A stretch of DNA of 64,000 nt from assembly GCA_936941155.1 (NCBI GenBank), contig CAKZJE010000033.1:124001-188000 (forward strand), read 5' to 3'. Of this stretch, positions 1-64,000 are shown piece after piece; positions within the stretch are counted from its first letter, which is position 1, and every line of letters begins with the position of its first letter. This stretch comes from an uncultured Methylomonas sp. GTDB taxonomy: Bacteria; Pseudomonadota; Gammaproteobacteria; Methylococcales; Methylomonadaceae. Below the pieces are notes generated by a model. It was given only the letters and a program-made list of their open reading frames with translations. It was not told the DNA's origin and did not search any database. The translations under genes were made by a program, and so were the position numbers.

Positions 1-469
1 TATAACATCGAAGACACTAAGAAGCCTTCGTTGACTTCATGACCGCGAACCGTTGCAAATAAAACTTCCCATACACCGCCCACTGCTAAGGTAACGATAT
101 AAATTGGAAAGAAAAATAATGCACCGTGCATCATGCACGACAATGGATTTGATGGGCTGTAGCCAAACAACATCATGGGGATGCTGCGCCAGCTATCTGC
201 TTTGACTAATCCCATCGTTTGCATCGCTAAATTGGCTTGATAACCTGAGTTATACATTGCCATCAAGATACAAAAGAACGTGGCGATTACCACAAAAGTC
301 ATGGTGCGTTTTAGGTCGTTGCCATCACGCACATGCGTTGTACCGCTTGTTACAGTGGCGGGGGTATAGATGAAAGTATCTACCATCTCATAAAGGCCGT
401 AATACTTTTCTAACTTTCCACCTTTTGTAAAATGCGGCTCTATGCTATCTAAAAAATCTCTAGCCGACA

Positions 470-470
<1 letters not shown>
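1..470 (-). CDS. nqrB: Na+-translocating NADH:quinone reductase subunit B (N-terminal part)
   Basis: This is the N-terminal part of the membrane subunit that carries a covalent FMN and helps form the Na+ channel of the NQR complex. The reading frame starts at the ATG complementary to 468-470 (MSARDFLDSIEPHF) and runs off the left edge. The visible part has the cytoplasmic N-terminal arm and then the first membrane segments, including TMTFVVIATFFCILMAMYNS. It follows nqrA directly: the nqrA stop and nqrB start share one base (TAATG), so the two are translationally coupled. The FMN-bearing threonine motif lies outside the window. Identification rests on the arm sequence and on the neighbour. 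Confidence 0.93.
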
Positions 471-2273
<1,803 letters not shown>

Positions 2274-3170
2274 ATGATTATTAATGGTGTCGTCATCGAC
2301 AAAACCTTCGCCGAAGCTTTCCCCATGAAAGCCACTCGCGCGATTATTACCGCCCAAAATGAAAAATGGGCAATGATTTCTGCCCAAGCCATGACAGGAT
2401 TTGCAACTTCGGTGATTGCCTGCGGCTGTGAGGCCGGTATTGAACGAACCTTAACTCCCGAAGAAACCCCAGACGGTCGCCCCGGTGTTGCCATTTTGAT
2501 TTTCGCAATGGGCGGCAAAGGTTTAGCAAAACAACTGGAAACTCGCGCTGGACAATGCGTTTTAACCTCACCAACGTCTGCTTTATTTGCCGGAATTGAC
2601 AGCGATATTGCTATTCCCTTAGGAAAAAATTTACGTTATTTCGGTGACGGTTTTCAAATTTCAAAATTAATTGGCGGCAAACGTTATTGGCGCGTGCCGG
2701 TGATGGATGGCGAGTTTTTGACTGAAGCGACCACCGGACAAGTCAATGCAGTCGGTGGTGGTAACTTTTTAGTTTTGGCGCAATCGCAACCGCAAGCCTT
2801 AGCAGCGTGTGAAGCGGCAATTGAAGAAATGCGCAAAATTCCGAATGTGATTATGCCGTTTCCGGGTGGCGTGGTGCGTTCTGGTTCTAAAGTGGGCTCT
2901 AAATATAAATCATTAGGCGCGTCCACGAATGATGCGTTTTGCCCCACTTTAAAAGGCATTACCAAAACCGATTTATCACCTGATATTGAATCAGTCATGG
3001 AAATCGTGATTGACGGTTTAAGCAAAGAAGATATTGATAAAGCGATGCGTGTGGGAATGCAAGCGGTCTGCGCATTAGGTGCAGATGCAGGCATTAAGCG
3101 GATTAGCGCGGGAAATTATGGCGGGAAATTAGGGCCGTTTCACTTTCACTTACAGGAGATTTTGGCATGA
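2274..3170 (+). CDS. fhcD: Formylmethanofuran-tetrahydromethanopterin formyltransferase
   Basis: This enzyme transfers the formyl group between N5-formyl-H4MPT and methanofuran (analogue) in the C1-oxidation pathway of methylotrophic bacteria. In bacteria it works as part of the Fhc formyltransferase/hydrolase complex in the cytoplasm. The protein has 298 residues, the family length. Recognisable family blocks include the start MIINGVVIDKTFAEAFPMKA, the FATSVIACGCEAGIE block, ETPDGRPGV, and FPGGVVRSGSKVGSKYKSLG. It overlaps fhcC by four bases (ATGA), so the pair is co-translated. fhcA and fhcB, which usually accompany it, are absent from the window. The ribosome binding site is weak. Confidence 0.95.
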   Translation: MIINGVVIDKTFAEAFPMKATRAIITAQNEKWAMISAQAMTGFATSVIACGCEAGIERTLTPEETPDGRPGVAILIFAMGGKGLAKQLETRAGQCVLTSPTSALFAGIDSDIAIPLGKNLRYFGDGFQISKLIGGKRYWRVPVMDGEFLTEATTGQVNAVGGGNFLVLAQSQPQALAACEAAIEEMRKIPNVIMPFPGGVVRSGSKVGSKYKSLGASTNDAFCPTLKGITKTDLSPDIESVMEIVIDGLSKEDIDKAMRVGMQAVCALGADAGIKRISAGNYGGKLGPFHFHLQEILA

Positions 3171-3979
3171 GCGCGTTGACATTAACTTTAAAATCACACC
3201 CTGCGCAGCGCGTGGATATGTCGCCCTTGACTTGCAATAAGCTGAAAGATTTAACACTGGCTGAAATTGCCGCAATTACCTTGCAAAATGGCAAAGCCAA
3301 AATCCGCGTTGATGAATTATTCGCTATTTCGGGTGAAGATACGCAAAACTTGCTGATTAAAAATAGTTTTGAAAAATTAGATTTTATCGGCAAAGAATTA
3401 GACGGCGGCACTATGACAGTGGAAGGCGATGTCGGTGCGTATTGCGCAATTGGCATGAAAACTGGCGCAATCACGGTGAATGGCAATGCTGGCATTTTCG
3501 CGGCTTGCGAAATGAAAAAAGGCTTCTTGACGATTAATGGCAACGCAGGCGATTTTTTAGGCGGCGCATTACCCGGCAACAAAATGGGCATGAAAGGCGG
3601 CACGGTTTTAGTGAAAGGCAATGCCGGAGAACGAGTCGGCGACCATTTGCGGCGCGGCGTGATTTTAATTGAAGGCAATGCAGGTGATTATTGTGGCTCA
3701 CGGATGACCGCCGGCACCATTGCGGTGATGGGACAAGTTGGGAATCACTTAGGATACGCCATGCGACGCGGCACGTTGTTGTTATGGAATCAACCTAAGA
3801 TTCCTGCGACCTTTAATGATTGCGGCACGCATACCTTGGCGTTTTTGCCGTTGTTATTTGCGTCGTTTAAATCCTTAAATTCCAAATTTGCAGACAGCGC
3901 GGCAGCGTTCAATCGCGTACAACGTTTCGGCGGTGATATGGCAGAAATGGGACGCGGTGAAGTATTGATTAAAATTTAA
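3167..3979 (+). CDS. fhcC: Formylmethanofuran dehydrogenase subunit C-type protein (formyltransferase/hydrolase complex)
   Basis: FhcC is the beta-helical scaffold subunit of the bacterial formyltransferase/hydrolase complex, which releases formate from formyl-methanofuran analogue. The protein has 270 residues. It shows the repetitive right-handed beta-helix pattern of FwdC/GltS C-terminal-like domains, with successive GNAG repeats (TVNGNAGIFAACEMKKG, TINGNAGDFLGG, VKGNAGERVGDHLRRG, IEGNAGDYCGSRMTAG). It overlaps the 3' end of fhcD by four bases. The catalytic FhcA and FhcB partners must be encoded elsewhere if the complex is functional. Confidence 0.93.
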   Translation: MSALTLTLKSHPAQRVDMSPLTCNKLKDLTLAEIAAITLQNGKAKIRVDELFAISGEDTQNLLIKNSFEKLDFIGKELDGGTMTVEGDVGAYCAIGMKTGAITVNGNAGIFAACEMKKGFLTINGNAGDFLGGALPGNKMGMKGGTVLVKGNAGERVGDHLRRGVILIEGNAGDYCGSRMTAGTIAVMGQVGNHLGYAMRRGTLLLWNQPKIPATFNDCGTHTLAFLPLLFASFKSLNSKFADSAAAFNRVQRFGGDMAEMGRGEVLIKI

Positions 3980-3989
3980 GTTTAAAACT

Positions 3990-4020
3990 CCTCCGTGTTT
4001 TTTGAAAAAAAGCATGGAGG
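3990..4020 (+). terminator. Hairpin after fhcC
   Basis: An inverted repeat CCTCCGTG ... CATGGAGG encloses a T6/A7 self-complementary loop region, making one long stem after the fhcC stop. There is no following T tract, so it may act as an mRNA 3' stabiliser or a weak terminator. Confidence 0.4.
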
Positions 4021-4063
4021 AAAGATTATCTGTCTGTATCTTAAATCTTAACTAGAGAATATT

Positions 4064-5794
4064 TTGTTCAAAGCCCCAGAACAACAACTAACTCGTTGGT
4101 TGCCCATCCTTGCTTTATTGCGTAATTATCAACGCCAATGGCTGCTTTCAGACATTATTGCAGGATTCGCTTTGACTGCCATTTTAGTTCCCGCCGGTAT
4201 GGGCTACGCCGCCGCGTCTGGTTTACCCGTCATCTATGGCTTATATGCCTCCATCAGCGCACTACTGGCTTATGCCATATTTGGCTCTAGCCGCATTTTA
4301 ATCTTAGGCCCCGATTCAGGTTTAATCGCCTTAATTGCCGTGACCGTTTTACCTTTAGCCGCCGGCAACACAGAAAAAGCGGTGATTTTAGCCGGAATGT
4401 TGGCGATTTTATCCGGTATTTTGTGCATTCTGGTTGGATTGTGTAAGTTTGCATTTATTACCGATTTATTATCCAAACCGATTCGCTCTGGTTATTTGAA
4501 CGGAATTGCCATCACCGTTTTAATTGGACAATTGCCAAAAGTATTTGGCTTTTCCATCAAAGCCAATACGCTAGGCGGAGAAATTAATCAATTATTTCAA
4601 GGAATTGTAACAGGGCGCATGAACATGGTTGCTTGTGCGATTGGCGTTGCCTGTTTAATCATTATTTTCGGTTTTAAACGATTTTTACCAACTGCACCAG
4701 GCGTATTAATTGCGGTGATTACCGCCACAATCGTGGTGGGTGGTTTTGATGTGGCAACAACTTTTCATATCGCTGTAGTTGGCTCACTGCCACAAGGTTT
4801 ACCGCAATTTAAAATTCCAATCTTGTCGTGGGCAGAAATCGAAGCGTTATTTGTCGGCTCGATAGCCATCGCGTTAGTCTCTTTTGCGGATATGAGCGTT
4901 TTGTCGCGCACCTTTGCTTTGCGTGGCGGCTATCACGTTGACGGCAATCGCGAACTGATTGCTTTAGGGCTGACCAATATTATCTCGGGCTTATTTCAAG
5001 GATTTTGTGTCACCAGCAGTGCATCCCGCACACCTGTTGCAGAATCTGCGGGGGCAAAAACCCAAGTCACAGCAATTGTTGGCGCATTATGCGTGAGTTT
5101 ATTATTAATTTTCACTCCCAACTTATTAAAAAATGTTCCACAAGCCGCATTAGGTGCAATCGTGATTTCAGCCTGTATTAGTTTGCTTGATTTACGCGGT
5201 TTATTGCGGCTGTATTATTTGCGCCGCAGTGAATTTGCGTTGTCGCTCGTGTGCTTATTAGCAGTCGCGCTGTTTGGAGTCATTCAAGGGATTTTTTTAG
5301 CGGTTGTGTTAGCCTTACTCATTTTCATTTGGCGGGCGTGGCATCCTTATACAGCAGTGCTAGGACGTGTAGACGGCATGAAAGGTTATCACGACATTAC
5401 TCGCCATCCTGAAGCGCGATTAATTCCGGGATTAGTGATTTTTCGCTGGGACGCACCGTTATTTTTTGCAAATGCAGAAATTTTTCACGAACACATTTTT
5501 CGTGCCGTTGCCAATGCTCCTCTCCCACCTAAACGAGTGTTAGTCGCCGCAGAACCTGTGACAGATGTAGATATTACGGCTGCTGACACCTTAACTGAGT
5601 TGATTAGGATGCTGGAGCGCGAAAATATAGAACTATGTTTTGCAGAAATGAAAGGGCCTGTCAAAGATCAACTCAAATTGTATGGATTATTTAGCAAACT
5701 AGGCGACAACAGCTTTTTTCCTACCATTGGCGAAGCAGTGGATGATTATTTATTTGTTCATCAAGTCTATTGGCGCGATTGGGATGAGCAATAA
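4064..5794 (+). CDS. SulP family inorganic anion transporter with STAS domain
   Basis: This is a SLC26/SulP secondary transporter; family substrates are sulfate, bicarbonate or related anions. The 576-residue protein has the SulP N-terminal signature (GYAAASGLPVIYGLYASISA), many hydrophobic membrane segments to about residue 430, and a cytoplasmic STAS domain in the last 140 residues (FRWDAPLFFANAEIFHEHIF, then VAAEPVTDVDITAADTL). The frame opens with a TTG codon at 4064 and no ATG lies near it. The pbpC start overlaps its last 11 bases. The substrate cannot be decided from sequence; bicarbonate or sulfate are both plausible. Confidence 0.88.
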   Translation: MFKAPEQQLTRWLPILALLRNYQRQWLLSDIIAGFALTAILVPAGMGYAAASGLPVIYGLYASISALLAYAIFGSSRILILGPDSGLIALIAVTVLPLAAGNTEKAVILAGMLAILSGILCILVGLCKFAFITDLLSKPIRSGYLNGIAITVLIGQLPKVFGFSIKANTLGGEINQLFQGIVTGRMNMVACAIGVACLIIIFGFKRFLPTAPGVLIAVITATIVVGGFDVATTFHIAVVGSLPQGLPQFKIPILSWAEIEALFVGSIAIALVSFADMSVLSRTFALRGGYHVDGNRELIALGLTNIISGLFQGFCVTSSASRTPVAESAGAKTQVTAIVGALCVSLLLIFTPNLLKNVPQAALGAIVISACISLLDLRGLLRLYYLRRSEFALSLVCLLAVALFGVIQGIFLAVVLALLIFIWRAWHPYTAVLGRVDGMKGYHDITRHPEARLIPGLVIFRWDAPLFFANAEIFHEHIFRAVANAPLPPKRVLVAAEPVTDVDITAADTLTELIRMLERENIELCFAEMKGPVKDQLKLYGLFSKLGDNSFFPTIGEAVDDYLFVHQVYWRDWDEQ

Positions 5795-8108
5795 AATCAA
5801 AAAACTTCGCTATCTCGCGCTGGCAATCGCGACATTTTTTTTGAGTCTATATCTGCTTGATAAACTTTTCCCCATTAGTTTTCACAATTCACAACAACAA
5901 TACGCACAAATTATTGTGGCAGAAGACGGCACACCGTTACGCGCCTTTGCCGACCACAACGGCATTTGGCGTTATCCAATTCCGTTAGCAGAAGTTTCTC
6001 CGCTGTATTTACAAGCTTTGCTCAATTATGAAGACCGTTGGTTTTGGCGACATCCGGGGGTAAATCCAATCGCTTTAAGCCGCGCTTTGTGGCAAAACTT
6101 AACGCATAAACAGATTATTTCCGGCGGTTCAACTCTGACCATGCAAGTCGCAAGGCTAATTATTCCGCAATCAAAAGGCGTTTTCGGCAAACTAGCGCAA
6201 GTGTGTCGCGCTTTGCAATTGGAATGGCATTACAGCAAACCGGAAATTCTGCAATATTATTTAAATCACGCCCCATTTGGCGGCACGTTAGAAGGTGTGC
6301 AAGCCGCCAGTTATGTGTATTTAGGCAAATCAGCGCACGAACTCAGTTATGCAGAAGCGGCTTTATTAGCGGTATTGCCACAAGCTCCAAGCCGCAATCG
6401 TCCAGACTTGCATCCAGAACAAGCGAAAGCCGCGCGAGATAAAGTGATTAAGCGTTTAGCGGTGGAAAAAGTTTGGTCAAAAGCCGCCGCCGAAGATGCC
6501 ATGCAAGAAAATGTGTTTGCGCAACGCAATGTGCAACCGGTGATTGCGCCGTTATTAGCAGAACGCTTGAAATCGTATATCCGCAGTGAAACGCCGCTCA
6601 AAACCACGCTGGATTATGCCATGCAGCAAAGTTTGGAAGATTTGGTGCAAAACTATATTAAACGCTTGCCGGAGCAAACTTCCGCAGCGGTTTTAGTGGT
6701 TGAAAATAAAGGATTAGCCGTCAAAGCGTATATCGGTTCAGCCGATTTTTCGGATAACAACCGCTTTGCATATATCGATATGATTACTGCAACGCGCTCC
6801 CCCGGCTCAACTTTAAAACCTTTTTTATACGGATTAGCCTTGGATGAAGGGCTGATTCATTCCGAATCGTTATTAATCGACGCGCCAACGCTATTTGATG
6901 GTTATCGTCCGCATAATTTTGATCGAGGTTTTACGGGCGCGGTGAGTGCCAGTAATGCGCTAAAAAGTTCATTGAACGTGCCTGCAATTCAAGTTTTATA
7001 TCATTTGGGTGCGGAAAAATTTGTGAATCGTTTGAAAAACGCCGGCTTATTAGTGCAATTTAATCAAGGCGCGAAACCGAATTTATCGGTGATTTTGGGC
7101 GGTGTGGGCACTAATTTAGAAACGTTAGTCGGCACTTATTCGGCTCTAGCCAATCACGGATTAGCGGGAAAAGTGCGTTTTTTCAAAGACAGCCCAAAAC
7201 AAGAACGTTATTTATTTTCCCCCGGTGCAGCGTGGATTATTAAAGATATTTTGAGTCGCTCGAATAATCAAACGCAAGGATTGGCATGGAAAACCGGCAC
7301 CAGTTATGGTTATCGCGATTTTTGGAGTATTGGAGTAACGAATAATTACACAATTGGCGTATGGATTGGTCGCCCCGATGGAACACCGACTCCCGGACAT
7401 TATGGCGCGATTACCGCATCCCCCCTGCTATTTGAAATTGCTCAACGCCTTACTCATCAATATCAACATAAAATCGGTCAAGCAAAACAACCTGCCAGCG
7501 TGGTTGAGCAGCCGATTTGCTGGCCGTTGGGCGGATTGGTTGCAGAAACGCCGCCTTCTTTATGCCATGAAAAAAGAAAAGCGTGGATTTTAAATAAAAC
7601 CGTGCCGAAAACTTTGGCAGCGGGTGATGTGAATGTTTGGGAAGAAAATCCTGCAACTTTGATGATTAATCAGGAAACCGGACGTTTGATTGATGCTTCG
7701 TGCAGTGCAAAAAAAATTGCTTATAAAACCATTGCTTTATGGCCATTAGCGGTAGAACCTTGGATTCCTAGCAATCAACATCGGCAACTACAAATTGGCG
7801 ATTATGATAGCAGCTGTGCGCATCCGCCGCAGTTTCAACAAGGTGTGTTAAAAATTGAAAGTCTTACCGACCATGCGTCTGTGCGTTCTGCGGGGGCGGC
7901 TAAGAATTTGCCAGCGGTGTCGCTGCAAACCAGCGGCGCACAAGGCATGGTGTATTGGTTTATTAATGGCAAGTTGCTTTATCATTTAAGTCCAGAGCAA
8001 CCGTTGAAACATCAATTTACTGAGGTTGGGCATCATCAAATCGCGGTTTCTGATGATGCTGGAAAAACTGCGAGTATTGAAGTCGATGTGTTTTCGTCTG
8101 CGATGTGA
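5784..8108 (+). CDS. pbpC: Penicillin-binding protein 1C (bifunctional glycosyltransferase/transpeptidase)
   Basis: This is a class A penicillin-binding protein of the PBP1C type, anchored by one N-terminal membrane segment (residues about 10-28) and acting on peptidoglycan in the periplasm. The GT51 glycosyltransferase region shows NYEDRWFWRHPGVNPIA and GGSTLTMQVARL. The transpeptidase region shows SPGSTLKPFLYGLA (catalytic SxxK), SSLNVPA and KTGTSYG. The C-terminal BiPBP_C domain typical of PBP1C follows. The start was placed at ATG 5784 (MSNKIKKLRYLAL), giving 774 residues; it overlaps the preceding transporter gene by 11 bases. The usual yfhM (alpha-2-macroglobulin) partner is not adjacent. 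Confidence 0.93.
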   Translation: MSNKIKKLRYLALAIATFFLSLYLLDKLFPISFHNSQQQYAQIIVAEDGTPLRAFADHNGIWRYPIPLAEVSPLYLQALLNYEDRWFWRHPGVNPIALSRALWQNLTHKQIISGGSTLTMQVARLIIPQSKGVFGKLAQVCRALQLEWHYSKPEILQYYLNHAPFGGTLEGVQAASYVYLGKSAHELSYAEAALLAVLPQAPSRNRPDLHPEQAKAARDKVIKRLAVEKVWSKAAAEDAMQENVFAQRNVQPVIAPLLAERLKSYIRSETPLKTTLDYAMQQSLEDLVQNYIKRLPEQTSAAVLVVENKGLAVKAYIGSADFSDNNRFAYIDMITATRSPGSTLKPFLYGLALDEGLIHSESLLIDAPTLFDGYRPHNFDRGFTGAVSASNALKSSLNVPAIQVLYHLGAEKFVNRLKNAGLLVQFNQGAKPNLSVILGGVGTNLETLVGTYSALANHGLAGKVRFFKDSPKQERYLFSPGAAWIIKDILSRSNNQTQGLAWKTGTSYGYRDFWSIGVTNNYTIGVWIGRPDGTPTPGHYGAITASPLLFEIAQRLTHQYQHKIGQAKQPASVVEQPICWPLGGLVAETPPSLCHEKRKAWILNKTVPKTLAAGDVNVWEENPATLMINQETGRLIDASCSAKKIAYKTIALWPLAVEPWIPSNQHRQLQIGDYDSSCAHPPQFQQGVLKIESLTDHASVRSAGAAKNLPAVSLQTSGAQGMVYWFINGKLLYHLSPEQPLKHQFTEVGHHQIAVSDDAGKTASIEVDVFSSAM

Positions 8109-8133
8109 GTGAAGTGTAAATTTTTTAGCGTCT

Positions 8134-8170
8134 GAAATTTTTAAGACGACTGGTCGTCTTGAAAAATTTC
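8134..8170. repeat. GACGAC palindrome copy 2 (full)
   Basis: This is a complete copy of AAGACGACTGGTCGTCTT, an 8-base arm pair around TG, extended outward by GAAATTTTT and GAAAAATTTC. It lies between the convergent pbpC and lpd genes, where the stem could also serve as a bidirectional transcription stop. Confidence 0.9.
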
Positions 8171-8234
8171 TTAGTAACTTATCTGATTATCTGAAAAATA
8201 ATCTGAATTGTTTGTAGGCGATATTTAATTGATC

Positions 8235-8255
8235 AGGGCGAATGAATTCGCCCCT
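8235..8255. repeat. Short palindrome GGGCGAATGAATTCGCCC
   Basis: This is a near-perfect 18-20 base palindrome in the pbpC-lpd gap, followed by CCTACATC. It resembles the GGGCGAATT...AATTCGCCC dispersed hairpins and is likely a member of a separate small repeat family. Confidence 0.6.
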
Positions 8256-8303
8256 ACATCATCAGACTTATTTTCTATATCAAAGCGTTATATCTTAAAA
8301 ACA

Positions 8304-8329
8304 GGAGTACAAAACATGTTTTGTACTCC
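8304..8329. repeat. Perfect 26-base palindrome in pbpC-lpd gap
   Basis: The sequence GGAGTACAAAACA is followed by its exact reverse complement, ending 27 bases before the lpd stop. A related, looser hairpin (TTGGAATTCAAAAC / GTTTTGCATTCCAA) lies upstream of lpd at about 9903-9932. It could terminate lpd transcription. Confidence 0.75.
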
Positions 8330-8356
8330 GTTTATTTCTGCTTGAATTGAAAAGAG

Positions 8357-9805
8357 TTAACCAATAGGCGGAATGCGCAAGGAACGTTTATCTAACGCTA
8401 ACGCCGCTTCATGCAAGGCTTCAGAAATAGAAGGATGTGCATGAATTGTTCGCGCCAAATCTTCACTGCTGGCAGAAAACTCCATTGCCACCACCGCTTC
8501 CGCAATTAACTCTGAAGCCAAAGAACCCATAATATGCACACCTAAAATGGCATCGGTATCGGCATGGCTAATAATTTTTACAAAACCATCGGTTTTTCCA
8601 GCCGTTTGCGCTCTGCCACAAGCATTAAAATGAAACACACCGACTTTATAACGCACGCCAATGGTTTTTAACACTTGCTCGGTTTGTCCAACCCACGCAA
8701 TCTCAGGCTCGGTGTAAATCACACTAGGGATGCCATCATAATGAATCGCGGTATGTTGATTGGCAATATATTCAGCGACAAAAGTTCCTTCTTCTAAACC
8801 TTTATGTGCCAACATCGGCGCAAGCGAGGTTAAATCGCCAATGGCATACACGCCCGGCAAATTCGTACAACAATTTTCATCCACATGCACAAAACCATTT
8901 TCGTCGAGCAATAAACCCGCTTCTGGAGCAGCAATTTTTTGACTATTTGGTCTGCGCCCGACTGCCACAATCAATTTATCCAGCTCCAATTGATGAATAC
9001 CTTTGCTGTCTTGATATTCAACTAATACGGTTTGTCCGATTTTTTTTGTTGCCGTGACCCGTGCACCCAAACGCAAATCTAAGCCTTGCTCGGTATAAAT
9101 GTGATACGCTTCTTGGGAAATTTGCCAATCGGTAGTGGTTAAAAAATGCTCTTGCGCATCAAGCAACACAACTTCTGAACCTAGTCTGTTCCAAATGCTT
9201 GCCAGCTCTAAACCAATAATACCTGCGCCAATAATGCCCAATCTTTTCGGTAGTTCTTCAATATTCAGCGTTGTGGTTGAATCAATAATCAACGAGTTAT
9301 CAATCGGAGCGCAGCGCAATTCCATCGGCACAGAGCCGGTTGCTAAAATAACATGTTCGGCAGTTAAAATAGTTTTATCTGCTTGATTTTCAGAGCTAAT
9401 TTCAACGCGATTATCCGCTAATAAACGACCGCGCCCATGCACACAATCCACTTTGTAATGTTCAAAACATTGTTTAATTTGTTCGCTTAAATTCAAAATA
9501 ATTTGATTTTTGCGCGATAGCATTTGTTTTAAATCAATCGAAATGTTTTCTGCATGAATGCCGTGTTGTGCTAAATCATGTTGCAGTGCATGGTAAATTT
9601 TTGCAGATTCCAACAGCGACATAGCCGCAATGCAGCCTGCATTCACATAAGTGCCGCCTAAACTGGCTTGTCCCTCTACATTTGACCATTTATCAACACA
9701 AGCCACTTTAAAACCCAATTGTGCAGAACGCATTGCGGCAACATATCCGGCAGGGCCTGCACCAATTACAATCACATCATATTGTTTCTTTGCATCTGAC
9801 ATCAC
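8357..9805 (-). CDS. lpd: Dihydrolipoyl dehydrogenase homologue (E3) lacking the first redox cysteine
   Basis: This protein has the fold and motifs of the flavoprotein E3 that reoxidises dihydrolipoamide of the 2-oxoglutarate dehydrogenase complex. It is 482 residues long. It has the FAD motif VIVIGAGPAGY (11-21), the NAD motif GIIGAGIIGLE, the second FAD motif AIGDLTSLAPMLAHKG, and the catalytic pair HAHPSISEA (His457, Glu462). The active-site loop, normally GGTCLNVGCIPSK, reads GGTYVNAGCIAAM. Tyr53 (TAT codon at 9647-9649) replaces the interchange cysteine, only Cys58 remains, and the conserved PSK is also lost. It lies downstream of sucB on the same strand. It is either inactive for lipoamide, has changed chemistry, or another E3 serves the complex. 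Confidence 0.85.
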   Translation of the reverse strand: MMSDAKKQYDVIVIGAGPAGYVAAMRSAQLGFKVACVDKWSNVEGQASLGGTYVNAGCIAAMSLLESAKIYHALQHDLAQHGIHAENISIDLKQMLSRKNQIILNLSEQIKQCFEHYKVDCVHGRGRLLADNRVEISSENQADKTILTAEHVILATGSVPMELRCAPIDNSLIIDSTTTLNIEELPKRLGIIGAGIIGLELASIWNRLGSEVVLLDAQEHFLTTTDWQISQEAYHIYTEQGLDLRLGARVTATKKIGQTVLVEYQDSKGIHQLELDKLIVAVGRRPNSQKIAAPEAGLLLDENGFVHVDENCCTNLPGVYAIGDLTSLAPMLAHKGLEEGTFVAEYIANQHTAIHYDGIPSVIYTEPEIAWVGQTEQVLKTIGVRYKVGVFHFNACGRAQTAGKTDGFVKIISHADTDAILGVHIMGSLASELIAEAVVAMEFSASSEDLARTIHAHPSISEALHEAALALDKRSLRIPPIG

Positions 9806-10142
9806 AACACCTTTAGAAGTTAAATAATTGGGGTAAAAAATAAGACTAGCAGCCTTTTAAGCAATACATTAGACGCTATTGTTGGTTATTTTAGTCTGAA
9901 AGTTGGAATTCAAAACAGGTTTTGCATTCCAAAAGACTTATGCAAAAACAATTTTTTAATAAAAAAACTGATTTTAAGATAAAAACATACAGATTCATAA
10001 AAAAGTTGTTAGGTATTCAAGCTTACTACAACTTCCAGTTCTCAACGAACTGGAAGCTGTGTTTTACCGTAAAACTTATTTTTAATCAATTAGATAGTTA
10101 TGCGATTAAAAGCTATCTTGCAAGTTGAGCATTAAGTTTTGG
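9806..10142. other. Intergenic region between sucB and lpd with hairpins
   Basis: This gap of 337 bases between two genes of one apparent operon holds a hairpin at about 9903-9932 (TTGGAATTCAAAAC / GTTTTGCATTCCAA) and a palindrome at 10032-10056 (CTTCCAGTTC / GAACTGGAAG). The 68-codon plus-strand frame through it has no recognisable character. It is long enough for an independent lpd promoter, but none is convincing. Confidence 0.5.
10032..10056. repeat. Palindrome CTTCCAGTTC...GAACTGGAAG
   Basis: Arms of 10 bases around a 5-base loop form a strong stem between sucB and lpd, 87 bases beyond the sucB stop. It belongs to the general class of short dispersed palindromes in this window and may attenuate transcription into lpd. 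Confidence 0.65.
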
Positions 10143-11390
10143 CTAAATGTTTAACAACAAATGCGCTGGCGACTCCAAACACTCTTTAATCGTGACCAAA
10201 AACTGCACCGCTTCACGCCCGTCAATCAAACGGTGGTCGTAAGAGAGTGCTAAATACATAATCGGACGAATTACAATTTCCCCATTTTCGACAACCGCGC
10301 GTTCTTTAATGGCGTGCATTCCTAAAATGGCGCATTGAGGTGGATTGAGAATCGGCGTGGATAACATTGAGCCAAAAATTCCGCCATTCGTAATAGTAAA
10401 CGTACCGCCGCTTAAGTCTTCATAATTGAGTTTGCCAGCGCGAGCTTTGCCGCCAAAATCCGCAATGCTTTTTTCAATGCCTGCAAAATCAAATTGATCC
10501 GCATCGCGTAATACCGGCACGATTAAGCCGCGTTCTGTGGAAACCGCAATCCCAATATCATAATAACCGTGATAAATAATATCGCTGCCATCAATGGAAG
10601 CATTCACGGTTGGAAAGCGTTTTAAGCCTTCAATCGCGGCTTTTACAAAAAATGACATGAAACCTAATTTAATCCCATGTTTTTGTTCAAAACGTGCCTT
10701 GTATTGTTGGCGTAAATCAATCACCGCCTGCATATTCACTTCATTAAAAGTGGTTAGCATTGCGGCATTTTGTTGTGCTTCTAATAAGCGTTCTGCCACT
10801 TTTGCTCGCAGGCGCGTCATTGCGACTCGTTGTTCAGGGCGCAAATTGGCGTTATTGCTGGCAAAATCAGCTTCGACTGTTTTTGTGGGTTGTGGTGCTG
10901 GCTGCTGTGATTTTTCACTAAGACCTTCCAGGTTTTTAAAACCTGGAAGGTCTGGTGCGGGTGTTTCTTGTTTGTGTAAAAAATCCAACACATCGGTTTT
11001 AGTCAATCTGCCGCTTTTGCCAGAAGCGGGAATTGCTGCCGGATCAAGCTGTTTTTCATTGATTAAGCGTCTTACCGCAGGGCTTAATGCCGCGCTATTA
11101 TTCGACTCGGCTTCTATCGGCTGCTGTGGTTCAGGCTCTGCGGGGTTCGTTTCTACCCCTGTTTCCAGCACGGCTAAAACTTCACCGCTGATAACCACAT
11201 CACCGCCGTTTTTCAGCACTTTTGCCAAAACCCCTGCGGCTGGCGAGGGAACTTCCAACACCACTTTGTCTGTTTCCAAATCCACCAAATTTTCGCCTTG
11301 TTCGACAAAATCGCCAGGTTTTTTATGCCAATTAATCAAGGTTGCATCAGCAACAGATTCGGGTAAGGCTGGAACAAGTATTTCTGTCAT
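10143..11390 (-). CDS. sucB: Dihydrolipoyllysine succinyltransferase, E2 of 2-oxoglutarate dehydrogenase
   Basis: This is the E2 core that transfers succinyl groups from lipoyl-lysine to CoA in the TCA cycle. The start was placed at ATG 11388-11390 ([12 protein letters not shown]), giving 415 residues; the open frame continues upstream inside sucA. Domains in order are a lipoyl domain with Lys42 in [10 protein letters not shown], an E1/E3-binding domain ([20 protein letters not shown], about 102-137), and the catalytic domain ending with the HxxxDG motif [11 protein letters not shown]. The start overlaps the sucA stop by four bases (ATGA). A perfect 33-base palindrome (10921-10953) is embedded in the flexible linker near residues 146-157 and encodes [11 protein letters not shown]. 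Confidence 0.95.
10921..10953. repeat. 33-base perfect palindrome inside sucB
   Basis: Arms AGACCTTCCAGGTTTT and AAAACCTGGAAGGTCT surround a single central T. The 33 bases (11 codons) are read in frame within the linker between the E1/E3-binding and catalytic domains of SucB, where extra residues should be tolerated. A sister copy with AGACCTGACAGGTTTT arms lies at 17697-17729. Confidence 0.92.
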
Positions 11391-14209
11391 GGTATTTTCC
11401 TGTCTGTGTTGTGACCATAGAGAGCCGTATTGACGACTTCTTTTTGTTGTTTGATGTGATCTGCAAAATGCCCAACCGCAGGCGATGCTGAAGCAGGGCG
11501 ACCACAATAACTAATCTCCATCCCTGCCAATATATGATCGGTAAAATGATGTTTTGATTGATACCACGCGCCCTGATTTTTCGGCTCTTCCTGACACCAA
11601 ACCAGCTCTTTAACGTGTGCGTATTTGGCAATTTCAGCTTTAAAATGTTGATTTGGAAAAGGGTATAGCTGCTCAATCCGCACAATCGCAATATGGGTTA
11701 ATCCTGCGTCTCTGCGTTCTTCTAACAAATCATAATAAACTTTACCACCACAAAATATCAGGCGTGTGACTTGTTCGGGCGCAATATCATCTATTTCAGA
11801 AATAACCGGTTGAAATTCGCCATTGCTGAAATCTTCTAAGCTTGAAACCGCCAATTTATGCCGTAATAAACTTTTCGGACTCATCACAATCAGTGGTTTT
11901 CGATAGGGGCGCAACGCTTGCCGGCGCAGTAAATGAAAAATTTGTGCAGGCGTAGTAGGCGTACAAACTTGAATATTTTGATCCGCACACAGTTGCAAAT
12001 AACGCTCGAGTCGCGCAGAAGAATGTTCAGGCCCTTGTCCTTCTAAGCCATGCGGTAACAACATAATCAAGCCGCTTAAACGTCCCCATTTGGTTTCGCC
12101 AGAGCTAATAAATTGGTCAATCACCACTTGCGCACCGTTGGCAAAATCACCAAATTGCGCTTCCCAAATCACTTGCGTGTCCGGTTCTGAAGAGCTATAG
12201 CCATATTCAAAACCTAAAACGCCAGCCTCGGAAAGTAAAGAATTGAAAATTTGCGGGCGACCTTGCTGCTCCGATAAATGTTTTAAGGGAATATGAATTT
12301 CGCCATTCAGCTGATTATGCAACATCGCATGACGATGAGAAAAAGTGCCGCGTCCAACATCTTGACCAATTAAGCGCAAATTATGTTTCTCAATCAATAA
12401 GGTGGCATACGCCATATTTTCCGCAAAGCCCCAATCAATTGGCATTGCGCCGGCTGCCATCTTGGTGCGATTTTCCATCACTTTCGCAACGCGGTCGTGC
12501 AATTCAAAGTTAGGCGGCAAATGCTGCATTTGTTCATTGCAAAAACGAATTTTCTCCAATGTCACTGACGTATCGCAAGCCACATCCCAAGACACGCCAA
12601 AATATTTTCTCCATTTTTTGGCATACGCTTGCGAGGTGTCCGTCACCATTTGCGGAATAATAGCACCTTGCTCCAGTTTTTTAGGATAATCATGTTCCAT
12701 TTCAATCACTTGTGCATCGGTAATCATGCCCGCTTTAATCAGTTTATCGGCGTACAGTTGTCGGGTGGTAGGATGATTGCGAATTTTTTTATACATTAAA
12801 GGCTGGGTTGCCGCTGGCTCATCCGCTTCGTTATGCCCTAAACGGCGATAGCAAATTAAATCAATCACCACATCTTTATTAAATTTCATTCGATAATCAA
12901 GCGCGACTTGCGTGACGTACAACACCGCTTCAGGGTCGTCGCCATTTACATGAAACACCGGAGCTTGAATCATATTCGCCACATCCGTGCAATACAAAGT
13001 GGAACGCGCCTCAAATGGATTGCTAGTGGTAAAACCAATTTGGTTATTAATCACAATATGAATTGTGCCGCCGGTATGGAAAGCCAGCGTTTCTGCCATA
13101 TTCAAATTTTCCATCACAATCCCTTGTCCGGCAAATGCCGCATCACCATGAATTAAAATTGGAATCACTTGATTGACGCTGCCTAAGCCGCGCCGGTCTT
13201 GTCGAGCTTTTACTGAGCCTTCCACCACCGGATTGATAATTTCCAAATGCGAAGGATTAAAAGCTAAGGCTAAATGCACAAAACCTCCGGGCGTGGAAAT
13301 GTCGGAAGAAAATCCCATGTGATATTTCACATCACCCGATAACACACCGGGTTCTGAGGTATGTTTACCCTCAAATTCGCCAAATAACGCGGATGGGCAT
13401 TTACCTAATACATTAATCAACACGTTTAAGCGACCGCGATGCGCCATGCCGAGCACCATTTCTTTAACTTGTTGCGTTCCTGCTTGTTGAATCAACTCGT
13501 TCAGAATCGGAATTAAACATTCGCCGCCTTCCAGAGAAAAACGTTTTTGTCCAACATAGCGGCGATGCAAATATTTTTCGATGCCTTCCGCTGCCGTCAA
13601 TTGTTTCAAAATATCGCGTTTTTTAGCTGCATCAAGTTGCGGACGCGGGCTTTCTAAATGGTTTTTTATCCAACGTTTAATATCAGCGTTGACAATGTGC
13701 ATGTATTCCGTGCCAATGCTGCCGCAATAAATTTCTTTCAGGGTACTAATAATTTTGCGCAATGGCAATCTATCGACACCGTGAAAAGTTGGTGTGTAAA
13801 ACAAAGTGTCCATGTCCGGTTCTGACAAACCATAATAAGCGGGGTCTAATTCAATCGGCATTGAATTGTCATTGCCTAACGGATTGTTTTTCGCAATTTG
13901 ATGTCCACAAACGCGATAATGATTAATCAAGCGAGACACAGCAGATTGTTTACGCACACTTTCTTCAGTGAAACCTTGTAATTTAGCCAAACGTCCTGAG
14001 GTGGCAACGGCAAGATTGGCAAACCGCGCGACGATGGGACTGTGCGCCATGTCGGTTTTGCCATTGCGTAGATTATTGAACTGCAATCGCCAACTCAGCT
14101 CCACTGATTCTGGGTTTTCCAAATATTGCTCGTATAAATCTTCAATAAAGGTGGCATTACTGCCATATAAAGCGGAGGACTCTTGAAATAGTTTTAATAA
14201 ATCAGTCAT
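11387..14209 (-). CDS. sucA: 2-oxoglutarate dehydrogenase E1 component
   Basis: This thiamine-diphosphate E1 decarboxylates 2-oxoglutarate and succinylates the E2 lipoyl group. The 940-residue length and whole-length similarity are typical. Recognisable features are the N-terminal E2-binding segment ([17 protein letters not shown]), the active-site block [19 protein letters not shown], the ThDP region [18 protein letters not shown] with [10 protein letters not shown], and the C-terminal pyrimidine-binding part containing [14 protein letters not shown]. The gene begins a sucA-sucB-lpd cluster on the minus strand. All visible E1 and E2 motifs are intact, in contrast to the changed E3. Confidence 0.97.
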
Positions 14210-14610
14210 TCGGGCATCCTAAGGTTTGGCAGGTTTAGGCTAAAGAATAGTTCATAAGCATATTATATTCTCTATTAAGAAACTGTGTGTTTGCCAACAT
14301 GATTTGTAGATAGATTATTTGTTTTCAACAATGGCTGGCATTTAAAACTACAACTTCATATAGAAAAGTCGAGATGGATTAATTCGCGGAGTACAAATGA
14401 GCTTTTAACTACTTAAAGAAAGCTACTCAACGATAAGTTACAGCAATTTTTTTTAAGACGACTGGTCGTCTTGTAAATTTCTGCGATATGAAACATGCAA
14501 AACCTTTACCGCTTCTGTTTTTGTTATTTTTTCCATTAGCAAAGGTTTACAGTGCTAAAATAGCCTGTGAGTATTCCTCTGTATTGAAAATTAAAAGAGT
14601 CAAAAGAAAA
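14210..14610. other. Intergenic region upstream of sucA and of the DUF1820 gene
   Basis: About 400 bases lie between divergent genes and should hold both promoters. It contains GACGAC palindrome copy 3 (14444-14481). The region 14488-14610 is open in frame with the DUF1820 gene, but it does not look like that family's N-terminus and is treated as leader. A GCGGAGTACAAA sequence at about 14386-14397 matches half of the palindrome at 8304-8329. Confidence 0.5.
14444..14481. repeat. GACGAC palindrome copy 3 (full)
   Basis: This copy has AAGACGACTGGTCGTCTT flanked by a T-rich left block and TGTAAATTTC on the right. It is 130 bases upstream of the DUF1820 start, in a divergent promoter region. 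Confidence 0.9.
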
Positions 14611-14934
14611 ATGTCTGAGAAACTGATTTACAAGGTTATTTTTATTAACCATGACGAAGTTTATGAAATTTATGCGAAAAGCGTTTACGAGGGGGATATG
14701 TACGGTTTTTTAGTCGTTGAAGATTTTATTTTCGGCGAAAAAAGCGCGATAGTGATCGACCCTAGCGAAGAAAAATTGAAGATTGAGTTTGAAGGGGTTT
14801 CACGCACATTCATTCCCATGCACGAAATTGTAAGGATTGATCAGGTGCAAAAGCGCGGTATTGCTAAAATTGTCACTGCTCATAAAGAAACAAGCAATAA
14901 CGTTTCTACGCTTTATACACCTGATAAAAAATAA
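14611..14934 (+). CDS. DUF1820 family protein
   Basis: This is a small cytoplasmic protein of a conserved, uncharacterised proteobacterial family. The start was chosen at ATG 14611 (MSEKLIYKVIFINHDEVYE), which gives 107 residues, the family size. Upstream in-frame codons encode a hydrophobic stretch that does not belong to the family. Conserved features seen are IYKVIFINHDEVYEIYAK, GFLVVEDFIFGE and the C-terminal IPMHEIVRIDQV. The gene converges with sspB, with only four bases between stops. No function is known for the family, so none is assigned. Confidence 0.8.
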   Translation: MSEKLIYKVIFINHDEVYEIYAKSVYEGDMYGFLVVEDFIFGEKSAIVIDPSEEKLKIEFEGVSRTFIPMHEIVRIDQVQKRGIAKIVTAHKETSNNVSTLYTPDKK

Positions 14935-14938
14935 GACT

Positions 14939-15334
14939 TTATTTCACAACACGCAGTTGTGGTCTAGTTGATGATTTTTTAATAGGCGACGGCGGCGGTG
15001 GCGGAACATCATCGTCTTCGTCGTCGTCATTTTTATCAAACACCATCCCGCGCCCATTTTCTTTTGCATAAATAGCTAGAACCGATTTAACTGGCGCAAT
15101 AACGTGCAAAGGTCGTCCAGAAAAGCGAGCATTAAATTCAATGTCTTCGTTGCCTAGAAAAAGTGCTTGAACAGCCGCCGGTCTAATATTTAATACAATT
15201 TTGCCATCTTCAACAAATGCAGTAGGTACAAGTGCATTCGGATGCGTTGCATCAACTAATAAATGCGGGGTTAAATCATTATCGACAATCCACTCATAAA
15301 CTGAGCGAATTAAATAAGGTTTTAGCGAAGTCAT
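14939..15334 (-). CDS. sspB: ClpXP protease specificity-enhancing factor SspB
   Basis: SspB binds ssrA-tagged proteins and delivers them to ClpXP. The 131-residue protein begins with the family's TSLKPYLIRSVYEWIVDN block, contains NIRPAAVQALFLGNEDIEFN ARFSGRP-type substrate-groove residues, and ends with an acidic, proline-rich flexible tail and the ClpX-docking peptide PQLRVVK. It follows sspA by 7 bases in an operon. The ssrA gene that makes its substrates is in the same window at 45849. Confidence 0.95.
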   Translation of the reverse strand: MTSLKPYLIRSVYEWIVDNDLTPHLLVDATHPNALVPTAFVEDGKIVLNIRPAAVQALFLGNEDIEFNARFSGRPLHVIAPVKSVLAIYAKENGRGMVFDKNDDDEDDDVPPPPPSPIKKSSTRPQLRVVK

Positions 15335-15341
15335 AGTAATC

Positions 15342-15965
15342 TCAACCCATTTCTTTTTCAGCTTTACTTAAACTTTCTTGGAAAGCTTCTCTTGCAAAAA
15401 CCCGATGCGCATAATTGTTAATTGCTTTGCCTAAGGAAGGTAAATCTATTCCCACGCTAGGTAAACGCCACAGCAGAGGAGACAGTGCACAATCAATCAG
15501 TGAATATTCATCTGTCATAAAATAGGCTCTTGCATCAAACACAGGTGTTGCAGCAATCAAGCTTTCTTTTAGCATTTTTTTAGCTCGTGCTGATTTTTTT
15601 TCACCTGAATGCAAGATTTCATCAAGTAACAGATACCATTCTTGGTCAATGCGCTTAATCACCATGCGTGCATTGGCACGAGAAACAGGATCCATTTGAT
15701 GCAAGGGTGGATGGGGAAAGCGTTCATCTAAGTATTCCATGATGATACGCGAATCGTAGAGAACCAAATCACGCTCAATCAAAGTAGGCGACATTCCAGT
15801 TGGATTAAATTCAAGTAAGTCTTCGGGAGGCTCACTTGGATCATAATATTCAATGTCTGCCACCACTCCTTTTTCAAATAAAACCAAGCGAGCACAATGA
15901 CTCATTGCACAAGTAGGAGAAGAAAAAAGCGTCATTACAGCTTTGCGGGTATTGATATTTGCCAC
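15342..15965 (-). CDS. sspA: Stringent starvation protein A (GST-fold, RNA polymerase-associated)
   Basis: SspA is a glutathione-S-transferase-fold protein that binds RNA polymerase during starvation. The start was placed at GTG 15963-15965 (VANINTRKAVMTLFSSP). It is preceded by AAAAGG with a 9-base spacing, and the N-terminus then aligns with the family; the open frame continues three codons upstream to a TTG. The product has 207 residues, with an N-terminal thioredoxin-like domain (MTLFSSPTCAMSHCARLVL, YDPSEPPEDLLEFNP, LYDSRIIMEYLDERFPHPPL) and a helical C-terminal domain. In many relatives petABC precedes sspA; here a NuoM-like gene does. Confidence 0.94.
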   Translation of the reverse strand: MANINTRKAVMTLFSSPTCAMSHCARLVLFEKGVVADIEYYDPSEPPEDLLEFNPTGMSPTLIERDLVLYDSRIIMEYLDERFPHPPLHQMDPVSRANARMVIKRIDQEWYLLLDEILHSGEKKSARAKKMLKESLIAATPVFDARAYFMTDEYSLIDCALSPLLWRLPSVGIDLPSLGKAINNYAHRVFAREAFQESLSKAEKEMG

Positions 15966-16153
15966 GAACAACAACCTTTTAAAATTAATTTAGGGTAGAA
16001 AAACAATGTCATTGTAGCATAAAAGATGGGTTGGTTTTTGCGCAGGCATAAAACAAATAAACAACTCATCGGGCGGTTTTTAAAACGAGGCAGTTCCTTT
16101 CTAACTTTTTCTGTATCACTGAAGATAAACCTAATTAAAATCAATAAGTTTAG

Positions 16154-17641
16154 TTAATAAGCAAGACGAAACAGCCATGCCTGCACGCTATTTTCGGTTA
16201 TATTTAAAATCAGCGAAGGACATAGTCCAAATAAGATCACGAATAAAATAGGTAAACTTAACACCCATAACTCACGCTGACGTAAATCGTGCATCGCTTG
16301 AATCGGTGCGTGTATCACATTGCCCCAAAAAGCCCGCCGCATAAATAACAAGATTGCCGCCGCGCCTAAAACTGCTCCAGCCAATCCGCTCAGTCCTAAA
16401 CCAAAATGATGCTTTAACGCGCCGATAATCAGTAATAATTCTGCTGGAAAACCGCTGCTTAACGGCATTCCAATACTTGCCAAACTGAATAAAAAGAAAA
16501 ACACCGTTAAACGCGGCACGACTTTCGCCAACCCGCCTAAATGCACTAATTCAGTTGAGCCTAAACGCTGCTGAATAAAGCCGGCAATCAGCATCAAACA
16601 ACTGGCGATAATGCTGAAATTGAGCAATTGAAAAACCGCGCCTTGCACGGCTAGCGTATTTAAACTCGCAATACCGACAATCACTAAACCAACGTGGCTA
16701 ATGCTCAAATACGCTAAAAGCTGGCGTAAATTAGTTTGCTGCAAGGCGATTAAGGCGGCATAAACCAACGTGATAGCCCCTAATAACGCCACTATCCAAC
16801 CGTATTGATGCGCCGCATTTGGGGCTAATGGAAACGCAAAACGCAGCAAGCCAAACGCGCCTAGTTTCAAGCCAGTCAATAACGCAGTCAGTTGGGTAGG
16901 GGCTTCCATTGCTACTGTTGGCAACCAAGTGTGAAAGGGCGCGAGCGGAGCTTTTACCGCAAAACCTAAGACTAACAGCAGAAAAATCAGCGTTTGCAAG
17001 TCGTGCGGTATCGCTGTTTTTAACAACAGTGGAAAACTAAATGCCAATCCTAATCCACTGTGTTCGGCATGATTGATTGCCAATAAAATAATCGCAAATA
17101 ATAAAGGCACTCCGCCACACAACATATAAAGTGTGTATTTTAAAGCGGCGGCGCGGCGTTGTGCGCCAATTCCCCATAAGCCAATCAGAAAGAAAATCGG
17201 CGGCAAAGTCGCTTCCCAAAATAGGAAAAACAGCAACATATCGAGCGCGGTAAAAACGCCCAGCGTCACGCTTTCTAGCAGTAATAACAAGGCAAAATGC
17301 AGCCGCGTTAAATTTTGCACATTGTTCCACGAGGCAACAATTGTTATCAGGGTTAATAAGGCTGTCATCGGCAAAAATAACACTGAAATCCCATCCACAC
17401 CGAGCAAATATTCGGCGTGTAAACTCGGTATCCATTGCTGTTTTTCTTGCCATTGAAAATCGCCATTCTGGTTGTTAAATGAAAACAAAATCAGCAAGGT
17501 CAAAATTAATTCCAAACTCGCAGCGACAATGGCTATTTTTTTTGCTGTGTCTATGTTTTTTACAACACCAACCGCAATTGCACCGAGGAATGGCAAAAAA
17601 ATAATGGAACTTAATAAGGGAAAAGGAGAGGGAGCAATCAT
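16154..17641 (-). CDS. NuoM-like proton-channel subunit (second of two)
   Basis: This is a polytopic membrane protein of the complex I/Mrp antiporter family, 495 residues, with about 14 hydrophobic segments. The residues linked to proton transfer in NuoM are all visible: the TM5 Glu in FWEATLPPIFFL, the TM7 Lys in GFAVKAPLAPFHTWLP, the TM8 Lys in LTGLKLGAFGLLRF, and the TM12 Glu in GMPLSSGFPAELLLI. It is the last gene of a three-gene NuoL-NuoM-NuoM cluster without any hydrophilic Nuo subunits, separated from the middle gene by 95 bases containing a palindrome. It may form a stand-alone proton- or cation-translocating module or serve an electron-input protein encoded elsewhere. Confidence 0.85.
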   Translation of the reverse strand: MIAPSPFPLLSSIIFLPFLGAIAVGVVKNIDTAKKIAIVAASLELILTLLILFSFNNQNGDFQWQEKQQWIPSLHAEYLLGVDGISVLFLPMTALLTLITIVASWNNVQNLTRLHFALLLLLESVTLGVFTALDMLLFFLFWEATLPPIFFLIGLWGIGAQRRAAALKYTLYMLCGGVPLLFAIILLAINHAEHSGLGLAFSFPLLLKTAIPHDLQTLIFLLLVLGFAVKAPLAPFHTWLPTVAMEAPTQLTALLTGLKLGAFGLLRFAFPLAPNAAHQYGWIVALLGAITLVYAALIALQQTNLRQLLAYLSISHVGLVIVGIASLNTLAVQGAVFQLLNFSIIASCLMLIAGFIQQRLGSTELVHLGGLAKVVPRLTVFFFLFSLASIGMPLSSGFPAELLLIIGALKHHFGLGLSGLAGAVLGAAAILLFMRRAFWGNVIHAPIQAMHDLRQRELWVLSLPILFVILFGLCPSLILNITENSVQAWLFRLAY

Positions 17642-17696
17642 GGTTGTTTTGGTAATGTCGTAAATGGTAAGAGGTCAGCTTTTTATAGTTCAGCCT

Positions 17697-17729
17697 AGAC
17701 CTGACAGGTTTTAAAAACCTGTCAGGTCT
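17697..17729. repeat. 33-base perfect palindrome between the two NuoM-like genes
   Basis: Arms AGACCTGACAGGTTTT and AAAACCTGTCAGGTCT surround a single A. It is the same design and length as the palindrome inside sucB (10921-10953), differing in the middle of each arm. It ends 7 bases before the stop of the upstream NuoM-like gene and could attenuate transcription within the operon. Confidence 0.92.
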
Positions 17730-17736
17730 CTTATTC

Positions 17737-19254
17737 TCAAGGTTCAAGTTTAGGATAGGCTTTACTAATACTTGCAGCTTTTTTATCAATGAAATTCAAT
17801 AGCGGCGTGGTATCAAAGCCTGTGCCAATTAACAACACAATAATAGTGATGGCAATCATGCGCTCCCTGAATATTGAATGATGCAAGCTGCTATAAGGCT
17901 GAATGGCTCGTTTGCCGTGAGCGATAAACACGCGCTGAAACACCCACAGCAAAAACGCCGCCGCAAAAACATTGCCGATTAAAATTGCAATCGCCACCAG
18001 CCAGCCATGTTGTTGAATTGTGCCTTCAATCAATAAATGTGCGGCATCAAAGCCTGGCGTTCCTGGCATTACCATTGTGCTAAGCGCGGAAATTAAAAAT
18101 AGCAAGCCGATAGTCATATTGCTATCAAACAAATCACCAAGGCGCGGAATAAACGCAGTGCGGGTGCGCTCGTAAATCAAACCGACACTGAACAACATTC
18201 CCGCTGTTGCCAAGCCGTAAGTTAGCGATAATAAAATTGTGCCTTCCAAACCATGTTCATTGAAGGAAAACAAGCCAATCACCAGCATTCCTGTGTGACT
18301 TAGTACCGCAAAAGCCAATAACCGCCGAATATTGATTTGCATTAACGCCAATAACGCGCCATAAAAAATGCTGATAAATCCTAATACCACCACAAAATCT
18401 GCCCATTGTTCGGCAACTAATGGCACAAGTGGCAAAATAAAGCGAATCACCGCATAAATACCGAGTTTTAAACCGACCATAAAAATCGCCGCACTCGCCA
18501 CCGTGCCTTGTTCCGCTAAGATTGGCAACCAACCATGAAAGGGAAATAACGGCATCCGAATTGCAAAGCCATAAAATAGCAGAATAAAAATCAAGGTGTG
18601 ATGGTGTAAATGACCGTTGTTTTTTATCAGAGTGAGCCAGTCAAAACTCGATTCGGTATCGCTAAAACCATAGCCTAATACTAAAAAACCGATAAACGTC
18701 ATCACCAAACCACTGCCCCAATATTGCACCAGTCGCGCGACCAATTGCTGACGATGTTGTCCTGTGCCTGCGTGTAAAGTTAAATAAATCACCGGTGCGA
18801 GTTCCACAAAACACCACAGCCAAAACTGCATCACATTTAAAGCCGAAAATGCCCCAATTAACACAGCTTGATACCCTAACAAAGCGGCAATAAAACCTTT
18901 ATCTTCAATATGGCGTGTAATCAGTGTGTAAATTAAGGCTAATAAAGTCAAAATAGCCGTTAGAGGAATAAATAAAATATTCACTCCATCCAAACCCACC
19001 CGATAATGCAAGCCGAAAATATCTCTGTTTTCAGCAAGTTGAATGCCTTCTTGATTGACATTAAACACGCACAGCAAATAAATGCTCAGCAATAAATTCA
19101 ACCCCGCGCCTACAAAAGCAATTCTCAATGAACGTTTGAGCGAGTCGGCATAACAAATTGCGAGCATTGTCAGCAGTGGCACAAGTGTAAGCGTGCTAAG
19201 TACCGGAAAATGCGCGGCTTCCGCCCAATGACTAATATTAATATCGAGTGCCAT
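17737..19254 (-). CDS. NuoM-like proton-channel subunit (first of two, altered key residues)
   Basis: This is a 505-residue polytopic protein of the NuoM/MrpD family. The TM5 Glu is present (FVELAPVIYLTL) and the TM8 Lys is present (MVGLKLGIYAVIRF). The TM7 Lys is Arg (GFAIRMPLFPFHGWLP). The TM12 Glu position reads MPGTPGFDAAHLL, so the carboxylate is missing at the usual place. It begins one base after the NuoL-like stop and sits between two other channel subunits. It may be a structural or regulatory member of the trio rather than a full proton channel. Alternatively it belongs to a distinct antiporter-like subfamily with its own residues. Confidence 0.82.
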   Translation of the reverse strand: MALDINISHWAEAAHFPVLSTLTLVPLLTMLAICYADSLKRSLRIAFVGAGLNLLLSIYLLCVFNVNQEGIQLAENRDIFGLHYRVGLDGVNILFIPLTAILTLLALIYTLITRHIEDKGFIAALLGYQAVLIGAFSALNVMQFWLWCFVELAPVIYLTLHAGTGQHRQQLVARLVQYWGSGLVMTFIGFLVLGYGFSDTESSFDWLTLIKNNGHLHHHTLIFILLFYGFAIRMPLFPFHGWLPILAEQGTVASAAIFMVGLKLGIYAVIRFILPLVPLVAEQWADFVVVLGFISIFYGALLALMQINIRRLLAFAVLSHTGMLVIGLFSFNEHGLEGTILLSLTYGLATAGMLFSVGLIYERTRTAFIPRLGDLFDSNMTIGLLFLISALSTMVMPGTPGFDAAHLLIEGTIQQHGWLVAIAILIGNVFAAAFLLWVFQRVFIAHGKRAIQPYSSLHHSIFRERMIAITIIVLLIGTGFDTTPLLNFIDKKAASISKAYPKLEP

Positions 19255-19255
19255 C

Positions 19256-20818
19256 TTAAAAAGCGACCAGCAAAGTAATAAAAACGAATAACACCAAATA
19301 GCGCGGTTTGAGTAGATTTTGCTCTACGCGATTGGCGATATGTCCTAAGCGTCGCCCCATATCAATTGCATCCTTGGAAACGCCACGCAACACAAAGCGG
19401 GTTTCAAACCAACTCAACAGCGCGGCTGTCCATTGCGTGAGTTTTCCTGCTAAACCACTGCCTTGGGCAAACGTGTCATCAGAATTATCCAAATGTGCGC
19501 CAATTTTTCTCTCTTCCGCTGCGGCTAATGAAGAAATAGCGCGAATAGTCGGCGCGGGTGAACCCATTAAACGGTCAACTATCTGTTTATCAAAATAATT
19601 TAAATCGGCAGCTAAACAAAGTAGCGGTTTGGTCAACATCCAATCGGCAGCGGGTTCTAGCCAAAAACGTTGCAAAGCGTAAGTATAAAAACGCGAGTGA
19701 TTTGCCAAAAATGGATGCACTGGTTTGATAGGATTATGATGGGTATTATGCAATAAAGAAGGCGCGGTTAAAAATTGATAAGCCCGAACCATTGCATGAG
19801 CGCACAAGTGCCATGCGGCAAGCTGCCAAAAACCTAAACCGCATTCCAAAAATAGCAAACCCAGTTGACCAGAAGTGGCAAAAATCAACGAACTTTTTAT
19901 ATCAGTTTGGGTTAAACCGACAAAATACGCATAAATCGCGGTTAATAATCCAATGCTAGCAAGCAAAGCCATTACCAGCGGCGCGTGTTCCAAAATCGGA
20001 CGGATTAAAAATAATAAATACACGCCCGAATGAATCATTACCGCGCCATAAAAAATTGCGCTGGATGGCGTGGGGCCTTCCATTGCCCGCGCGACCCAAG
20101 GCGTAAAAGGTAGCTGTGCCGATTTCACAAAGGCTGCCAACGCAAAACATATCGCGATTAAATTTGCTTCTTGCTCAGATAATTGGCTGACGAAATGGCT
20201 GATTTCTAGCCAGTTTGTACTGTGCAAATAAAAATAACTTAAGCTGATGCCAGCGATAAATCCGGCATCGCCAATCCGATTAGTGATAAAAACTCGCGTG
20301 GCGTTGTGCGCTGCGGTCGGGCGGTCGTACATGTAAGCAATTAGAAGGTAAGAACACAGCCCCGCAATTTCCCAGCCGATAAACGTTCCCACCATGTTTG
20401 CGGATAACACCAACATCAGCATGGCGGAGGAAAATAAACTCAGCACAAAAAAGAAACGATGAAATCCTGCTTCGCGGTGTAAATAATTTATCGAAAAGCG
20501 TGTGACTATAAACAATAAAACGCTGAATAACGTGGCAAGCTTTACACTAAAGCCTGATGTCATCAAACTTAAGGTAATCGAAAAATCATCAACTTGCAGC
20601 CAGTGCGCAATTTTGACTGAATCAGGATTTTGTCCAAATAAATCGGCTGCGAGCAAAGTGAGTGCTAAAAGGCAAGATAAACCCATTGCGTAATTGGCAA
20701 TGCGGGCGGTGGTTTTTTCGCACCGTTCTCCTTCGAGAATGCCGAATAAATGCAAGCTGCCGATGGTTGTGGCGGCCAAAAAAGGCAGTATTGGGATAAA
20801 ACTGGTTAAAGTGTCCAT
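19256..20818 (-). CDS. Short NuoL/DabB-like proton-channel subunit
   Basis: This 520-residue protein carries the NuoL signatures WEIAGLCSYLLIAYMYDRP, AAFVKSAQLPFTPWVARAM and GPTPSSAIFY, with the TM5 Glu and TM7 Lys. It is about 90 residues shorter than standard NuoL. After AAWHLCAHAMVRAYQFLTAP it goes straight to a C-terminal segment (YALQRFWLEPAADWML), so the region of the TM12 Lys of NuoL is missing. The HxxxHAxxxAxxFL-type ending resembles the DabB subunit of bicarbonate-accumulating DAB/Mps transporters. No DabA (DUF2309) gene is visible nearby. It is first in the L-M-M operon. Confidence 0.8.
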   Translation of the reverse strand: MDTLTSFIPILPFLAATTIGSLHLFGILEGERCEKTTARIANYAMGLSCLLALTLLAADLFGQNPDSVKIAHWLQVDDFSITLSLMTSGFSVKLATLFSVLLFIVTRFSINYLHREAGFHRFFFVLSLFSSAMLMLVLSANMVGTFIGWEIAGLCSYLLIAYMYDRPTAAHNATRVFITNRIGDAGFIAGISLSYFYLHSTNWLEISHFVSQLSEQEANLIAICFALAAFVKSAQLPFTPWVARAMEGPTPSSAIFYGAVMIHSGVYLLFLIRPILEHAPLVMALLASIGLLTAIYAYFVGLTQTDIKSSLIFATSGQLGLLFLECGLGFWQLAAWHLCAHAMVRAYQFLTAPSLLHNTHHNPIKPVHPFLANHSRFYTYALQRFWLEPAADWMLTKPLLCLAADLNYFDKQIVDRLMGSPAPTIRAISSLAAAEERKIGAHLDNSDDTFAQGSGLAGKLTQWTAALLSWFETRFVLRGVSKDAIDMGRRLGHIANRVEQNLLKPRYLVLFVFITLLVAF

Positions 20819-20978
20819 AAATTAGAACTAAGTTTTTAAAACTTGGAAGCGAAGAATAATAAGGATAATTTTGGCGTGGATGGCTTTAATTAGCAAACAT
20901 AATTGTTTTTTTAAGACTTAAACCGCATCCATTCAGAAACACATAGTTTTTTAAAATGGTTAGATGCTATGTAAACGG

Positions 20979-21006
20979 GTAGAGACGCAAAATATTGCGT
21001 CTCTAC
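20979..21006. repeat. 28-base GTAGAGACGC palindrome, intergenic copy
   Basis: GTAGAGACGCAAAA is followed by TATTGCGTCTCTAC, arms of 12 bases around a 4-base AT centre. Further copies are at 44445-44472 (inside sdhA), 57463-57490 and 58235-58262 (both in the prophage). Confidence 0.92.
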
Positions 21007-21058
21007 GGTTCAACAAAAAACTACGTTTCTCAAATTAGATGAGGTTTAACAAGACTGC

Positions 21059-21098
21059 AAAATTTTACAAGACGATCAGTCGTCTTAGAAATTTTTCA
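21059..21098. repeat. GACGAC palindrome copy 4
   Basis: The core is AAGACGATCAGTCGTCTT with one arm mismatch, flanked by AAAATTTTAC and AGAAATTTTTCA. It lies downstream of truD and upstream of the NuoL-like operon, 261 bases from the second 3' neighbour. Confidence 0.88.
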
Positions 21099-21214
21099 CA
21101 GAATGGGATTTTTTGTAGCTGCAAATTTATTCGTATTGTTCGGATAAATTTGCCCTATATCAACATTCAAAAATCAGCAGGTTATGTTTAGGCAAGTTTT
21201 TAGTCTGGTAGATT

Positions 21215-22228
21215 TTAAATACATTCGCGTAGCAAGGCGGTCGCATAGCTACCCGCTGTTAAAAAGAAACTCAGTTGTAACTGATTTGCATCTAACAATT
21301 GCCACGTTAAGTTTTCAGCCTGAGCGCGTAACGCTCGCCTATCCATTTCCAGTGCAAATTTCACTAAACCTTGGGTTAGTTCTGGATGAGATTCAAGAAT
21401 TGTATTTTCAATTTCTAAGGCATCGGCAGAACTGGCATTTTCACCTTTACCATATAAACAGGCGGTGGGGTGAATTTCGCCGTTTTCCATTCGATTCTGC
21501 AAAGTTTCATCAACGCTTTCAGTTTTAAAATAACTATTCGATTGATTAATCATGCAGACATCGCCGGCAATCGCTTGATTCCAGTTTTGTTGTTTCACGC
21601 GCTCGGACAAAATCAAATTGAATAAATAAGAACGCGCGGCGGATAAATAAATGCTGCGTTGTTCGGGTTTCATTTTTGCGCCATTGAATAACACTAAAGC
21701 TGTGTTGATATTTTGCCCGTTGTTGCCAAAGCGTTGTTCGCCATAATAATTCGGGAAGCCTTGCGTTTTTATCATTTCTAATTGGGCGATGGTTTTGTCT
21801 TGATCGCCTGCAAAATCACGAATCAAAATGGTGAAGTTGTTGCCCGTTAAAACGCCGCGTTTTAATTTGCGTGGATGGCGAATCGCTTGCAAAATTTTGA
21901 TGTTTTCAGTTTCCGCCGCCGACCAATCAGGGTCAGCTTTGCCGGGCAACCAAACGCTAAACCATTGTGTCGTGATGCCGTGACGGTCTTTTAAACCCGC
22001 AAAGCCGATGTCGCGTTGCCTGACGTTGGCGATTCTGGCGAGCAGACGGGCGACATATTCAGTGTTTTCGCCTGTTTTTTGAATGTGCAGAAAAACGTGT
22101 TCGCCGTTGCCTTCCGGTTGAAATGGCAAAAGTTCTTCAACAATAAAATCAGCAGCTTGCGTTTTGATTTTGCCTGTGGCGGCAGGTGAGTTGTAGGCGT
22201 AAGCCCAAGTGGGGAGTGTGTAAGACAA
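21215..22228 (-). CDS. truD: tRNA pseudouridine(13) synthase TruD
   Basis: TruD modifies uridine 13 of tRNA-Glu. The product has 337 residues, the usual size. The catalytic aspartate lies in FAGLKDRHGITTQWFSV, with the family blocks LTGNNFTILIRDF, FPNYYGEQRFGNNG and the C-terminal NLTWQLLDANQLQLSFFLTAGSY-type sequence. In many gammaproteobacteria truD is with ispDF, surE and pcm; none of these is visible here. The next gene on the 5' side is the TPR remnant, separated by about 190 bases holding a direct repeat. Confidence 0.94.
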   Translation of the reverse strand: MSYTLPTWAYAYNSPAATGKIKTQAADFIVEELLPFQPEGNGEHVFLHIQKTGENTEYVARLLARIANVRQRDIGFAGLKDRHGITTQWFSVWLPGKADPDWSAAETENIKILQAIRHPRKLKRGVLTGNNFTILIRDFAGDQDKTIAQLEMIKTQGFPNYYGEQRFGNNGQNINTALVLFNGAKMKPEQRSIYLSAARSYLFNLILSERVKQQNWNQAIAGDVCMINQSNSYFKTESVDETLQNRMENGEIHPTACLYGKGENASSADALEIENTILESHPELTQGLVKFALEMDRRALRAQAENLTWQLLDANQLQLSFFLTAGSYATALLRECI

Positions 22229-22343
22229 GGTTAATTCCGTTTTGAATGTGGTTTTCTTGAAAGAAAGGGGTTTGGGTCAATGTAGTAAGCAAGTTCTCTT
22301 TTTAAAATGGAATTATACTCCTTGTACTTGTACTTTCACTTTT

Positions 22344-22470
22344 TCCCAACGCGGCATTAATCCCTCATTATCTGAACACGATTTACAGGATTTTAAGATT
22401 AACACGATTAATCCTGTCCATCATTTAATCTGTGTCATCGTGTTCACACTTTCCCAACGCGGCATGAGTC
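22344..22470. repeat. Direct repeat of a TPR-protein tail flanking a small insert
   Basis: The 15-base sequence TTCCCAACGCGGCAT occurs twice, at about 22345-22359 and 22451-22465, about 106 bases apart. On the minus strand both encode MPRWE. Between them is a sequence with inverted GATTTACAGGATTTT-type and ATCCTGTC parts. It looks like an insertion that duplicated the 3' end of the TPR gene, whose original tail would have been GLMPRWEKVKVQVQGV. Confidence 0.6.
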
Positions 22471-22795
22471 CCCATTGCCCGATTTCTTCAATGCGATTTT
22501 TGGCTTTTTGCAAATAATAGTTTGCATCTTTGGAGTCCAAAGTCGCGACTTTGGACTCCGAGCTAAGGTAGATTTGCGCGGCGAATAAGTCCAATTCTGC
22601 ATCGCGCAGGTGATAGCCGGTTTCAGAGATGAGTTGTTTGGCTTCTTGGTAGTGGTTTAAAGCGGTGTCAAAGTCAGCGGTGGTAAGGCTGTAACGTCCG
22701 TGAATAATCAAGTAATCCACTGCATACAGTTTCATGCCACAGCGTTCGATGATTTCCCACGCGCTGTTTAAATCGGCTGGGGCTGGGGCGGTTCT
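22421..22795 (-). pseudogene. C-terminal TPR remnant of a STAND-type NTPase gene
   Basis: A frame without its own plausible start encodes LNSAWEIIERCGMKLYAVDY and then helical TPR-like sequence (YSLTTADFDTALNHYQEAKQ) ending GLMPRWESVNTMTQIK. This is the type of C-terminal tail seen in large NTPase-TPR proteins. The matching N-terminal half ends abruptly at 23814 on the same strand. The two pieces are separated by about 1 kb carrying xre and three small genes. The remnant overlaps the last codons of xre in another frame. A 28-base perfect palindrome (22532-22559) is embedded in it. The pairing of the two halves is inference. Confidence 0.6.
22532..22559. repeat. 28-base perfect palindrome inside the TPR remnant
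   Basis: GGAGTCCAAAGTCG is followed by its exact reverse complement. It is read in frame in the TPR remnant, contributing ESKVATLDSKD between two helices. Confidence 0.9.
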
Positions 22796-23169
22796 CTTTT
22801 CAACAAGGCAATGATTTCTCTTAAGTTTTCAATTTCCCTGTCTTTCATGGCAAGTTCTTTTTTTTGTAACTCATTAATCAGCAACTGTTCTTTCAATTCA
22901 GCATTTGATGAACCAAGATAGACATTGTAATGCTTACCTTGTTTATTAAAGTTGATATTCAGAGTTCCTTTATCACTTGAATCAATTAAATCGGATAATG
23001 GCATTTCGAGAATTTCAGCAATTTTTTGTAGCTTTGATAATTTAGGGTCATTGTCGCCTCGTTCAATATCACCGTAAGCAGTTGGTGATATGCCAAGTTT
23101 TTCAGCAATTTGTTCCTGAGTTAATCCCTTTGTTTCTCGAATTAACCTAATTTTTTCATTTACCGACAT
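22768..23169 (-). CDS. XRE-family transcriptional regulator with coiled-coil tail
   Basis: This 133-residue protein has an N-terminal HTH_XRE domain (residues 5-60: IRLIRETKGLTQEQIAEKLG, SPTAYGDIERGDNDPKLSKL) and a C-terminal helical segment rich in Glu, Lys and Leu (about 85-125) that probably forms a coiled coil. It is divergent from the zinc-knuckle operon with a 95-base gap, a layout typical of a local repressor controlling its own promoter and the neighbouring genes. The last residues (PPQPQPI) come from sequence belonging to the interrupted TPR gene in another frame, marking one edge of the inserted segment. Confidence 0.85.
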   Translation of the reverse strand: MSVNEKIRLIRETKGLTQEQIAEKLGISPTAYGDIERGDNDPKLSKLQKIAEILEMPLSDLIDSSDKGTLNINFNKQGKHYNVYLGSSNAELKEQLLINELQKKELAMKDREIENLREIIALLKREPPQPQPI

Positions 23170-23264
23170 AATCTCGCCTCTACCGATGGAATATCTGTTA
23201 GGGCTTATGGTATCAAATTTGGGGAGGTTTATAATGGGCAGTTTTGAAATTGGAGGAAAAAATT

Positions 23265-23444
23265 ATGTCATGTAGTCACTGTGGTGCTGGTAATCACGAT
23301 TTAAGAAATTGTCCAAATATTAATCGCTGTTCGGTTTGTAATGGAACTGGACATAATGCTCAGACTTGCCCAGAAGCAAGACGTTGTAGTATTTGTAATG
23401 GCAGAGACCATGATGCAAGAAACTGTCCTATGAAGGAAAAATAA
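23265..23444 (+). CDS. Small protein with three CCHC zinc knuckles
   Basis: This 59-residue protein consists almost entirely of three retroviral-type zinc knuckles, CX2CX4HX4C: CSHCGAGNHDLRNC, CSVCNGTGHNAQTC and CSICNGRDHDARNC. The start at ATG 23265 was chosen because GGAGG lies 8 bases upstream; an in-frame ATG 21 bases earlier lacks this. Such knuckles bind single-stranded nucleic acid, mainly in eukaryotic and retroviral proteins, and tandem arrays are unusual in bacteria. It leads a three-gene operon (2-base gap to the next gene) divergent from xre. A role in RNA or ssDNA binding is inference from the motif. Confidence 0.8.
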   Translation: MSCSHCGAGNHDLRNCPNINRCSVCNGTGHNAQTCPEARRCSICNGRDHDARNCPMKEK

Positions 23445-23446
23445 AA

Positions 23447-23611
23447 ATGCCAATAGTAATATTTTTCGTCGCATTTGTTGTTATTTTGGTAGTGAACCAA
23501 ATGTTTTATGGATTTTGTTTTGAATCGCGTTGTTTATCTGCTGCATTTCCGAAGGTTTTAATACTTGCATCCTTCGTAACGTATTTTTTAACTAAAAGTG
23601 ATTTAAAATGA
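23447..23611 (+). CDS. Tiny hydrophobic membrane protein
   Basis: This 54-residue frame begins at ATG 23447, three bases after the zinc-knuckle stop, and its stop overlaps the next start (ATGA). It has an N-terminal membrane segment (VIFFVAFVVILVV) and a second hydrophobic stretch near the C-terminus (VLILASFVTYFL). Two cysteines lie between them. No family is recognised. The tight spacing on both sides supports it as a real gene in the operon. Confidence 0.55.
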   Translation: MPIVIFFVAFVVILVVNQMFYGFCFESRCLSAAFPKVLILASFVTYFLTKSDLK

Positions 23612-23769
23612 AAAAATTGATTATTTTTACGATAACTTTGTTGTTATATGGATGTAATAGTTGTTACGATACTGAAGAAGAGGCATGGGATGCTTGTAAT
23701 AGCAAGTATAATGGCAAGTGCCGCTACTTGGGAAAATCATATAAAGTTTGTCGCAATCCTAACGAGTGA
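23608..23769 (+). CDS. Small cysteine-rich lipoprotein
   Basis: This 53-residue frame overlaps the previous gene by four bases. It has a lipoprotein signal (MKKLIIFTITLLLYGC) with the lipobox cysteine at residue 16. A short mature part follows with four more cysteines (NSCYDTEEEAWDACN, KCRYLGKSYKVCRN) that could form two disulfides in the periplasm. No family is recognised. It ends 45 bases before the truncated NTPase reading frame on the opposite strand. Confidence 0.55.
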   Translation: MKKLIIFTITLLLYGCNSCYDTEEEAWDACNSKYNGKCRYLGKSYKVCRNPNE

Positions 23770-23813
23770 AAATAACAAAATCGCACACGACTCGAAAAAT
23801 CAACGGCGGTTTT

Positions 23814-24875
23814 TTATTGCGCATTCATCGGACGGTCAAACAAACCCAACAACTGCAAAAAACAGCGTGAGGCGGCATCTTGCAAACTATCGTAATAATC
23901 CAACACCCGCAGCGCATGACGACTGTCTTTTTCGGCATCACTATCGCCGTGCGCCGAAGTCAACGGCGGTAACTCGTTGGCATAACGGCAATCGCCTTGA
24001 TAATGTTCGCTTAACAAATGCCCGAATAACACCAAACTCAAGGCATGACCGTTTAAGTCTTCGCTAATCGCCTGCCGTTCTGCCGCCTTGCCCGTTACGC
24101 CTAACGCTTGCAACAACTTCGCGCCGTCCTGATGCGGCAAAGTTTTCAAATCCAATGACAAAAAATGCTCTGCCTGCCACTTTTTCAATTCCACCAACGG
24201 CTGACGCGATGAAAACAACACAAAACTTTTTCCCGCCGTTTGCCGAAAACAGGCGATAAACTCTTTCAACGCGCTGTCTTGCAATTCGCCATTCATAGAT
24301 TGCAGATTTTCAGCATATTGCAACGGTTCTAAACCATCGAGTATCAACAAACACGGCTGTTGTTGCAAACACCGCGCTAACAGCCGTGCTTTTTCAATCT
24401 CATCTTTGGGGATTTCGTTAATGCCTAAAAACGGCAACACCGCACTGAAAAACGGCTGCGAGTTGGTAAAGGTATTGTGCGAACCTTGCGAATAAAACGA
24501 CCAGCCAAATACATATTTAATGGCTGGAGTGCAGGCTTTGCCTGCATTTGCAAGCGGAGCTTGCACTCCTGTGTAATTGGTTTTCTCTAGCTCTGTTAGC
24601 CATTCATCAGTTAAAGCGGATTTCCCAATGCCACCTGCGGCGACAATAATCGCTAGGCGTTTGTTGGGATTAGTAAAAGCTTCCGTAAGTTGAGCGAGTT
24701 CGGTTTTGCGACCGATTAAAGCGGTGGTGGGTTTCGGGAGGTGGTATAAATCAACTTTGAGAGGTTCAGACGGTTGAATTGGTGGATTGTTGATAATGAT
24801 GTCTCTACCTGCAATATTGCCGCCTGTTACATTCCCTGCGACATAATTATTCGTATTTATTGTTTTGTCGTTCAT
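23814..24875 (-). pseudogene. STAND-type NTPase, truncated N-terminal half
   Basis: This is the N-terminal part of a signal-transduction NTPase of the kind linked to TPR arrays. The start was placed at ATG 24873-24875 (MNDKTINTNNYVAG), giving 353 residues. The N-terminus has the glycine/asparagine repeat NVTGGNIAGRDIIIN. Next come IGRKTELAQLTEAF, the Walker A AAGGIGKSALT, the family motif VFGWSFYSQGS, Walker B CLLILDGLE, and an arginine sensor SSRQPL. It stops at FDRPMNAQ, where relatives continue for several hundred residues with winged-helix and TPR parts. A palindromic insertion (24536-24569) lies between Walker A and FGWSFYSQG. It is probably inactive, or a shortened ATPase. Confidence 0.7.
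24536..24569. repeat. Imperfect palindrome inside the STAND NTPase frame
   Basis: GGAGTGCA ... TGCACTCC encloses a GC-rich centre with GGCTTTGCC and GCAAGC parts. It is read through in frame as part of GVQAPLANAGKACTP in the NTPase. Related sequence (GCAAGCAAAGCTTGCACTCC) lies at about 31583-31602. Confidence 0.75.
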
Positions 24876-24948
24876 AAAGTAGCCGTTACTTAAATTCCAA
24901 ACCTTAATAATTCTAACACGATAAGACATGGCGACCGGATTTGCTGCA

Positions 24949-24986
24949 TAATTTTTAAAAACGACCAGTCGTCTTGAAAATTTTCA
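24949..24986. repeat. GACGAC palindrome copy 5
   Basis: The core is AACGACCAGTCGTCTT with AATTTTTAA and GAAAATTTTCAG flanks. One arm has AAAAAC in place of AAGAC. It lies just upstream of the STAND NTPase gene. Confidence 0.85.
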
Positions 24987-25017
24987 GCTCATTTGCAACT
25001 TATCAAAGCTACGCACC

Positions 25018-25050
25018 ACGACTGGCAGTTCTTCAAGGACTGCCAGTCGT
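25018..25050. repeat. ACTGGCAGT palindrome, downstream of the FHA-like gene
   Basis: ACGACTGGCAGT and ACTGCCAGTCGT arms surround TCTTCAAGG. It lies 13 bases beyond the stop of the FHA-like gene and could terminate it. The same family is found at 35340-35373 and 40178-40211, and at the ends of the element at 28443-28737. Confidence 0.88.
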
Positions 25051-25062
25051 TAAATCACTCGC

Positions 25063-26850
25063 TTATAACAAAAACCGCAACACAAAACTTCCTAGCAACA
25101 AATATTCATTTCGGTTTAACACCGCTTCATTATCGCGTTGTGCATCTTGCAAAACTTCTTTCAAACTCAAATCACTATTGAGCAAATAAACGGGTTGTTT
25201 ACCCGCCGGAACAGTCAAAAATAATTGCTGATTTTCCAAGCGAAAACTCAAATGATTACGCGACAACGACAACATACTTAACACACTGCCTTGATACGCA
25301 CTGCCCGCTTCCCAATCCATGCCAGACACATCATTCAGCAAAGTTAAATCAATCTCCGGCAACGCATTTTCACCTTTGCGCCCTACGGTGTAACTTACGC
25401 CGGCTTGCAAAGCAAAATTAATCGGATTAATCAACTTTACAACCGCATGAAACCGCTCCGGCAACGGCGAAGGCAATACCAAAGCGCGTCGATTGCCTAA
25501 ATATAAATCACTTTCCAACATTAACGGAGTCAAGCCGCCCTGCCCCGCTGGTTTAAAATAAGCATAGCCTTGCTGATGATTTGCCGTTACCGCCGCTAAT
25601 TGACTGCGTTGAATTAAATTATTGCCATCGACAATATTGCCCAAGCCATCAAACCAGATTGTCCATTGTTTTAAACCATTTACCCGATTTTGTGGATTAT
25701 CAATGCGCGGTAATGCCAGCCCTTCCAGAATCAACAAAGGCTGCATTTGCGCATTAGTGTCTGGAATAATGGTGCGATACGATTGTTGCTGATGCAACGC
25801 AGGAATCACCGTCGCGCCCCACGCTTGATTATGATTCACATTTTGTCCGACTGCGGGTGTTTCAACTACAATTTGCGGCGCGGGGGTAAAAACCGGTGCG
25901 GGCTGCTCAACCACTTCAATCTGCGGCGTAGTCATGGTGGCGTAATGCCCGACAGGTTTTAACACCAACTGCAAGCGCGGCACTTTGCCATTCACCGGCA
26001 TCAGCGTGGTATCAGTCAATTCAAAATGCCATTCGCGCCCCTGCATTTGCGTATCAATTTTAATGGTGTTCGCGCCACTGCTGCTGGCAAACGCTTTCCA
26101 CTGATCTTTATTGCGTTGCAATTGAATGTGGCTACATAAATCAGAAAACCACACGCTGTAAGGCAAGTTTGCACACAAATGTTCGCTCGGTTTAATCAGC
26201 AACACATTATCTTGTTCTGGATAAATTCGATTATCAGCCAGCGGGCTATCCACTTGATAAGAAACCTGTGGCGTAAAAGAATAAGCGTTATCTTGCTCAT
26301 CCAAATAAACTGCTTCTAATTCCATTTGTGCTAATTCATGGGCTTCGGCAACATAAATTCCAAAGCCAAATTGAAAGGCAATTTCATCTTGCTGCAACAC
26401 GCTGGACGGCATCACCACATAATGCGGCGGACGTTTATTCAGCAATTGCGCTTTAAAGCGGTCATTGTGCAAAACCGGCAAATTGGTAGTCAACGAACTT
26501 AACGCACCGGTGTTTTGGCGCAATTCTTTTTCCACCACCCTTTGCGGCAACCACACCACGACATCGCTATAAATAAAGGCTTCCGGGCGTGTGCGTTTGA
26601 GTTTTTCGTTATAACAATGAATATTGGCGGTGTTTTTATCTAACGCGGCTTGCAGACGATAATTTTCATTTTGACTATTTTTTTCGCAAATCTTAGGCGA
26701 GGCGGTAAATTTTTTCTGCCACAAGGTTTCGGCATTGGTATGTTCATCATTCAGGTGATTTAAAATTAAGGTGTAGCAGCATTGGTCAAATTGTGTGATG
26801 ACAGCAGGCTGAATTGCGGCAGGAGAGGGATTTCTTTTAAACCACGCCAT
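25063..26850 (-). CDS. Protein of unknown function with FHA-like C-terminal domain
   Basis: This is a 595-residue protein with no signal peptide. The N-terminal 330 residues are not recognised. A proline-rich linker follows (EQPAPVFTPAPQIVVETPAV, about 315-335). The C-terminal part has the FHA-like pattern VGRKGENALPEIDL, LSLSRNHLSFRLENQQL and a final LLLGSFVLRFLL, matching the GR, SxxH and terminal beta-strand pattern of phosphothreonine-binding FHA domains. It lies upstream of the STAND NTPase gene on the same strand, 187 bases apart. A role in Ser/Thr-kinase signalling is possible, but no kinase is visible. Confidence 0.6.
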   Translation of the reverse strand: MAWFKRNPSPAAIQPAVITQFDQCCYTLILNHLNDEHTNAETLWQKKFTASPKICEKNSQNENYRLQAALDKNTANIHCYNEKLKRTRPEAFIYSDVVVWLPQRVVEKELRQNTGALSSLTTNLPVLHNDRFKAQLLNKRPPHYVVMPSSVLQQDEIAFQFGFGIYVAEAHELAQMELEAVYLDEQDNAYSFTPQVSYQVDSPLADNRIYPEQDNVLLIKPSEHLCANLPYSVWFSDLCSHIQLQRNKDQWKAFASSSGANTIKIDTQMQGREWHFELTDTTLMPVNGKVPRLQLVLKPVGHYATMTTPQIEVVEQPAPVFTPAPQIVVETPAVGQNVNHNQAWGATVIPALHQQQSYRTIIPDTNAQMQPLLILEGLALPRIDNPQNRVNGLKQWTIWFDGLGNIVDGNNLIQRSQLAAVTANHQQGYAYFKPAGQGGLTPLMLESDLYLGNRRALVLPSPLPERFHAVVKLINPINFALQAGVSYTVGRKGENALPEIDLTLLNDVSGMDWEAGSAYQGSVLSMLSLSRNHLSFRLENQQLFLTVPAGKQPVYLLNSDLSLKEVLQDAQRDNEAVLNRNEYLLLGSFVLRFLL

Positions 26851-26880
26851 ATTTTTGTGCTCCTAAAATGAAAATATTCT

Positions 26881-26996
26881 TGTCTGAATCAAGATTTACA
26901 GGATTTAAAGATTAGCAAGATAGTCTGTTATGCCAGTTTTGTTAATATTCAGATCATCCTGTTCATTTTTAAATCCTGTAAATCTTGATTCAGACA
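26881..26996. mobile_element. 116-bp MITE-like element with 29-bp perfect terminal inverted repeats
   Basis: The ends TGTCTGAATCAAGATTTACA... at 26881-26909 and their exact reverse complement at 26968-26996 match over 29 bases. The 58-base interior has no coding potential. The GATTTACAGGATTT motif also occurs near 22380-22396, and a degraded relative lies at about 36750-36822. It is therefore likely a non-autonomous family. Confidence 0.8.
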
Positions 26997-27077
26997 GAAT
27001 AGTAACCGTATTTACAGTGGCTTTCCAACTTCTAAAAACACCTTGAATCCATTTTTAAATTGAAAAAACAACATCGC

Positions 27078-27106
27078 GTAGGGTGGGCACGCTGTTTTGC
27101 CCACCT
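27078..27106. repeat. GGTGGGC / GCCCACC hairpin
   Basis: GTAGGGTGGGC and GCCCACCTA enclose ACGCTGTTTT. This is a short inverted repeat in the purM upstream region, similar in design to other dispersed hairpins of the window. Confidence 0.6.
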
Positions 27107-27139
27107 AAACCTATTTTGATAATGTCTGAAAGTTCAGCT

Positions 27140-27178
27140 AAAAATTTTTAAGACGACTAGTCATCTTAGAAAAATTTA
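27140..27178. repeat. GACGAC palindrome copy 6
   Basis: The core is AAGACGACTAGTCATCTT with one arm substitution, flanked by AAAAATTTTT and AGAAAAATTT. It lies 115 bases upstream of the purM start. Confidence 0.87.
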
Positions 27179-27292
27179 GCAATTTTGATGTGGCAAAACA
27201 TTAAGCCCATCTTCCGCGTAAATCTATTCGTACTTGCTGGCGTGGTCTTGTACAATATTAGCATTTTTAAACGTTACCAAAAGAGAGAAATT

Positions 27293-28339
27293 GTGAGTCT
27301 ACCCAATCAGGAAAGCCTAAATTATAAAAGTGCTGGTGTTGATATTGAAGCAGGTGATGCGTTAGTTGAGCGAATTAAACCGATTGCTGCCAGAACTCGT
27401 ACCGCTGGTGTGATGGCAGGATTAGGTGGATTTGGTTCGCTGTTTGAATTGCCGTTAGATCGCTATCAAAAACCTGTGTTAGTTTCAGGCACGGACGGCG
27501 TGGGCACTAAACTGAAATTGGCATTCGATTTGAATATTCACAACACAGTTGGCATTGATTTAGTGGCAATGTGTGTGAATGATATTGTGGTGCAAGGTGC
27601 GGAGTCGTTGTTTTTCTTAGATTATTTTGCCACAGGCAAATTGGATGTTGATACCGCAGCGGCGGTGATTGAAGGCATCGGCAAAGGTTGTGAATTGGCA
27701 GGCGCGGCTTTAGTGGGTGGTGAAACCGCAGAAATGCCGGGCATGTATGGCGATGGCGAATATGATTTAGCGGGCTTTTGTGTCGGGATTGTGGAAAAAG
27801 AGCAATTGATTGACGGCAGCAAAGTGAAAGCCGGCGATAAATTGATTGGAATTGCGTCTTCTGGAGCGCATTCAAATGGTTATTCGCTGATTCGTAAAAT
27901 CGTTGAGGTGAGCGGTAGTTCTCTATCTGAACCTTTTAGCAATGGCAAAACCTTAGGCGAGGTTTTATTAGAGCCGACCCGAATTTATGTTAAACAATTG
28001 TTAGAATTGATAAAACACGTTGATGTTCATGCACTTGCGCATATTACAGGTGGCGGTATTACAGAAAACTTGCCGCGCGTATTGCCAGAAGGTTTGAATG
28101 CGCAAATTCAATTGGATTCATGGCAGTTGCCAGAAATTTTTCAATGGTTGCAAAAACAAGGCAATGTTTCGTTGCCGGATATGTTGACGACGTTTAATTG
28201 TGGAATTGGCATGATTGTGTGTGTTGCCGCAGAAGATGTTGATATGACGCTTAAAACTTTGCAACAGCAAGGCGAAACCGTGTTCAGCATTGGTGAAATT
28301 GTAGAAGCGGAAGGGAAAGCAAAAGTCGTTTATTGCTAA
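27293..28339 (+). CDS. purM: Phosphoribosylformylglycinamidine cyclo-ligase
   Basis: PurM (AIR synthetase) closes the imidazole ring in purine biosynthesis. The start was placed at GTG 27293 ([21 protein letters not shown]), preceded by AAGAGAG, giving 348 residues, the usual size. Family motifs present are [10 protein letters not shown], the ATP-binding [54 protein letters not shown], and [16 protein letters not shown]. It stands alone, without purN, which often follows it. A clear rho-independent terminator follows the stop. Confidence 0.95.
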
Positions 28340-28360
28340 AAACCGCTGCTTGAAAAAATA

Positions 28361-28399
28361 AAACCTCTGAGTTTTTTTTAAACTTCAGAGGTTTTTTTT
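28361..28399 (+). terminator. Rho-independent terminator of purM
   Basis: The stem AAACCTCTGA / TCAGAGGTTT encloses a T-rich loop and is followed by a T8 run. It begins 22 bases after the purM stop. Confidence 0.85.
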
Positions 28400-28442
28400 G
28401 CGGATAGGTTAGGAATGCGCATGAAATAAACTCGGCAACTTT

Positions 28443-28737
28443 ACGACTGGCAGTTCTTAAAGGCATAGCTATCTACACATCTTTAGTTTAAAAATTTATT
28501 ATATATCAATGATATATCGAAATATGTAGGTTGGGTTAGCTGCTTTTTTCGTCAGAAAAAAGAGCGTAACCCAACAAAGTGCGTTTATTTTAGTGTTGCA
28601 TGTTGGGTTACGCTTATCTCGCTTCGCTCAATAATGCTAACCCAACCTACAAAATCTCTTTATTATCAATAATTTTGTTATAAAAACTCTCAAGTTATCT
28701 TGTGTAGATACCTATGTCTTAAAGGACTGCCAGTCGT
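28443..28737. mobile_element. 295-bp MITE-like element with 37-bp terminal inverted repeats
   Basis: The left end, beginning ACGACTGGCAGTTCTTAAAG, and the right end pair over 37 positions with 33 matches. Its outermost 12 bases are the ACTGGCAGT palindrome arm found elsewhere as a compact hairpin. Nested inside at 28526-28650 is a second inverted repeat, GTAGGTTGGGTTAGC ... GCTAACCCAACCTAC. No coding sequence is present. It fills most of the gap between purM and mltD. Confidence 0.8.
28526..28650. repeat. GTAGGTTGGGTTAGC inverted repeat nested in the 295-bp element
   Basis: The outer arms GTAGGTTGGGTTAGC and GCTAACCCAACCTAC are perfect. Inner copies (GCGTAACCCAACA, TGTTGGGTTACGC) give a compound secondary structure. 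Elements of this type are widely dispersed in some filamentous and sulfur bacteria. Confidence 0.8.
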
Positions 28738-28780
28738 GACCTCAGCGATTTTTTGTATACATTACTTACTAGCAGCCTGA

Positions 28781-30202
28781 TTAAGCTTTCACCACTGCTT
28801 TTGCAGGTTTAACCGCTGTTTTTGCAGGCTGTGGCAAAGGTGGCAAACGCAACACGCTACCAATCACCAATTTTTGCTCTTTCAATTGATTGATTTCCAC
28901 AATCGTTTCCACTGTCACTTCATGCAGCTTAGCGATAGCGTTTAAATCCTCGCCCGCTTTAATTTTATGCTCAGTCCATTTCACCAGTTCAGTTTTTGGC
29001 AATTGTGCCAATTTTCGTTTAAATGACGCTGCATTTTTTGATTTAATCAACAACTTATATGAACCATCTGGCGCAGTAATCGCATGGTTAAACGCAGGAT
29101 TTAAACTAAAAAACTCATCCTCTGGCATTCCTGCTAATTCAGCCGCTTTACTTAAATCTAATTGTGACGATATATCCACCGCTTTAAACACCGGTGAATT
29201 AGAAATAGGATGCAGAGCTAAATTATATTCTTCTGCATGAGAAAGTATTTTCGCAATTGCCAATAATTTAGGCACATAACTTTTTGTTTCCTCTGGCAAA
29301 TCTAAAGACCAATAACTCGCATCTAAAGACTGGTCAAGATTTTTTTTGATCGCTTTTTGCACGGTGCGTGCACCGGAATTATAAGAGGCTAATGCCAATA
29401 ACCAATCACCATCAAATTGTTTATTCAAACGTTTTAAATAGGTTGTTGCCGCTTCTGTTGATGCAGAAACATCACGGCGACCGTCATACCACCAGTTTTG
29501 TTTTAAACCATACGATGTGCCTGTGGTTGGCGTAAATTGCCATAAACCTGCGGCTTCCGCATGAGATTGCGCATTCACTTGAAAAGCACTTTCTATCATG
29601 GGTAATAAAGCCAGTTCACCGGGCAATTGTTTGGTGTCGAGTTGATCGACAATCATGTACAAATAAGGTTGTGCCCGCCGCTGTAGCGCGGTTAAGTTTT
29701 TGGGGTGTTTAAGAAAATTTTGCACTTCTTGTGTGACACGCGGATTGTCAGCATCCGGTAAGGCGTACATGGAAAACAGGCGTTTCCAGAGCGAGCGTGT
29801 GTGTCGAGCAACCGCAAGGGCTGCGATAGAGTTTGCTGTTGATTTTGTAACAGATTGTTTATGCTGTATCTTTTCTGCAAAGGGTAATTGCGGGTTTATA
29901 ACACTAGTCTGTCGAACTACGGTTTTTTGCGACACAATCGGACGCTGCGATTCAGTCAATGTTTGTGGCACTGCTGCTGGCTCGATTTTCGCTGGCGCAA
30001 CAGGCGGCTCCGCTTGTGCAGCTTGTTGCACTTGCACCGCAGGTTGTGGCTCTAGCATTTCATTCACAATTGTTTTTGCAGGCATTTCCTGATCTATGCT
30101 CAAATGACTCGCAGATTGTTCTGTACAACCTGATAGCATTAAAACGTTCAAAATAAATAAATAATAGGATGACCTGTTAAAATTGGCTAATATCATAGTC
30201 AA
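28781..30202 (-). CDS. mltD: Membrane-bound lytic murein transglycosylase D with LysM domain
   Basis: This outer-membrane lipoprotein cleaves peptidoglycan glycan strands. The signal peptide ends at a lipobox, LMLSGC (Cys about residue 26). A proline- and glutamine-rich periplasmic linker follows to about residue 130. The SLT domain has the catalytic Glu in LLPMIESAFQVNAQS and the motifs AAGLWQFTPTTG and LALASYNSGARTV. A LysM domain near the C-terminus (EHKIKAGEDLNAIAKLHEVT) binds peptidoglycan. It is divergent from the YafS-like methyltransferase gene, matching the enterobacterial mltD-gloB-yafS-rnhA order but without gloB. Confidence 0.93.
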   Translation of the reverse strand: MTMILANFNRSSYYLFILNVLMLSGCTEQSASHLSIDQEMPAKTIVNEMLEPQPAVQVQQAAQAEPPVAPAKIEPAAVPQTLTESQRPIVSQKTVVRQTSVINPQLPFAEKIQHKQSVTKSTANSIAALAVARHTRSLWKRLFSMYALPDADNPRVTQEVQNFLKHPKNLTALQRRAQPYLYMIVDQLDTKQLPGELALLPMIESAFQVNAQSHAEAAGLWQFTPTTGTSYGLKQNWWYDGRRDVSASTEAATTYLKRLNKQFDGDWLLALASYNSGARTVQKAIKKNLDQSLDASYWSLDLPEETKSYVPKLLAIAKILSHAEEYNLALHPISNSPVFKAVDISSQLDLSKAAELAGMPEDEFFSLNPAFNHAITAPDGSYKLLIKSKNAASFKRKLAQLPKTELVKWTEHKIKAGEDLNAIAKLHEVTVETIVEINQLKEQKLVIGSVLRLPPLPQPAKTAVKPAKAVVKA

Positions 30203-30286
30203 TGCCCTCGATAATATTGTAATTTTTAGATTGTAACATCATGGTTTTTGACTTTAATAGCTTTTTTGACCTGAGACCCGTAAAAA

Positions 30287-31003
30287 ATGAAACGAAAATT
30301 TTTATTTAGCTGTTATGAATCGCCGCGAGGCAAGCTATTACAGGCACTAGAAGTCGATTATTTAAAACGCTCGATTACGGTGGGTTGCCAACAAACTATT
30401 TTACAGATTGGCGGTTTAGGGTGGGAAAATGAATTTATGGATTGTTCGTTGTATCAACGCTTTACCATTATCGATACGTTGGGAGAAGGCTTTGCAGAGG
30501 CAAGCAAAATTAGGGCGCGGGCGTTTAGTTTGCCCATTCAGAGCAATAGCGTTGATTTGGTGATTTTGCCGCATATTTTAGAATTTGATGCAAAGCGTTT
30601 TCAAACCATGCGCGAAGTAGAGCGGGTGTTAAAACCGGAGGGAGATTTAATTGTATTAAGTCTAAATCCTTGGAGTTTGTGGCTGCGCACTCAGTATTTA
30701 TGGGATAGAAAACTGGCGGACTCATGGTGGCAAGGACATTTTATTACGCGGTCGCGCTTGTTGGATTGGTTAAAACTGTTGAATTTTGAAGTGAAAACGA
30801 CGGCAGAATTCGGCATAGATTCTTGTAAACTTAACATTGGTACATTTGATTTGAGTCAAAACACATTGCTTGCCACAGCGTATGCAATTAGAGCAGTAAA
30901 ACGCCGCTACACATTAATTCCGTTAGCCCCTGCAACCATGAGTTCACAGCCTGTTTTGGCTGCCAGTGGTTTAGAATCCTCAAGGACAGAACACCATGAG
31001 TGA
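30287..31003 (+). CDS. SAM-dependent methyltransferase, YafS-like
   Basis: This is a class I methyltransferase-like protein of 238 residues. A degenerate SAM-binding start is seen in [15 protein letters not shown]. The methyltransferase-11 core continues with [38 protein letters not shown] and [13 protein letters not shown]. Its position, divergent from mltD and overlapping rnhA by 8 bases, is the conserved place of yafS. The substrate is unknown. It is co-transcribed with rnhA. Confidence 0.85.
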
Positions 31004-31436
31004 CAGCGTGATTATTTATACGGACGGCGCGTGTAAAGGAAATCCCGGCATTGGCGGCTGGGGCGTGTGGTTGCAATATAAAGGTAAAGAACGGGAATTA
31101 TGCGGTGGTGAGTTGGAAACCACGAATAATCGCATGGAGTTAATGGCGGCAATTCAGGCCTTGGAAGTGCTAACTCGCGCTTGTGTGGTTGAGCTGCATA
31201 CCGATTCTAAATATGTCGTGCAAGGTATTCAGGAATGGTTGCCTAATTGGAAAAAACGTGGCTGGAAAACAGCGGCAAAAACGCCTGTAAAAAATGAAGA
31301 TTTGTGGCGTAGATTAGATACTGCAATTAGTCGGCATGAAATAAAATGGGTCTGGGTGAAAGGGCATTCAGGAAACTTTGGCAATGAAAAAGCCGATAGT
31401 TTGGCAAACAAAGGCATTGAGACTTTAAATCTATAA
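30996..31436 (+). CDS. rnhA: Ribonuclease HI
   Basis: RNase HI degrades the RNA strand of RNA-DNA hybrids. The 146-residue protein has the full catalytic set: Asp in [13 protein letters not shown], Glu in [10 protein letters not shown], Asp in LHTDSKYV, and Asp near the C-terminus in GNEKADSLA, with His in VKGHSGN. It overlaps the methyltransferase gene by 8 bases. dnaQ, which often follows rnhA, is not present; a repeat-rich gap follows instead. Confidence 0.97.
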
Positions 31437-31449
31437 AACCATAAACTCT

Positions 31450-31487
31450 GAAAGTTTTTAAGACGACTGATCGTCTTGAAAAATTTT
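31450..31487. repeat. GACGAC palindrome copy 7
   Basis: The core is AAGACGACTGATCGTCTT, with one centre-adjacent change, flanked by GAAAGTTTTT and GAAAAATTTT. It starts 13 bases after the rnhA stop. Confidence 0.9.
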
Positions 31488-31718
31488 GTGAGTTCTACAA
31501 CCCTATAGCCAACTGACTTTAAAGTGATGATCTTTGTACATGACAAAAAATAACTCATTTTATGGAGGTATCAAGCTTCGCCTGACATGCAAGCAAAGCT
31601 TGCACTCCGATTAGAAGGTATCGTTGAGAAAATGCAAAACGATCCTTTTTTAACGATTTTTAGATACCGCCTTGCCAATTAAAACAAGACGGTAGGAGAT
31701 AATTAGAACATTGCTAAA

Positions 31719-31817
31719 AATAACTTCCCGACTTTGAAATAAACCATTCGCCTTGAGCTTGTCGAAGAGGGATGTGATTCGACAAGCTCAACACCAACGG
31801 CTTTAGGGAAGTTATTG
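31719..31817. repeat. Nested inverted repeat downstream of gltA
   Basis: The outer arms are AATAACTTCCC (31719-31729) and GGGAAGTTATT (31807-31817). The inner arms are TTGAGCTTGTCGAA and TTCGACAAGCTCAA (31753-31791). The inner repeat is of the widespread CTTCGACAAGCTCA type. The whole could fold as one structure and end gltA transcription. Confidence 0.7.
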
Positions 31818-31829
31818 TTGACCCTATCC

Positions 31830-33128
31830 TTAGCGAGCGTTAATCGGCAAAACATCGCGTTGAACAGCTCCTTTATAAAGCTGTCTAGGTCTGCCAATTT
31901 TTTGTTCTGGATCAGAAATCATTTCATCCCAATGTGCAATCCAGCCGATGGTTCTGCCCATTGCAAAAATCGCGGTAAACATATTGCTAGGGATTCCTAA
32001 GGCGCGTAGCACAATGCCGGAATAAAAATCGACATTCGGATAGAGTTTTTTCGCCACAAAATATTCATCTTCCAAGGCAATGCGCTCTAATTCCATAGCT
32101 AATTTAAATAATCTATCGTCATGCAATCCTAATTCTGTTAATACTTCATGGCATGTTTCACGCATTAATTTAGCGCGTGGGTCGTAATTTTTATAAACTC
32201 GATGTCCAAATCCCATTAATCTAAAGCTGTCGTTTTTATCTTTCGCTCTTTTGATATACGTTTCAATTTGCGACACATCACCAATTTGCTCTAACATTTT
32301 TAACACGGCTTCGTTTGCACCACCATGTGCCGCGCCCCATAAACAGGCAATACCCGCAGTAATGCACGCAAATGGGTTTGCGCCGCTAGAACCTGCTAAG
32401 CGCACAGTGGATGTTGAAGCATTTTGTTCGTGGTCGGCATGAAGAATTAAAATTCTATCTAACGCTCTGACTAATACTGGATTAGGTATATATTCTTCAC
32501 AAGGCGTGCCGTGCATCATCCACATGAAGTTTTCAACATAGGTCAGTTTGTTTTTGGGGTACATGAACGGTAAACCCGTGCTGTACTTGTGACACATGGC
32601 AACAATGGTCGGTACTTTCGCCAATAAACGCACGGCACTTAAATCGCGGTCTTTTTTGGATTTAACGTCTAAGGCATCGTGATAAAACGCAGATAACGCC
32701 CCCACAATTCCCACCATAACCGCCATCGGATGCGCATCACGGCGAAAGCCTTTAAAAAAGTTGGTTAATTGGTCGTGCACCATTGTGTGATGGGTAATAT
32801 TTTGAATATACCCCTCTAATTGAGCGGTAGTGGGAAGCTCACCATGCAACAATAAATAACAAACTTCCAAAAAAGTACATTGTTCGGCAAGCTGCTCAAT
32901 GGGATAACCGCGATAAAGCAAAATACCCTCGTCACCGTCTATATAAGTGATGCTTGAAGAGCAGCTTGCGGTTGAAAGAAATCCAGGATCGTATGTGAAC
33001 ATACCACTTTGAGTTTGCAAAGCGCGTATATCAACAACATCAGGGCCTATTGTTCCTGACAATACCGGAAGTTCAAACGACTTTTCGGTGGTTTTATCTG
33101 TGAATGTAACAGTGTGCAGATTAGTCAT
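31830..33128 (-). CDS. gltA: Citrate synthase (type II)
   Basis: This enzyme condenses acetyl-CoA with oxaloacetate. The 432-residue product has the catalytic His in [15 protein letters not shown], the second His in [15 protein letters not shown], and Asp in [11 protein letters not shown]. The N-terminal beta-rich region typical of the hexameric Gram-negative type is present ([20 protein letters not shown]). It stands alone, without sdh nearby, although sdhAB is in the same window. A nested inverted repeat lies downstream. Confidence 0.97.
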
Positions 33129-33413
33129 GGCATCCTTCTTGTTTCATTAAAGTGTAAGAACTTGTGTAGTAAACGTAGGTAGTTGAAATATAAAATATTT
33201 TAAATAAAACCATCTACGCCTTTAGCGTAAGAGAGCTATTTTAACAAAGCTTAACAAATCTCTCGCTTTAAATTAAGCAAAAAACTATCCATACCAAGTA
33301 TACAGTTGCGGTTTAAGAATTGAAATAAGGCACTTAATTTATTTAAAAATAAAATTTAAACAATGACTTACCCTTAGAAAGCTTATTAATATAAAAAATA
33401 ATAAATTTAATGC

Positions 33414-33442
33414 TTGCCAAATCATTAAACTGTATATATAAT
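33414..33442 (+). promoter_or_regulatory. Sigma-70 promoter of tRNA-Leu
   Basis: TTGCCA (33414-33419) and a perfect TATAAT (33437-33442) are separated by 17 bases, placing transcription start about 7 bases downstream, about 20 bases before the tRNA. The surrounding region 33129-33413 is AT-rich and must also hold the gltA promoter; nothing else is seen there. Confidence 0.75.
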
Positions 33443-33468
33443 GACCACTCTACTGAAATATCAGACAT

Positions 33469-33555
33469 GCCTTGGTGGTGAAATCGGTAGACACACAAGA
33501 CTTAAAATCTTGCGCCTTCACGGGCATGCCGGTTCGATTCCGGCCTAAGGCACCA
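33469..33555 (+). tRNA. tRNA-Leu (anticodon TAA)
   Basis: This is an 87-base tRNA with a long variable arm and encoded CCA. The acceptor arms GCCTTGG and CTAAGGC pair with one G-T wobble. The anticodon stem CAAGA/TCTTG holds the loop CTTAAAA, giving anticodon TAA. The T arm has GGTTCGATTCC. A strong promoter precedes it and a terminator follows. Confidence 0.96.
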
Positions 33556-33560
33556 AATTT

Positions 33561-33597
33561 AAAAAAGAGCTACAAAGCAATTTGTAGCTCTTTTTTT
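33561..33597 (+). terminator. Rho-independent terminator of tRNA-Leu
   Basis: AAAAAAGAGCTACAAA and TTTGTAGCTCTTTTTTT form a long stem around GCAA, ending in a T run. The A run on the left makes it usable from the opposite strand too, towards the response-regulator gene. Confidence 0.88.
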
Positions 33598-33650
33598 ATG
33601 CCCGTTAGTTTTTCAAACCTCTGTTGATAGAATCTTTATCTTAAGCAAAT

Positions 33651-34301
33651 TCAAATACTTAAATCTATTCCTGCATAATTCCATTTCGCGGCAAGCTGGG
33701 TTAATTCCACATCATTTTTCACCTGTAGCTTTTCGTAAACACGATAACGGTAAGTGTTGATGGTTTTGTCACTTAACTTTAAAATCTGCGCCATTTCTTG
33801 AATACTGCGGTGATAACGCAAGATTAAACTAACCACTTCTGCTTCGCGTTTTGAAAGTTGCAAGAAAGGGCTGTTCTCAGTTTTTTGCGCATACTGATCC
33901 GTGATGTTATCTTCCGTATCTTCTGCTAAATAAATTTCACCCGACATCACCGTGCAAATGGCTTTTACCATTTCAGTCACCGCTGAGTTTTTAGAAATAA
34001 ACCCCATCGCTCCCAGCTTTAATAATTGTTTTGGAATAACTCCGTCGTTATAAGCTGATAATGCAATGATTTTTGCAGTGGAGTGCGCTTGCAAAACTTG
34101 GCGACAAGCTTCTATGCCGCCCATTCCCGGCATTCTTACATCCATCAAAATAACGTCGGGGCGCAGTTGCTCGGTAAACAAAAGTGCTTGTTCACCGCAA
34201 CTGGCAATGCCTACGACAGAAATATTCTCCACTGCATTTAATAAGGCAGCAATCCCAGTTCGTACTAATTCGTGGTCATCAACTAATAATACCTTAATCA
34301 T
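33651..34301 (-). CDS. NarL/FixJ response regulator of the GacA/UvrY type
   Basis: This is a 216-residue two-component response regulator. The receiver domain has the acidic pair in LLVDDHELVRTG, the phospho-acceptor Asp in DVILMDVRMPGMGG, and Lys in GAMGFISKNSAVTE. The LuxR-type HTH follows (LSKREAEVVSLILR, LKLSDKTINTYRYRVYEKLQ). The overall sequence matches GacA/UvrY, which controls CsrA-sequestering small RNAs. uvrC, the usual neighbour, is absent and no histidine kinase is adjacent. It ends the proA-nadD-rsfS run, 8 bases after rsfS. Confidence 0.85.
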   Translation of the reverse strand: MIKVLLVDDHELVRTGIAALLNAVENISVVGIASCGEQALLFTEQLRPDVILMDVRMPGMGGIEACRQVLQAHSTAKIIALSAYNDGVIPKQLLKLGAMGFISKNSAVTEMVKAICTVMSGEIYLAEDTEDNITDQYAQKTENSPFLQLSKREAEVVSLILRYHRSIQEMAQILKLSDKTINTYRYRVYEKLQVKNDVELTQLAAKWNYAGIDLSI

Positions 34302-34309
34302 TATTATCT

Positions 34310-34669
34310 CTAAGGAGTCATTCCTGTTTCTTGGCTGCGACTAGCAATTGACCAAAGTTTTTCCAATTGATACAACTCTCTTGCTTTAGCTGTCATCACA
34401 TGGACGATAATATTATCCAAATCTAGCAGTACCCAATCCGAGCCTTGATCGCTGCCTTCTAATCCTAAAGGGCGGACTCCAAATTCTTTCAGTTTATCAG
34501 TTACATAGCCACACAAAGATTTTGCATGACGTTCTGACATTGCGGTGACAATAATCATAAAATCAGTGACACTGGTTCTGCCTTTCACATCAATCACCGT
34601 GATGTTTTCACCTTTACGCAAATCAAGTTCATCCGATACTACTTTGACTAATTCATTTTCTTCTAGCAT
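34310..34669 (-). CDS. rsfS: Ribosome silencing factor RsfS
   Basis: RsfS (Iojap family) binds ribosomal protein uL14 and prevents subunit joining in starvation. The 119-residue protein has the family blocks GENITVIDVKGRTSVTDFMI, SERHAKSLCGYV and SDWVLLDLDNIIVHVM. It follows nadD in the conserved proA-nadD-rsfS order. rlmH, often next, is replaced here by the response regulator. Confidence 0.95.
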   Translation of the reverse strand: MLEENELVKVVSDELDLRKGENITVIDVKGRTSVTDFMIIVTAMSERHAKSLCGYVTDKLKEFGVRPLGLEGSDQGSDWVLLDLDNIIVHVMTAKARELYQLEKLWSIASRSQETGMTP

Positions 34670-34701
34670 TTCTATTCCTAAGATGTAAAGTTCCGTATCC
34701 C

Positions 34702-35325
34702 CTACGGTAGGTTATAAAGCGTGTGTTGCTCTATGTAGTGTATAACATTGTCAGGCAATAAAAAACGGATACTGCGCCCTGTTGCCTGCAATTTCCGAAT
34801 CACTGTGGCTGAAATATCCAGCTGTGTGACGGGTTGAAAAAACAGTTTTCCTGCGGTTTTTGTGCTGAGTTCTGATTTATCTGTGGTAAAACATTGTGTT
34901 AAAAAATCGCACAAAGGAATTTTTTCACTCTGCGGGCGCGTCATCACCACAATATGCGCGTAAGCAAATAATGTTTGCCATTGATGCCAGCGCGATAAAT
35001 GGACAAACGCATCATTGCCCATAAATAACAGCAGCGTCGTGTTTGGCAGCTCTTCACGCAAGGATTTTAGCGTATCCACCATATAAGAATGCCCTTTTCT
35101 ATCCAATTCACGGCTGTCGCAAACTAAGCCTTTTTCATCTTGAATCGCCAGTTGCAGCATTTGTAAACGATTGAAAGGCGTGACTTGCGAGCTGTTTTTT
35201 AACGGCGATTGATGACAAGGAATCAAACGTAACTGGTCTAACTGAAAAATTTCTTTTACTTCCAGCGCGGTGCGCAAATGTCCATAATGCACCGGATCAA
35301 ACGTGCCGCCGTAAATTCCAATCAT
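34702..35325 (-). CDS. nadD: Nicotinate-nucleotide adenylyltransferase
   Basis: NadD adenylates nicotinate mononucleotide in NAD synthesis. The start was placed at ATG 35323-35325 (MIGIYGGTFDPVHYGHLRTA), giving 207 residues with the nucleotidyl-transferase HxGH motif and the C-terminal ISATVIR motif. The frame remains open upstream through a palindrome (35340-35373), where an ATG encoding MTASPSKDWQS also occurs. That longer start cannot be excluded, but it would add an element-derived N-terminus. Confidence 0.92.
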   Translation of the reverse strand: MIGIYGGTFDPVHYGHLRTALEVKEIFQLDQLRLIPCHQSPLKNSSQVTPFNRLQMLQLAIQDEKGLVCDSRELDRKGHSYMVDTLKSLREELPNTTLLLFMGNDAFVHLSRWHQWQTLFAYAHIVVMTRPQSEKIPLCDFLTQCFTTDKSELSTKTAGKLFFQPVTQLDISATVIRKLQATGRSIRFLLPDNVIHYIEQHTLYNLP

Positions 35326-35339
35326 TTTCAGCTCAGAAC

Positions 35340-35373
35340 ATGACTGCCAGTCCTTTGAAGGACTGGCAGTCAT
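35340..35373. repeat. ACTGCCAGTCCTT palindrome at the nadD 5' edge
   Basis: Arms ATGACTGCCAGTCCTT and AAGGACTGGCAGTCAT surround TG, perfect over 16 bases each. On the minus strand it reads MTASPSKDWQS in frame with nadD, the same frame as the copy inside sdhE. Confidence 0.92.
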
Positions 35374-35389
35374 TACGCTATCGGTTTGA

Positions 35390-36646
35390 TTATTGACGAA
35401 TTTGTCCATCGCCCAGCACGATATATTTTAAACTGGTTAAACCTTCTAAGCCCACAGGCCCCCGCGCATGGAGTTTATCCGTGCTAATGCCAATTTCCGC
35501 GCCTAATCCATATTCAAAACCATCAGCAAAACGTGTCGAGGCATTGACCATTACCGAACTGGAATCAACTTCACGCAGAAACCGCCGCGCTAAGCTGTAA
35601 TCTTCAGTCACAATCGCATCAGTATGTGCCGAGCCATACTGATTAATATGCGCAATTGCCTCATCCATATCCGCCACAATTTTAATCGACAAAATCGGAG
35701 CTAAATATTCGGTGTGCCAATCTTCTTCAGTCGCGCGTGATGCTTGTGGAATCAAAGCGCAGGTTTTTAAACAACCGCGTAACTCAACGCCTTTTTCCAA
35801 ATATTTTTCCGTCAGAATCGGCAACACTTTTCCGGCAATACTTTCAGCAACTAATAAAGTTTCCATTGCATTGCACACACCATAACGGTGCGTTTTCGCA
35901 TTCATTGCAATCGTCACTGCTTTGTCTAAATCGGCTTTATCATCAATATAAACATGACAAATGCCGTCTAAATGTTTAATCACAGGAATGGTGGCTTCCT
36001 TAGTAATCCGCTCGATTAAGCTTTTGCCGCCGCGTGGCACAATCACATCAACATACACTTGCATGGTAATCAACTCGCCCACCGCAGCTCTATCGGTTGT
36101 GCCAACCACTTGCACAGCTTCTGTTGGCAATCCTGCTTGCTGCAAACCTTTCGCAATACAGGCAGCAATCGCTTGATTAGAATGAATTGACTCTGAGCCG
36201 CCGCGCAAAATACAAGCATTGCCCGATTTTAAACACAATGCCGCCGCGTCAATTGTTACGTTAGGGCGCGATTCATAAATAATCCCGATAACGCCAAGCG
36301 GCACGCGCATTTGTCCAACTTGAATTCCGGTCGGGCGATAGCGCAAATTGGTAATTTCACCAACAGGATCTGGCAAACTGGCAACTTGTTTTAAACCTTC
36401 AATCATTGCAGTGATGCGGCTGGGTGTCAGCTCCAATCTATCCAACGATGCGGCATCTAAACCATTCGCTTTTCCCGCGCTTAAATCTTTTTGATTTTCC
36501 GCTGCGAGATTTTCACGGCTATTTTCTATTTGCTCTGCAATGGCAAATAAAGCCTGATTTTTTTTATTGGAATCGGCTTTGCTAATTTCACGACCAGCCT
36601 GTCTTGCCTGCTGCCCCAATTGCTGCATAATTGCTTTAATATCCAC
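35390..36646 (-). CDS. proA: Gamma-glutamyl phosphate reductase
   Basis: ProA reduces gamma-glutamyl phosphate to the semialdehyde in proline biosynthesis. The 418-residue protein has the catalytic Cys in [14 protein letters not shown] and the conserved [18 protein letters not shown]-type, [12 protein letters not shown] and [11 protein letters not shown] blocks. The C-terminal [17 protein letters not shown] is standard. It heads the proA-nadD-rsfS run; proB is not adjacent. Confidence 0.96.
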
Positions 36647-37060
36647 AGTGTCCTGCCCTCTTATGGTTCATATCAACCGGTGTATTATAGCGTTTTAAGC
36701 TATTTTTTATCGAAAATTCGATGCAACTCACATTCTTTATTTTTTCTATCTGAATCAGAATTTAAAAATTTTACAAAATTATTCTGACAATTCTTAAATG
36801 ATGGAAATTCTAATTCAATCAAAAATCGTGAAAATTTTTAAGACGACCAGTCGTCTTAAAAAAATTTGCTGTAACTTAATATTTGAAACTCGCTAGTGTT
36901 GGTTTACCATAGTTGATAGTCGTTGAAGTCTAGCAGAGTATTTCTATGCGGGATTGTCAATAGCCTGTCACAAGGCAGAGCGTTGTTTTTTCTGTCATTC
37001 ACAGAGCTGCTGGCAATTATCCAGCCGCTTGATAACCGCAATTTATGTACACTCAATCAA
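36647..37060. other. Intergenic region between proA and the DUF3465 gene
   Basis: This 414-base divergent region includes a degraded inverted repeat (CTGAATCAGAATTT ... GAAATTCTAATTCA, about 36750-36822), related in style to the 116-bp element, and GACGAC copy 8 (36831-36868). The frame upstream of the DUF3465 start is open but lacks protein-like character. Promoters for both genes should lie here. Confidence 0.5.
36831..36868. repeat. GACGAC palindrome copy 8
   Basis: The core is AAGACGACCAGTCGTCTT with perfect 8-base arms around CA, flanked by AAAATTTTT and AAAAAAATTT. It is in the inverse orientation of the TG-centred copies. Confidence 0.9.
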
Positions 37061-37492
37061 ATGAAAAAAATTAGCTATTTATGGATTTTTTTATTCTGTT
37101 TTAATATACACAACGTTTATGCTGAGTTTCTGCCATCTGCGCAAGTTCTGGCTTTGAATGATCTTGATGTCTTGCAACAAGCGTTCAGCAACGGCACTAG
37201 CGATATTCAAGTTGAAGGCAAAGGCATCGTTGTAAAATTATTGCAGGATGATACGCAGGGCAGAAAACATCAAAAATTTTTACTGAAATTGTCTTCAGGA
37301 CAAACCGTGTTGATTGCGCATAATATTGATTTATCCACGCGGATTGAAAATCTAAATATCGGTGATGAGGTGGCTTTTTATGGCGAATATGAGTGGAATA
37401 ATAAAGGCGGCGTGGTGCATTGGACGCATCATGATCCTAGCGGGCGGCATATTAATGGCTGGCTGAAACATCAAGGCAAAACATATCAATAA
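37061..37492 (+). CDS. DUF3465 family secreted protein
   Basis: This is a 143-residue protein with an N-terminal signal peptide (MKKISYLWIFLFCFNIHNVY then AEF). The mature domain ends with the conserved GEYEWNNKGGVVHWTHHDPS and HINGWLKHQGKTYQ motifs of DUF3465, a small OB-like beta domain. The start at ATG 37061 was chosen because the signal peptide starts there. It precedes uppP by 18 bases, so the two may be co-transcribed. The function of the family is not established. Confidence 0.8.
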   Translation: MKKISYLWIFLFCFNIHNVYAEFLPSAQVLALNDLDVLQQAFSNGTSDIQVEGKGIVVKLLQDDTQGRKHQKFLLKLSSGQTVLIAHNIDLSTRIENLNIGDEVAFYGEYEWNNKGGVVHWTHHDPSGRHINGWLKHQGKTYQ

Positions 37493-37510
37493 CTTATACG
37501 AGAAATACTC

Positions 37511-38338
37511 ATGGATTTAATTCTGCTATTAAAAGCACTTGTGTTAGGCATTGTTGAAGGCTTAACCGAATTTTTACCAATTTCTAGCACCGGACATTTA
37601 ATTTTGGTCGGTGACTTATTGCATTTTAATAATGAAACCGGAAAAGTCTTTGAAATCGTGATTCAAACTGGTGCAATTTTTGCGATTTGTTGGGAATATC
37701 GTCTTAAAATCAGCTCTGTTTTATCAGGATTATTAAAATGGGAAGCTGCGGCAAAAAAATTCACCTTAAATTTAATCATCGCTTTTTTGCCGTTAGCCTT
37801 ATTGGGCTTAACATTTGGCAAATATTTAAAAGCGCATTTGTTTAAACCCGTGCCGGTGGCATTAGCGTTCATTATTGGTGCATTGATTATTTTTTGGGCA
37901 GAAAAACGTGAGCATAAAATCCGCGTGACCGAAGTGGAAGATTTAACCCCGCTTGATGCGTTAAAATTGGGGTTAGCGCAAGCGTTAGCTCTAATTCCCG
38001 GCACATCACGCTCCGGCGCAACCATTATCGGTGGTTTATTGTTTGGCTTATCACGCAAAGCTGCCACCGAGTTTTCATTTTTCTTAGCGATTCCTACCTT
38101 AATTGTCGCAAGTTTGTACGATTTATATAAACACCGCGATTTATTAAGCAGTACCGATTTACCCATTTTTAGCGTAGGTTTAATTGCCGCTTTTTTCAGT
38201 GCCTTGTTAGCGGTGCGTGGACTGTTGCGCTATATTAGTCAGCACGACTTTACCGCGTTTGCGTGGTATCGGATTGTATTTGGCGTTGCAGTGCTTGCCA
38301 CAGCTTACAGCGGCTTAGTGCAATGGACAGTTAATTAA
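37511..38338 (+). CDS. uppP: Undecaprenyl-diphosphatase (BacA/UppP)
   Basis: This integral membrane enzyme recycles undecaprenyl diphosphate for cell-wall synthesis and gives bacitracin resistance when abundant. The 275-residue protein has the active-site motifs [20 protein letters not shown] and [17 protein letters not shown] and about eight hydrophobic segments. It lies between the DUF3465 gene and the P450 gene on the plus strand. Confidence 0.96.
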
Positions 38339-38363
38339 CCTTTAACCTTTTTAGGACTAAAAA

Positions 38364-39704
38364 ATGACTGAGTTTATCCCTCCCTATCCGCCTCGATACA
38401 AAGAGTGGCCGAACCCTTTGGATATTATTAAATTCGCTCGCCAAGATTTATTATCTTTTTGGCCAAGCAAAGCGTTTCAAGTGCAATTTACCGGCATGAC
38501 CATCCTGACTAAAGGTTTTTTTCTTGCCAATTGTCCAGACGCAGCACATCACGTTTTGACACAATATGGACACAAAAATCCTTTAATGCGCAAAGCCTTA
38601 GCTCCTTTGCTAGGAGATGTTTTTGATAGTGATGAAGAAACTTGGTACAAACCAGACAGCAATCAATCTGATTTGTTTAATCCTGAATTGGTATCTTTGC
38701 ATAATGAGACCATCACAAACGCAACTGAAAATTATATATGGCGTTGGGGAAGCTTAACTTCGGCGGAAACAATTAAGGTTTTGCCTGAAATGCGCAACTT
38801 AACTGCGGAAATTAGTTGCAAGTTGCTGTTTAACAAAAAGTTAAGTGTTGAAAAATCGCGTGAAATGCTGGGTATTTTTTCTCAGTATCAAGATGCTGTG
38901 GAAAAAATGGATATTAGTCTTTTTTTAGGGCTACCCGGCTGGCTGCCTAAGTTTGGCGGCAATCCCATTACAAAAGCTGCCAAAGAAGTTCATAAAATCA
39001 CAGATGATTTCATTGCTCAAGGTACAAAAAATGACAATCAAGATACTGTGTTATCGCATTTACTCACTGTGCGCGATGGAAGTCATCCGAATGGTTTAAC
39101 CGCAACGCAACTGCGAAATGAATTAAGTATGCTGTTTATGGCAGGGCAAGAAACGATGGCAAATACGCTGTCTTGGGCTTGGTATTTAATTTCGCAATCG
39201 CCCGATGTTGAGAAAAAATTACATGAAGAATTGGATTGTGTGTTGGGAGAACGTTCTGCAACCTTGGATGATTTGGATAAATTGATTTTTACCCGTGCAG
39301 TTATTGATGAAACTTTGCGTTTGTATCCGCCGATTCCATTGTTGTCGCGTGAGGCGACTGGCTATGATGTGATTCGCAATCGTGAAGTTCCAGCAGGTTC
39401 AATTATGTTAGTTGTGCCTTGGTTGCTGCATCGGCACGAAAAGTTTTGGCATAAGCCGAATCATTTTATGCCAGAGCGATTTTTAGAGGGAACAAGACCG
39501 CATAAGTTTGCTTTTTTGCCTTTTAGTGGGATGCCGAGTGAATGTTCAGCGCAATTTTTTGGTACGGTAGTGGCAACTTTATCACTGGCTACTTTAGCGA
39601 AAAATTTTCGTTTGGCATTGCCTGAAGGACAAGTGGTGTCCCATGAATGTCATTTAACGTTGCGTCCTAAAAATGATTTGCCGATGTTAATTACAAAACG
39701 CTGA
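38364..39704 (+). CDS. Cytochrome P450 with atypical heme-binding loop
   Basis: This 446-residue soluble P450-fold protein has the I-helix motif AGQETMANTLSWAW, the K-helix ExxR in DETLRLYPPIPL, and the PERF motif MPERFLEG. The heme loop reads FSGMPSECSA. The axial Cys and leading Phe of the FxxGxRxCxG pattern are kept, but the second Gly is Met, the Arg is Ser and the Gly after Cys is Ala. No ferredoxin or reductase gene is adjacent. Its 3' end overlaps ygfX on the opposite strand by 55 bases. The substrate is unknown; low or altered heme activity is possible. Confidence 0.85.
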   Translation: MTEFIPPYPPRYKEWPNPLDIIKFARQDLLSFWPSKAFQVQFTGMTILTKGFFLANCPDAAHHVLTQYGHKNPLMRKALAPLLGDVFDSDEETWYKPDSNQSDLFNPELVSLHNETITNATENYIWRWGSLTSAETIKVLPEMRNLTAEISCKLLFNKKLSVEKSREMLGIFSQYQDAVEKMDISLFLGLPGWLPKFGGNPITKAAKEVHKITDDFIAQGTKNDNQDTVLSHLLTVRDGSHPNGLTATQLRNELSMLFMAGQETMANTLSWAWYLISQSPDVEKKLHEELDCVLGERSATLDDLDKLIFTRAVIDETLRLYPPIPLLSREATGYDVIRNREVPAGSIMLVVPWLLHRHEKFWHKPNHFMPERFLEGTRPHKFAFLPFSGMPSECSAQFFGTVVATLSLATLAKNFRLALPEGQVVSHECHLTLRPKNDLPMLITKR

Positions 39705-40156
39705 TTGGTGTCCATTTTATCATCCGATAGTACTGCTATTTTTAAAGTGACGACCAACTTACGATAATCGGTCTCACTTAAAGCATCTTTTAAAATCACT
39801 AAACTTTGCTTTTTGCCGCTTTCCAGCCGATATTGCAACGCAATGAATGTTGTTGTAATGACGCTGGAAGGCAAAATATCCATCCTTTGAAAATCGCTAT
39901 TGCTATCTGCAATCGACCAAACAAAATCTTCACCGCATTTGAGTTGATAGGGTTGAAAGTGTGTGTAATAGCAACGTAAATTAAAAAACACACTCGCGCC
40001 TACCATCATCAATGTCGTTAGTTGATAAATCCAAGGTAAGGCATTCGCCACGCAAGCAAACGCCGCCAGCGCGTGTATAAAAATCAGCCATTTCAGCAAT
40101 ATTTGGGATTGCTGAACGCTAAAAGTTTGCGCTGCGGATTTTTGCGACAAGGTCAA
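39650..40156 (-). CDS. ygfX: YgfX/CptA-like membrane protein
   Basis: This is a 168-residue protein with two hydrophobic segments near the N-terminus (LLKWLIFIHALAAFACVANA and LTTLMMVGASVFF) and a soluble C-terminal domain with LVILKDALSETDYRKLVVTL, the pattern of YgfX. In E. coli YgfX (CptA) sits with SdhE (CptB). Here it follows sdhE and overlaps it by 38 bases. The only start candidates are TTG codons, of which 40154-40156 is the first in frame. The C-terminal 18 codons overlap the P450 gene's end. Confidence 0.78.
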   Translation of the reverse strand: MTLSQKSAAQTFSVQQSQILLKWLIFIHALAAFACVANALPWIYQLTTLMMVGASVFFNLRCYYTHFQPYQLKCGEDFVWSIADSNSDFQRMDILPSSVITTTFIALQYRLESGKKQSLVILKDALSETDYRKLVVTLKIAVLSDDKMDTNQRFVINIGKSFLGRNVK

Positions 40157-40400
40157 TTAATTCCTGTTGATGTGTGTATGACTGCCAGTCTTTTTGAGGA
40201 CTGGCAGTCATTAAAGATAGGTCGTGCGTAAAAAACAGATGTAATAATTCGCTGTCTTCTAATTTCAATAATTGCTGAAATTCTTGTTGTTCTGTGAGTG
40301 GTGCATTTGCGTAGCTGTTTTCTAAATAATGGATTAATAATTTATCCAGTTCTTGCGTGCCGCGTCTGCATTGCCATTTGAGTTTTGTTAAAGGTTGCAA
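40119..40400 (-). CDS. sdhE: FAD assembly factor SdhE with palindrome-derived insertion
   Basis: SdhE promotes covalent flavin attachment to SdhA. The protein has 93 residues. The N-terminal signature LKWQCRRGTQELDKLL carries the conserved RG motif required for flavinylation. After FFTHDLSL an insertion MTASPQKDWQSY is encoded by the palindrome 40178-40211, before the final helix QELIDLVAKIRS. Family members are usually 80-90 residues without this segment. Its flavinylation client sdhA, in the same window, also carries a palindromic insertion. It is followed by ygfX with overlap. Confidence 0.88.
   Translation of the reverse strand: MQPLTKLKWQCRRGTQELDKLLIHYLENSYANAPLTEQQEFQQLLKLEDSELLHLFFTHDLSLMTASPQKDWQSYTHQQELIDLVAKIRSANF
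40178..40211. repeat. ACTGCCAGTC palindrome inside sdhE
   Basis: Arms ATGACTGCCAGTC and GACTGGCAGTCAT, perfect over 13 bases, surround TTTTTGAG. In sdhE it is read as MTASPQKDWQS. The same element at the 5' side of nadD (35340-35373) is read in the same frame as MTASPSKDWQS. Confidence 0.92.
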
Positions 40401-40463
40401 TGTTTTTTGCCTTTTGTATTGGCTGCATTGATGTGTTTTTAATTAATAAACGCTGTCAAAAAT

Positions 40464-40874
40464 TTAGGCGCAATCAGTGGGTTTGACAATTAAATCATGT
40501 AGCATTGTTTTGTAATAGGAAAGAAAAATCTTTTCAGTATTGTATAAAACAAACTCTTCGCCTATTGCAGTAGGATCATAATAACGGATTCCATCAAATC
40601 CTTTTGCAAGCGTTAATACTCTTAAATGTTTTTTATTTGGTTGTTTGCCAAATTTTTCAATGGCTTCTTTTTCAAAATTATCAAAATCATTATAATAAGC
40701 TAAATCTATAAATAGAGGTTCGCCAATATATTCTTCAATTTCGCCATCTTCTCCATCGCTATTGCAAAAGTTGTTAATGGTGTTTTTATCTTTGTCTAAA
40801 TATAAGCTTTGACCTACGCCTGATTTCCCTGCACTGCGTAGGTTAAAAATAAATTTTTTAGCACATTTAATATT
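40464..40874 (-). pseudogene. Remnant of an ART-like (ADP-ribosyltransferase-type) gene
   Basis: An open frame of 136 codons without any plausible early start (no ATG, GTG or TTG in the first part) encodes IFNLRSAGKSGVGQSLYLDK at the N-terminal side. Near the C-terminus it encodes AKGFDGIRYYDPTAIGEEFV, the GYDGI...EEFVVF pattern of polyvalent-protein ART domains. It is truncated at the N-terminus by a stop at 40875. It begins a low-GC accessory patch between sdhE and sdhA. The family call is tentative. Confidence 0.45.
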
Positions 40875-40901
40875 TTAAGTAATTGTGAATTTTAAAGTTA
40901 T

Positions 40902-41348
40902 TTATTTTTTGTTTACTTCTTCAGCCCAACAGTTATCACATAAATTGTCTAGTACTTTATCACCGCTATCAGTTCCTTCTGCGCAGCAGATAATGATTTC
41001 ACATTTACTACATTGCCAAAGCACTCCATAGCATTCGGAATGCTGTTCTTTTCGTTGACATCCACTCAAATCTTCCTCTTCAAAATCGTCATCTAAATTG
41101 TCTTCATGAAAAATATTGTCCATTAAGTGTAATACAGTTTCATAAATATGCCCTGAATTCAGTTTTTTATAAAACTCTTTTCTTGATACAAAATAATTGG
41201 CAGGCGATTTACTTAGAAAATCCTCAAAATCTTTTGCAATATGTTCTTTATAATCAGACTCTTCTACCTCCAATAAATAATCTAAAACTAATTTAAGATT
41301 TTTTAAATCACTCCCTGATAAATAAATCCCTTCAATTGATTCATTCAT
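40902..41348 (-). CDS. Unknown protein with C-terminal zinc-ribbon-like cysteines
   Basis: This is a 148-residue acidic protein, not recognised. The C-terminal 45 residues contain cysteine pairs (WQCSKCEIIICCAEG, NLCDNCWAEE) that could bind zinc. The middle is rich in Asp and Glu (NLDDDFEEEDLSG). It starts 11 bases after the stop of the HARE-HTH gene, so the two are probably one operon. Codon use is AT-richer than the flanking housekeeping genes, suggesting transfer. Confidence 0.6.
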   Translation of the reverse strand: MNESIEGIYLSGSDLKNLKLVLDYLLEVEESDYKEHIAKDFEDFLSKSPANYFVSRKEFYKKLNSGHIYETVLHLMDNIFHEDNLDDDFEEEDLSGCQRKEQHSECYGVLWQCSKCEIIICCAEGTDSGDKVLDNLCDNCWAEEVNKK

Positions 41349-41359
41349 TTCTTATATTT

Positions 41360-42100
41360 TTAAATAATAAATTGCTGCGAAGTTTTAAATATTTCAGCTT
41401 CATATTGTTTTATCAAAGAATGATAACTTAAAAAATTTACTCTATTTTGAATTTCCATAAAAGCACCACGATTTAATTTTTGTTTGTATTCGCAATGTCT
41501 AATTTCATCAGCTACAATAATCATCCGTGTATAAAAGTCTTGTAAATCGTAAAATTTTAACAATGAATTTTGAATATCTGTAGAATGTTCGACTTCAAAA
41601 AAAGAATGAGGCATTGTTCGTTGATTAAACCAGATAACATCAATTGTTGAACTACGCTTAACAATTTCAGGAAAAGAATATTCAGGTAGTTCATTAAGTG
41701 TTCTTATTTCTGCTAAACTCCGGCTATCTATAAACTTTCTATTTTTATCCTGATTCGGAACAAAAGTATTTAATCCTTTTAAGTTTCCTATTGTTAATAG
41801 CAAACCTTGATAGTAAGAGTGATTGAATTCTACAGCCTCTTTTGAGTTTTTATTTTTCTCTGTTTCAACTATTATTCCGCGACTTTCTATTTCTTTCCTT
41901 AATTTAATTAATCCATAAAGACCAGGCTTTATTTTATAAATATTTTTGTCTAGTTGTACAATTCTGCGAATACTTGCAAAAGGTGTTTTAGTATTCCAAA
42001 GACATTCTTTTAATTTAAAAACCTCTTGATTTAATTGTCCAAGCGTTGCAACACCGCCCAGTCTTTCTAAAGTTAAAATAACAGCTTCGTATTGTTTCAT
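41360..42100 (-). CDS. HARE-HTH protein with nuclease-like C-terminal domain
   Basis: This is a 246-residue protein. Residues 1-70 fit a HARE-HTH winged helix (YEAVILTLERLGGVATLGQL, TPFASIRRIVQLDKNIYKI, GLYGL), a domain known from restriction endonucleases and chromatin proteins. The C-terminal part has IDVIWFNQRTMPHSFFEVEH, with Asp and Glu spaced as in PD-(D/E)XK nucleases, then DLQDFYTRMIIVADE. It is followed by the zinc-ribbon-like gene. A role in restriction-like defence is inference from the domain pair; no methyltransferase partner is present. Confidence 0.55.
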   Translation of the reverse strand: MKQYEAVILTLERLGGVATLGQLNQEVFKLKECLWNTKTPFASIRRIVQLDKNIYKIKPGLYGLIKLRKEIESRGIIVETEKNKNSKEAVEFNHSYYQGLLLTIGNLKGLNTFVPNQDKNRKFIDSRSLAEIRTLNELPEYSFPEIVKRSSTIDVIWFNQRTMPHSFFEVEHSTDIQNSLLKFYDLQDFYTRMIIVADEIRHCEYKQKLNRGAFMEIQNRVNFLSYHSLIKQYEAEIFKTSQQFII

Positions 42101-42114
42101 ATTAATTAATCAAT

Positions 42115-42216
42115 TTATTCGCTGAATAATTTAAATTCTCTTAAAACCAAATCATCAAAGGGATTATTATTTATAGTAATGCACTCCTCTCGAATTGCAT
42201 ATTCAGTTACTTTCAT
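42115..42216 (-). CDS. Possible 33-residue peptide upstream of the HARE-HTH gene
   Basis: This is a short frame from ATG 42214-42216 encoding MKVTEYAIREECITINNNPF and then a charged end. It lies 14 bases before the HARE-HTH start on the same strand. It has no recognisable family, and could be a leader peptide or the tail of a lost gene. Confidence 0.25.
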   Translation of the reverse strand: MKVTEYAIREECITINNNPFDDLVLREFKLFSE

Positions 42217-42374
42217 AGTTAAATTAAATTTCTAGTAAAAAAGGCTTTCAAATAGGATTATACAGAAACCACCTACAATAACCCAATCAATTTAATTCAA
42301 ATTAATTGCACCTAAATCTTTAAGAAAGGTTCAAGTAAATCAATCGGAACACCTCAAAAGCGATTTTGTATTGC

Positions 42375-42692
42375 TTAAATCCCTGAAATTATAAAATCAA
42401 CCGCTGCAATAATTTCAGCGCGATAATCCGATAAATCAGCTGTTTTTTCTCCTAAAATCTTCCGGTCAACACCTGTGATTTGTGACGTAACAGCCACAAA
42501 CTGTTCACCGTCTACTTCCACTTCAGGACACAATTTTGTAATTGCCGCTTTTCCTATAAAAGCCTTGGAATACAAAGGAATGACAACGGTAGTTTGTAAT
42601 TCATCCAATAAAGGCGATTGAATATCCAACAGATAAGGAACGCGCGATTGTGTAGCGCGGTTGGTATTTTTATAAACCCAGAACTGCGCCAT
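42375..42692 (-). CDS. ccdB: CcdB-family toxin (gyrase inhibitor)
   Basis: CcdB poisons DNA gyrase. The 105-residue product matches the family length and has QFWVYKNTNRATQSRVPYLL, VVIPLY and the C-terminal ADLSDYRAEIIAAVDFIISG. The C-terminal residues needed for gyrase poisoning in CcdB (WGI in the F-plasmid protein) read SGI here, so only Gly-Ile are conserved. Its start shares one base with the ccdA stop (TAATG). It lies directly upstream of sdhA, on the opposite strand. Confidence 0.9.
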   Translation of the reverse strand: MAQFWVYKNTNRATQSRVPYLLDIQSPLLDELQTTVVIPLYSKAFIGKAAITKLCPEVEVDGEQFVAVTSQITGVDRKILGEKTADLSDYRAEIIAAVDFIISGI

Positions 42693-42928
42693 TAAAAGCT
42701 CCGAAACTCATCACTAAAAACACCTTGACTTGCTACCAGCTCATTATAAGCTTTGATAGCGGCTGTATTTTCAAGTTTCCAAAGCTCACGTTGTTTTGCA
42801 TTGACAACCTCTATTAATGCCGCTTCCAATGTCGCAGATAAATTAATCTTTAACTGTTTGGCTTTCAGTAATAATTCACTGTTAATATTCACATTTGTCG
42901 GTTTTTTTAAACTCAGTATCTGACTCAT
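42692..42928 (-). CDS. ccdA: CcdA-family antitoxin
   Basis: CcdA neutralises CcdB and represses the operon. The start at ATG 42926-42928 (MSQILSLKKPTNVNINSE) was chosen because AGGAG lies six bases upstream; the open frame extends ten codons further. The 78-residue protein has a ribbon-helix-helix N-terminal domain (TNVNINSELLLKAKQLKINL) and a C-terminal toxin-binding segment (KLENTAAIKAYNELVASQGV). It is translationally coupled to ccdB. Confidence 0.9.
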   Translation of the reverse strand: MSQILSLKKPTNVNINSELLLKAKQLKINLSATLEAALIEVVNAKQRELWKLENTAAIKAYNELVASQGVFSDEFRSF

Positions 42929-43087
42929 TGATAACTCCTGCGTTAATTTTATGTGCATAGTTTATGTGCAAGTTATGCAATAAACAATGCTTATCAAATG
43001 ATTGAACCACCAGCCGCAAAAAATGCTATATAACACGCTATGCTAAACAGTTGTTACAATAGGAAAAAGCCACATCAGGAAAAAAAC

Positions 43088-44884
43088 ATGACCACAAGTT
43101 ATAAAATAATTACCCATCATTACGACACCATCGTAGTCGGCGCAGGCGGCGCAGGCTTACGCGCCACACTCGGCATGGCAGAAAAAGGATTGAAAACCGC
43201 TTGTATTTCCAAAGTGTTTCCCACCCGCAGCCACACCGTTGCAGCACAAGGCGGCATTAGCGCGGCGTTGGGCAATATGGGCGAAGACGACTGGCGTTGG
43301 CACATGTACGACACCGTAAAAGGCTCGGACTGGCTCGGCGATCAAGACGCGATTGAATACATGTGCCGCGAAGCAATTCCCGCCGTCATCGAATTGGAAC
43401 AATACGGCGTACCTTTTTCTCGCACCGCCGATGGCAAAATCTATCAACGCGCATTTGGCGGCATGACCACGCATTTCGGGCAAGGCTCGGCACAACGCAC
43501 TTGCGCCGCCGCAGATGTCACCGGACACGCGATTTTGCACACCTTGTATCAACAATCCTTAAAATACAAGGCCGAATTCTTTATTGAATACATCGCGCTG
43601 GATTTAATTATGGATGACGGCGTTTGCAAAGGCGTATTGGCGTGGTGTTTGGACGATGGTTCTATACATTTGTTTAGAGCACACAGCACGGTTTTAGCGA
43701 CAGGCGGCTACGGACGCAGTTTTTTCTCCTGCACCTCCGCCCACACGGTGACAGGCGATGGCAACGCGATGGTGTTACGCGCGGGTTTGCCGTTGCAAGA
43801 TATGGAATTCATTCAATTTCACCCGACCGGAATTTATGGCGCAGGCTGTTTAATCACCGAAGGCGTGCGTGGCGAAGGCGGTTATCTTACCAACTCCGAA
43901 GGCGAGCGATTTATGGAGCGTTATGCCCCAAATGCGAAAGATTTGGCCTCGCGCGATGTGGTGAGTCGAGCCATTACGATGGAAATTCGCGAAGGGCGCG
44001 GCGTGGGCGAACTCAAAGACCATGCGCATTTGCATATTGAACATTTAGACCCCGCGATTATCAAAGAACGTCTGCCCGGTATTTCTGAAACCGCGCGGAT
44101 TTTCGCTGGCGTGGATGTCACCAAACAACCCATCCCAATTTTGCCCACCGTGCATTACAACATGGGCGGGATACCCACCAATTACAAAGCCGAAGTCGTC
44201 ACTTTAAAAGACGGCAATCCTGATACCGTTGTGCCTGGCTTAATGGCGGTGGGTGAAGCAGCCTGCGTTTCTGTGCATGGCGCAAATCGCTTGGGTTCAA
44301 ATTCGTTGCTAGATTTAGTGGTGTTTGGACGCGCGGCGGCAATTCGTTGTGCGGAATTAATCAAACCCAGAACCGCACACAGTCCGTTAAAAGCCGATGC
44401 CTGTGATGCCGCATTAGCGCGATTCGATAAAATTCGTTATGCAGGTAGAGACGCAAAATCTTGCGTCTCTACAGCGGCAATTCGTTTAGAAATGCAAAAA
44501 ACCATGCAAAATCACGCTTCCGTTTTTAGAACAGGCGATGTCTTAAAAGAAGGCAAAGAAGAATTGCAACAAGTTCGCGCCAGTTTTGCCGATGTGCAAG
44601 TCACCGATTCCTCTTTAATCTGGAATACGGATTTAGTTGAAACGTTAGAACTAGATAATTTACTTGCACAAGCAGCGGTCACAATTGCGGCGGCAGAAAA
44701 TCGCACCGAAAGTCGCGGCGGGCATTCGCGCGAGGATTTTCCTGAGCGTGATGATGTCAACTGGCTGAAACACACCTTAACTTGGCTAGAGCAAGATGAG
44801 GTGAAAATTGATTATCGCCCCGTGCATTTGTACACCTTAACCGATGAAGTTGAGATGATTCCACCGAAAAAGAGGGTTTATTAA
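43088..44884 (+). CDS. sdhA: Succinate dehydrogenase flavoprotein subunit, with palindromic insertion
   Basis: SdhA oxidises succinate to fumarate with covalent FAD. The start was placed at ATG 43088 ([20 protein letters not shown]); the product has 598 residues. It has the FAD motif [14 protein letters not shown], the flavinylation His in [12 protein letters not shown], the active-site [15 protein letters not shown]-type block, and [15 protein letters not shown]. The C-terminal [14 protein letters not shown] is normal. A 28-base palindrome (44445-44472) is read near residues 453-462 as [10 protein letters not shown] within the helical domain. sdhB follows directly. sdhC and sdhD, expected upstream, are replaced by ccdAB and accessory genes. 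Confidence 0.95.
44445..44472. repeat. 28-base GTAGAGACGC palindrome inside sdhA
   Basis: GTAGAGACGCAAAA is followed by TCTTGCGTCTCTAC. It differs from the intergenic copies only in one centre base. It is read through in sdhA without breaking the frame, implying that two further bases were duplicated or supplied at insertion. Confidence 0.93.
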
Positions 44885-45670
44885 ATGGCTGAATTTGCAC
44901 TTCCCAAAGATTCTGTTCCCGTGAAAGGTAAAGAATATTCTGCCCCTGCCGATGCCAAACGAGTGAAACGCTTTGAAGTTTATCGCTGGAATCCTGACAG
45001 TGGCGAGAATCCACGCATTGATGTGTATCATCTGGATTTAGATCGCTGCGGCACGATGGTATTGGATGCGATTTTAAAAATCAAAAATGAAATTGATAGC
45101 ACGTTGACGTTCCGCCGCTCCTGTCGTGAAGGGGTTTGCGGTTCGTGTGCAATGAACGTAAACGGCAAAAATACGCTGGTTTGCACCAAATCTATCAGCG
45201 ATTATTCCGGCACGATTAAGATTTTCCCGTTGCCGCATTTAAGCGTGGTGAAAGATTTGGTTGCCGACATGACGCATTTTTATGCGCAATATGCCTCGAT
45301 TAAACCTTGGATAGAAACGCAAACGCCCGCTCCAGCGGATAGGGAACGTTTGCAAAGTCACGAAGACCGCAAAAAACTCGATGGTTTGTATGAATGTGTG
45401 TTGTGCGCGTGTTGTTCGACCAGTTGTCCGAGTTATTGGTGGAATAGTGATAAATATTTAGGGCCTGCGGTGTTGTTGCAAGCCTATCGCTGGTTGGCGG
45501 ACAGTCGTGATGAGAATAAAGGCGAAAGATTGGACGAGTTGGAAGACTCCTTTAAAGTTTATCGTTGTCACACGATTATGAATTGCACCGATACTTGCCC
45601 GAAAGGTTTAAATCCTGCCAAAGCGATTGCAGAAATTAAAAAACTTTTAGTGGTGCGGCAGCAGGGATAA
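44885..45670 (+). CDS. sdhB: Succinate dehydrogenase iron-sulfur subunit
   Basis: SdhB carries the three Fe-S clusters that pass electrons to quinone. The 261-residue product has the [2Fe-2S] motif [19 protein letters not shown], the [4Fe-4S] motif [19 protein letters not shown], and the [3Fe-4S] part [20 protein letters not shown]. Its ATG follows the sdhA stop with no gap. The N-terminal 25 residues are an extension beyond E. coli SdhB. The membrane anchors SdhC and SdhD are not seen in the window. Confidence 0.97.
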
Positions 45671-45803
45671 TTCAAAAATATCTTTTGTTTTTAGTTTTTT
45701 CAGATATTACAGAATTGCTTGTGATTTTCGAGTGTGCGATTTTTAATCTCAATGATGAATTTCAAACAGATAAAAACCAAAAGCTGCATATAAAAAATTT
45801 ATG

Positions 45804-45833
45804 CTGACGTTGCATCGTAAACTCCAGTATAAT
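45804..45833 (+). promoter_or_regulatory. Probable promoter of ssrA
   Basis: CTGACG (45804-45809) and a perfect TATAAT (45828-45833) are 18 bases apart, and ssrA begins 15 bases downstream. The rest of the gap 45671-45803 shows nothing else recognisable. Confidence 0.6.
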
Positions 45834-45848
45834 TAGCGGCTCATTAAA

Positions 45849-46224
45849 GGGGGCGACCTGGCTTCGACGTGGGTAGCGAAACCTCGAGTGCATGTCAAGC
45901 ACAGTACAGCTTGTAAAACCTACTGAAAAAAAGTATTCGCAAATGACGAAAACTACTCAATGGCTTTAGCTGCTTAATACCAGCACCATTCCTCTGACTA
46001 TCTGTGCTTATGCGGGTAGGTTCGCAAGAACATTCAGGGGTCATCTCACATAAGATCGCACTAAGGCTTAGTTCGGAGCTAAACGTGCTAAATCCAATCG
46101 AAATCGTTGGTGATTTTCTTGGCTCGGCGGGTAGTCATCAACTAAATTAAAAGCACGAGATAAACATGTAGACCTTGTGGCGGAGTACTTGCGGACGCGG
46201 GTTCAATTCCCGCCGCCTCCACCA
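45849..46224 (+). ncRNA. ssrA: Transfer-messenger RNA (tmRNA)
   Basis: tmRNA rescues stalled ribosomes and adds a degradation tag recognised by SspB-ClpXP. The 5' end GGGGGCGACCTGGCTTCGAC and 3' end CGCCTCCACCA form the tRNA-like acceptor, with T-arm GGGTTCAATTCCC. The tag frame at 45939-45977 starts with resume codon GCA and encodes ANDENYSMALAA, then TAA. The length is 376 bases. The 3' end is followed at once by phage genes, so it is the likely attachment site of the prophage. Confidence 0.96.
46201..46224 (+). other. Probable prophage attachment site at the ssrA 3' end
   Basis: The ssrA 3' end is a common phage integration target. Phage structural genes begin about 80 bases beyond it. 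A duplicate of the final 20-40 bases of ssrA should be at the far end of the prophage, outside the window. The site is therefore inferred from context only. Confidence 0.5.
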
Positions 46225-46249
46225 ATGAATTCAATAACTTGTCGAAAAT

Positions 46250-46283
46250 AAACAGCCAATTGGCTATCAATTGGCTGTTTTTA
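46250..46283. terminator. Bidirectional terminator between ssrA and the prophage
   Basis: AACAGCCAATTG and CAATTGGCTGTT, perfect over 12 bases, surround GCTAT and are followed by T5. A preceding A-rich run makes it usable from the phage side too. It separates ssrA from the last tail-fibre gene. Confidence 0.85.
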
Positions 46284-46305
46284 CAATGTAAAAATTAATT
46301 TTAAA

Positions 46306-47016
46306 TTAAAGCGAAGTTGGAAGCGGGAAAGTTGGCATACCAGCACCTAATGCTTGTCCGATTATTACTCTGAACTCATCAAAGCTCCAAAAGTAATCAG
46401 GCACACCGTTAAAGGATATAAAAAACCCTTCTGATAAATCTACAGTAGCCTCCAGTGGAGAAAAAACAGATAAGTTCCCATTAAGATAGGCTCTGATATG
46501 TGTCCCATCAAAAGCTATACGGATAAAATGAAAATCCCCCACAGATATGTTTTGATTAAACGAACCTGCTAACCCAGCTATAAATTTGAATGTCCCGGCT
46601 CTACCTATAGATAACGCAGCATACTTATTATCACCATATAAATTTGATGTAACACTAGCCAAATAAATATCAAAACTACCACTTCCACTTACATTTTCTG
46701 CTAAGAAGTAACCTTCTAATGTGAATGGAGTATTTATTGGAATACCTGTGAACGTATTACTTTTTAATGAATACCCAGATGGAATCTTTAAAGTTACTAA
46801 CTTAGAGCCTACAGGTGCTGGCACTGAGTAGTAGTTAGCAGAAACAGTATCGGTAAATAACATTCCTCTAGCACCTTGGAGGCTATATATTGCCGGAGGT
46901 GTAGCTGAATCTACTACAGTATCATCTTCTCCATGCAGTAGTGATATTACTTCCCCAGCACTGGCTGCTGCTGTATGCCGTGCGCTTCCTACCAGTCCAA
47001 AGCTGCCGATTGTCAT
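46306..47016 (-). CDS. Phage tail fibre/appendage protein with LamG-like domain
   Basis: This 236-residue protein is the last gene of the phage tail block. The start at ATG 47014-47016 overlaps the previous stop (ATGA) and has GGAG ten bases upstream. The region from about residue 75 to the end has a concanavalin/LamG-like jelly-roll pattern (FTLEGYFLAENVSGSGSFDI, FHFIRIAFDGTHIRAYLNG, FWSFDEFRVIIGQA), as in phage and bacterial carbohydrate-binding appendages. It probably contacts the host surface. It lies about 80 bases from the tmRNA 3' end. Confidence 0.7.
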   Translation of the reverse strand: MTIGSFGLVGSARHTAAASAGEVISLLHGEDDTVVDSATPPAIYSLQGARGMLFTDTVSANYYSVPAPVGSKLVTLKIPSGYSLKSNTFTGIPINTPFTLEGYFLAENVSGSGSFDIYLASVTSNLYGDNKYAALSIGRAGTFKFIAGLAGSFNQNISVGDFHFIRIAFDGTHIRAYLNGNLSVFSPLEATVDLSEGFFISFNGVPDYFWSFDEFRVIIGQALGAGMPTFPLPTSL

Positions 47017-47813
47017 GTTGTTAAATCTCCAATCACCCACCAGAGGTCAGGGGTAACATCATCTTGCACTAAACTAACTGCGCCATATTGCGCTTGTACT
47101 TTTAGCCCGTGTGGAGCTTGCAACGTAACCCCCGCGCCAGCTGTCATTGTTGTTTGCCCCGCGCCGCCCTGTTTAAAGTCAATTCGACAGCCAAGAGGAA
47201 AAGCCACAGAAGAGTTTGGCGGTATCGTAAACGTATTTGCAGATGACGATGTAATCATCACAATCACATTATTGTTTGCTGCGTTTGTTACATCAGTCAA
47301 AACAGCCGTATAGCTGGCTGTTTGTCGATTGTATGTATGTAAAAGCGTTTTAGGTGCGTACAGCGTATCAAAATACGTTTTCAAAAACGTTTTCAAATCC
47401 GCAAAAGATACTTTTTTACTAAACCATGTTGCTGCACTATCTCCAATCAATATCACATCGGCATCAACGGGTGTTGTTTTTCCGGTCAATCCGTTGATAA
47501 AAGCAGCGGATGACGTAAGATTGTCTTGTTTGCTACCTAATTCGCTTGCAACATAATCAACAACGCCTTTCACATGCCAAAACTTAGCCGTGCTAGTCAA
47601 AAAATCAACGATATTTCCAGTTTTATTCGCAGTATCTTCTTTCGCATTTAAATCCCCACTAAACAGCGTTTTCAATTGCGTCACTGTGATTGCTACTGTT
47701 TTACGCAATGACGTACTGATTTTCAGCGACACGGGGATTAACGCATCATCTGTAATAAAAGCCGCGTCATCGGTTTCAACAATTTTCGGCAATGTTTCAA
47801 TATTTTCAGCCAT
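47013..47813 (-). CDS. Phage tail fibre-like protein
   Basis: This 266-residue protein has the modular look of tail-fibre proteins: repetitive beta-rich sequence, SKQDNLTSSAAFINGL and TWFSKKVSFADLKTFLKTYF segments, and a C-terminal part (GCRIDFKQGGAGQTTMTAGA) similar to fibre modules. It lies between the small 62-residue protein and the LamG-like protein, with a 5-base gap to the former. The exact receptor role is unknown. Confidence 0.65.
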   Translation of the reverse strand: MAENIETLPKIVETDDAAFITDDALIPVSLKISTSLRKTVAITVTQLKTLFSGDLNAKEDTANKTGNIVDFLTSTAKFWHVKGVVDYVASELGSKQDNLTSSAAFINGLTGKTTPVDADVILIGDSAATWFSKKVSFADLKTFLKTYFDTLYAPKTLLHTYNRQTASYTAVLTDVTNAANNNVIVMITSSSANTFTIPPNSSVAFPLGCRIDFKQGGAGQTTMTAGAGVTLQAPHGLKVQAQYGAVSLVQDDVTPDLWWVIGDLTT

Positions 47814-47818
47814 TTTTT

Positions 47819-48007
47819 TTACTCAAAATAAATTTCACTATCGCAAAACTCAAGACTTGAGCCAGCGCATTCGTATTCGTTTGTCAAAGCGTTTTGGATC
47901 GCATTCACATCACGCTGCAAAGCAGCAACCTGAGTTTCAATAGCCGCTTGTTCAGACTCATAAACTTTCCATTTTTGCAGCCGGCGGTCGTATGTTTTCG
48001 TAGTCAC
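47819..48007 (-). CDS. Small phage protein with helical segment
   Basis: This 62-residue protein overlaps the previous tail gene by four bases. It is mostly helical (ESEQAAIETQVAALQRDVNA) with an acidic end. No family is recognised. Its position among tail-fibre genes suggests a fibre chaperone or linker, but this is inference. Confidence 0.5.
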   Translation of the reverse strand: MTTKTYDRRLQKWKVYESEQAAIETQVAALQRDVNAIQNALTNEYECAGSSLEFCDSEIYFE

Positions 48008-48840
48008 GTTGCAACCTCTAGCAATTTCAACACTGTGTTATATCCGCGATAAAACGCTTGGTTCAGCGGGTTCAGCTCTACAAAATTAGCCATAAAACAT
48101 TGCGCATAAACCTCGGGGCTTTGTGCTAAACCTTGTGGCACGCTTGATAAAGTTGGGCGACCCGTGTGCGAATAAACAATTTCTCCCGTCACGCCTAACC
48201 GCCGCTGTGCATCAAAAATGCTATTAAAAATCTCACTTTCAGGCAGATACTTCAGCGTTAAATCAACGCTTCTTAACTTTTGCTGTTGATACGCATAGCG
48301 AATGCCACGCGCGGTGGTTTTGACTTCTGACAGATCTCGGTAGCTTATTGGCTGGTCGCCATAATCAACCCCGCCGCTCGGCTCATAACATTCACTAATA
48401 AATAACCTTCCGATTTGCACATAGCTCGAATTAGCTGGAGTAAAAATCACATCAACTTTATCAATTGAGGTATTTTGCGGAAGGTAATAAGCAAAATCGC
48501 GGCGTAAAGTTGCAATCATCTCTGACTGAGCAACGTATCCAGACACTTTTGGATAAACAACCATTACGTCAGAATCATCTACAAGCAAATCATCTTTATA
48601 GCACTTGATTTGCACAGTGGAGAGACGCGCCAAATTATGATTTACGATAAAAATACAGCCCACGCTAATCGCAGCTGCAAACGTCGCTGTGATGGTAAAC
48701 GGGTCATTAGTTGTAGTCCGTGCAACTTTTGGCAGTAAATAGCTTTTCAAATTCGCCAACGGCAATGTGCTTACAAACGTAGCATCACTGGTTAAAGTCG
48801 CATTCTCAATTTGATTGTGCCACGCTAATAAAACGCTCAT
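48004..48840 (-). CDS. Phage tail protein
   Basis: This is a 278-residue protein of the tail-tip region. It has beta-rich sequence with FTITATFAAAISVGCIFIVN, DKVDVIFTPANSSYVQIGRL and a conserved-looking end (QAFYRGYNTVLKLLEVA). It starts where the 625-residue tail protein stops, sharing a base. It resembles uncharacterised tail proteins located after the tape measure in siphovirus-like prophages. No specific role is assigned. Confidence 0.55.
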   Translation of the reverse strand: MSVLLAWHNQIENATLTSDATFVSTLPLANLKSYLLPKVARTTTNDPFTITATFAAAISVGCIFIVNHNLARLSTVQIKCYKDDLLVDDSDVMVVYPKVSGYVAQSEMIATLRRDFAYYLPQNTSIDKVDVIFTPANSSYVQIGRLFISECYEPSGGVDYGDQPISYRDLSEVKTTARGIRYAYQQQKLRSVDLTLKYLPESEIFNSIFDAQRRLGVTGEIVYSHTGRPTLSSVPQGLAQSPEVYAQCFMANFVELNPLNQAFYRGYNTVLKLLEVAT

Positions 48841-50717
48841 TATCCAAATGCCTTTAAAGTGATGATTTTAGATTTCATATCAATGGTATAACCGATAATC
48901 ACAAAATTTCTGCCCGCGCTGTAACCTAAGCGCGGCGTGATGATTTTCACAGTGTCAGCAAGTAAAAACGCGGGTAATTCTGTAAAAATCACATCAATCG
49001 TTACGATGTCTCGGCGTACTTTTGTTACATTAAACAGCCGCGTTTTAAGCGCGTTAATATACAAAAGAGAGCGTAATAAACTTTCAACTTCCAGCGTTAA
49101 AGCCATCGGATGACGTGTTGCAGTTGCAGCCTCAGTTGTTGTGATTTCGCGGTACTGTTTACGCAATCTTTCCCGCCATGCCTCTGATACGCCGCCGGCT
49201 AAAGTTGTTTGCACCGTTTCAATCCTATCGTAAAGCGCGTGGAAAGCTTTAATAGGTAAGCCATTACTACCCAAGCCCGTAGCAACCCTTTCAATCCGAT
49301 CAATCTGCCAATCTTCAATCACAAAATCAGCCGTTAATTTGGGAGTAAAAAGCAAATTCGCATACAGCACACCGTTTAAGATGTGATAAAAACCTCCGAC
49401 GCTTCGGATAATTTTGTCTAGCAGATCGCTAATTGTGGTTTGCGAATCAACATACAATCCGAGTGTGCCAGCATTGTTTAACTCAGTGACTGAGCTACTA
49501 TCAATTGTTAAACCCGCTGCAACGCCAATATCGTTAAAAACATCACCCGCTTTGCGCACCGCACCGTTATTTATTGATACCGCGTCACAGGTAATCGTGC
49601 CAACCGGTGCAGTTGTCAGCCTAAAATAGCCTTGGTAGCCGCCCCACAATGCAGGGCTTGTGCCAATCACATAAACAAATTCATCACCGTTCAGCGCAAT
49701 GATTAAGCCAGCTGATAATGTAATTACTCCGCCAGACAAAGCAGTTGCAACCGTATAAATCGCAGTTTGATTGCTAAACATCAACAACTCACCGGCGGCA
49801 ATGTCACCAACGCCATTATATAAATTAATAGCTTTGATGTTTGCAGCATGAGCCCCACTGACTTGATAATCAGCGGCTTGCAAATCAGTTAGATCGGCGT
49901 AAAAATCAATGATTTCAATCGCAGTATTTTTAGGCACGGCAACACTTAAGCCGCTGCTTAAAACAATACTGTCACCCCAAACCGTTTCAACACTATATAA
50001 AGCAGAATGGTTAGCAAATTTGAGTTGCAAATCAGGCTGTAGCGCACCGATTCCATTTTTCATTCCAATCGTGGCATCACCTATGCTATGCGCCGTGCTA
50101 GTTTGATAATTTACTAACTTAACGCCGTCATCATAAACCGCTGTAACAATGCAATCGTCTCGACTTGAAACTTGATAAATCAGTAGTGAACTATTAACCA
50201 GTGTTGCTGCAATATTGCGACAATCTCCGAAAACCTGCGTTTTAACGCTGTCTTTAATATCATCCGCAGTGCCTTCTAAACCTAAAAAACCGCTGTTTGT
50301 GCCTGCATAAATCGACATTGGAAAGTTGTCAGTTAAAACCTCATGCGGTGCTTTCAATGACAGCGTGATTCGCCCGCCGCTTTCAGCCATTTTTGTGACA
50401 ACACCGCGATAGTATTCGGTCACGGTCTCATTTTCATCAACCCACGACAAAACCGCCGCGCGACCGTCAATTGCATAACTGGCTAAATAATCTAAACCAC
50501 CGTCTTTGTTTTCGAGTTCAATATCTCCAACACTGGCACTGTCAAAAATCCCCAGCAAGCCGCCGTCATTTGGTGAAACGGTTACTAAAGCAGGCGTGAT
50601 AATCCGTGAGTCATAATAGTTTTGGTCATTATCAACATAACTGCCACTGGTAAAATATAACGTTTCGGCAGTGTCGTTAGCATCCAAAGTATCAAGCGTT
50701 AAAATCCACTGGCTCAT
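48840..50717 (-). CDS. Large phage tail-tip protein with duplicated internal module
   Basis: This 625-residue protein lies directly after the tape measure, where distal-tail and hub proteins are encoded. Residues 1-130 resemble DUF2163-like tail-tip proteins (YRGVVTKMAESGGRITLSLK). The middle has two similar 70-residue modules, one around VKLVNYQTSTAHSIGDATIG and one around DYQVSGAHAANIKAINLYNG. Each has a FANHSALY or FSNQTAIY part and a later VLSSGL or TLSAGL strand. The C-terminal 190 residues are hub-like. The stop overlaps the next start by one base. Confidence 0.6.
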   Translation of the reverse strand: MSQWILTLDTLDANDTAETLYFTSGSYVDNDQNYYDSRIITPALVTVSPNDGGLLGIFDSASVGDIELENKDGGLDYLASYAIDGRAAVLSWVDENETVTEYYRGVVTKMAESGGRITLSLKAPHEVLTDNFPMSIYAGTNSGFLGLEGTADDIKDSVKTQVFGDCRNIAATLVNSSLLIYQVSSRDDCIVTAVYDDGVKLVNYQTSTAHSIGDATIGMKNGIGALQPDLQLKFANHSALYSVETVWGDSIVLSSGLSVAVPKNTAIEIIDFYADLTDLQAADYQVSGAHAANIKAINLYNGVGDIAAGELLMFSNQTAIYTVATALSGGVITLSAGLIIALNGDEFVYVIGTSPALWGGYQGYFRLTTAPVGTITCDAVSINNGAVRKAGDVFNDIGVAAGLTIDSSSVTELNNAGTLGLYVDSQTTISDLLDKIIRSVGGFYHILNGVLYANLLFTPKLTADFVIEDWQIDRIERVATGLGSNGLPIKAFHALYDRIETVQTTLAGGVSEAWRERLRKQYREITTTEAATATRHPMALTLEVESLLRSLLYINALKTRLFNVTKVRRDIVTIDVIFTELPAFLLADTVKIITPRLGYSAGRNFVIIGYTIDMKSKIITLKAFG

Positions 50718-53700
50718 GCTTTTGCCCTCTGTCTTCTATCCATATTTTCTAAGCTTTCGGCTTGCGACTCACCTTGTTTCAGCAATTCTTTGTAGCCAAA
50801 CCGATCAACTTCCAAACCTTGTTTTAACAGCTCATTTTGGTTTTTTAATTCTTCAATCACTTCCGCTTGTTTCTCTACCAACTTTTTCAACTCAGCAACC
50901 ACATCACTGTTATCTCCATTGCTATTTGAGTTAAAAGACTGTGGACTGGGTGGAAAACTTAAAGTAACCGGAATAGTGCGACCATCGGGCAATGGAACTG
51001 CTGCCTCCGGCCCTGCTTCGCCAAAAATTGCAGCGGTGTTTGAAATCCCGCCTAATGCGTACTTTTTAAGCGGATCATACGTTGCTGGGATAAAGGGTAT
51101 TGCAGACTGTATTGCAGACTGTATTGCCGCTGCATTTTGCGCTGTCATTATCGTTTTGTATTGTGCGTTTAAGCTTGCTCCCAATGACGTTGCGTCAGAA
51201 TCCGCAGTAAACGGACGATTAAAAGCAATTCCATAACGTGCAATATGCGATTGATTAAACGTTGCTAATAAATTTTCCCAAACCGTATCTTTAGTCCCGC
51301 CCGCTTGCCAAGATGTTTGTGTGGCAATTTTTAGCGGATTTGCAGCTTGTGCAGCGGCTTTAATGCTGACTTCATAATCTGCTAAGCGTTTACTTTCGCT
51401 ATCTGCAAACGCTTGTTGATTGATTTTTTCAGCCGCTGCTTTTGCCGCTGCGTTATTTGCAATCGCTTGTGCGGTGACAATATCTTGTGCAGCTTTTAAC
51501 TCCTTTTGCACATCTGTCAATGCAGTAATAGCATCTTTTACTGATAAAACGCTGTCATTTAACGTCACCAATTTGCCGACTTGATCAGTCAGCGCGTTAA
51601 GTTGCAATTGCGCAATATTTTGTTTAACCGTTGCTTTCGTAATTCCGTTATTTAGCGCGGCGGTGGCAGTCGCAAAATCACGCACATAGCCCATTGAGCT
51701 GGCATTGTAAGCGCGTGATGCTTGTAAAAAAGTATCCGTTGCCCCTTGCAGCTTGCCCAAGCCTTCCTGTTTTTGTGCATCCGTTCCGGTGTTGATTAGC
51801 GTGTTGACTGCATCAAACTGGCTTTTCGCCTCTTGATATTTTTGCAGCGGCGTTTTGGTTGAAATATCACTCAGCACCAAGCTATCAAGATATTCTTTTA
51901 AGCTTTTGGCAAAACCACCAAAATCATCCACCGATTGTTTTAATGCGGCTGATTCGGTTTGGTATGCTTTGCGCAAATTATCCTCAGCTGTCGTGACGTT
52001 GGCTTGTAGATTATCAATTGCCTTAGTCGCTAAATCAGTCGCAGTGTAAAAAGCATCAGCAAGCGATAAAACCTGCCCTTGGAACTTTTGCCCCGCCGCG
52101 CTGCTCACGTCAATACTTTCAACCAACGCCCTGAATTTTGCCGTGCTTGTTGGCATAGCCAAACCAAGTTTTAAAAATTGGTTTTGCATGTTGGTATTGG
52201 AAGCTACGAGTTTTTCAGCATCAGAAAAGTATTTATCAGCATAAGCTGTGACCGCGCTATTCAAATCTGCCACGCTACCCGCACCGCTAATCGTACTTGA
52301 ACTAATTGAATTGCCATTCAAGCCATTTAAATTCATCGTGTCACGAATCGCAGACAGTTGTTTGTACATGTCAATCAAATCCGAACCCGATCCGTTCAGT
52401 GTGTTGATAACATCTGCAATGCCTTTTGCCGCCGTTTCTTGTGCCACGATGCTTTGCCGTGCGATTTCTGCAAAAACATCACCTTGCTTATTAACCACGT
52501 CAGTGTAAGCAATCGCTTTGATGTGCAATCTATCAAGCCCTACCGTTGCTTGTTCAACTGCACTGGCGACACGCACTAAGGTTTCAAAATAACCCTCGCC
52601 TGCTTTCTGAAAATCAATCAAACCAGCAAACGCATATTTAGCCATGTCATCAGCAACACGACCGAACACCGCTTCTAATTCAGTTTGCAGCGCATCACCT
52701 TTTAAGCCTTTCAGCGACACATCGCCAATCGAAACCGCAAAGTTGCTTAAAACTTGTGAAAAATCAGTACCTGATTTGTCCAGTGAACCCGCCGCTACGC
52801 TTACCGCTCCGACTAAGTTCATAATCACTTTTCCAAACTGGCTTTTAGTTTCATCGTCCACAGCTGAAACTTGTCGTTCTACCCATGTTTTGGTTTTGCT
52901 AAAAAAACCACCTGTTTTTGTCACTTGCACATCAACGTATTGCGCTGCGTCAACAAAGCCTTTTGCGATAATATCACCAACCATTTGCGTTGGAATGATT
53001 AAGCCAGAATCTGCAAGTGTGCGCGTGGTTTTTCTGCCAAACAAACCACTTGAAATCTGAGATGTTTCAACAAATTTCGGATTGTTGATAAAAGCACGGC
53101 TAACTTGATTACCTAAACCACCGATGTTTGACTCAATATTGCGCAAAGAATTCGCCATTGCCGATGTTAAGGGTAAGGTGACATCAGAATTTTGTTTTAA
53201 GATTTCAAGACTATTTGCAATAGATTTTGATTTAGCCGTTGCATCACCAAGCACAGACCCCGTGCCTTGCGTTTTTTGCCGATCTTCAGCTAAATTGATA
53301 GTTGTTGCCGCCGCCGCTGCACCACCGCCACCAAGACCAAAGCCAACAGAAGCCATCAGCGCAATCATCATGGCAACACGAGCAAAAGCTGTGTAGGAGT
53401 CGCCACTTGATCCTTCATTCGCCACTGCCTCAGCAGCTTTTGCCGTGCCTTTGGCTGTTGACGCTGCAACCTCCGGCGCAACGCTGGCAACGGTTGCTGC
53501 TGTTTTTGCCGTTTCACCAGTCACCCACATACCTACAGTTCGTGCCATGTCTGCAATTGCAGTGATGGTAGACTGGCTGGACAAATACATTTCATAAGCG
53601 CGAAAAGCTTTAGTCGCAATACCCATGAGTTGATAGCCTGCTGTACCTTCTTTGAAAAAGCCTTGTGCGGCTTCTGTCATGCTGGCATAAGCATCAATTT

Positions 53701-56700
53701 GAGCAATGGCTTGTTCTTGTGCGGCTTTTGTTTGTGCAATTGCGATTTGTTCAGCATTCGCGCCATTTTCTTTAGTCACAGCGGCGCGTTGCACTTCAAT
53801 ATCATTCGACACCTTGCCATAATTCGCCATTGCAACTGCCATATCACCGATGCTTTTTCCTACTTTTCCAAAGCTGTTTTGTAAGCCAGTCGCTAGTTTT
53901 TGTGCTTTTGCTAAACCGTTAGTGAGTTCCTTGTCTTTAAAGCTGATTTTGTATTCAAGCGTTTTTTTAGCCGCTTTTTTGCTCTCGATGTTGTCAGTTA
54001 AATCATTGAGTTTATTTTGCTCAGTGCTGTTTTTAGAGATTTTTGCGTTTTGGTAGTATTGCCATTGCTGTGTAGTCATTTGAAGTTGCAATTGTTCATC
54101 TTGCAACGCTTTCATGCGGTCGTTAAATTCCTTATCGAGCTCGGCTTGTTGTACTTTGTCGAGCAGGTCTAAAGTTGATTTATCACCGCCTAGCGTTGCT
54201 GCTTTGCGCAATGGATTATTTTCATACTGCAAAGCCAATTGCGCCTCACGCGCTTGTTGTGCCGTGCCGGTCAGTTCAATGTAATGATTTTTTAAATCCT
54301 GCACCGATTTTAAATAATCTTGCTGTTGTTTGGCATATTCTGCTCCCGCTGCAATGGCGGCTTTGTTGCTTTCAGATCGTACTTTTGCCAGATCAGATTC
54401 TGCACTGGTTTGCTGTTCAGTTTGCCCGCTGATTTGACCGTAATATTGTTTGAATTTTGCCATGTAAGCGGCGGTGTGCTCACCGTAAGCATTCACAGCT
54501 TTGTCGATACTACCGTAGTGATTGACTAAGCCTTTAAAGTAATCCTCACCGAATTTTTTAAGACCCGCTTCATTTTCTTGCACAAATTTCAGCAGGCGTT
54601 GATATGACATCAAAGCCGTGATGTTTTGGTCAATAGCAGGTTGAAAGGGTTTTATGCCATATCCTGGATCACGCAATGTGCTGGGCAACACTTGCATTTG
54701 TCCTAGGGCGTGGCTAGTTTGGTTAACTTGTGCCAATTTCCCGCCAGCGGATTCGATTTTTAGAATAGCTTGATAGGCTTTGTCTAAGTCGCTGAGATTT
54801 TGAGAGGATGCTGCACTTTCCAGTTTGCTGGTTTGCGTCAGTGAGCTGGTTTTGGCTTGGGTAATTTGATTGATTAAATTCAGCTCGGTTTGGTAGTGTT
54901 GCGACGCGCTGATTTTTTGTTGGTTGAATAGCGCGTCATTGGCGGCTTTTTGTTCTTCAAATTGCGTGATTTTGGCATCAGTCAGTTTTTTAATGCCGTC
55001 CAATTGTTCAGAGAGAGCTTTTTTAGCGGCTTCTTTATCCACGCCAGCCGCTGAAAGTTTTTCTTCAATGCCTGCCTGCATAGCAGCTGCTTGTGCAGTG
55101 GCATTGGCTGCTAGTTCTGTCGCTTCCTTTTTAGCTTCGTCGCGTAATTTTTGTCTTAGCAGTAATCCTTGCTCAGTCAAAGTATTTTGAGCAGCAATAA
55201 CTGCATTTTGCTCTTTATATGTTTGAGCAATTAATGCGTTTGCAGCTTCATTATTTCTAGCGATAGCTTTATCACGCTGTTCATTGCGGTTTTCATTGAA
55301 ATTGCTAAATGGATTGTAGTTAATGAACGATTTTTTAAGCTTATCCCAGTTTGCACTAGCTTTTTCCAGCGCGTTATCAAAGCCGCGTACTACCTCAATA
55401 ATGAACACTCTAAAATCAGTTCTTAACGCCAGAAAAGGAGACTGAATAGAAAACGCCTTAGCAAGTGACGGCGAGATCGTGTTTGCAGTTTGCGCAATAT
55501 CATTCGCCAGAAGTTTAAAATCCAACTGAATTTTAATCATTTCCCGCTCAAACTGACCGCTTTGCAAAGATTCAATGGCGTTTGTAGCAAAGCGACTGAT
55601 TGATGATGCTGCTTTGCCAACATCATCCGCAATCGCGCCGCTGTAAAGTTTAATCCCTGTCCATAATTGTGAAAACGCCCTGCCCATTGTTACTGGCATC
55701 GTGTCAAACTGGCGTTGCATGTCACCAAAGCTTTTCAACATACCATACGCAAACATCTCACTGGTGAGCTGTTGGTTATGAGACATCTCAATAAGTTCGC
55801 CCTTGGTTTTGCCCAAAGCTTTACTTAAGTTATCCATCACCACTGAGCCGTTTTCCATCAAACTCATAAATTCATCACCGGAAAACATACCTTTGCTAAG
55901 CATTTGGCTAGTTTGCAGCAATACAGAATTGACCTCTGAGGTTTGCGCTCCGGCAATAATCAGTGATTTACCCAGCGTATCAACTACAGCAACCGTACTT
56001 TTGGCATTCAAGCCCATATCACGCAGTGGTTTTGCGGCTTTGGTGAAAATATTCACGTTAGCTTCAAGGCTTGATCCTGTTTTAACGGATGATTGCACTA
56101 ATTGCCGCTGTGCGTATTCCAGTTCTTGAGTTGATGTCACAACTAATTTCATGCGGCTTTTTAAGATTTCCATGCTGTCAGCGGATTTGACAACGTGATA
56201 AGCCATGAATGGCAACGTAGAAAGCAGCAAAGATGACATTGACCGCAATGCCCCAACTAATGGCGCGGTAAGAGAGAGTAAGCCAGAAAATAACGGCTGT
56301 AACTTAGCCGCTGCAAAGCGCATTAAATCAAATGCGCCGGTTGCAATTCGCGTGGCCGTTCCAAGCCCCAAAAATGCCAGAGATAATATTTTTGTAGTGG
56401 TGTTGGCTTCGATAAAGCTGGTTTTCAGCAGCGATACTGTTGATTTTAGCCCGCCAATTACGCCCCCAACATAACCACTTTGAAATGTTAAGGTTGCCAA
56501 TCCTTTAGAGATAAATTCAGCTGCCGTGCCAGTGCCAAAAATAGTTTTTGTCAGTTGATTAAAAACAAAGTTTGCAGCCGTGACTTTCCCTGACGTATCA
56601 AGCAATACACCTGCTAAACCCGCAAATTTTTCAGAAATAACCCCCAGCGATACACCCAGCTTAGCCATTGAACCCAAACTATATAAAACCTGACTAATGC

Positions 56701-57439
56701 GCTGTAAGCCACTGCTAAATTGCAACGCCATCACGTCAGCCTTACCCATTGCCATGACAAACTGACTACTTAACTGAGTAAACCGCGCTAACGCAGGAAC
56801 GCCTTTAGTGATTGAATATTCAAGCGCGTGAAATGAACCTGTTAAAACAGTGCTAGCGGCGTTTGCAGCTCCCATTGTGACTACATAAGCCTGCACAGGC
56901 AGTGGCAACATCGTAAACACTTGATACGCCGCTTTAGCAGATTTCACCATTGCATCTAATTGACCAACGGTTTCACTGATATTGCCACCTAAGCCAATCG
57001 TGCTGTTTGCCAGTGTTGTAGTTGGCGTAATCATTCCGCGGATGGCATTCACTGCTAAATTTGCGGCTTTTTGATAACCTTCGATTTCACCGGCTAACTT
57101 GTTAAAATTATTGTTTACACCAAATAGTTTAAGCACATCACCTGTGACTTTTAGCGTGGATGTAGCTTGCTTAGCGGTATTGTTAGCGGTTTTCCATGCT
57201 TCGGATGCTTTGTAAAGTTCGTTATTAACTGATCCGAGTGATGCAGCAACTGCGTTAGCAGTTGATTGACTGCTAACGCCGAGTTGTTTTATTGAAGTAG
57301 TCGTTTTGCCTAGGCTAACAGAGGAGGCTTGTGCAGATCTTCCCAAATCTTGTGTTTCTTTGGAAAAAGCCGCGATTTGCTGGTTTGCATTGCCAGAATC
57401 AACTTTGATGTTTAAATTCAGTTGTAAATTTCCAGCCAT
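50714..57439 (-). CDS. Tail tape measure protein with lytic transglycosylase-like domain
   Basis: This 2241-residue protein sets the tail length, which in tape-measure phages scales with protein length, so the tail should be long. Parts in order are helical N-terminal sequence; the conserved tape-measure N-domain near residues 420-550 (LRDMGLNAKSTVAVVDTLGK, LSKGMFSGDEFMSLMENGS); coiled coils; and a lysozyme/SLT-like domain near 880-1010 (ILKIESAGGKLAQVNQT, ALGQMQVLPSTL, YFKGLVNHYG). A hydrophobic segment (MMIALMASVGFGLGGGG) and further coiled coils follow. The end carries AIFGEAGPEAAVPL, common in tape measures. It follows the tail chaperones. Confidence 0.92.
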   Translation of the reverse strand: MAGNLQLNLNIKVDSGNANQQIAAFSKETQDLGRSAQASSVSLGKTTTSIKQLGVSSQSTANAVAASLGSVNNELYKASEAWKTANNTAKQATSTLKVTGDVLKLFGVNNNFNKLAGEIEGYQKAANLAVNAIRGMITPTTTLANSTIGLGGNISETVGQLDAMVKSAKAAYQVFTMLPLPVQAYVVTMGAANAASTVLTGSFHALEYSITKGVPALARFTQLSSQFVMAMGKADVMALQFSSGLQRISQVLYSLGSMAKLGVSLGVISEKFAGLAGVLLDTSGKVTAANFVFNQLTKTIFGTGTAAEFISKGLATLTFQSGYVGGVIGGLKSTVSLLKTSFIEANTTTKILSLAFLGLGTATRIATGAFDLMRFAAAKLQPLFSGLLSLTAPLVGALRSMSSLLLSTLPFMAYHVVKSADSMEILKSRMKLVVTSTQELEYAQRQLVQSSVKTGSSLEANVNIFTKAAKPLRDMGLNAKSTVAVVDTLGKSLIIAGAQTSEVNSVLLQTSQMLSKGMFSGDEFMSLMENGSVVMDNLSKALGKTKGELIEMSHNQQLTSEMFAYGMLKSFGDMQRQFDTMPVTMGRAFSQLWTGIKLYSGAIADDVGKAASSISRFATNAIESLQSGQFEREMIKIQLDFKLLANDIAQTANTISPSLAKAFSIQSPFLALRTDFRVFIIEVVRGFDNALEKASANWDKLKKSFINYNPFSNFNENRNEQRDKAIARNNEAANALIAQTYKEQNAVIAAQNTLTEQGLLLRQKLRDEAKKEATELAANATAQAAAMQAGIEEKLSAAGVDKEAAKKALSEQLDGIKKLTDAKITQFEEQKAANDALFNQQKISASQHYQTELNLINQITQAKTSSLTQTSKLESAASSQNLSDLDKAYQAILKIESAGGKLAQVNQTSHALGQMQVLPSTLRDPGYGIKPFQPAIDQNITALMSYQRLLKFVQENEAGLKKFGEDYFKGLVNHYGSIDKAVNAYGEHTAAYMAKFKQYYGQISGQTEQQTSAESDLAKVRSESNKAAIAAGAEYAKQQQDYLKSVQDLKNHYIELTGTAQQAREAQLALQYENNPLRKAATLGGDKSTLDLLDKVQQAELDKEFNDRMKALQDEQLQLQMTTQQWQYYQNAKISKNSTEQNKLNDLTDNIESKKAAKKTLEYKISFKDKELTNGLAKAQKLATGLQNSFGKVGKSIGDMAVAMANYGKVSNDIEVQRAAVTKENGANAEQIAIAQTKAAQEQAIAQIDAYASMTEAAQGFFKEGTAGYQLMGIATKAFRAYEMYLSSQSTITAIADMARTVGMWVTGETAKTAATVASVAPEVAASTAKGTAKAAEAVANEGSSGDSYTAFARVAMMIALMASVGFGLGGGGAAAAATTINLAEDRQKTQGTGSVLGDATAKSKSIANSLEILKQNSDVTLPLTSAMANSLRNIESNIGGLGNQVSRAFINNPKFVETSQISSGLFGRKTTRTLADSGLIIPTQMVGDIIAKGFVDAAQYVDVQVTKTGGFFSKTKTWVERQVSAVDDETKSQFGKVIMNLVGAVSVAAGSLDKSGTDFSQVLSNFAVSIGDVSLKGLKGDALQTELEAVFGRVADDMAKYAFAGLIDFQKAGEGYFETLVRVASAVEQATVGLDRLHIKAIAYTDVVNKQGDVFAEIARQSIVAQETAAKGIADVINTLNGSGSDLIDMYKQLSAIRDTMNLNGLNGNSISSSTISGAGSVADLNSAVTAYADKYFSDAEKLVASNTNMQNQFLKLGLAMPTSTAKFRALVESIDVSSAAGQKFQGQVLSLADAFYTATDLATKAIDNLQANVTTAEDNLRKAYQTESAALKQSVDDFGGFAKSLKEYLDSLVLSDISTKTPLQKYQEAKSQFDAVNTLINTGTDAQKQEGLGKLQGATDTFLQASRAYNASSMGYVRDFATATAALNNGITKATVKQNIAQLQLNALTDQVGKLVTLNDSVLSVKDAITALTDVQKELKAAQDIVTAQAIANNAAAKAAAEKINQQAFADSESKRLADYEVSIKAAAQAANPLKIATQTSWQAGGTKDTVWENLLATFNQSHIARYGIAFNRPFTADSDATSLGASLNAQYKTIMTAQNAAAIQSAIQSAIPFIPATYDPLKKYALGGISNTAAIFGEAGPEAAVPLPDGRTIPVTLSFPPSPQSFNSNSNGDNSDVVAELKKLVEKQAEVIEELKNQNELLKQGLEVDRFGYKELLKQGESQAESLENMDRRQRAKA

Positions 57440-57462
57440 GATTTTTTAATCCTATTTTCGCT

Positions 57463-57490
57463 GTAGAGACGCAAAATATTGCGTCTCTAC
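57463..57490. repeat. 28-base GTAGAGACGC palindrome between tail chaperone and tape measure
   Basis: This copy of GTAGAGACGCAAAA / TATTGCGTCTCTAC fills most of the 53-base gap between the frameshift extension and the tape measure gene. It is identical to the chromosomal copy at 20979-21006. Confidence 0.93.
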
Positions 57491-57492
57491 GG

Positions 57493-57858
57493 TTATTTTT
57501 TTTCTGCCGATTTTTTCTTGGCTTTCTCAGCCCACGCCTTTAACGCGCCCGTTTCCAACGCCTGAATTTCCTCCAGCAATAGCAACTGCTGTTTGCGCTT
57601 GCGCTCATGCAATGCAATCACCGCTAACACTGCTGAATAATCTAAACCAGCCACGCCGCCAAAATGGTACGTCCACTGGGTTTGGCAAAAAAAGAAAAGG
57701 CTCAGAGCCTGCTGGCTATCATAAAACAGCACACACTCTGAGCCTTTGGGGGGTTGTCTATTGGTAGGCGGGTTAATTCCTAAAGCCTCAAAACAGCTTT
57801 TTTCACTGACAGGCTTTGCCGGTTCTGCACTTGCCCAGTGATAACCCGCCTCTGTTAG
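57493..57858 (-). CDS. Tail assembly chaperone extension (T part), reached by -1 frameshift
   Basis: This frame has no own convincing start (first possible is GTG 57730-57732). It is open from the -1 reading of the slippery site, with LTEAGYHWASAEP, CFEALGINPPTNRQPPKGSE, then YHFGGVAGLDYSAVLAVIAL and a Lys-rich end. The last block is like DUF1799 phage proteins. It joins the upstream chaperone via A_AAA_AAC at 57858-57864, giving a gpGT-type fusion of about 240 residues. The position just upstream of the tape measure fits a lambda G/GT pair. Confidence 0.75.
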   Translation of the reverse strand, partial: LTEAGYHWASAEPAKPVSEKSCFEALGINPPTNRQPPKGSECVLFYDSQQALSLFFFCQTQWTYHFGGVAGLDYSAVLAVIALHERKRKQQLLLLEEIQALETGALKAWAEKAKKKSAEKK

Positions 57859-58214
57859 TTTTTTAGCTTTTGCCGTTTATATTCGGCATTGGTCACGCCA
57901 CCTTGCACCGCCATAAATCCATCAATCACGGATTTATTCAACCAAGGTTGATTCATCATTTCTTGCTTAACATCATTATCAAAAGCCACAGGACTTCCTG
58001 ATTCATCCACAATATCCTGCACATCCACCAGATTTTCATAGGCAATATCGATAATCAACGAATCGTTATCTTTCAGCAAAGCCTGCCAGTCATCTTTTGG
58101 CAAAATTTTAAATTCAGCTTCAAATGAATGCGTTTTAGTTTTATCTTTGTCGAGTGGCTCAATCGCTGTAATTGAAATTACACGAGTTTCTTTTTTGCCA
58201 ATTTTTAAAGCCAT
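57855..58214 (-). CDS. Tail assembly chaperone (G part)
   Basis: This 119-residue protein lies between the tail tube and tape measure genes, the standard place of the short tail assembly chaperone. It has KIGKKETRVISITAIEPLD, the acidic DNDSLIIDIAYENLVDVQD and ends KRQKLKN*. The final codons are CTA AAA AAC TAA, a canonical slippery heptamer A_AAA_AAC directly before the stop. A fraction of ribosomes should shift to the -1 frame and make the longer form. Confidence 0.8.
   Translation of the reverse strand: MALKIGKKETRVISITAIEPLDKDKTKTHSFEAEFKILPKDDWQALLKDNDSLIIDIAYENLVDVQDIVDESGSPVAFDNDVKQEMMNQPWLNKSVIDGFMAVQGGVTNAEYKRQKLKN
57858..57864 (-). promoter_or_regulatory. Programmed -1 ribosomal frameshift site A_AAA_AAC
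   Basis: The heptamer A AAA AAC in the zero frame of the chaperone gene is followed at once by TAA. In the -1 frame translation continues CTA ACA GAG through 122 codons to 57493. Position, motif and neighbours match the conserved G/GT frameshift of long-tailed phages. Confidence 0.78.
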
Positions 58215-58234
58215 GTTTTTTTACCTTTATCAAA

Positions 58235-58262
58235 GTAGAGACGCAAAATATTGCGTCTCTAC
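58235..58262. repeat. 28-base GTAGAGACGC palindrome between tail tube and chaperone genes
   Basis: This is the second prophage copy of GTAGAGACGCAAAA / TATTGCGTCTCTAC. It lies in the 52-base gap after the tail tube stop, where it may modulate the ratio of tail tube to chaperone expression. Confidence 0.93.
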
Positions 58263-58266
58263 AGGG

Positions 58267-59886
58267 TTATTGCAGAATCAAAACAAATTCGTTATTGCCG
58301 CCATTAATCGCTGGTAACGTCATATCCATTGTTAGCATCGCAATACCGTCTTTATCACTGGATGATGGATTTGATAATTGCATCGAAGGCGAATAAACCC
58401 CCACTTGTTGACCTATAGGGCCGTGCATAAACAGCAATTTATTGATGTCAGCATTTTCAATCGCTGCATAAAAGTCATAATCGGTTTTCAATACTGCTTC
58501 AATCGCTACCTGCCCTTTTGCCTCACGCCCTGTAATAAGCACACGATCCGCATTTGGCATATTCCGATGGATGACTTTATTACCCAAATCAAACGTGATT
58601 TTTTCCATCACGCCTTCGTCAAAACTATGAATCACCAGCGTTTTAGTATTGCCATAATTCACAGGCAATGGATTAACCCATGCGGCTAAATCAATCGCTG
58701 GTAAATCGGCAACGTCATAATCTTCAATTAAGCCCGTCAAAACCACTTGTGCCATTGGGATTTGTCCGCTGGTGAAATCAAATGTTACCGTGCCTTTTGC
58801 ATAACTAAACTGATGCAGTGCACCATCTTGAAAATACCAAATCGTGTATGATTTTTGCGTATCGGTATTGCTGTTTGGGTAATACTCAACCGATTTACCG
58901 ATGATATAAGTCATCGTATCATTCGCTTCTTTAGTTAATTTAGGATAAACCACCGCTGTTTTTGTCGCACCGTCATAGTCTTGAATATGACGCATTTCTG
59001 CTAATTCATAAGTAGTGCTAGTTGTAGTTACAAATTTTAAATTGCTGGCTAACGTGGCAACTTTTGTAGTTCCGTCGTAACCAGTCACAAGTTTGGATTC
59101 GCTAATTACAAATGTTGATGTATTGCTTGGTATAGTCGCCAATTGCGAATCAAGCAAAGCACGTTTTGACGCAATTTCATACGATTTAATGCGTTTAATT
59201 TCAGCTTGATTTTCCCCTGTTTTGATTTCAATATCGCAGCCGGTTAAGTTTTTAATGCCGACTGTGCTAGCTGGTAAATAAATATAAGCTTTAGTTGAAT
59301 TGCTGCTCGCTGTGTCAACAATAGTCCCTGCAAAATGTTTTACTCTGCAAAAAAAGCCGTTAAAATAATTATCCGTTGGTCGTGCTTCTGATGATAATTT
59401 AATAATATTTTTGTTTGAACTGGCAGGATCTTGCGCTGTACCCCCAGAGACTTGCACATAAATAGCATGGCCTGCATAAGCATCATCTTGCGCTGATGAT
59501 TCTGCTGCCAACACAATTGAATTCAAATCACCATCTTGCGCTGTACCAGTGACTTCGCTGCTAGTCACAACAGATGATAAATTACATGCCTGCAATAGCA
59601 TGTCATATTGCGGCAAAGTGCCTGGAACAGAAATTCCTTGCGCATTCCCTCCAACTGCCAAAGCAAATTTCAAAGTAATCATGCCTTCATTTGCGGTAAT
59701 TATTTTTTTGTTACCACCAAAATATGGCTTAATAGTATTTCGTGTAATTTCAGTCGTTTTCATTTTATCGACTGTTAAATCTTCCAATTCAATTGCAATA
59801 GCATCAGCAAAGTTGGCAGGAACTCCGCTGGTTGTTTCCTCTGCAATTTTAATTGCTTGTTTGTTTGAAAATAACGGATTAGACAT
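58267..59886 (-). CDS. Major tail tube protein
   Basis: This 539-residue protein occupies the tail-tube position before the chaperones. The start MSNPLFSNKQAIKIAEETTS and the following DAIAIELEDLTVDKMKTTEI fit tube proteins of long-tailed phages. The C-terminal part (VLITGREAKGQVAIEAVLKT, MLTMDMTLPAINGGNNEFVL) resembles the tube core. A large middle insertion holds two short repeats, GYDGTTKVATLASNLKF and DYDGATKTAVVYPKLTK, which probably form a surface-exposed domain. The start overlaps the preceding small gene by 8 bases. Confidence 0.75.
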   Translation of the reverse strand: MSNPLFSNKQAIKIAEETTSGVPANFADAIAIELEDLTVDKMKTTEITRNTIKPYFGGNKKIITANEGMITLKFALAVGGNAQGISVPGTLPQYDMLLQACNLSSVVTSSEVTGTAQDGDLNSIVLAAESSAQDDAYAGHAIYVQVSGGTAQDPASSNKNIIKLSSEARPTDNYFNGFFCRVKHFAGTIVDTASSNSTKAYIYLPASTVGIKNLTGCDIEIKTGENQAEIKRIKSYEIASKRALLDSQLATIPSNTSTFVISESKLVTGYDGTTKVATLASNLKFVTTTSTTYELAEMRHIQDYDGATKTAVVYPKLTKEANDTMTYIIGKSVEYYPNSNTDTQKSYTIWYFQDGALHQFSYAKGTVTFDFTSGQIPMAQVVLTGLIEDYDVADLPAIDLAAWVNPLPVNYGNTKTLVIHSFDEGVMEKITFDLGNKVIHRNMPNADRVLITGREAKGQVAIEAVLKTDYDFYAAIENADINKLLFMHGPIGQQVGVYSPSMQLSNPSSSDKDGIAMLTMDMTLPAINGGNNEFVLILQ

Positions 59887-60058
59887 TTTCTTTCAATCCT
59901 TCTTTTGGGGTTGTTTTTGGTGCCGGCGCATTGACTACCACCGCTGCTTTTTCAGTTTTTTTTAATGGCGGCGGCGTTTCACCTTCAAAAAAATAGCTGT
60001 CATGCTCCGGGCTGTAATAGCCATTTTTGCCGCTGGCTTGTAATTCGGCTTTAGTCAT
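59879..60058 (-). CDS. Small phage protein between tail terminator and tail tube genes
   Basis: A 59-residue frame starts at ATG 60056-60058 (MTKAELQASGKNGYYSPEHD), with a proline- and lysine-rich second half. It lies tightly between the tail terminator-like and tail tube genes and overlaps the latter by 8 bases. No family is recognised; the spacing supports it as real. Confidence 0.5.
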   Translation of the reverse strand: MTKAELQASGKNGYYSPEHDSYFFEGETPPPLKKTEKAAVVVNAPAPKTTPKEGLKENV

Positions 60059-60068
60059 TTCAATTCCT

Positions 60069-60500
60069 TCAGGTGATTTCTAAATAACTGAAAACAATTT
60101 CACTTTCATAGAGTGGGTGGCGTAAACCTTTATCGCTTACAACTCGCATTTTTTTAAAAATGACTTCTGGAAACGGTTGGGAGCGGATAATGTCAATAAT
60201 CAGGTCAATGATTTGCTCCATATAGCGCACACCATCAAAAATTCCATCTGCCTCAGTGGGTTCGTTGATGCTGATTAGGATGCTGGCGGCGCGGTCGCCA
60301 TGTCGCATATTTGCGGTGTTATCTTCATATGCCCGCACGATTGGCACAAAGCAAAGGCAAGGCAATTGTGATATTGATGGGGATTTTTTATAGCCCACAA
60401 ACGCGGTTGCTGATTTTTTGTATCGGTCAGCAAACAAGGTATTTAACTCTGTGTTTCCTGCGATTTCAGCGCGTAACCGCTCTAAAATGCCCATGCTCAT
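60069..60500 (-). CDS. Tail terminator-like phage protein
   Basis: This 143-residue protein is in the gene position of tail terminators (gpU-like), just before the tail tube. It has an N-terminal helix (ILERLRAEIAGNTELNTLF), a strand LPCLCFVPIVRAYED, and an ISINEPTEADG part, then YESEIVFSYLEIT at the end. The sequence identity of the family cannot be confirmed by eye, so the role is inferred from order. It overlaps the previous gene by 4 bases. Confidence 0.55.
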   Translation of the reverse strand: MSMGILERLRAEIAGNTELNTLFADRYKKSATAFVGYKKSPSISQLPCLCFVPIVRAYEDNTANMRHGDRAASILISINEPTEADGIFDGVRYMEQIIDLIIDIIRSQPFPEVIFKKMRVVSDKGLRHPLYESEIVFSYLEIT

Positions 60501-60943
60501 TCTTTAATTACCGATTCCAAAATGCCGACGGCTATATCTACAATATTTTTTTCACGCGCAGGAATATCAGCATAAAAAAATGGATAAGCTGCATTCTGAA
60601 ATGTGCCAAATTCGACATAAGGCGCGTAATAAGGCTGAAAATAATCAACAACAGCATGTTTAGCGCGTTGCAATATGCCTTCATCATTAAATTTTTTTAC
60701 ATATTGATAGCCAGCATCCGAGCCGCCGCCAACATGTGATGCACTACGTCCTAAAAAATCGGCTTCAATAGAGGCTCTTAAACGTCCTGTTCTGTTTGTA
60801 AAAGCTTTCCCCGCATCAATCCATGTCAGCATGTCATCACGGTATGAATCGGCAGAAGCAAAAGCGACTAAATCAAGCGTATCTTGATCGGTTAATTTGC
60901 CCAATGATTCTAAAACAGAATCTAAACCTGTGATTTCAATCAT
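60497..60943 (-). CDS. HK97 gp10-like head-tail joining protein
   Basis: This 148-residue protein matches the HK97-gp10 pattern: an N-terminal amphipathic region (GLDSVLESLGKLTDQDTLDL), GRLRASIEADFLGRS, YAPYVEFGTFQNAAYPFFY and a final helix VDIAVGILESVI. The YxxYVEFGT...A.PF motif is typical of this tail-component family. It lies after the connector-like gene with a 4-base overlap. Confidence 0.75.
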   Translation of the reverse strand: MIEITGLDSVLESLGKLTDQDTLDLVAFASADSYRDDMLTWIDAGKAFTNRTGRLRASIEADFLGRSASHVGGGSDAGYQYVKKFNDEGILQRAKHAVVDYFQPYYAPYVEFGTFQNAAYPFFYADIPAREKNIVDIAVGILESVIKE

Positions 60944-61281
60944 ATTGCAGCAAAATAAACATCATCCGCACCGCCCTCAACCCCTAAACCATCTAGCACT
61001 AAACTATCAAGTAAAGGCTGATATTGCGCTTTATAACCATCGGCTTTTTTCAATAGCTGTGAATCTTCACCTTGCGCCTCGCCCAAACAGCACGTTTCCA
61101 TTGCCATAAATACTGCAATTTGTGTTAGCAGTGGATTGGGTAACGTAATATCAGCCGGCTTAAAACCAAGCTTGGTTAATTCAGCATCTAATCGCACATC
61201 GGCAACCAATAAATAATCTTCTGTGATAATGCCTTTTAGCTGAGCATCAAAAACATTTTCTACAGCGCAATATTTAGCCAT
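60940..61281 (-). CDS. Head-tail connector-like phage protein
   Basis: This 113-residue, mostly helical protein (VRLDAELTKLGFKPADITLP, PLLTQIAVFMAMETCCLGEA, YKAQYQPLLDSLVLDGL) sits in the usual place of a head-completion or connector protein. The family call comes mainly from order and size. It overlaps both neighbours by 4-8 bases. Confidence 0.55.
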   Translation of the reverse strand: MAKYCAVENVFDAQLKGIITEDYLLVADVRLDAELTKLGFKPADITLPNPLLTQIAVFMAMETCCLGEAQGEDSQLLKKADGYKAQYQPLLDSLVLDGLGVEGGADDVYFAAI

Positions 61282-61609
61282 TTTTTTCTAAAAAATCCGT
61301 ATCGCGCCTGCGTTCGCCATTGTCAGTGTTGCAATGTTTGCGGCGTTCTTCTTGAGTCTGCTCAAAAGATAATTCTTTGCGCTGCTCTTCTAATTCTTCA
61401 CGCCGATCGCGCTTTATTTGAAAGTATAAGCTTACAAAAAAAGTTAATACGGTAAACAATAAAGCTAATGCCCCAAATAAAAGCGAGAGCTGTTCTTTAT
61501 AAATCATTAAAGAACCTATGCTTATTCCGCCGCCGGTGTAACTGAGTTTATTAAAAAAATTGATTAAAAAATCAGTAATAACATCCGACTGATGATTGCT
61601 TTGAGCCAT
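61274..61609 (-). CDS. Phage membrane protein, holin-like
   Basis: This 111-residue protein has one clear membrane segment with a hydrophobic shoulder (SIGSLMIYKEQLSLLFGALA then LLFTVLTFFVSLYFQI) and a highly charged C-terminal tail (KRDRREELEEQRKELSFEQT). It resembles small holin-like or spanin-like proteins. No endolysin is visible, although the tape measure carries a lytic domain. The placement between head genes is unusual for lysis genes, so the holin role is uncertain. Confidence 0.45.
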   Translation of the reverse strand: MAQSNHQSDVITDFLINFFNKLSYTGGGISIGSLMIYKEQLSLLFGALALLFTVLTFFVSLYFQIKRDRREELEEQRKELSFEQTQEERRKHCNTDNGERRRDTDFLEKNG

Positions 61610-61628
61610 AGCAAAATCGCTTAGTTAA

Positions 61629-62009
61629 TTAACGCAAACCGGTGTAAACATCGACAGCAGAACCCGCTGCATGAGCACTAGAAGCCTCTAATTTAACTTG
61701 ATAAAAACCGCCCACATCCAATACGAAAGTATTGCTTGTAGCTGCTACTTGCGCCGTTAAATCACCAGTGCAATCAAGCAAAATTCCGGTAGGCGACGTA
61801 TAGCTTCCACTGGCGCTACGCAATGTTTTGTAATCTGCATAAGGGCTTGCTTTTGCAGAAATCACAAAGGCATCTAAATCGTGAGTAGCTACTTTAATTT
61901 GAGCAACTAAGCGGTCATAGTTTGCCGTTTTCACTTCAATCAAAGTTGTCAGCCCAGTTTGTGCAACCGCCTTGGCTAAAACTTTTTCTCTGACAGTATT
62001 TTTACTCAT
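61629..62009 (-). CDS. Small phage structural protein, possible head decoration protein
   Basis: This 126-residue protein encodes an N-terminal helix (REKVLAKAVAQTGLTTLIEV) and a beta-rich rest (GSYTSPTGILLDCTGDLTAQ, SNTFVLDVGGFYQVKLEASS). It lies between the terminase endonuclease-like and holin-like genes. The gene position and beta-rich make-up suggest a capsid decoration or head-fibre protein, but no family is recognised. Confidence 0.45.
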   Translation of the reverse strand: MSKNTVREKVLAKAVAQTGLTTLIEVKTANYDRLVAQIKVATHDLDAFVISAKASPYADYKTLRSASGSYTSPTGILLDCTGDLTAQVAATSNTFVLDVGGFYQVKLEASSAHAAGSAVDVYTGLR

Positions 62010-62112
62010 AATATGTCTCTTGGTATTAAACAGCGTTAGATTGTGCTCACGCAGATTCGATATGAAAATCTATCACGATGACCACAAGTAACGCTGCCCG
62101 AGTGGGAGCTAT

Positions 62113-62889
62113 TTAAATTAACGCTTTCGTGCGTTCAATCATTTTCTTTACGCCAGCGCGTGGATTAATCGTTTCGGCTTCGCAGTAATAATCATAAGCC
62201 TGTTTAAAATCCGCTGTTTCTTCGGCATAGCGACCTGCCATGCGGTAAAACTTACCTAACGTGACGACGTTATCAACCCGCCATTGTTTTGTTTTGAGCT
62301 TTTCAAAAGCAGTGGAAAAAGCACTGGTTAAAGTTTTATCAGTTTCAAAAACCTTTTCCTGATTTTCCATAATCGAATCACAAGCAATCGTGATCGCATT
62401 GCGCTTAAAACCTAATTCAAACGATTGGTTAGTTTTAACAATTGTGTCGCCTAGCGCGATTGCCCAAGCAAAATCTTGTGTATCAGCAGCCCAAATCAAG
62501 CAATAAAACAGCAGGCTATTGTGATACGTTTCACCGTTTTCCATGTATCGCAATAAAAACTCACGATATTTTTCTAACAATGATGTTTGATTTTTCTTTT
62601 TATTGACTTTATCGGCAGTGCTTTTTAATGAAGCCCATTCACTGGCGGCTAAATCTTTTAAAACTTCATATTCACTGATAGCAATGTGTTTAAGCCCCGA
62701 TCCTTCTGCTGGATCAAAACCGACAAACTTAAGACTTCCACCATTAGATAACTTTAGCGTTTCATTCAGTCTAATCCGCTTGCCAGATTCATCATGTGTT
62801 TTTTTTGGCTCAGAATTAACAGGCTGCACATCATTCTGCACAGCCTGCCGAATCCGTTTGCCATCTTCTGAATGCGATGCAAGTTTCAT
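62113..62889 (-). CDS. Phage terminase endonuclease subunit, P2 gpM-like
   Basis: This 258-residue protein follows the major capsid gene as gpM follows gpN in P2. It has ASEWASLKSTADKVNKKKNQ, KYREFLLRYMENGETYHNSL, LFYCLIWAADTQDFAWAIAL, the family-typical sequence for gpM-like proteins, and a C-terminal TPR-like part (YRMAGRYAEETADFKQAYDY). gpM cuts the concatemer at cos during packaging. It starts 1 base after the capsid stop. Confidence 0.78.
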   Translation of the reverse strand: MKLASHSEDGKRIRQAVQNDVQPVNSEPKKTHDESGKRIRLNETLKLSNGGSLKFVGFDPAEGSGLKHIAISEYEVLKDLAASEWASLKSTADKVNKKKNQTSLLEKYREFLLRYMENGETYHNSLLFYCLIWAADTQDFAWAIALGDTIVKTNQSFELGFKRNAITIACDSIMENQEKVFETDKTLTSAFSTAFEKLKTKQWRVDNVVTLGKFYRMAGRYAEETADFKQAYDYYCEAETINPRAGVKKMIERTKALI

Positions 62890-62890
62890 C

Positions 62891-63997
62891 TTACGTTAAA
62901 GACCATTCAGTCCAGCCTATAGGATGTGACCATTCATCATTGACCTTGACCATTGGCGCATCAGGATGAACCATCACAAACGCTTCAGGCACTGGAATCA
63001 CAAAATCGCGCTGCATGTGCAATAAATCTTGTGTCGCTTTTGCATCAGACCATTCTCGTACTTCGCGATAAACACCATTAACCTGATAAACATATTGAAA
63101 GTTAATTGGATTAGTCACGCACATGCCAGAAACAGGAAATTCATCCGGCGTGGTCACTGCCATATTTGAAACACTATTCATTTGCAATAATGAATCAGCG
63201 GCGGCTTGTTGCATCGGGTCAATGGCTGCACGCATTAATTCGTTTTTGCGTGTTGAATTTAACGCATCACCAGCAATTACTTTTATGCCTGTATCACCAC
63301 GATAAACAATTTCGATTTTGCTTTTTCCGTACTGAGCTAACTCAGCCATACTGACAAAATCACCGCCTTCACCTATGCGAATTTGCTCAACACTGTATTT
63401 ATTACCATCTTTATCCAAAATTGTGCCATTCGCATCGGCTACCAGACCTATCACATTTTGTGGATAATTTTTAATCATGTATTCCAACCATCCTTCTTGG
63501 ATTTCTTCCCCCATCGGATAGTTTGTTAAACTGGAATTTGCATTACCTAAGTATGTTTGTCCGTTAAAGCCAACACGCAACAAGCCACGCGCCCGCGCTC
63601 GCAATACCCATGCTCGCCAAATATTGTAAAACGCTTGTTTTTGCCGCCCCCATGCAAGCTGTTCTTTCCAAGTTGCTTGTGCATCTTGATCAATGGCACG
63701 GCAGAGGAATTTGCGATCAGATAAAGTACCGGTTCCTGATGCTTGGCGTGATCCAGTAACAATGCTTTTATCAACAATCGTACCGTCCACCATGTGAATG
63801 ATTTGATCCGTATTGCTTTCGGTGGCAAAAAAATCAATTTCATTCAAAAAAGCAAATTGCTGACGCTTCTTTTCTTCAAAAGACTGTACTGCTGAGGGTG
63901 TTACTTCAAACTGCACACCGAATTTAACTTGATTGCCGAAGTTTTCACGAAAACCTAGCAATAATTCTTGTCTTAACTGCGCTAATGTTCTTGCCAT
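62891..63997 (-). CDS. Phage major capsid protein, P2 family (gpN-like)
   Basis: This 368-residue protein matches the P2 gpN family in length and blocks: the start ARTLAQLRQELLLGFRENFG, FEVTPSAVQSFEEKKRQQFA, then FLNEIDFFATESNTDQIIHM, and the HMVDGTIVDKSIVTGSRQ region. The middle has LGLVADANGTILD-type HK97-fold sequence and the end has VPVPEAFVMVHPD-like residues. The gene starts 3 bases before the window's right edge; the scaffold (gpO) and terminase large subunit (gpP) would be expected beyond. Confidence 0.85.
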   Translation of the reverse strand: MARTLAQLRQELLLGFRENFGNQVKFGVQFEVTPSAVQSFEEKKRQQFAFLNEIDFFATESNTDQIIHMVDGTIVDKSIVTGSRQASGTGTLSDRKFLCRAIDQDAQATWKEQLAWGRQKQAFYNIWRAWVLRARARGLLRVGFNGQTYLGNANSSLTNYPMGEEIQEGWLEYMIKNYPQNVIGLVADANGTILDKDGNKYSVEQIRIGEGGDFVSMAELAQYGKSKIEIVYRGDTGIKVIAGDALNSTRKNELMRAAIDPMQQAAADSLLQMNSVSNMAVTTPDEFPVSGMCVTNPINFQYVYQVNGVYREVREWSDAKATQDLLHMQRDFVIPVPEAFVMVHPDAPMVKVNDEWSHPIGWTEWSLT

Positions 63998-64000
63998 GAT

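Follow-up and report, generated by a model that had tools for sequence, protein, structure and literature searches.

The 64,000-nucleotide stretch of Methylomonas DNA analyzed here (the window) carries a compact divergent locus of four small genes. On the minus strand, positions 22768..23169 encode a 133-aa repressor of the XRE/Cro type (HTH_3 match, E 7e-17). The adjacent region (23170..23264), a putative divergent promoter/operator, can be aligned with its counterpart in XRE paralogues associated with other cargo, and contains the TATAAT -10 box of the cargo promoter (23230-23235) and a strong GGAGG Shine-Dalgarno sequence for the first cargo gene (23252-23256). The plus strand encodes: (i) KNK, a triple zinc-knuckle protein of 59 aa (23265..23444), (ii) TM54, a predicted inner-membrane protein of 54 aa (23447..23611), and (iii) Lipo53, a predicted lipoprotein of 53 aa (23608..23769) with a LLYGC lipobox and a small cysteine domain. 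KNK and TM54 are separated by two bases, the Shine-Dalgarno sequence of TM54 being located inside the 3′ end of KNK, and an ATGA overlap joins TM54 and Lipo53. The four ORFs, the 2-base spacing and the ATGA overlap are all as reported in a preliminary description of this DNA.

The locus interrupts another gene. An acquired segment of about 1,043 bp (22779..23821, junctions approximate) stands for about 1.18 kb of a gene encoding a STAND (AAA_16)-TPR protein, which subsists on the minus strand as a 5′ remnant truncated after ..LFDRPMNA (23814..24929) and a 3′ TPR remnant (22421..22784) that includes ADLNSAWEIIERCGMKLY. Close relatives of this gene are open frames of 850-993 aa that match through residue 369-370 of the 371-aa remnant of the window. 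In two relatives, DRPMN and DLNSA are separated by 393 and 397 residues, and this is the interval whose place is taken by the XRE cassette in the window. The last two residues of the XRE protein and its stop codon are supplied by the STAND remnant. Judging from these alignments, the cassette replaced the middle of the STAND-TPR gene. Neither terminal inverted repeats nor a target duplication could be convincingly recognized at the window cassette. A search with a strict attC consensus, which also missed the known attC sites of Lampropedia, found no pair in the 22-25 kb region of the window or in the other KNK loci. The STAND-TPR proteins of the window (23814-24929) and of three other loci (L030, L031 and L032) combine a near-identical NTPase core with differing N-terminal domains (TIR-like in L031, as judged by eye), which suggests effector swapping.

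Relatives of KNK (81-88% aa identity) were identified in six other loci, belonging to Lampropedia, two Pseudomonas, a Sulfurovum MAG, a Polaromonas MAG and one IMG/VR contig. Five of these loci come from a scan of 84,980 species and the sixth from IMG/VR; since the scan uses short exact peptide patterns, this number is a lower bound, but it agrees with the rarity initially attributed to the knuckle array. No copy besides that of the window was found in the class and phylum samples of its host, and none was found on plasmids or in a search of E. coli. A phage-derived origin had also been envisaged; it receives no support from the 50,697 phage records searched, which gave no match, and the IMG/VR contig is the sole locus from a viral collection. 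Three low-scoring matches in relatives were discarded as chance, two of them lying inside or antisense to other genes (L008 and L009) and the third being a 26-aa frame (L010). The third codon positions of the KNK loci differ from those of the window by 47-60%, with a dN of about 0.09-0.16. Synonymous sites are near saturation over the seven loci, and dS is saturated in nearly all pairs. Such diverged third positions combined with a low dN point to a long divergence under strong protein constraint. By this comparison, KNK is a real gene subject to strong purifying selection across the seven loci, and it spreads horizontally among distant hosts.

The KNK protein (MSCSHCGAGNHDLRNCPNINRCSVCNGTGHNAQTCPEARRCSICNGRDHDARNCPMKEK) contains three exact CX2CX4HX4C motifs, whose zinc ligands are invariant in all seven members of the family. 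When the window was trimer-shuffled 100 times, no frame with at least two knuckles arose, compared to one in the real sequence. The window protein scores below the cut-off of the Pfam zf-CCHC models (16.5 bits, with a cut-off of 20.8), although every family member matches such models weakly, the members other than that of the window with a best E of 3.4e-6. The best solved relative of the KNK profile is the RNA-surveillance protein AIR2 (E 3.3e-7), aligned across three successive knuckles. The structure model of KNK shows three knuckle-like units, and Foldseek returned weak matches only, to RNase D of T. brucei, Lin28 and nucleocapsid. All family members have a basic net charge and none of the seven contains any F, W or Y residue. 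In classical retroviral and LIN28 knuckles, it is precisely F, W or Y residues that stack on bases. Their absence from the KNK family argues against this stacking mode and makes binding of KNK to single-stranded nucleic acids a weaker assumption; protein binding or another RNA mode would be the remaining options.

TM54 and Lipo53 have one weak relative each, and these are encoded side by side in the same genome (G099), where an exported protein (L078) carrying two tandem copies of the Lipo53-related cysteine domain is followed by the TM54 relative. This proximity suggests that both are probably real genes. Viral scans with the two proteins gave no match, and no Ltp domain was detected in Lipo53. 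PADLOC gave no match for KNK or Lipo53, one weak match for TM54 (E 0.02) and generic HTH/regulator models only for XRE. The module is indeed compact and uncharacterized, as first described, no PADLOC, PHROG or NCBIfam model naming any part of its cargo. By contrast, the view of KNK, TM54 and Lipo53 as a conserved unit is not supported: the exact trio was found nowhere else, no homologues with the same gene order were found for it, and neither TM54 nor Lipo53 is known beside any other KNK gene.

The other KNK loci associate this protein with different partners. In four of the six (L001, L002, L004 and L005), KNK adjoins MGFW, an unnamed helical protein of about 83 aa with the N-terminus M(G/S)F(W/F), which is encoded upstream of KNK in three loci and downstream in Sulfurovum. 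Since L001 and L005 have a 647-bp block in common (89% identity), these four loci represent about three independent lineages. The AlphaFold model of MGFW (pLDDT 84) had no match in a Foldseek search of the PDB, and no MGFW gene was found in the genome of the window. In Polaromonas (L006), the gene upstream of KNK encodes ZRTM, a multi-zinc protein of 99 aa whose C-terminus is hydrophobic, and there is no pairing with MGFW. In L003, as in the window, KNK is accompanied by neither MGFW nor ZRTM. Viral scans with MGFW and ZRTM did not yield any match.

These partners are also carried by plasmids. MGFW was found on 12 of them, some of only 2.3 kb with rop as sole other annotated gene, and directly follows one of two zinc proteins, either ZR43, a zinc ribbon of 43 aa (MAPTIYRAKCLDCKHEW...), or a protein of 63 aa. 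ZR43 itself is present on 56 plasmids; in the plasmid records read, it is followed by a gene for MGFW or for ZRTM or, as is the case in Pantoea, by one that encodes an Ltp-type protein (PF07553, E 1.7e-31). ZRTM is present on 30 plasmids, downstream of the zinc ribbon in three loci (L033, L038 and L042) and, on a P. aeruginosa plasmid, behind another, different small zinc protein. The gene calls of the plasmid tables miss several of these tiny ORFs. All four pairings of KNK or ZR43 with MGFW or ZRTM are observed. In this mosaic, KNK and ZR43 thus behave as alternatives for the first part, and MGFW and ZRTM as alternatives for the second.

The XRE protein belongs to a multi-copy family, with 11 matches in the genome of the window (E<=1e-12, up to 80% identity); in the order sample, 26 further genomes also gave matches. 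The cargo of this family is very diverse, and its divergent promoter is conserved: the promoter region between XRE and cargo shows 56% identity compared to 38.5% for the start of the cargo. The motif TTGATTGTA occurs in this interval in 42 of 72 loci, compared to 14.5 in shuffles (maximum 23); its copy in the window is degenerate, with three mismatches. No shared palindromic operator was detected above shuffles in the XRE promoter regions. Control by the XRE protein, proposed from the outset, is well supported, the best evidence being that the promoter region is conserved across the family while the downstream genes differ; XRE thus probably controls the knuckle operon. Among the KNK loci, XRE lies next to KNK in the window only. 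MGFW-family genes are found under a divergent XRE promoter in four of 71 sampled loci (L087, L093, L101 and L103), all five MGFW matches among 2,847 ORFs are divergent from an XRE gene, and ZR43 is found under an XRE promoter in one of the 71 loci (L147), in a version that shares 87% identity with that of the plasmids. Through the XRE family, the window is thus linked to the mosaic without recourse to KNK. As a class, small zinc ORFs are not enriched beside XRE (2/65 compared to 3/281, p=0.24).

Other loci of the XRE family deserve mention. An XRE paralogue located about 29 kb from that of the window (L090, G000:C33:115500-121000; 39% identity) is divergent from a gene encoding a 70-aa cysteine-rich protein with the N-terminus MGFF. 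In L101 (862-2190), an XRE-driven operon comprises five small genes, encoding a 48-aa zinc finger, a 71-aa protein, a 74-aa MGFW-like protein, a 50-aa protein that recurs in L093 and L103, and MGFWDTLGEISIALHNVATFNPDYE, a motif that recurs in a 116-aa neighbor of KNK in L003. Genes resembling those of PIN-domain proteins and of small antitoxins were noticed by eye near the XRE paralogues of L080, L083 and L093.

The form found in Lampropedia hyalina is an integron gene cassette: KNK and MGFW are flanked by a pair of attC hairpins (z -4.7 and -5.5) beside a tyrosine integrase gene, and an HNH gene adjoins the cassette. Elsewhere, KNK is found beside a complete Lamassu system (LmuA, C and B; L003), PDC-S06 (E 0; L005), an OLD/AriA-like ATPase (7e-30; L001) and CcdB in a CcdAB neighborhood (2.4e-9; L004), and near a NACHT gene (L006). 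In a control made on 70 long proteins of one host genome, at most three reached E<=1e-25. With plasmids, an integron and islands as carriers of the mosaic, these neighbors accord with the mobile and defence-rich setting suggested by the preliminary description, and the case for a conflict-rich setting of KNK is modest (three of six loci, with a one-genome control). Islands collect unrelated genes. The 3′ end of a group II intron (Rfam 42 bits) lies between Lamassu and KNK in L003 (4454-4534), and similar DNA is found just downstream of KNK in L001. On its minus strand (46300-63997), the window also carries a set of prophage-like structural genes, including capsid- and tail-like ORFs and a gene for a 2241-aa tape-measure-like protein; they begin just past a tmRNA gene (45849-46224), a possible integration site.

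Overall, we propose, with a probability of about 45%, that the locus is an XRE-controlled and horizontally exchanged accessory cassette, probably devoted to conflict with mobile elements. The XRE repressor and the conserved divergent promoter would form a fixed control unit, and the genes under this promoter would be swappable, coming from a common repertoire of small proteins that includes KNK and other tiny zinc proteins, MGFW, ZRTM and membrane or exported proteins. The genetic side of this picture (horizontal spread, purifying selection on KNK, swapped partners, promoter conservation, the integron cassette of Lampropedia and the replacement in the STAND gene) is read from the sequences and very likely correct. 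XRE would repress the operon; stress or the entry of foreign DNA might release it, leading to the production of KNK and the envelope proteins. KNK, structured by zinc, could then serve as an adaptor binding RNA or protein, and the envelope proteins could act with it against, or for, a mobile element, by exclusion or defence. Such a role is favored by the genomic context and by the Ltp partner, and we consider an exclusion or defence function of the cassette to have somewhat less than an even chance. A stronger version appears doubtful: a modular conflict system in which an exchangeable tiny zinc adaptor or sensor is combined with an exchangeable small effector, either XRE-controlled or borne by promoterless cassettes, and crosses phyla via integrons, plasmids and islands.

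Several of the same features could be expected from an addiction or toxin-antitoxin module, in which the tiny zinc protein would neutralize or regulate a small toxic partner (MGFW, ZRTM or TM54) and thereby stabilize plasmids, integron arrays or islands: a pair of small neighboring genes whose partners can be exchanged, carriage by an integron cassette and by 2.3-kb plasmids with only rop as other annotated gene, the adjacent CcdAB, the XRE regulator and the hydrophobic or amphipathic nature of several small partners. However, the gene order varies (MGFW being first or second), KNK lacks MGFW and ZRTM in the window and in L003, the genome of the window is devoid of MGFW, and no known toxin or antitoxin family was matched, XRE matching generic HTH models only; this explanation is unlikely. 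It is also quite unlikely that KNK and the zinc ribbons are housekeeping-like RNA- or ribosome-associated regulators that tune expression or plasmid copy number outside any conflict. The best match of the KNK profile to AIR2, the basic charge of all members and the presence of zinc ribbons on Rop-bearing plasmids would fit such regulators, but not the very sparse distribution of KNK (5/84,980 species in the pattern-based scan and none in the class and phylum samples besides the window), its absence from the plasmids searched or the lack of F, W and Y in any member. Finally, the great diversity of XRE cargo and the lack of overall enrichment in small zinc ORFs could reflect island hitch-hikers, i.e. 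independently mobile accessory genes with unrelated functions that are incidentally driven by XRE paralogues; the occurrence of all four pairings and the restriction of MGFW matches to the immediate vicinity of XRE among 2,847 ORFs make this still less likely.

The exchanged accessory cassette that we favor unites unannotated tiny ORFs in a hitherto undescribed mosaic, with a fixed repressor and promoter and a swapped zinc protein and partner; the literature searches made found nothing on a XRE-KNK/MGFW/ZRTM module. Should the paired proteins interact, they would constitute a small-protein system of a new class; otherwise, the mosaic would still account for widely scattered hypothetical proteins and for triple CCHC arrays that cross bacterial phyla. 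The 2.3-kb plasmids, which carry almost nothing else, would provide a minimal system for the mosaic pair.

The components of this mosaic recall several known systems. KNK resembles the CCHC arrays of AIR1/2, CNBP/Gis2, LIN28 and retroviral nucleocapsid by its tandem CX2CX4HX4C motifs and short linkers, but it is a bacterial, stand-alone protein of 59 aa, devoid of aromatic residues and carried by mobile mini-operons. The gene interrupted in the window encodes an AAA_16-TPR protein akin to STAND/NACHT conflict NTPases, with N-terminal domains that vary among relatives; here, however, the STAND gene is the target of the insertion and lies outside the cassette. XRE-controlled prophage and toxin-antitoxin modules likewise combine a Cro/C1-type repressor with a divergent promoter, and XRE paralogues are often located in islands, whereas no match to a toxin, antitoxin or phage family was obtained with the window cargo. 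The Ltp prototype is described as a superinfection-exclusion lipoprotein (PMC3952083); an Ltp-domain protein is the partner of the zinc ribbon in Pantoea, and the window cargo likewise ends with a predicted exported protein, Lipo53, although without the Ltp domain. Finally, the KNK-MGFW pair of Lampropedia hyalina is organized like integron gene cassettes, being flanked by attC sites beside a tyrosine integrase.
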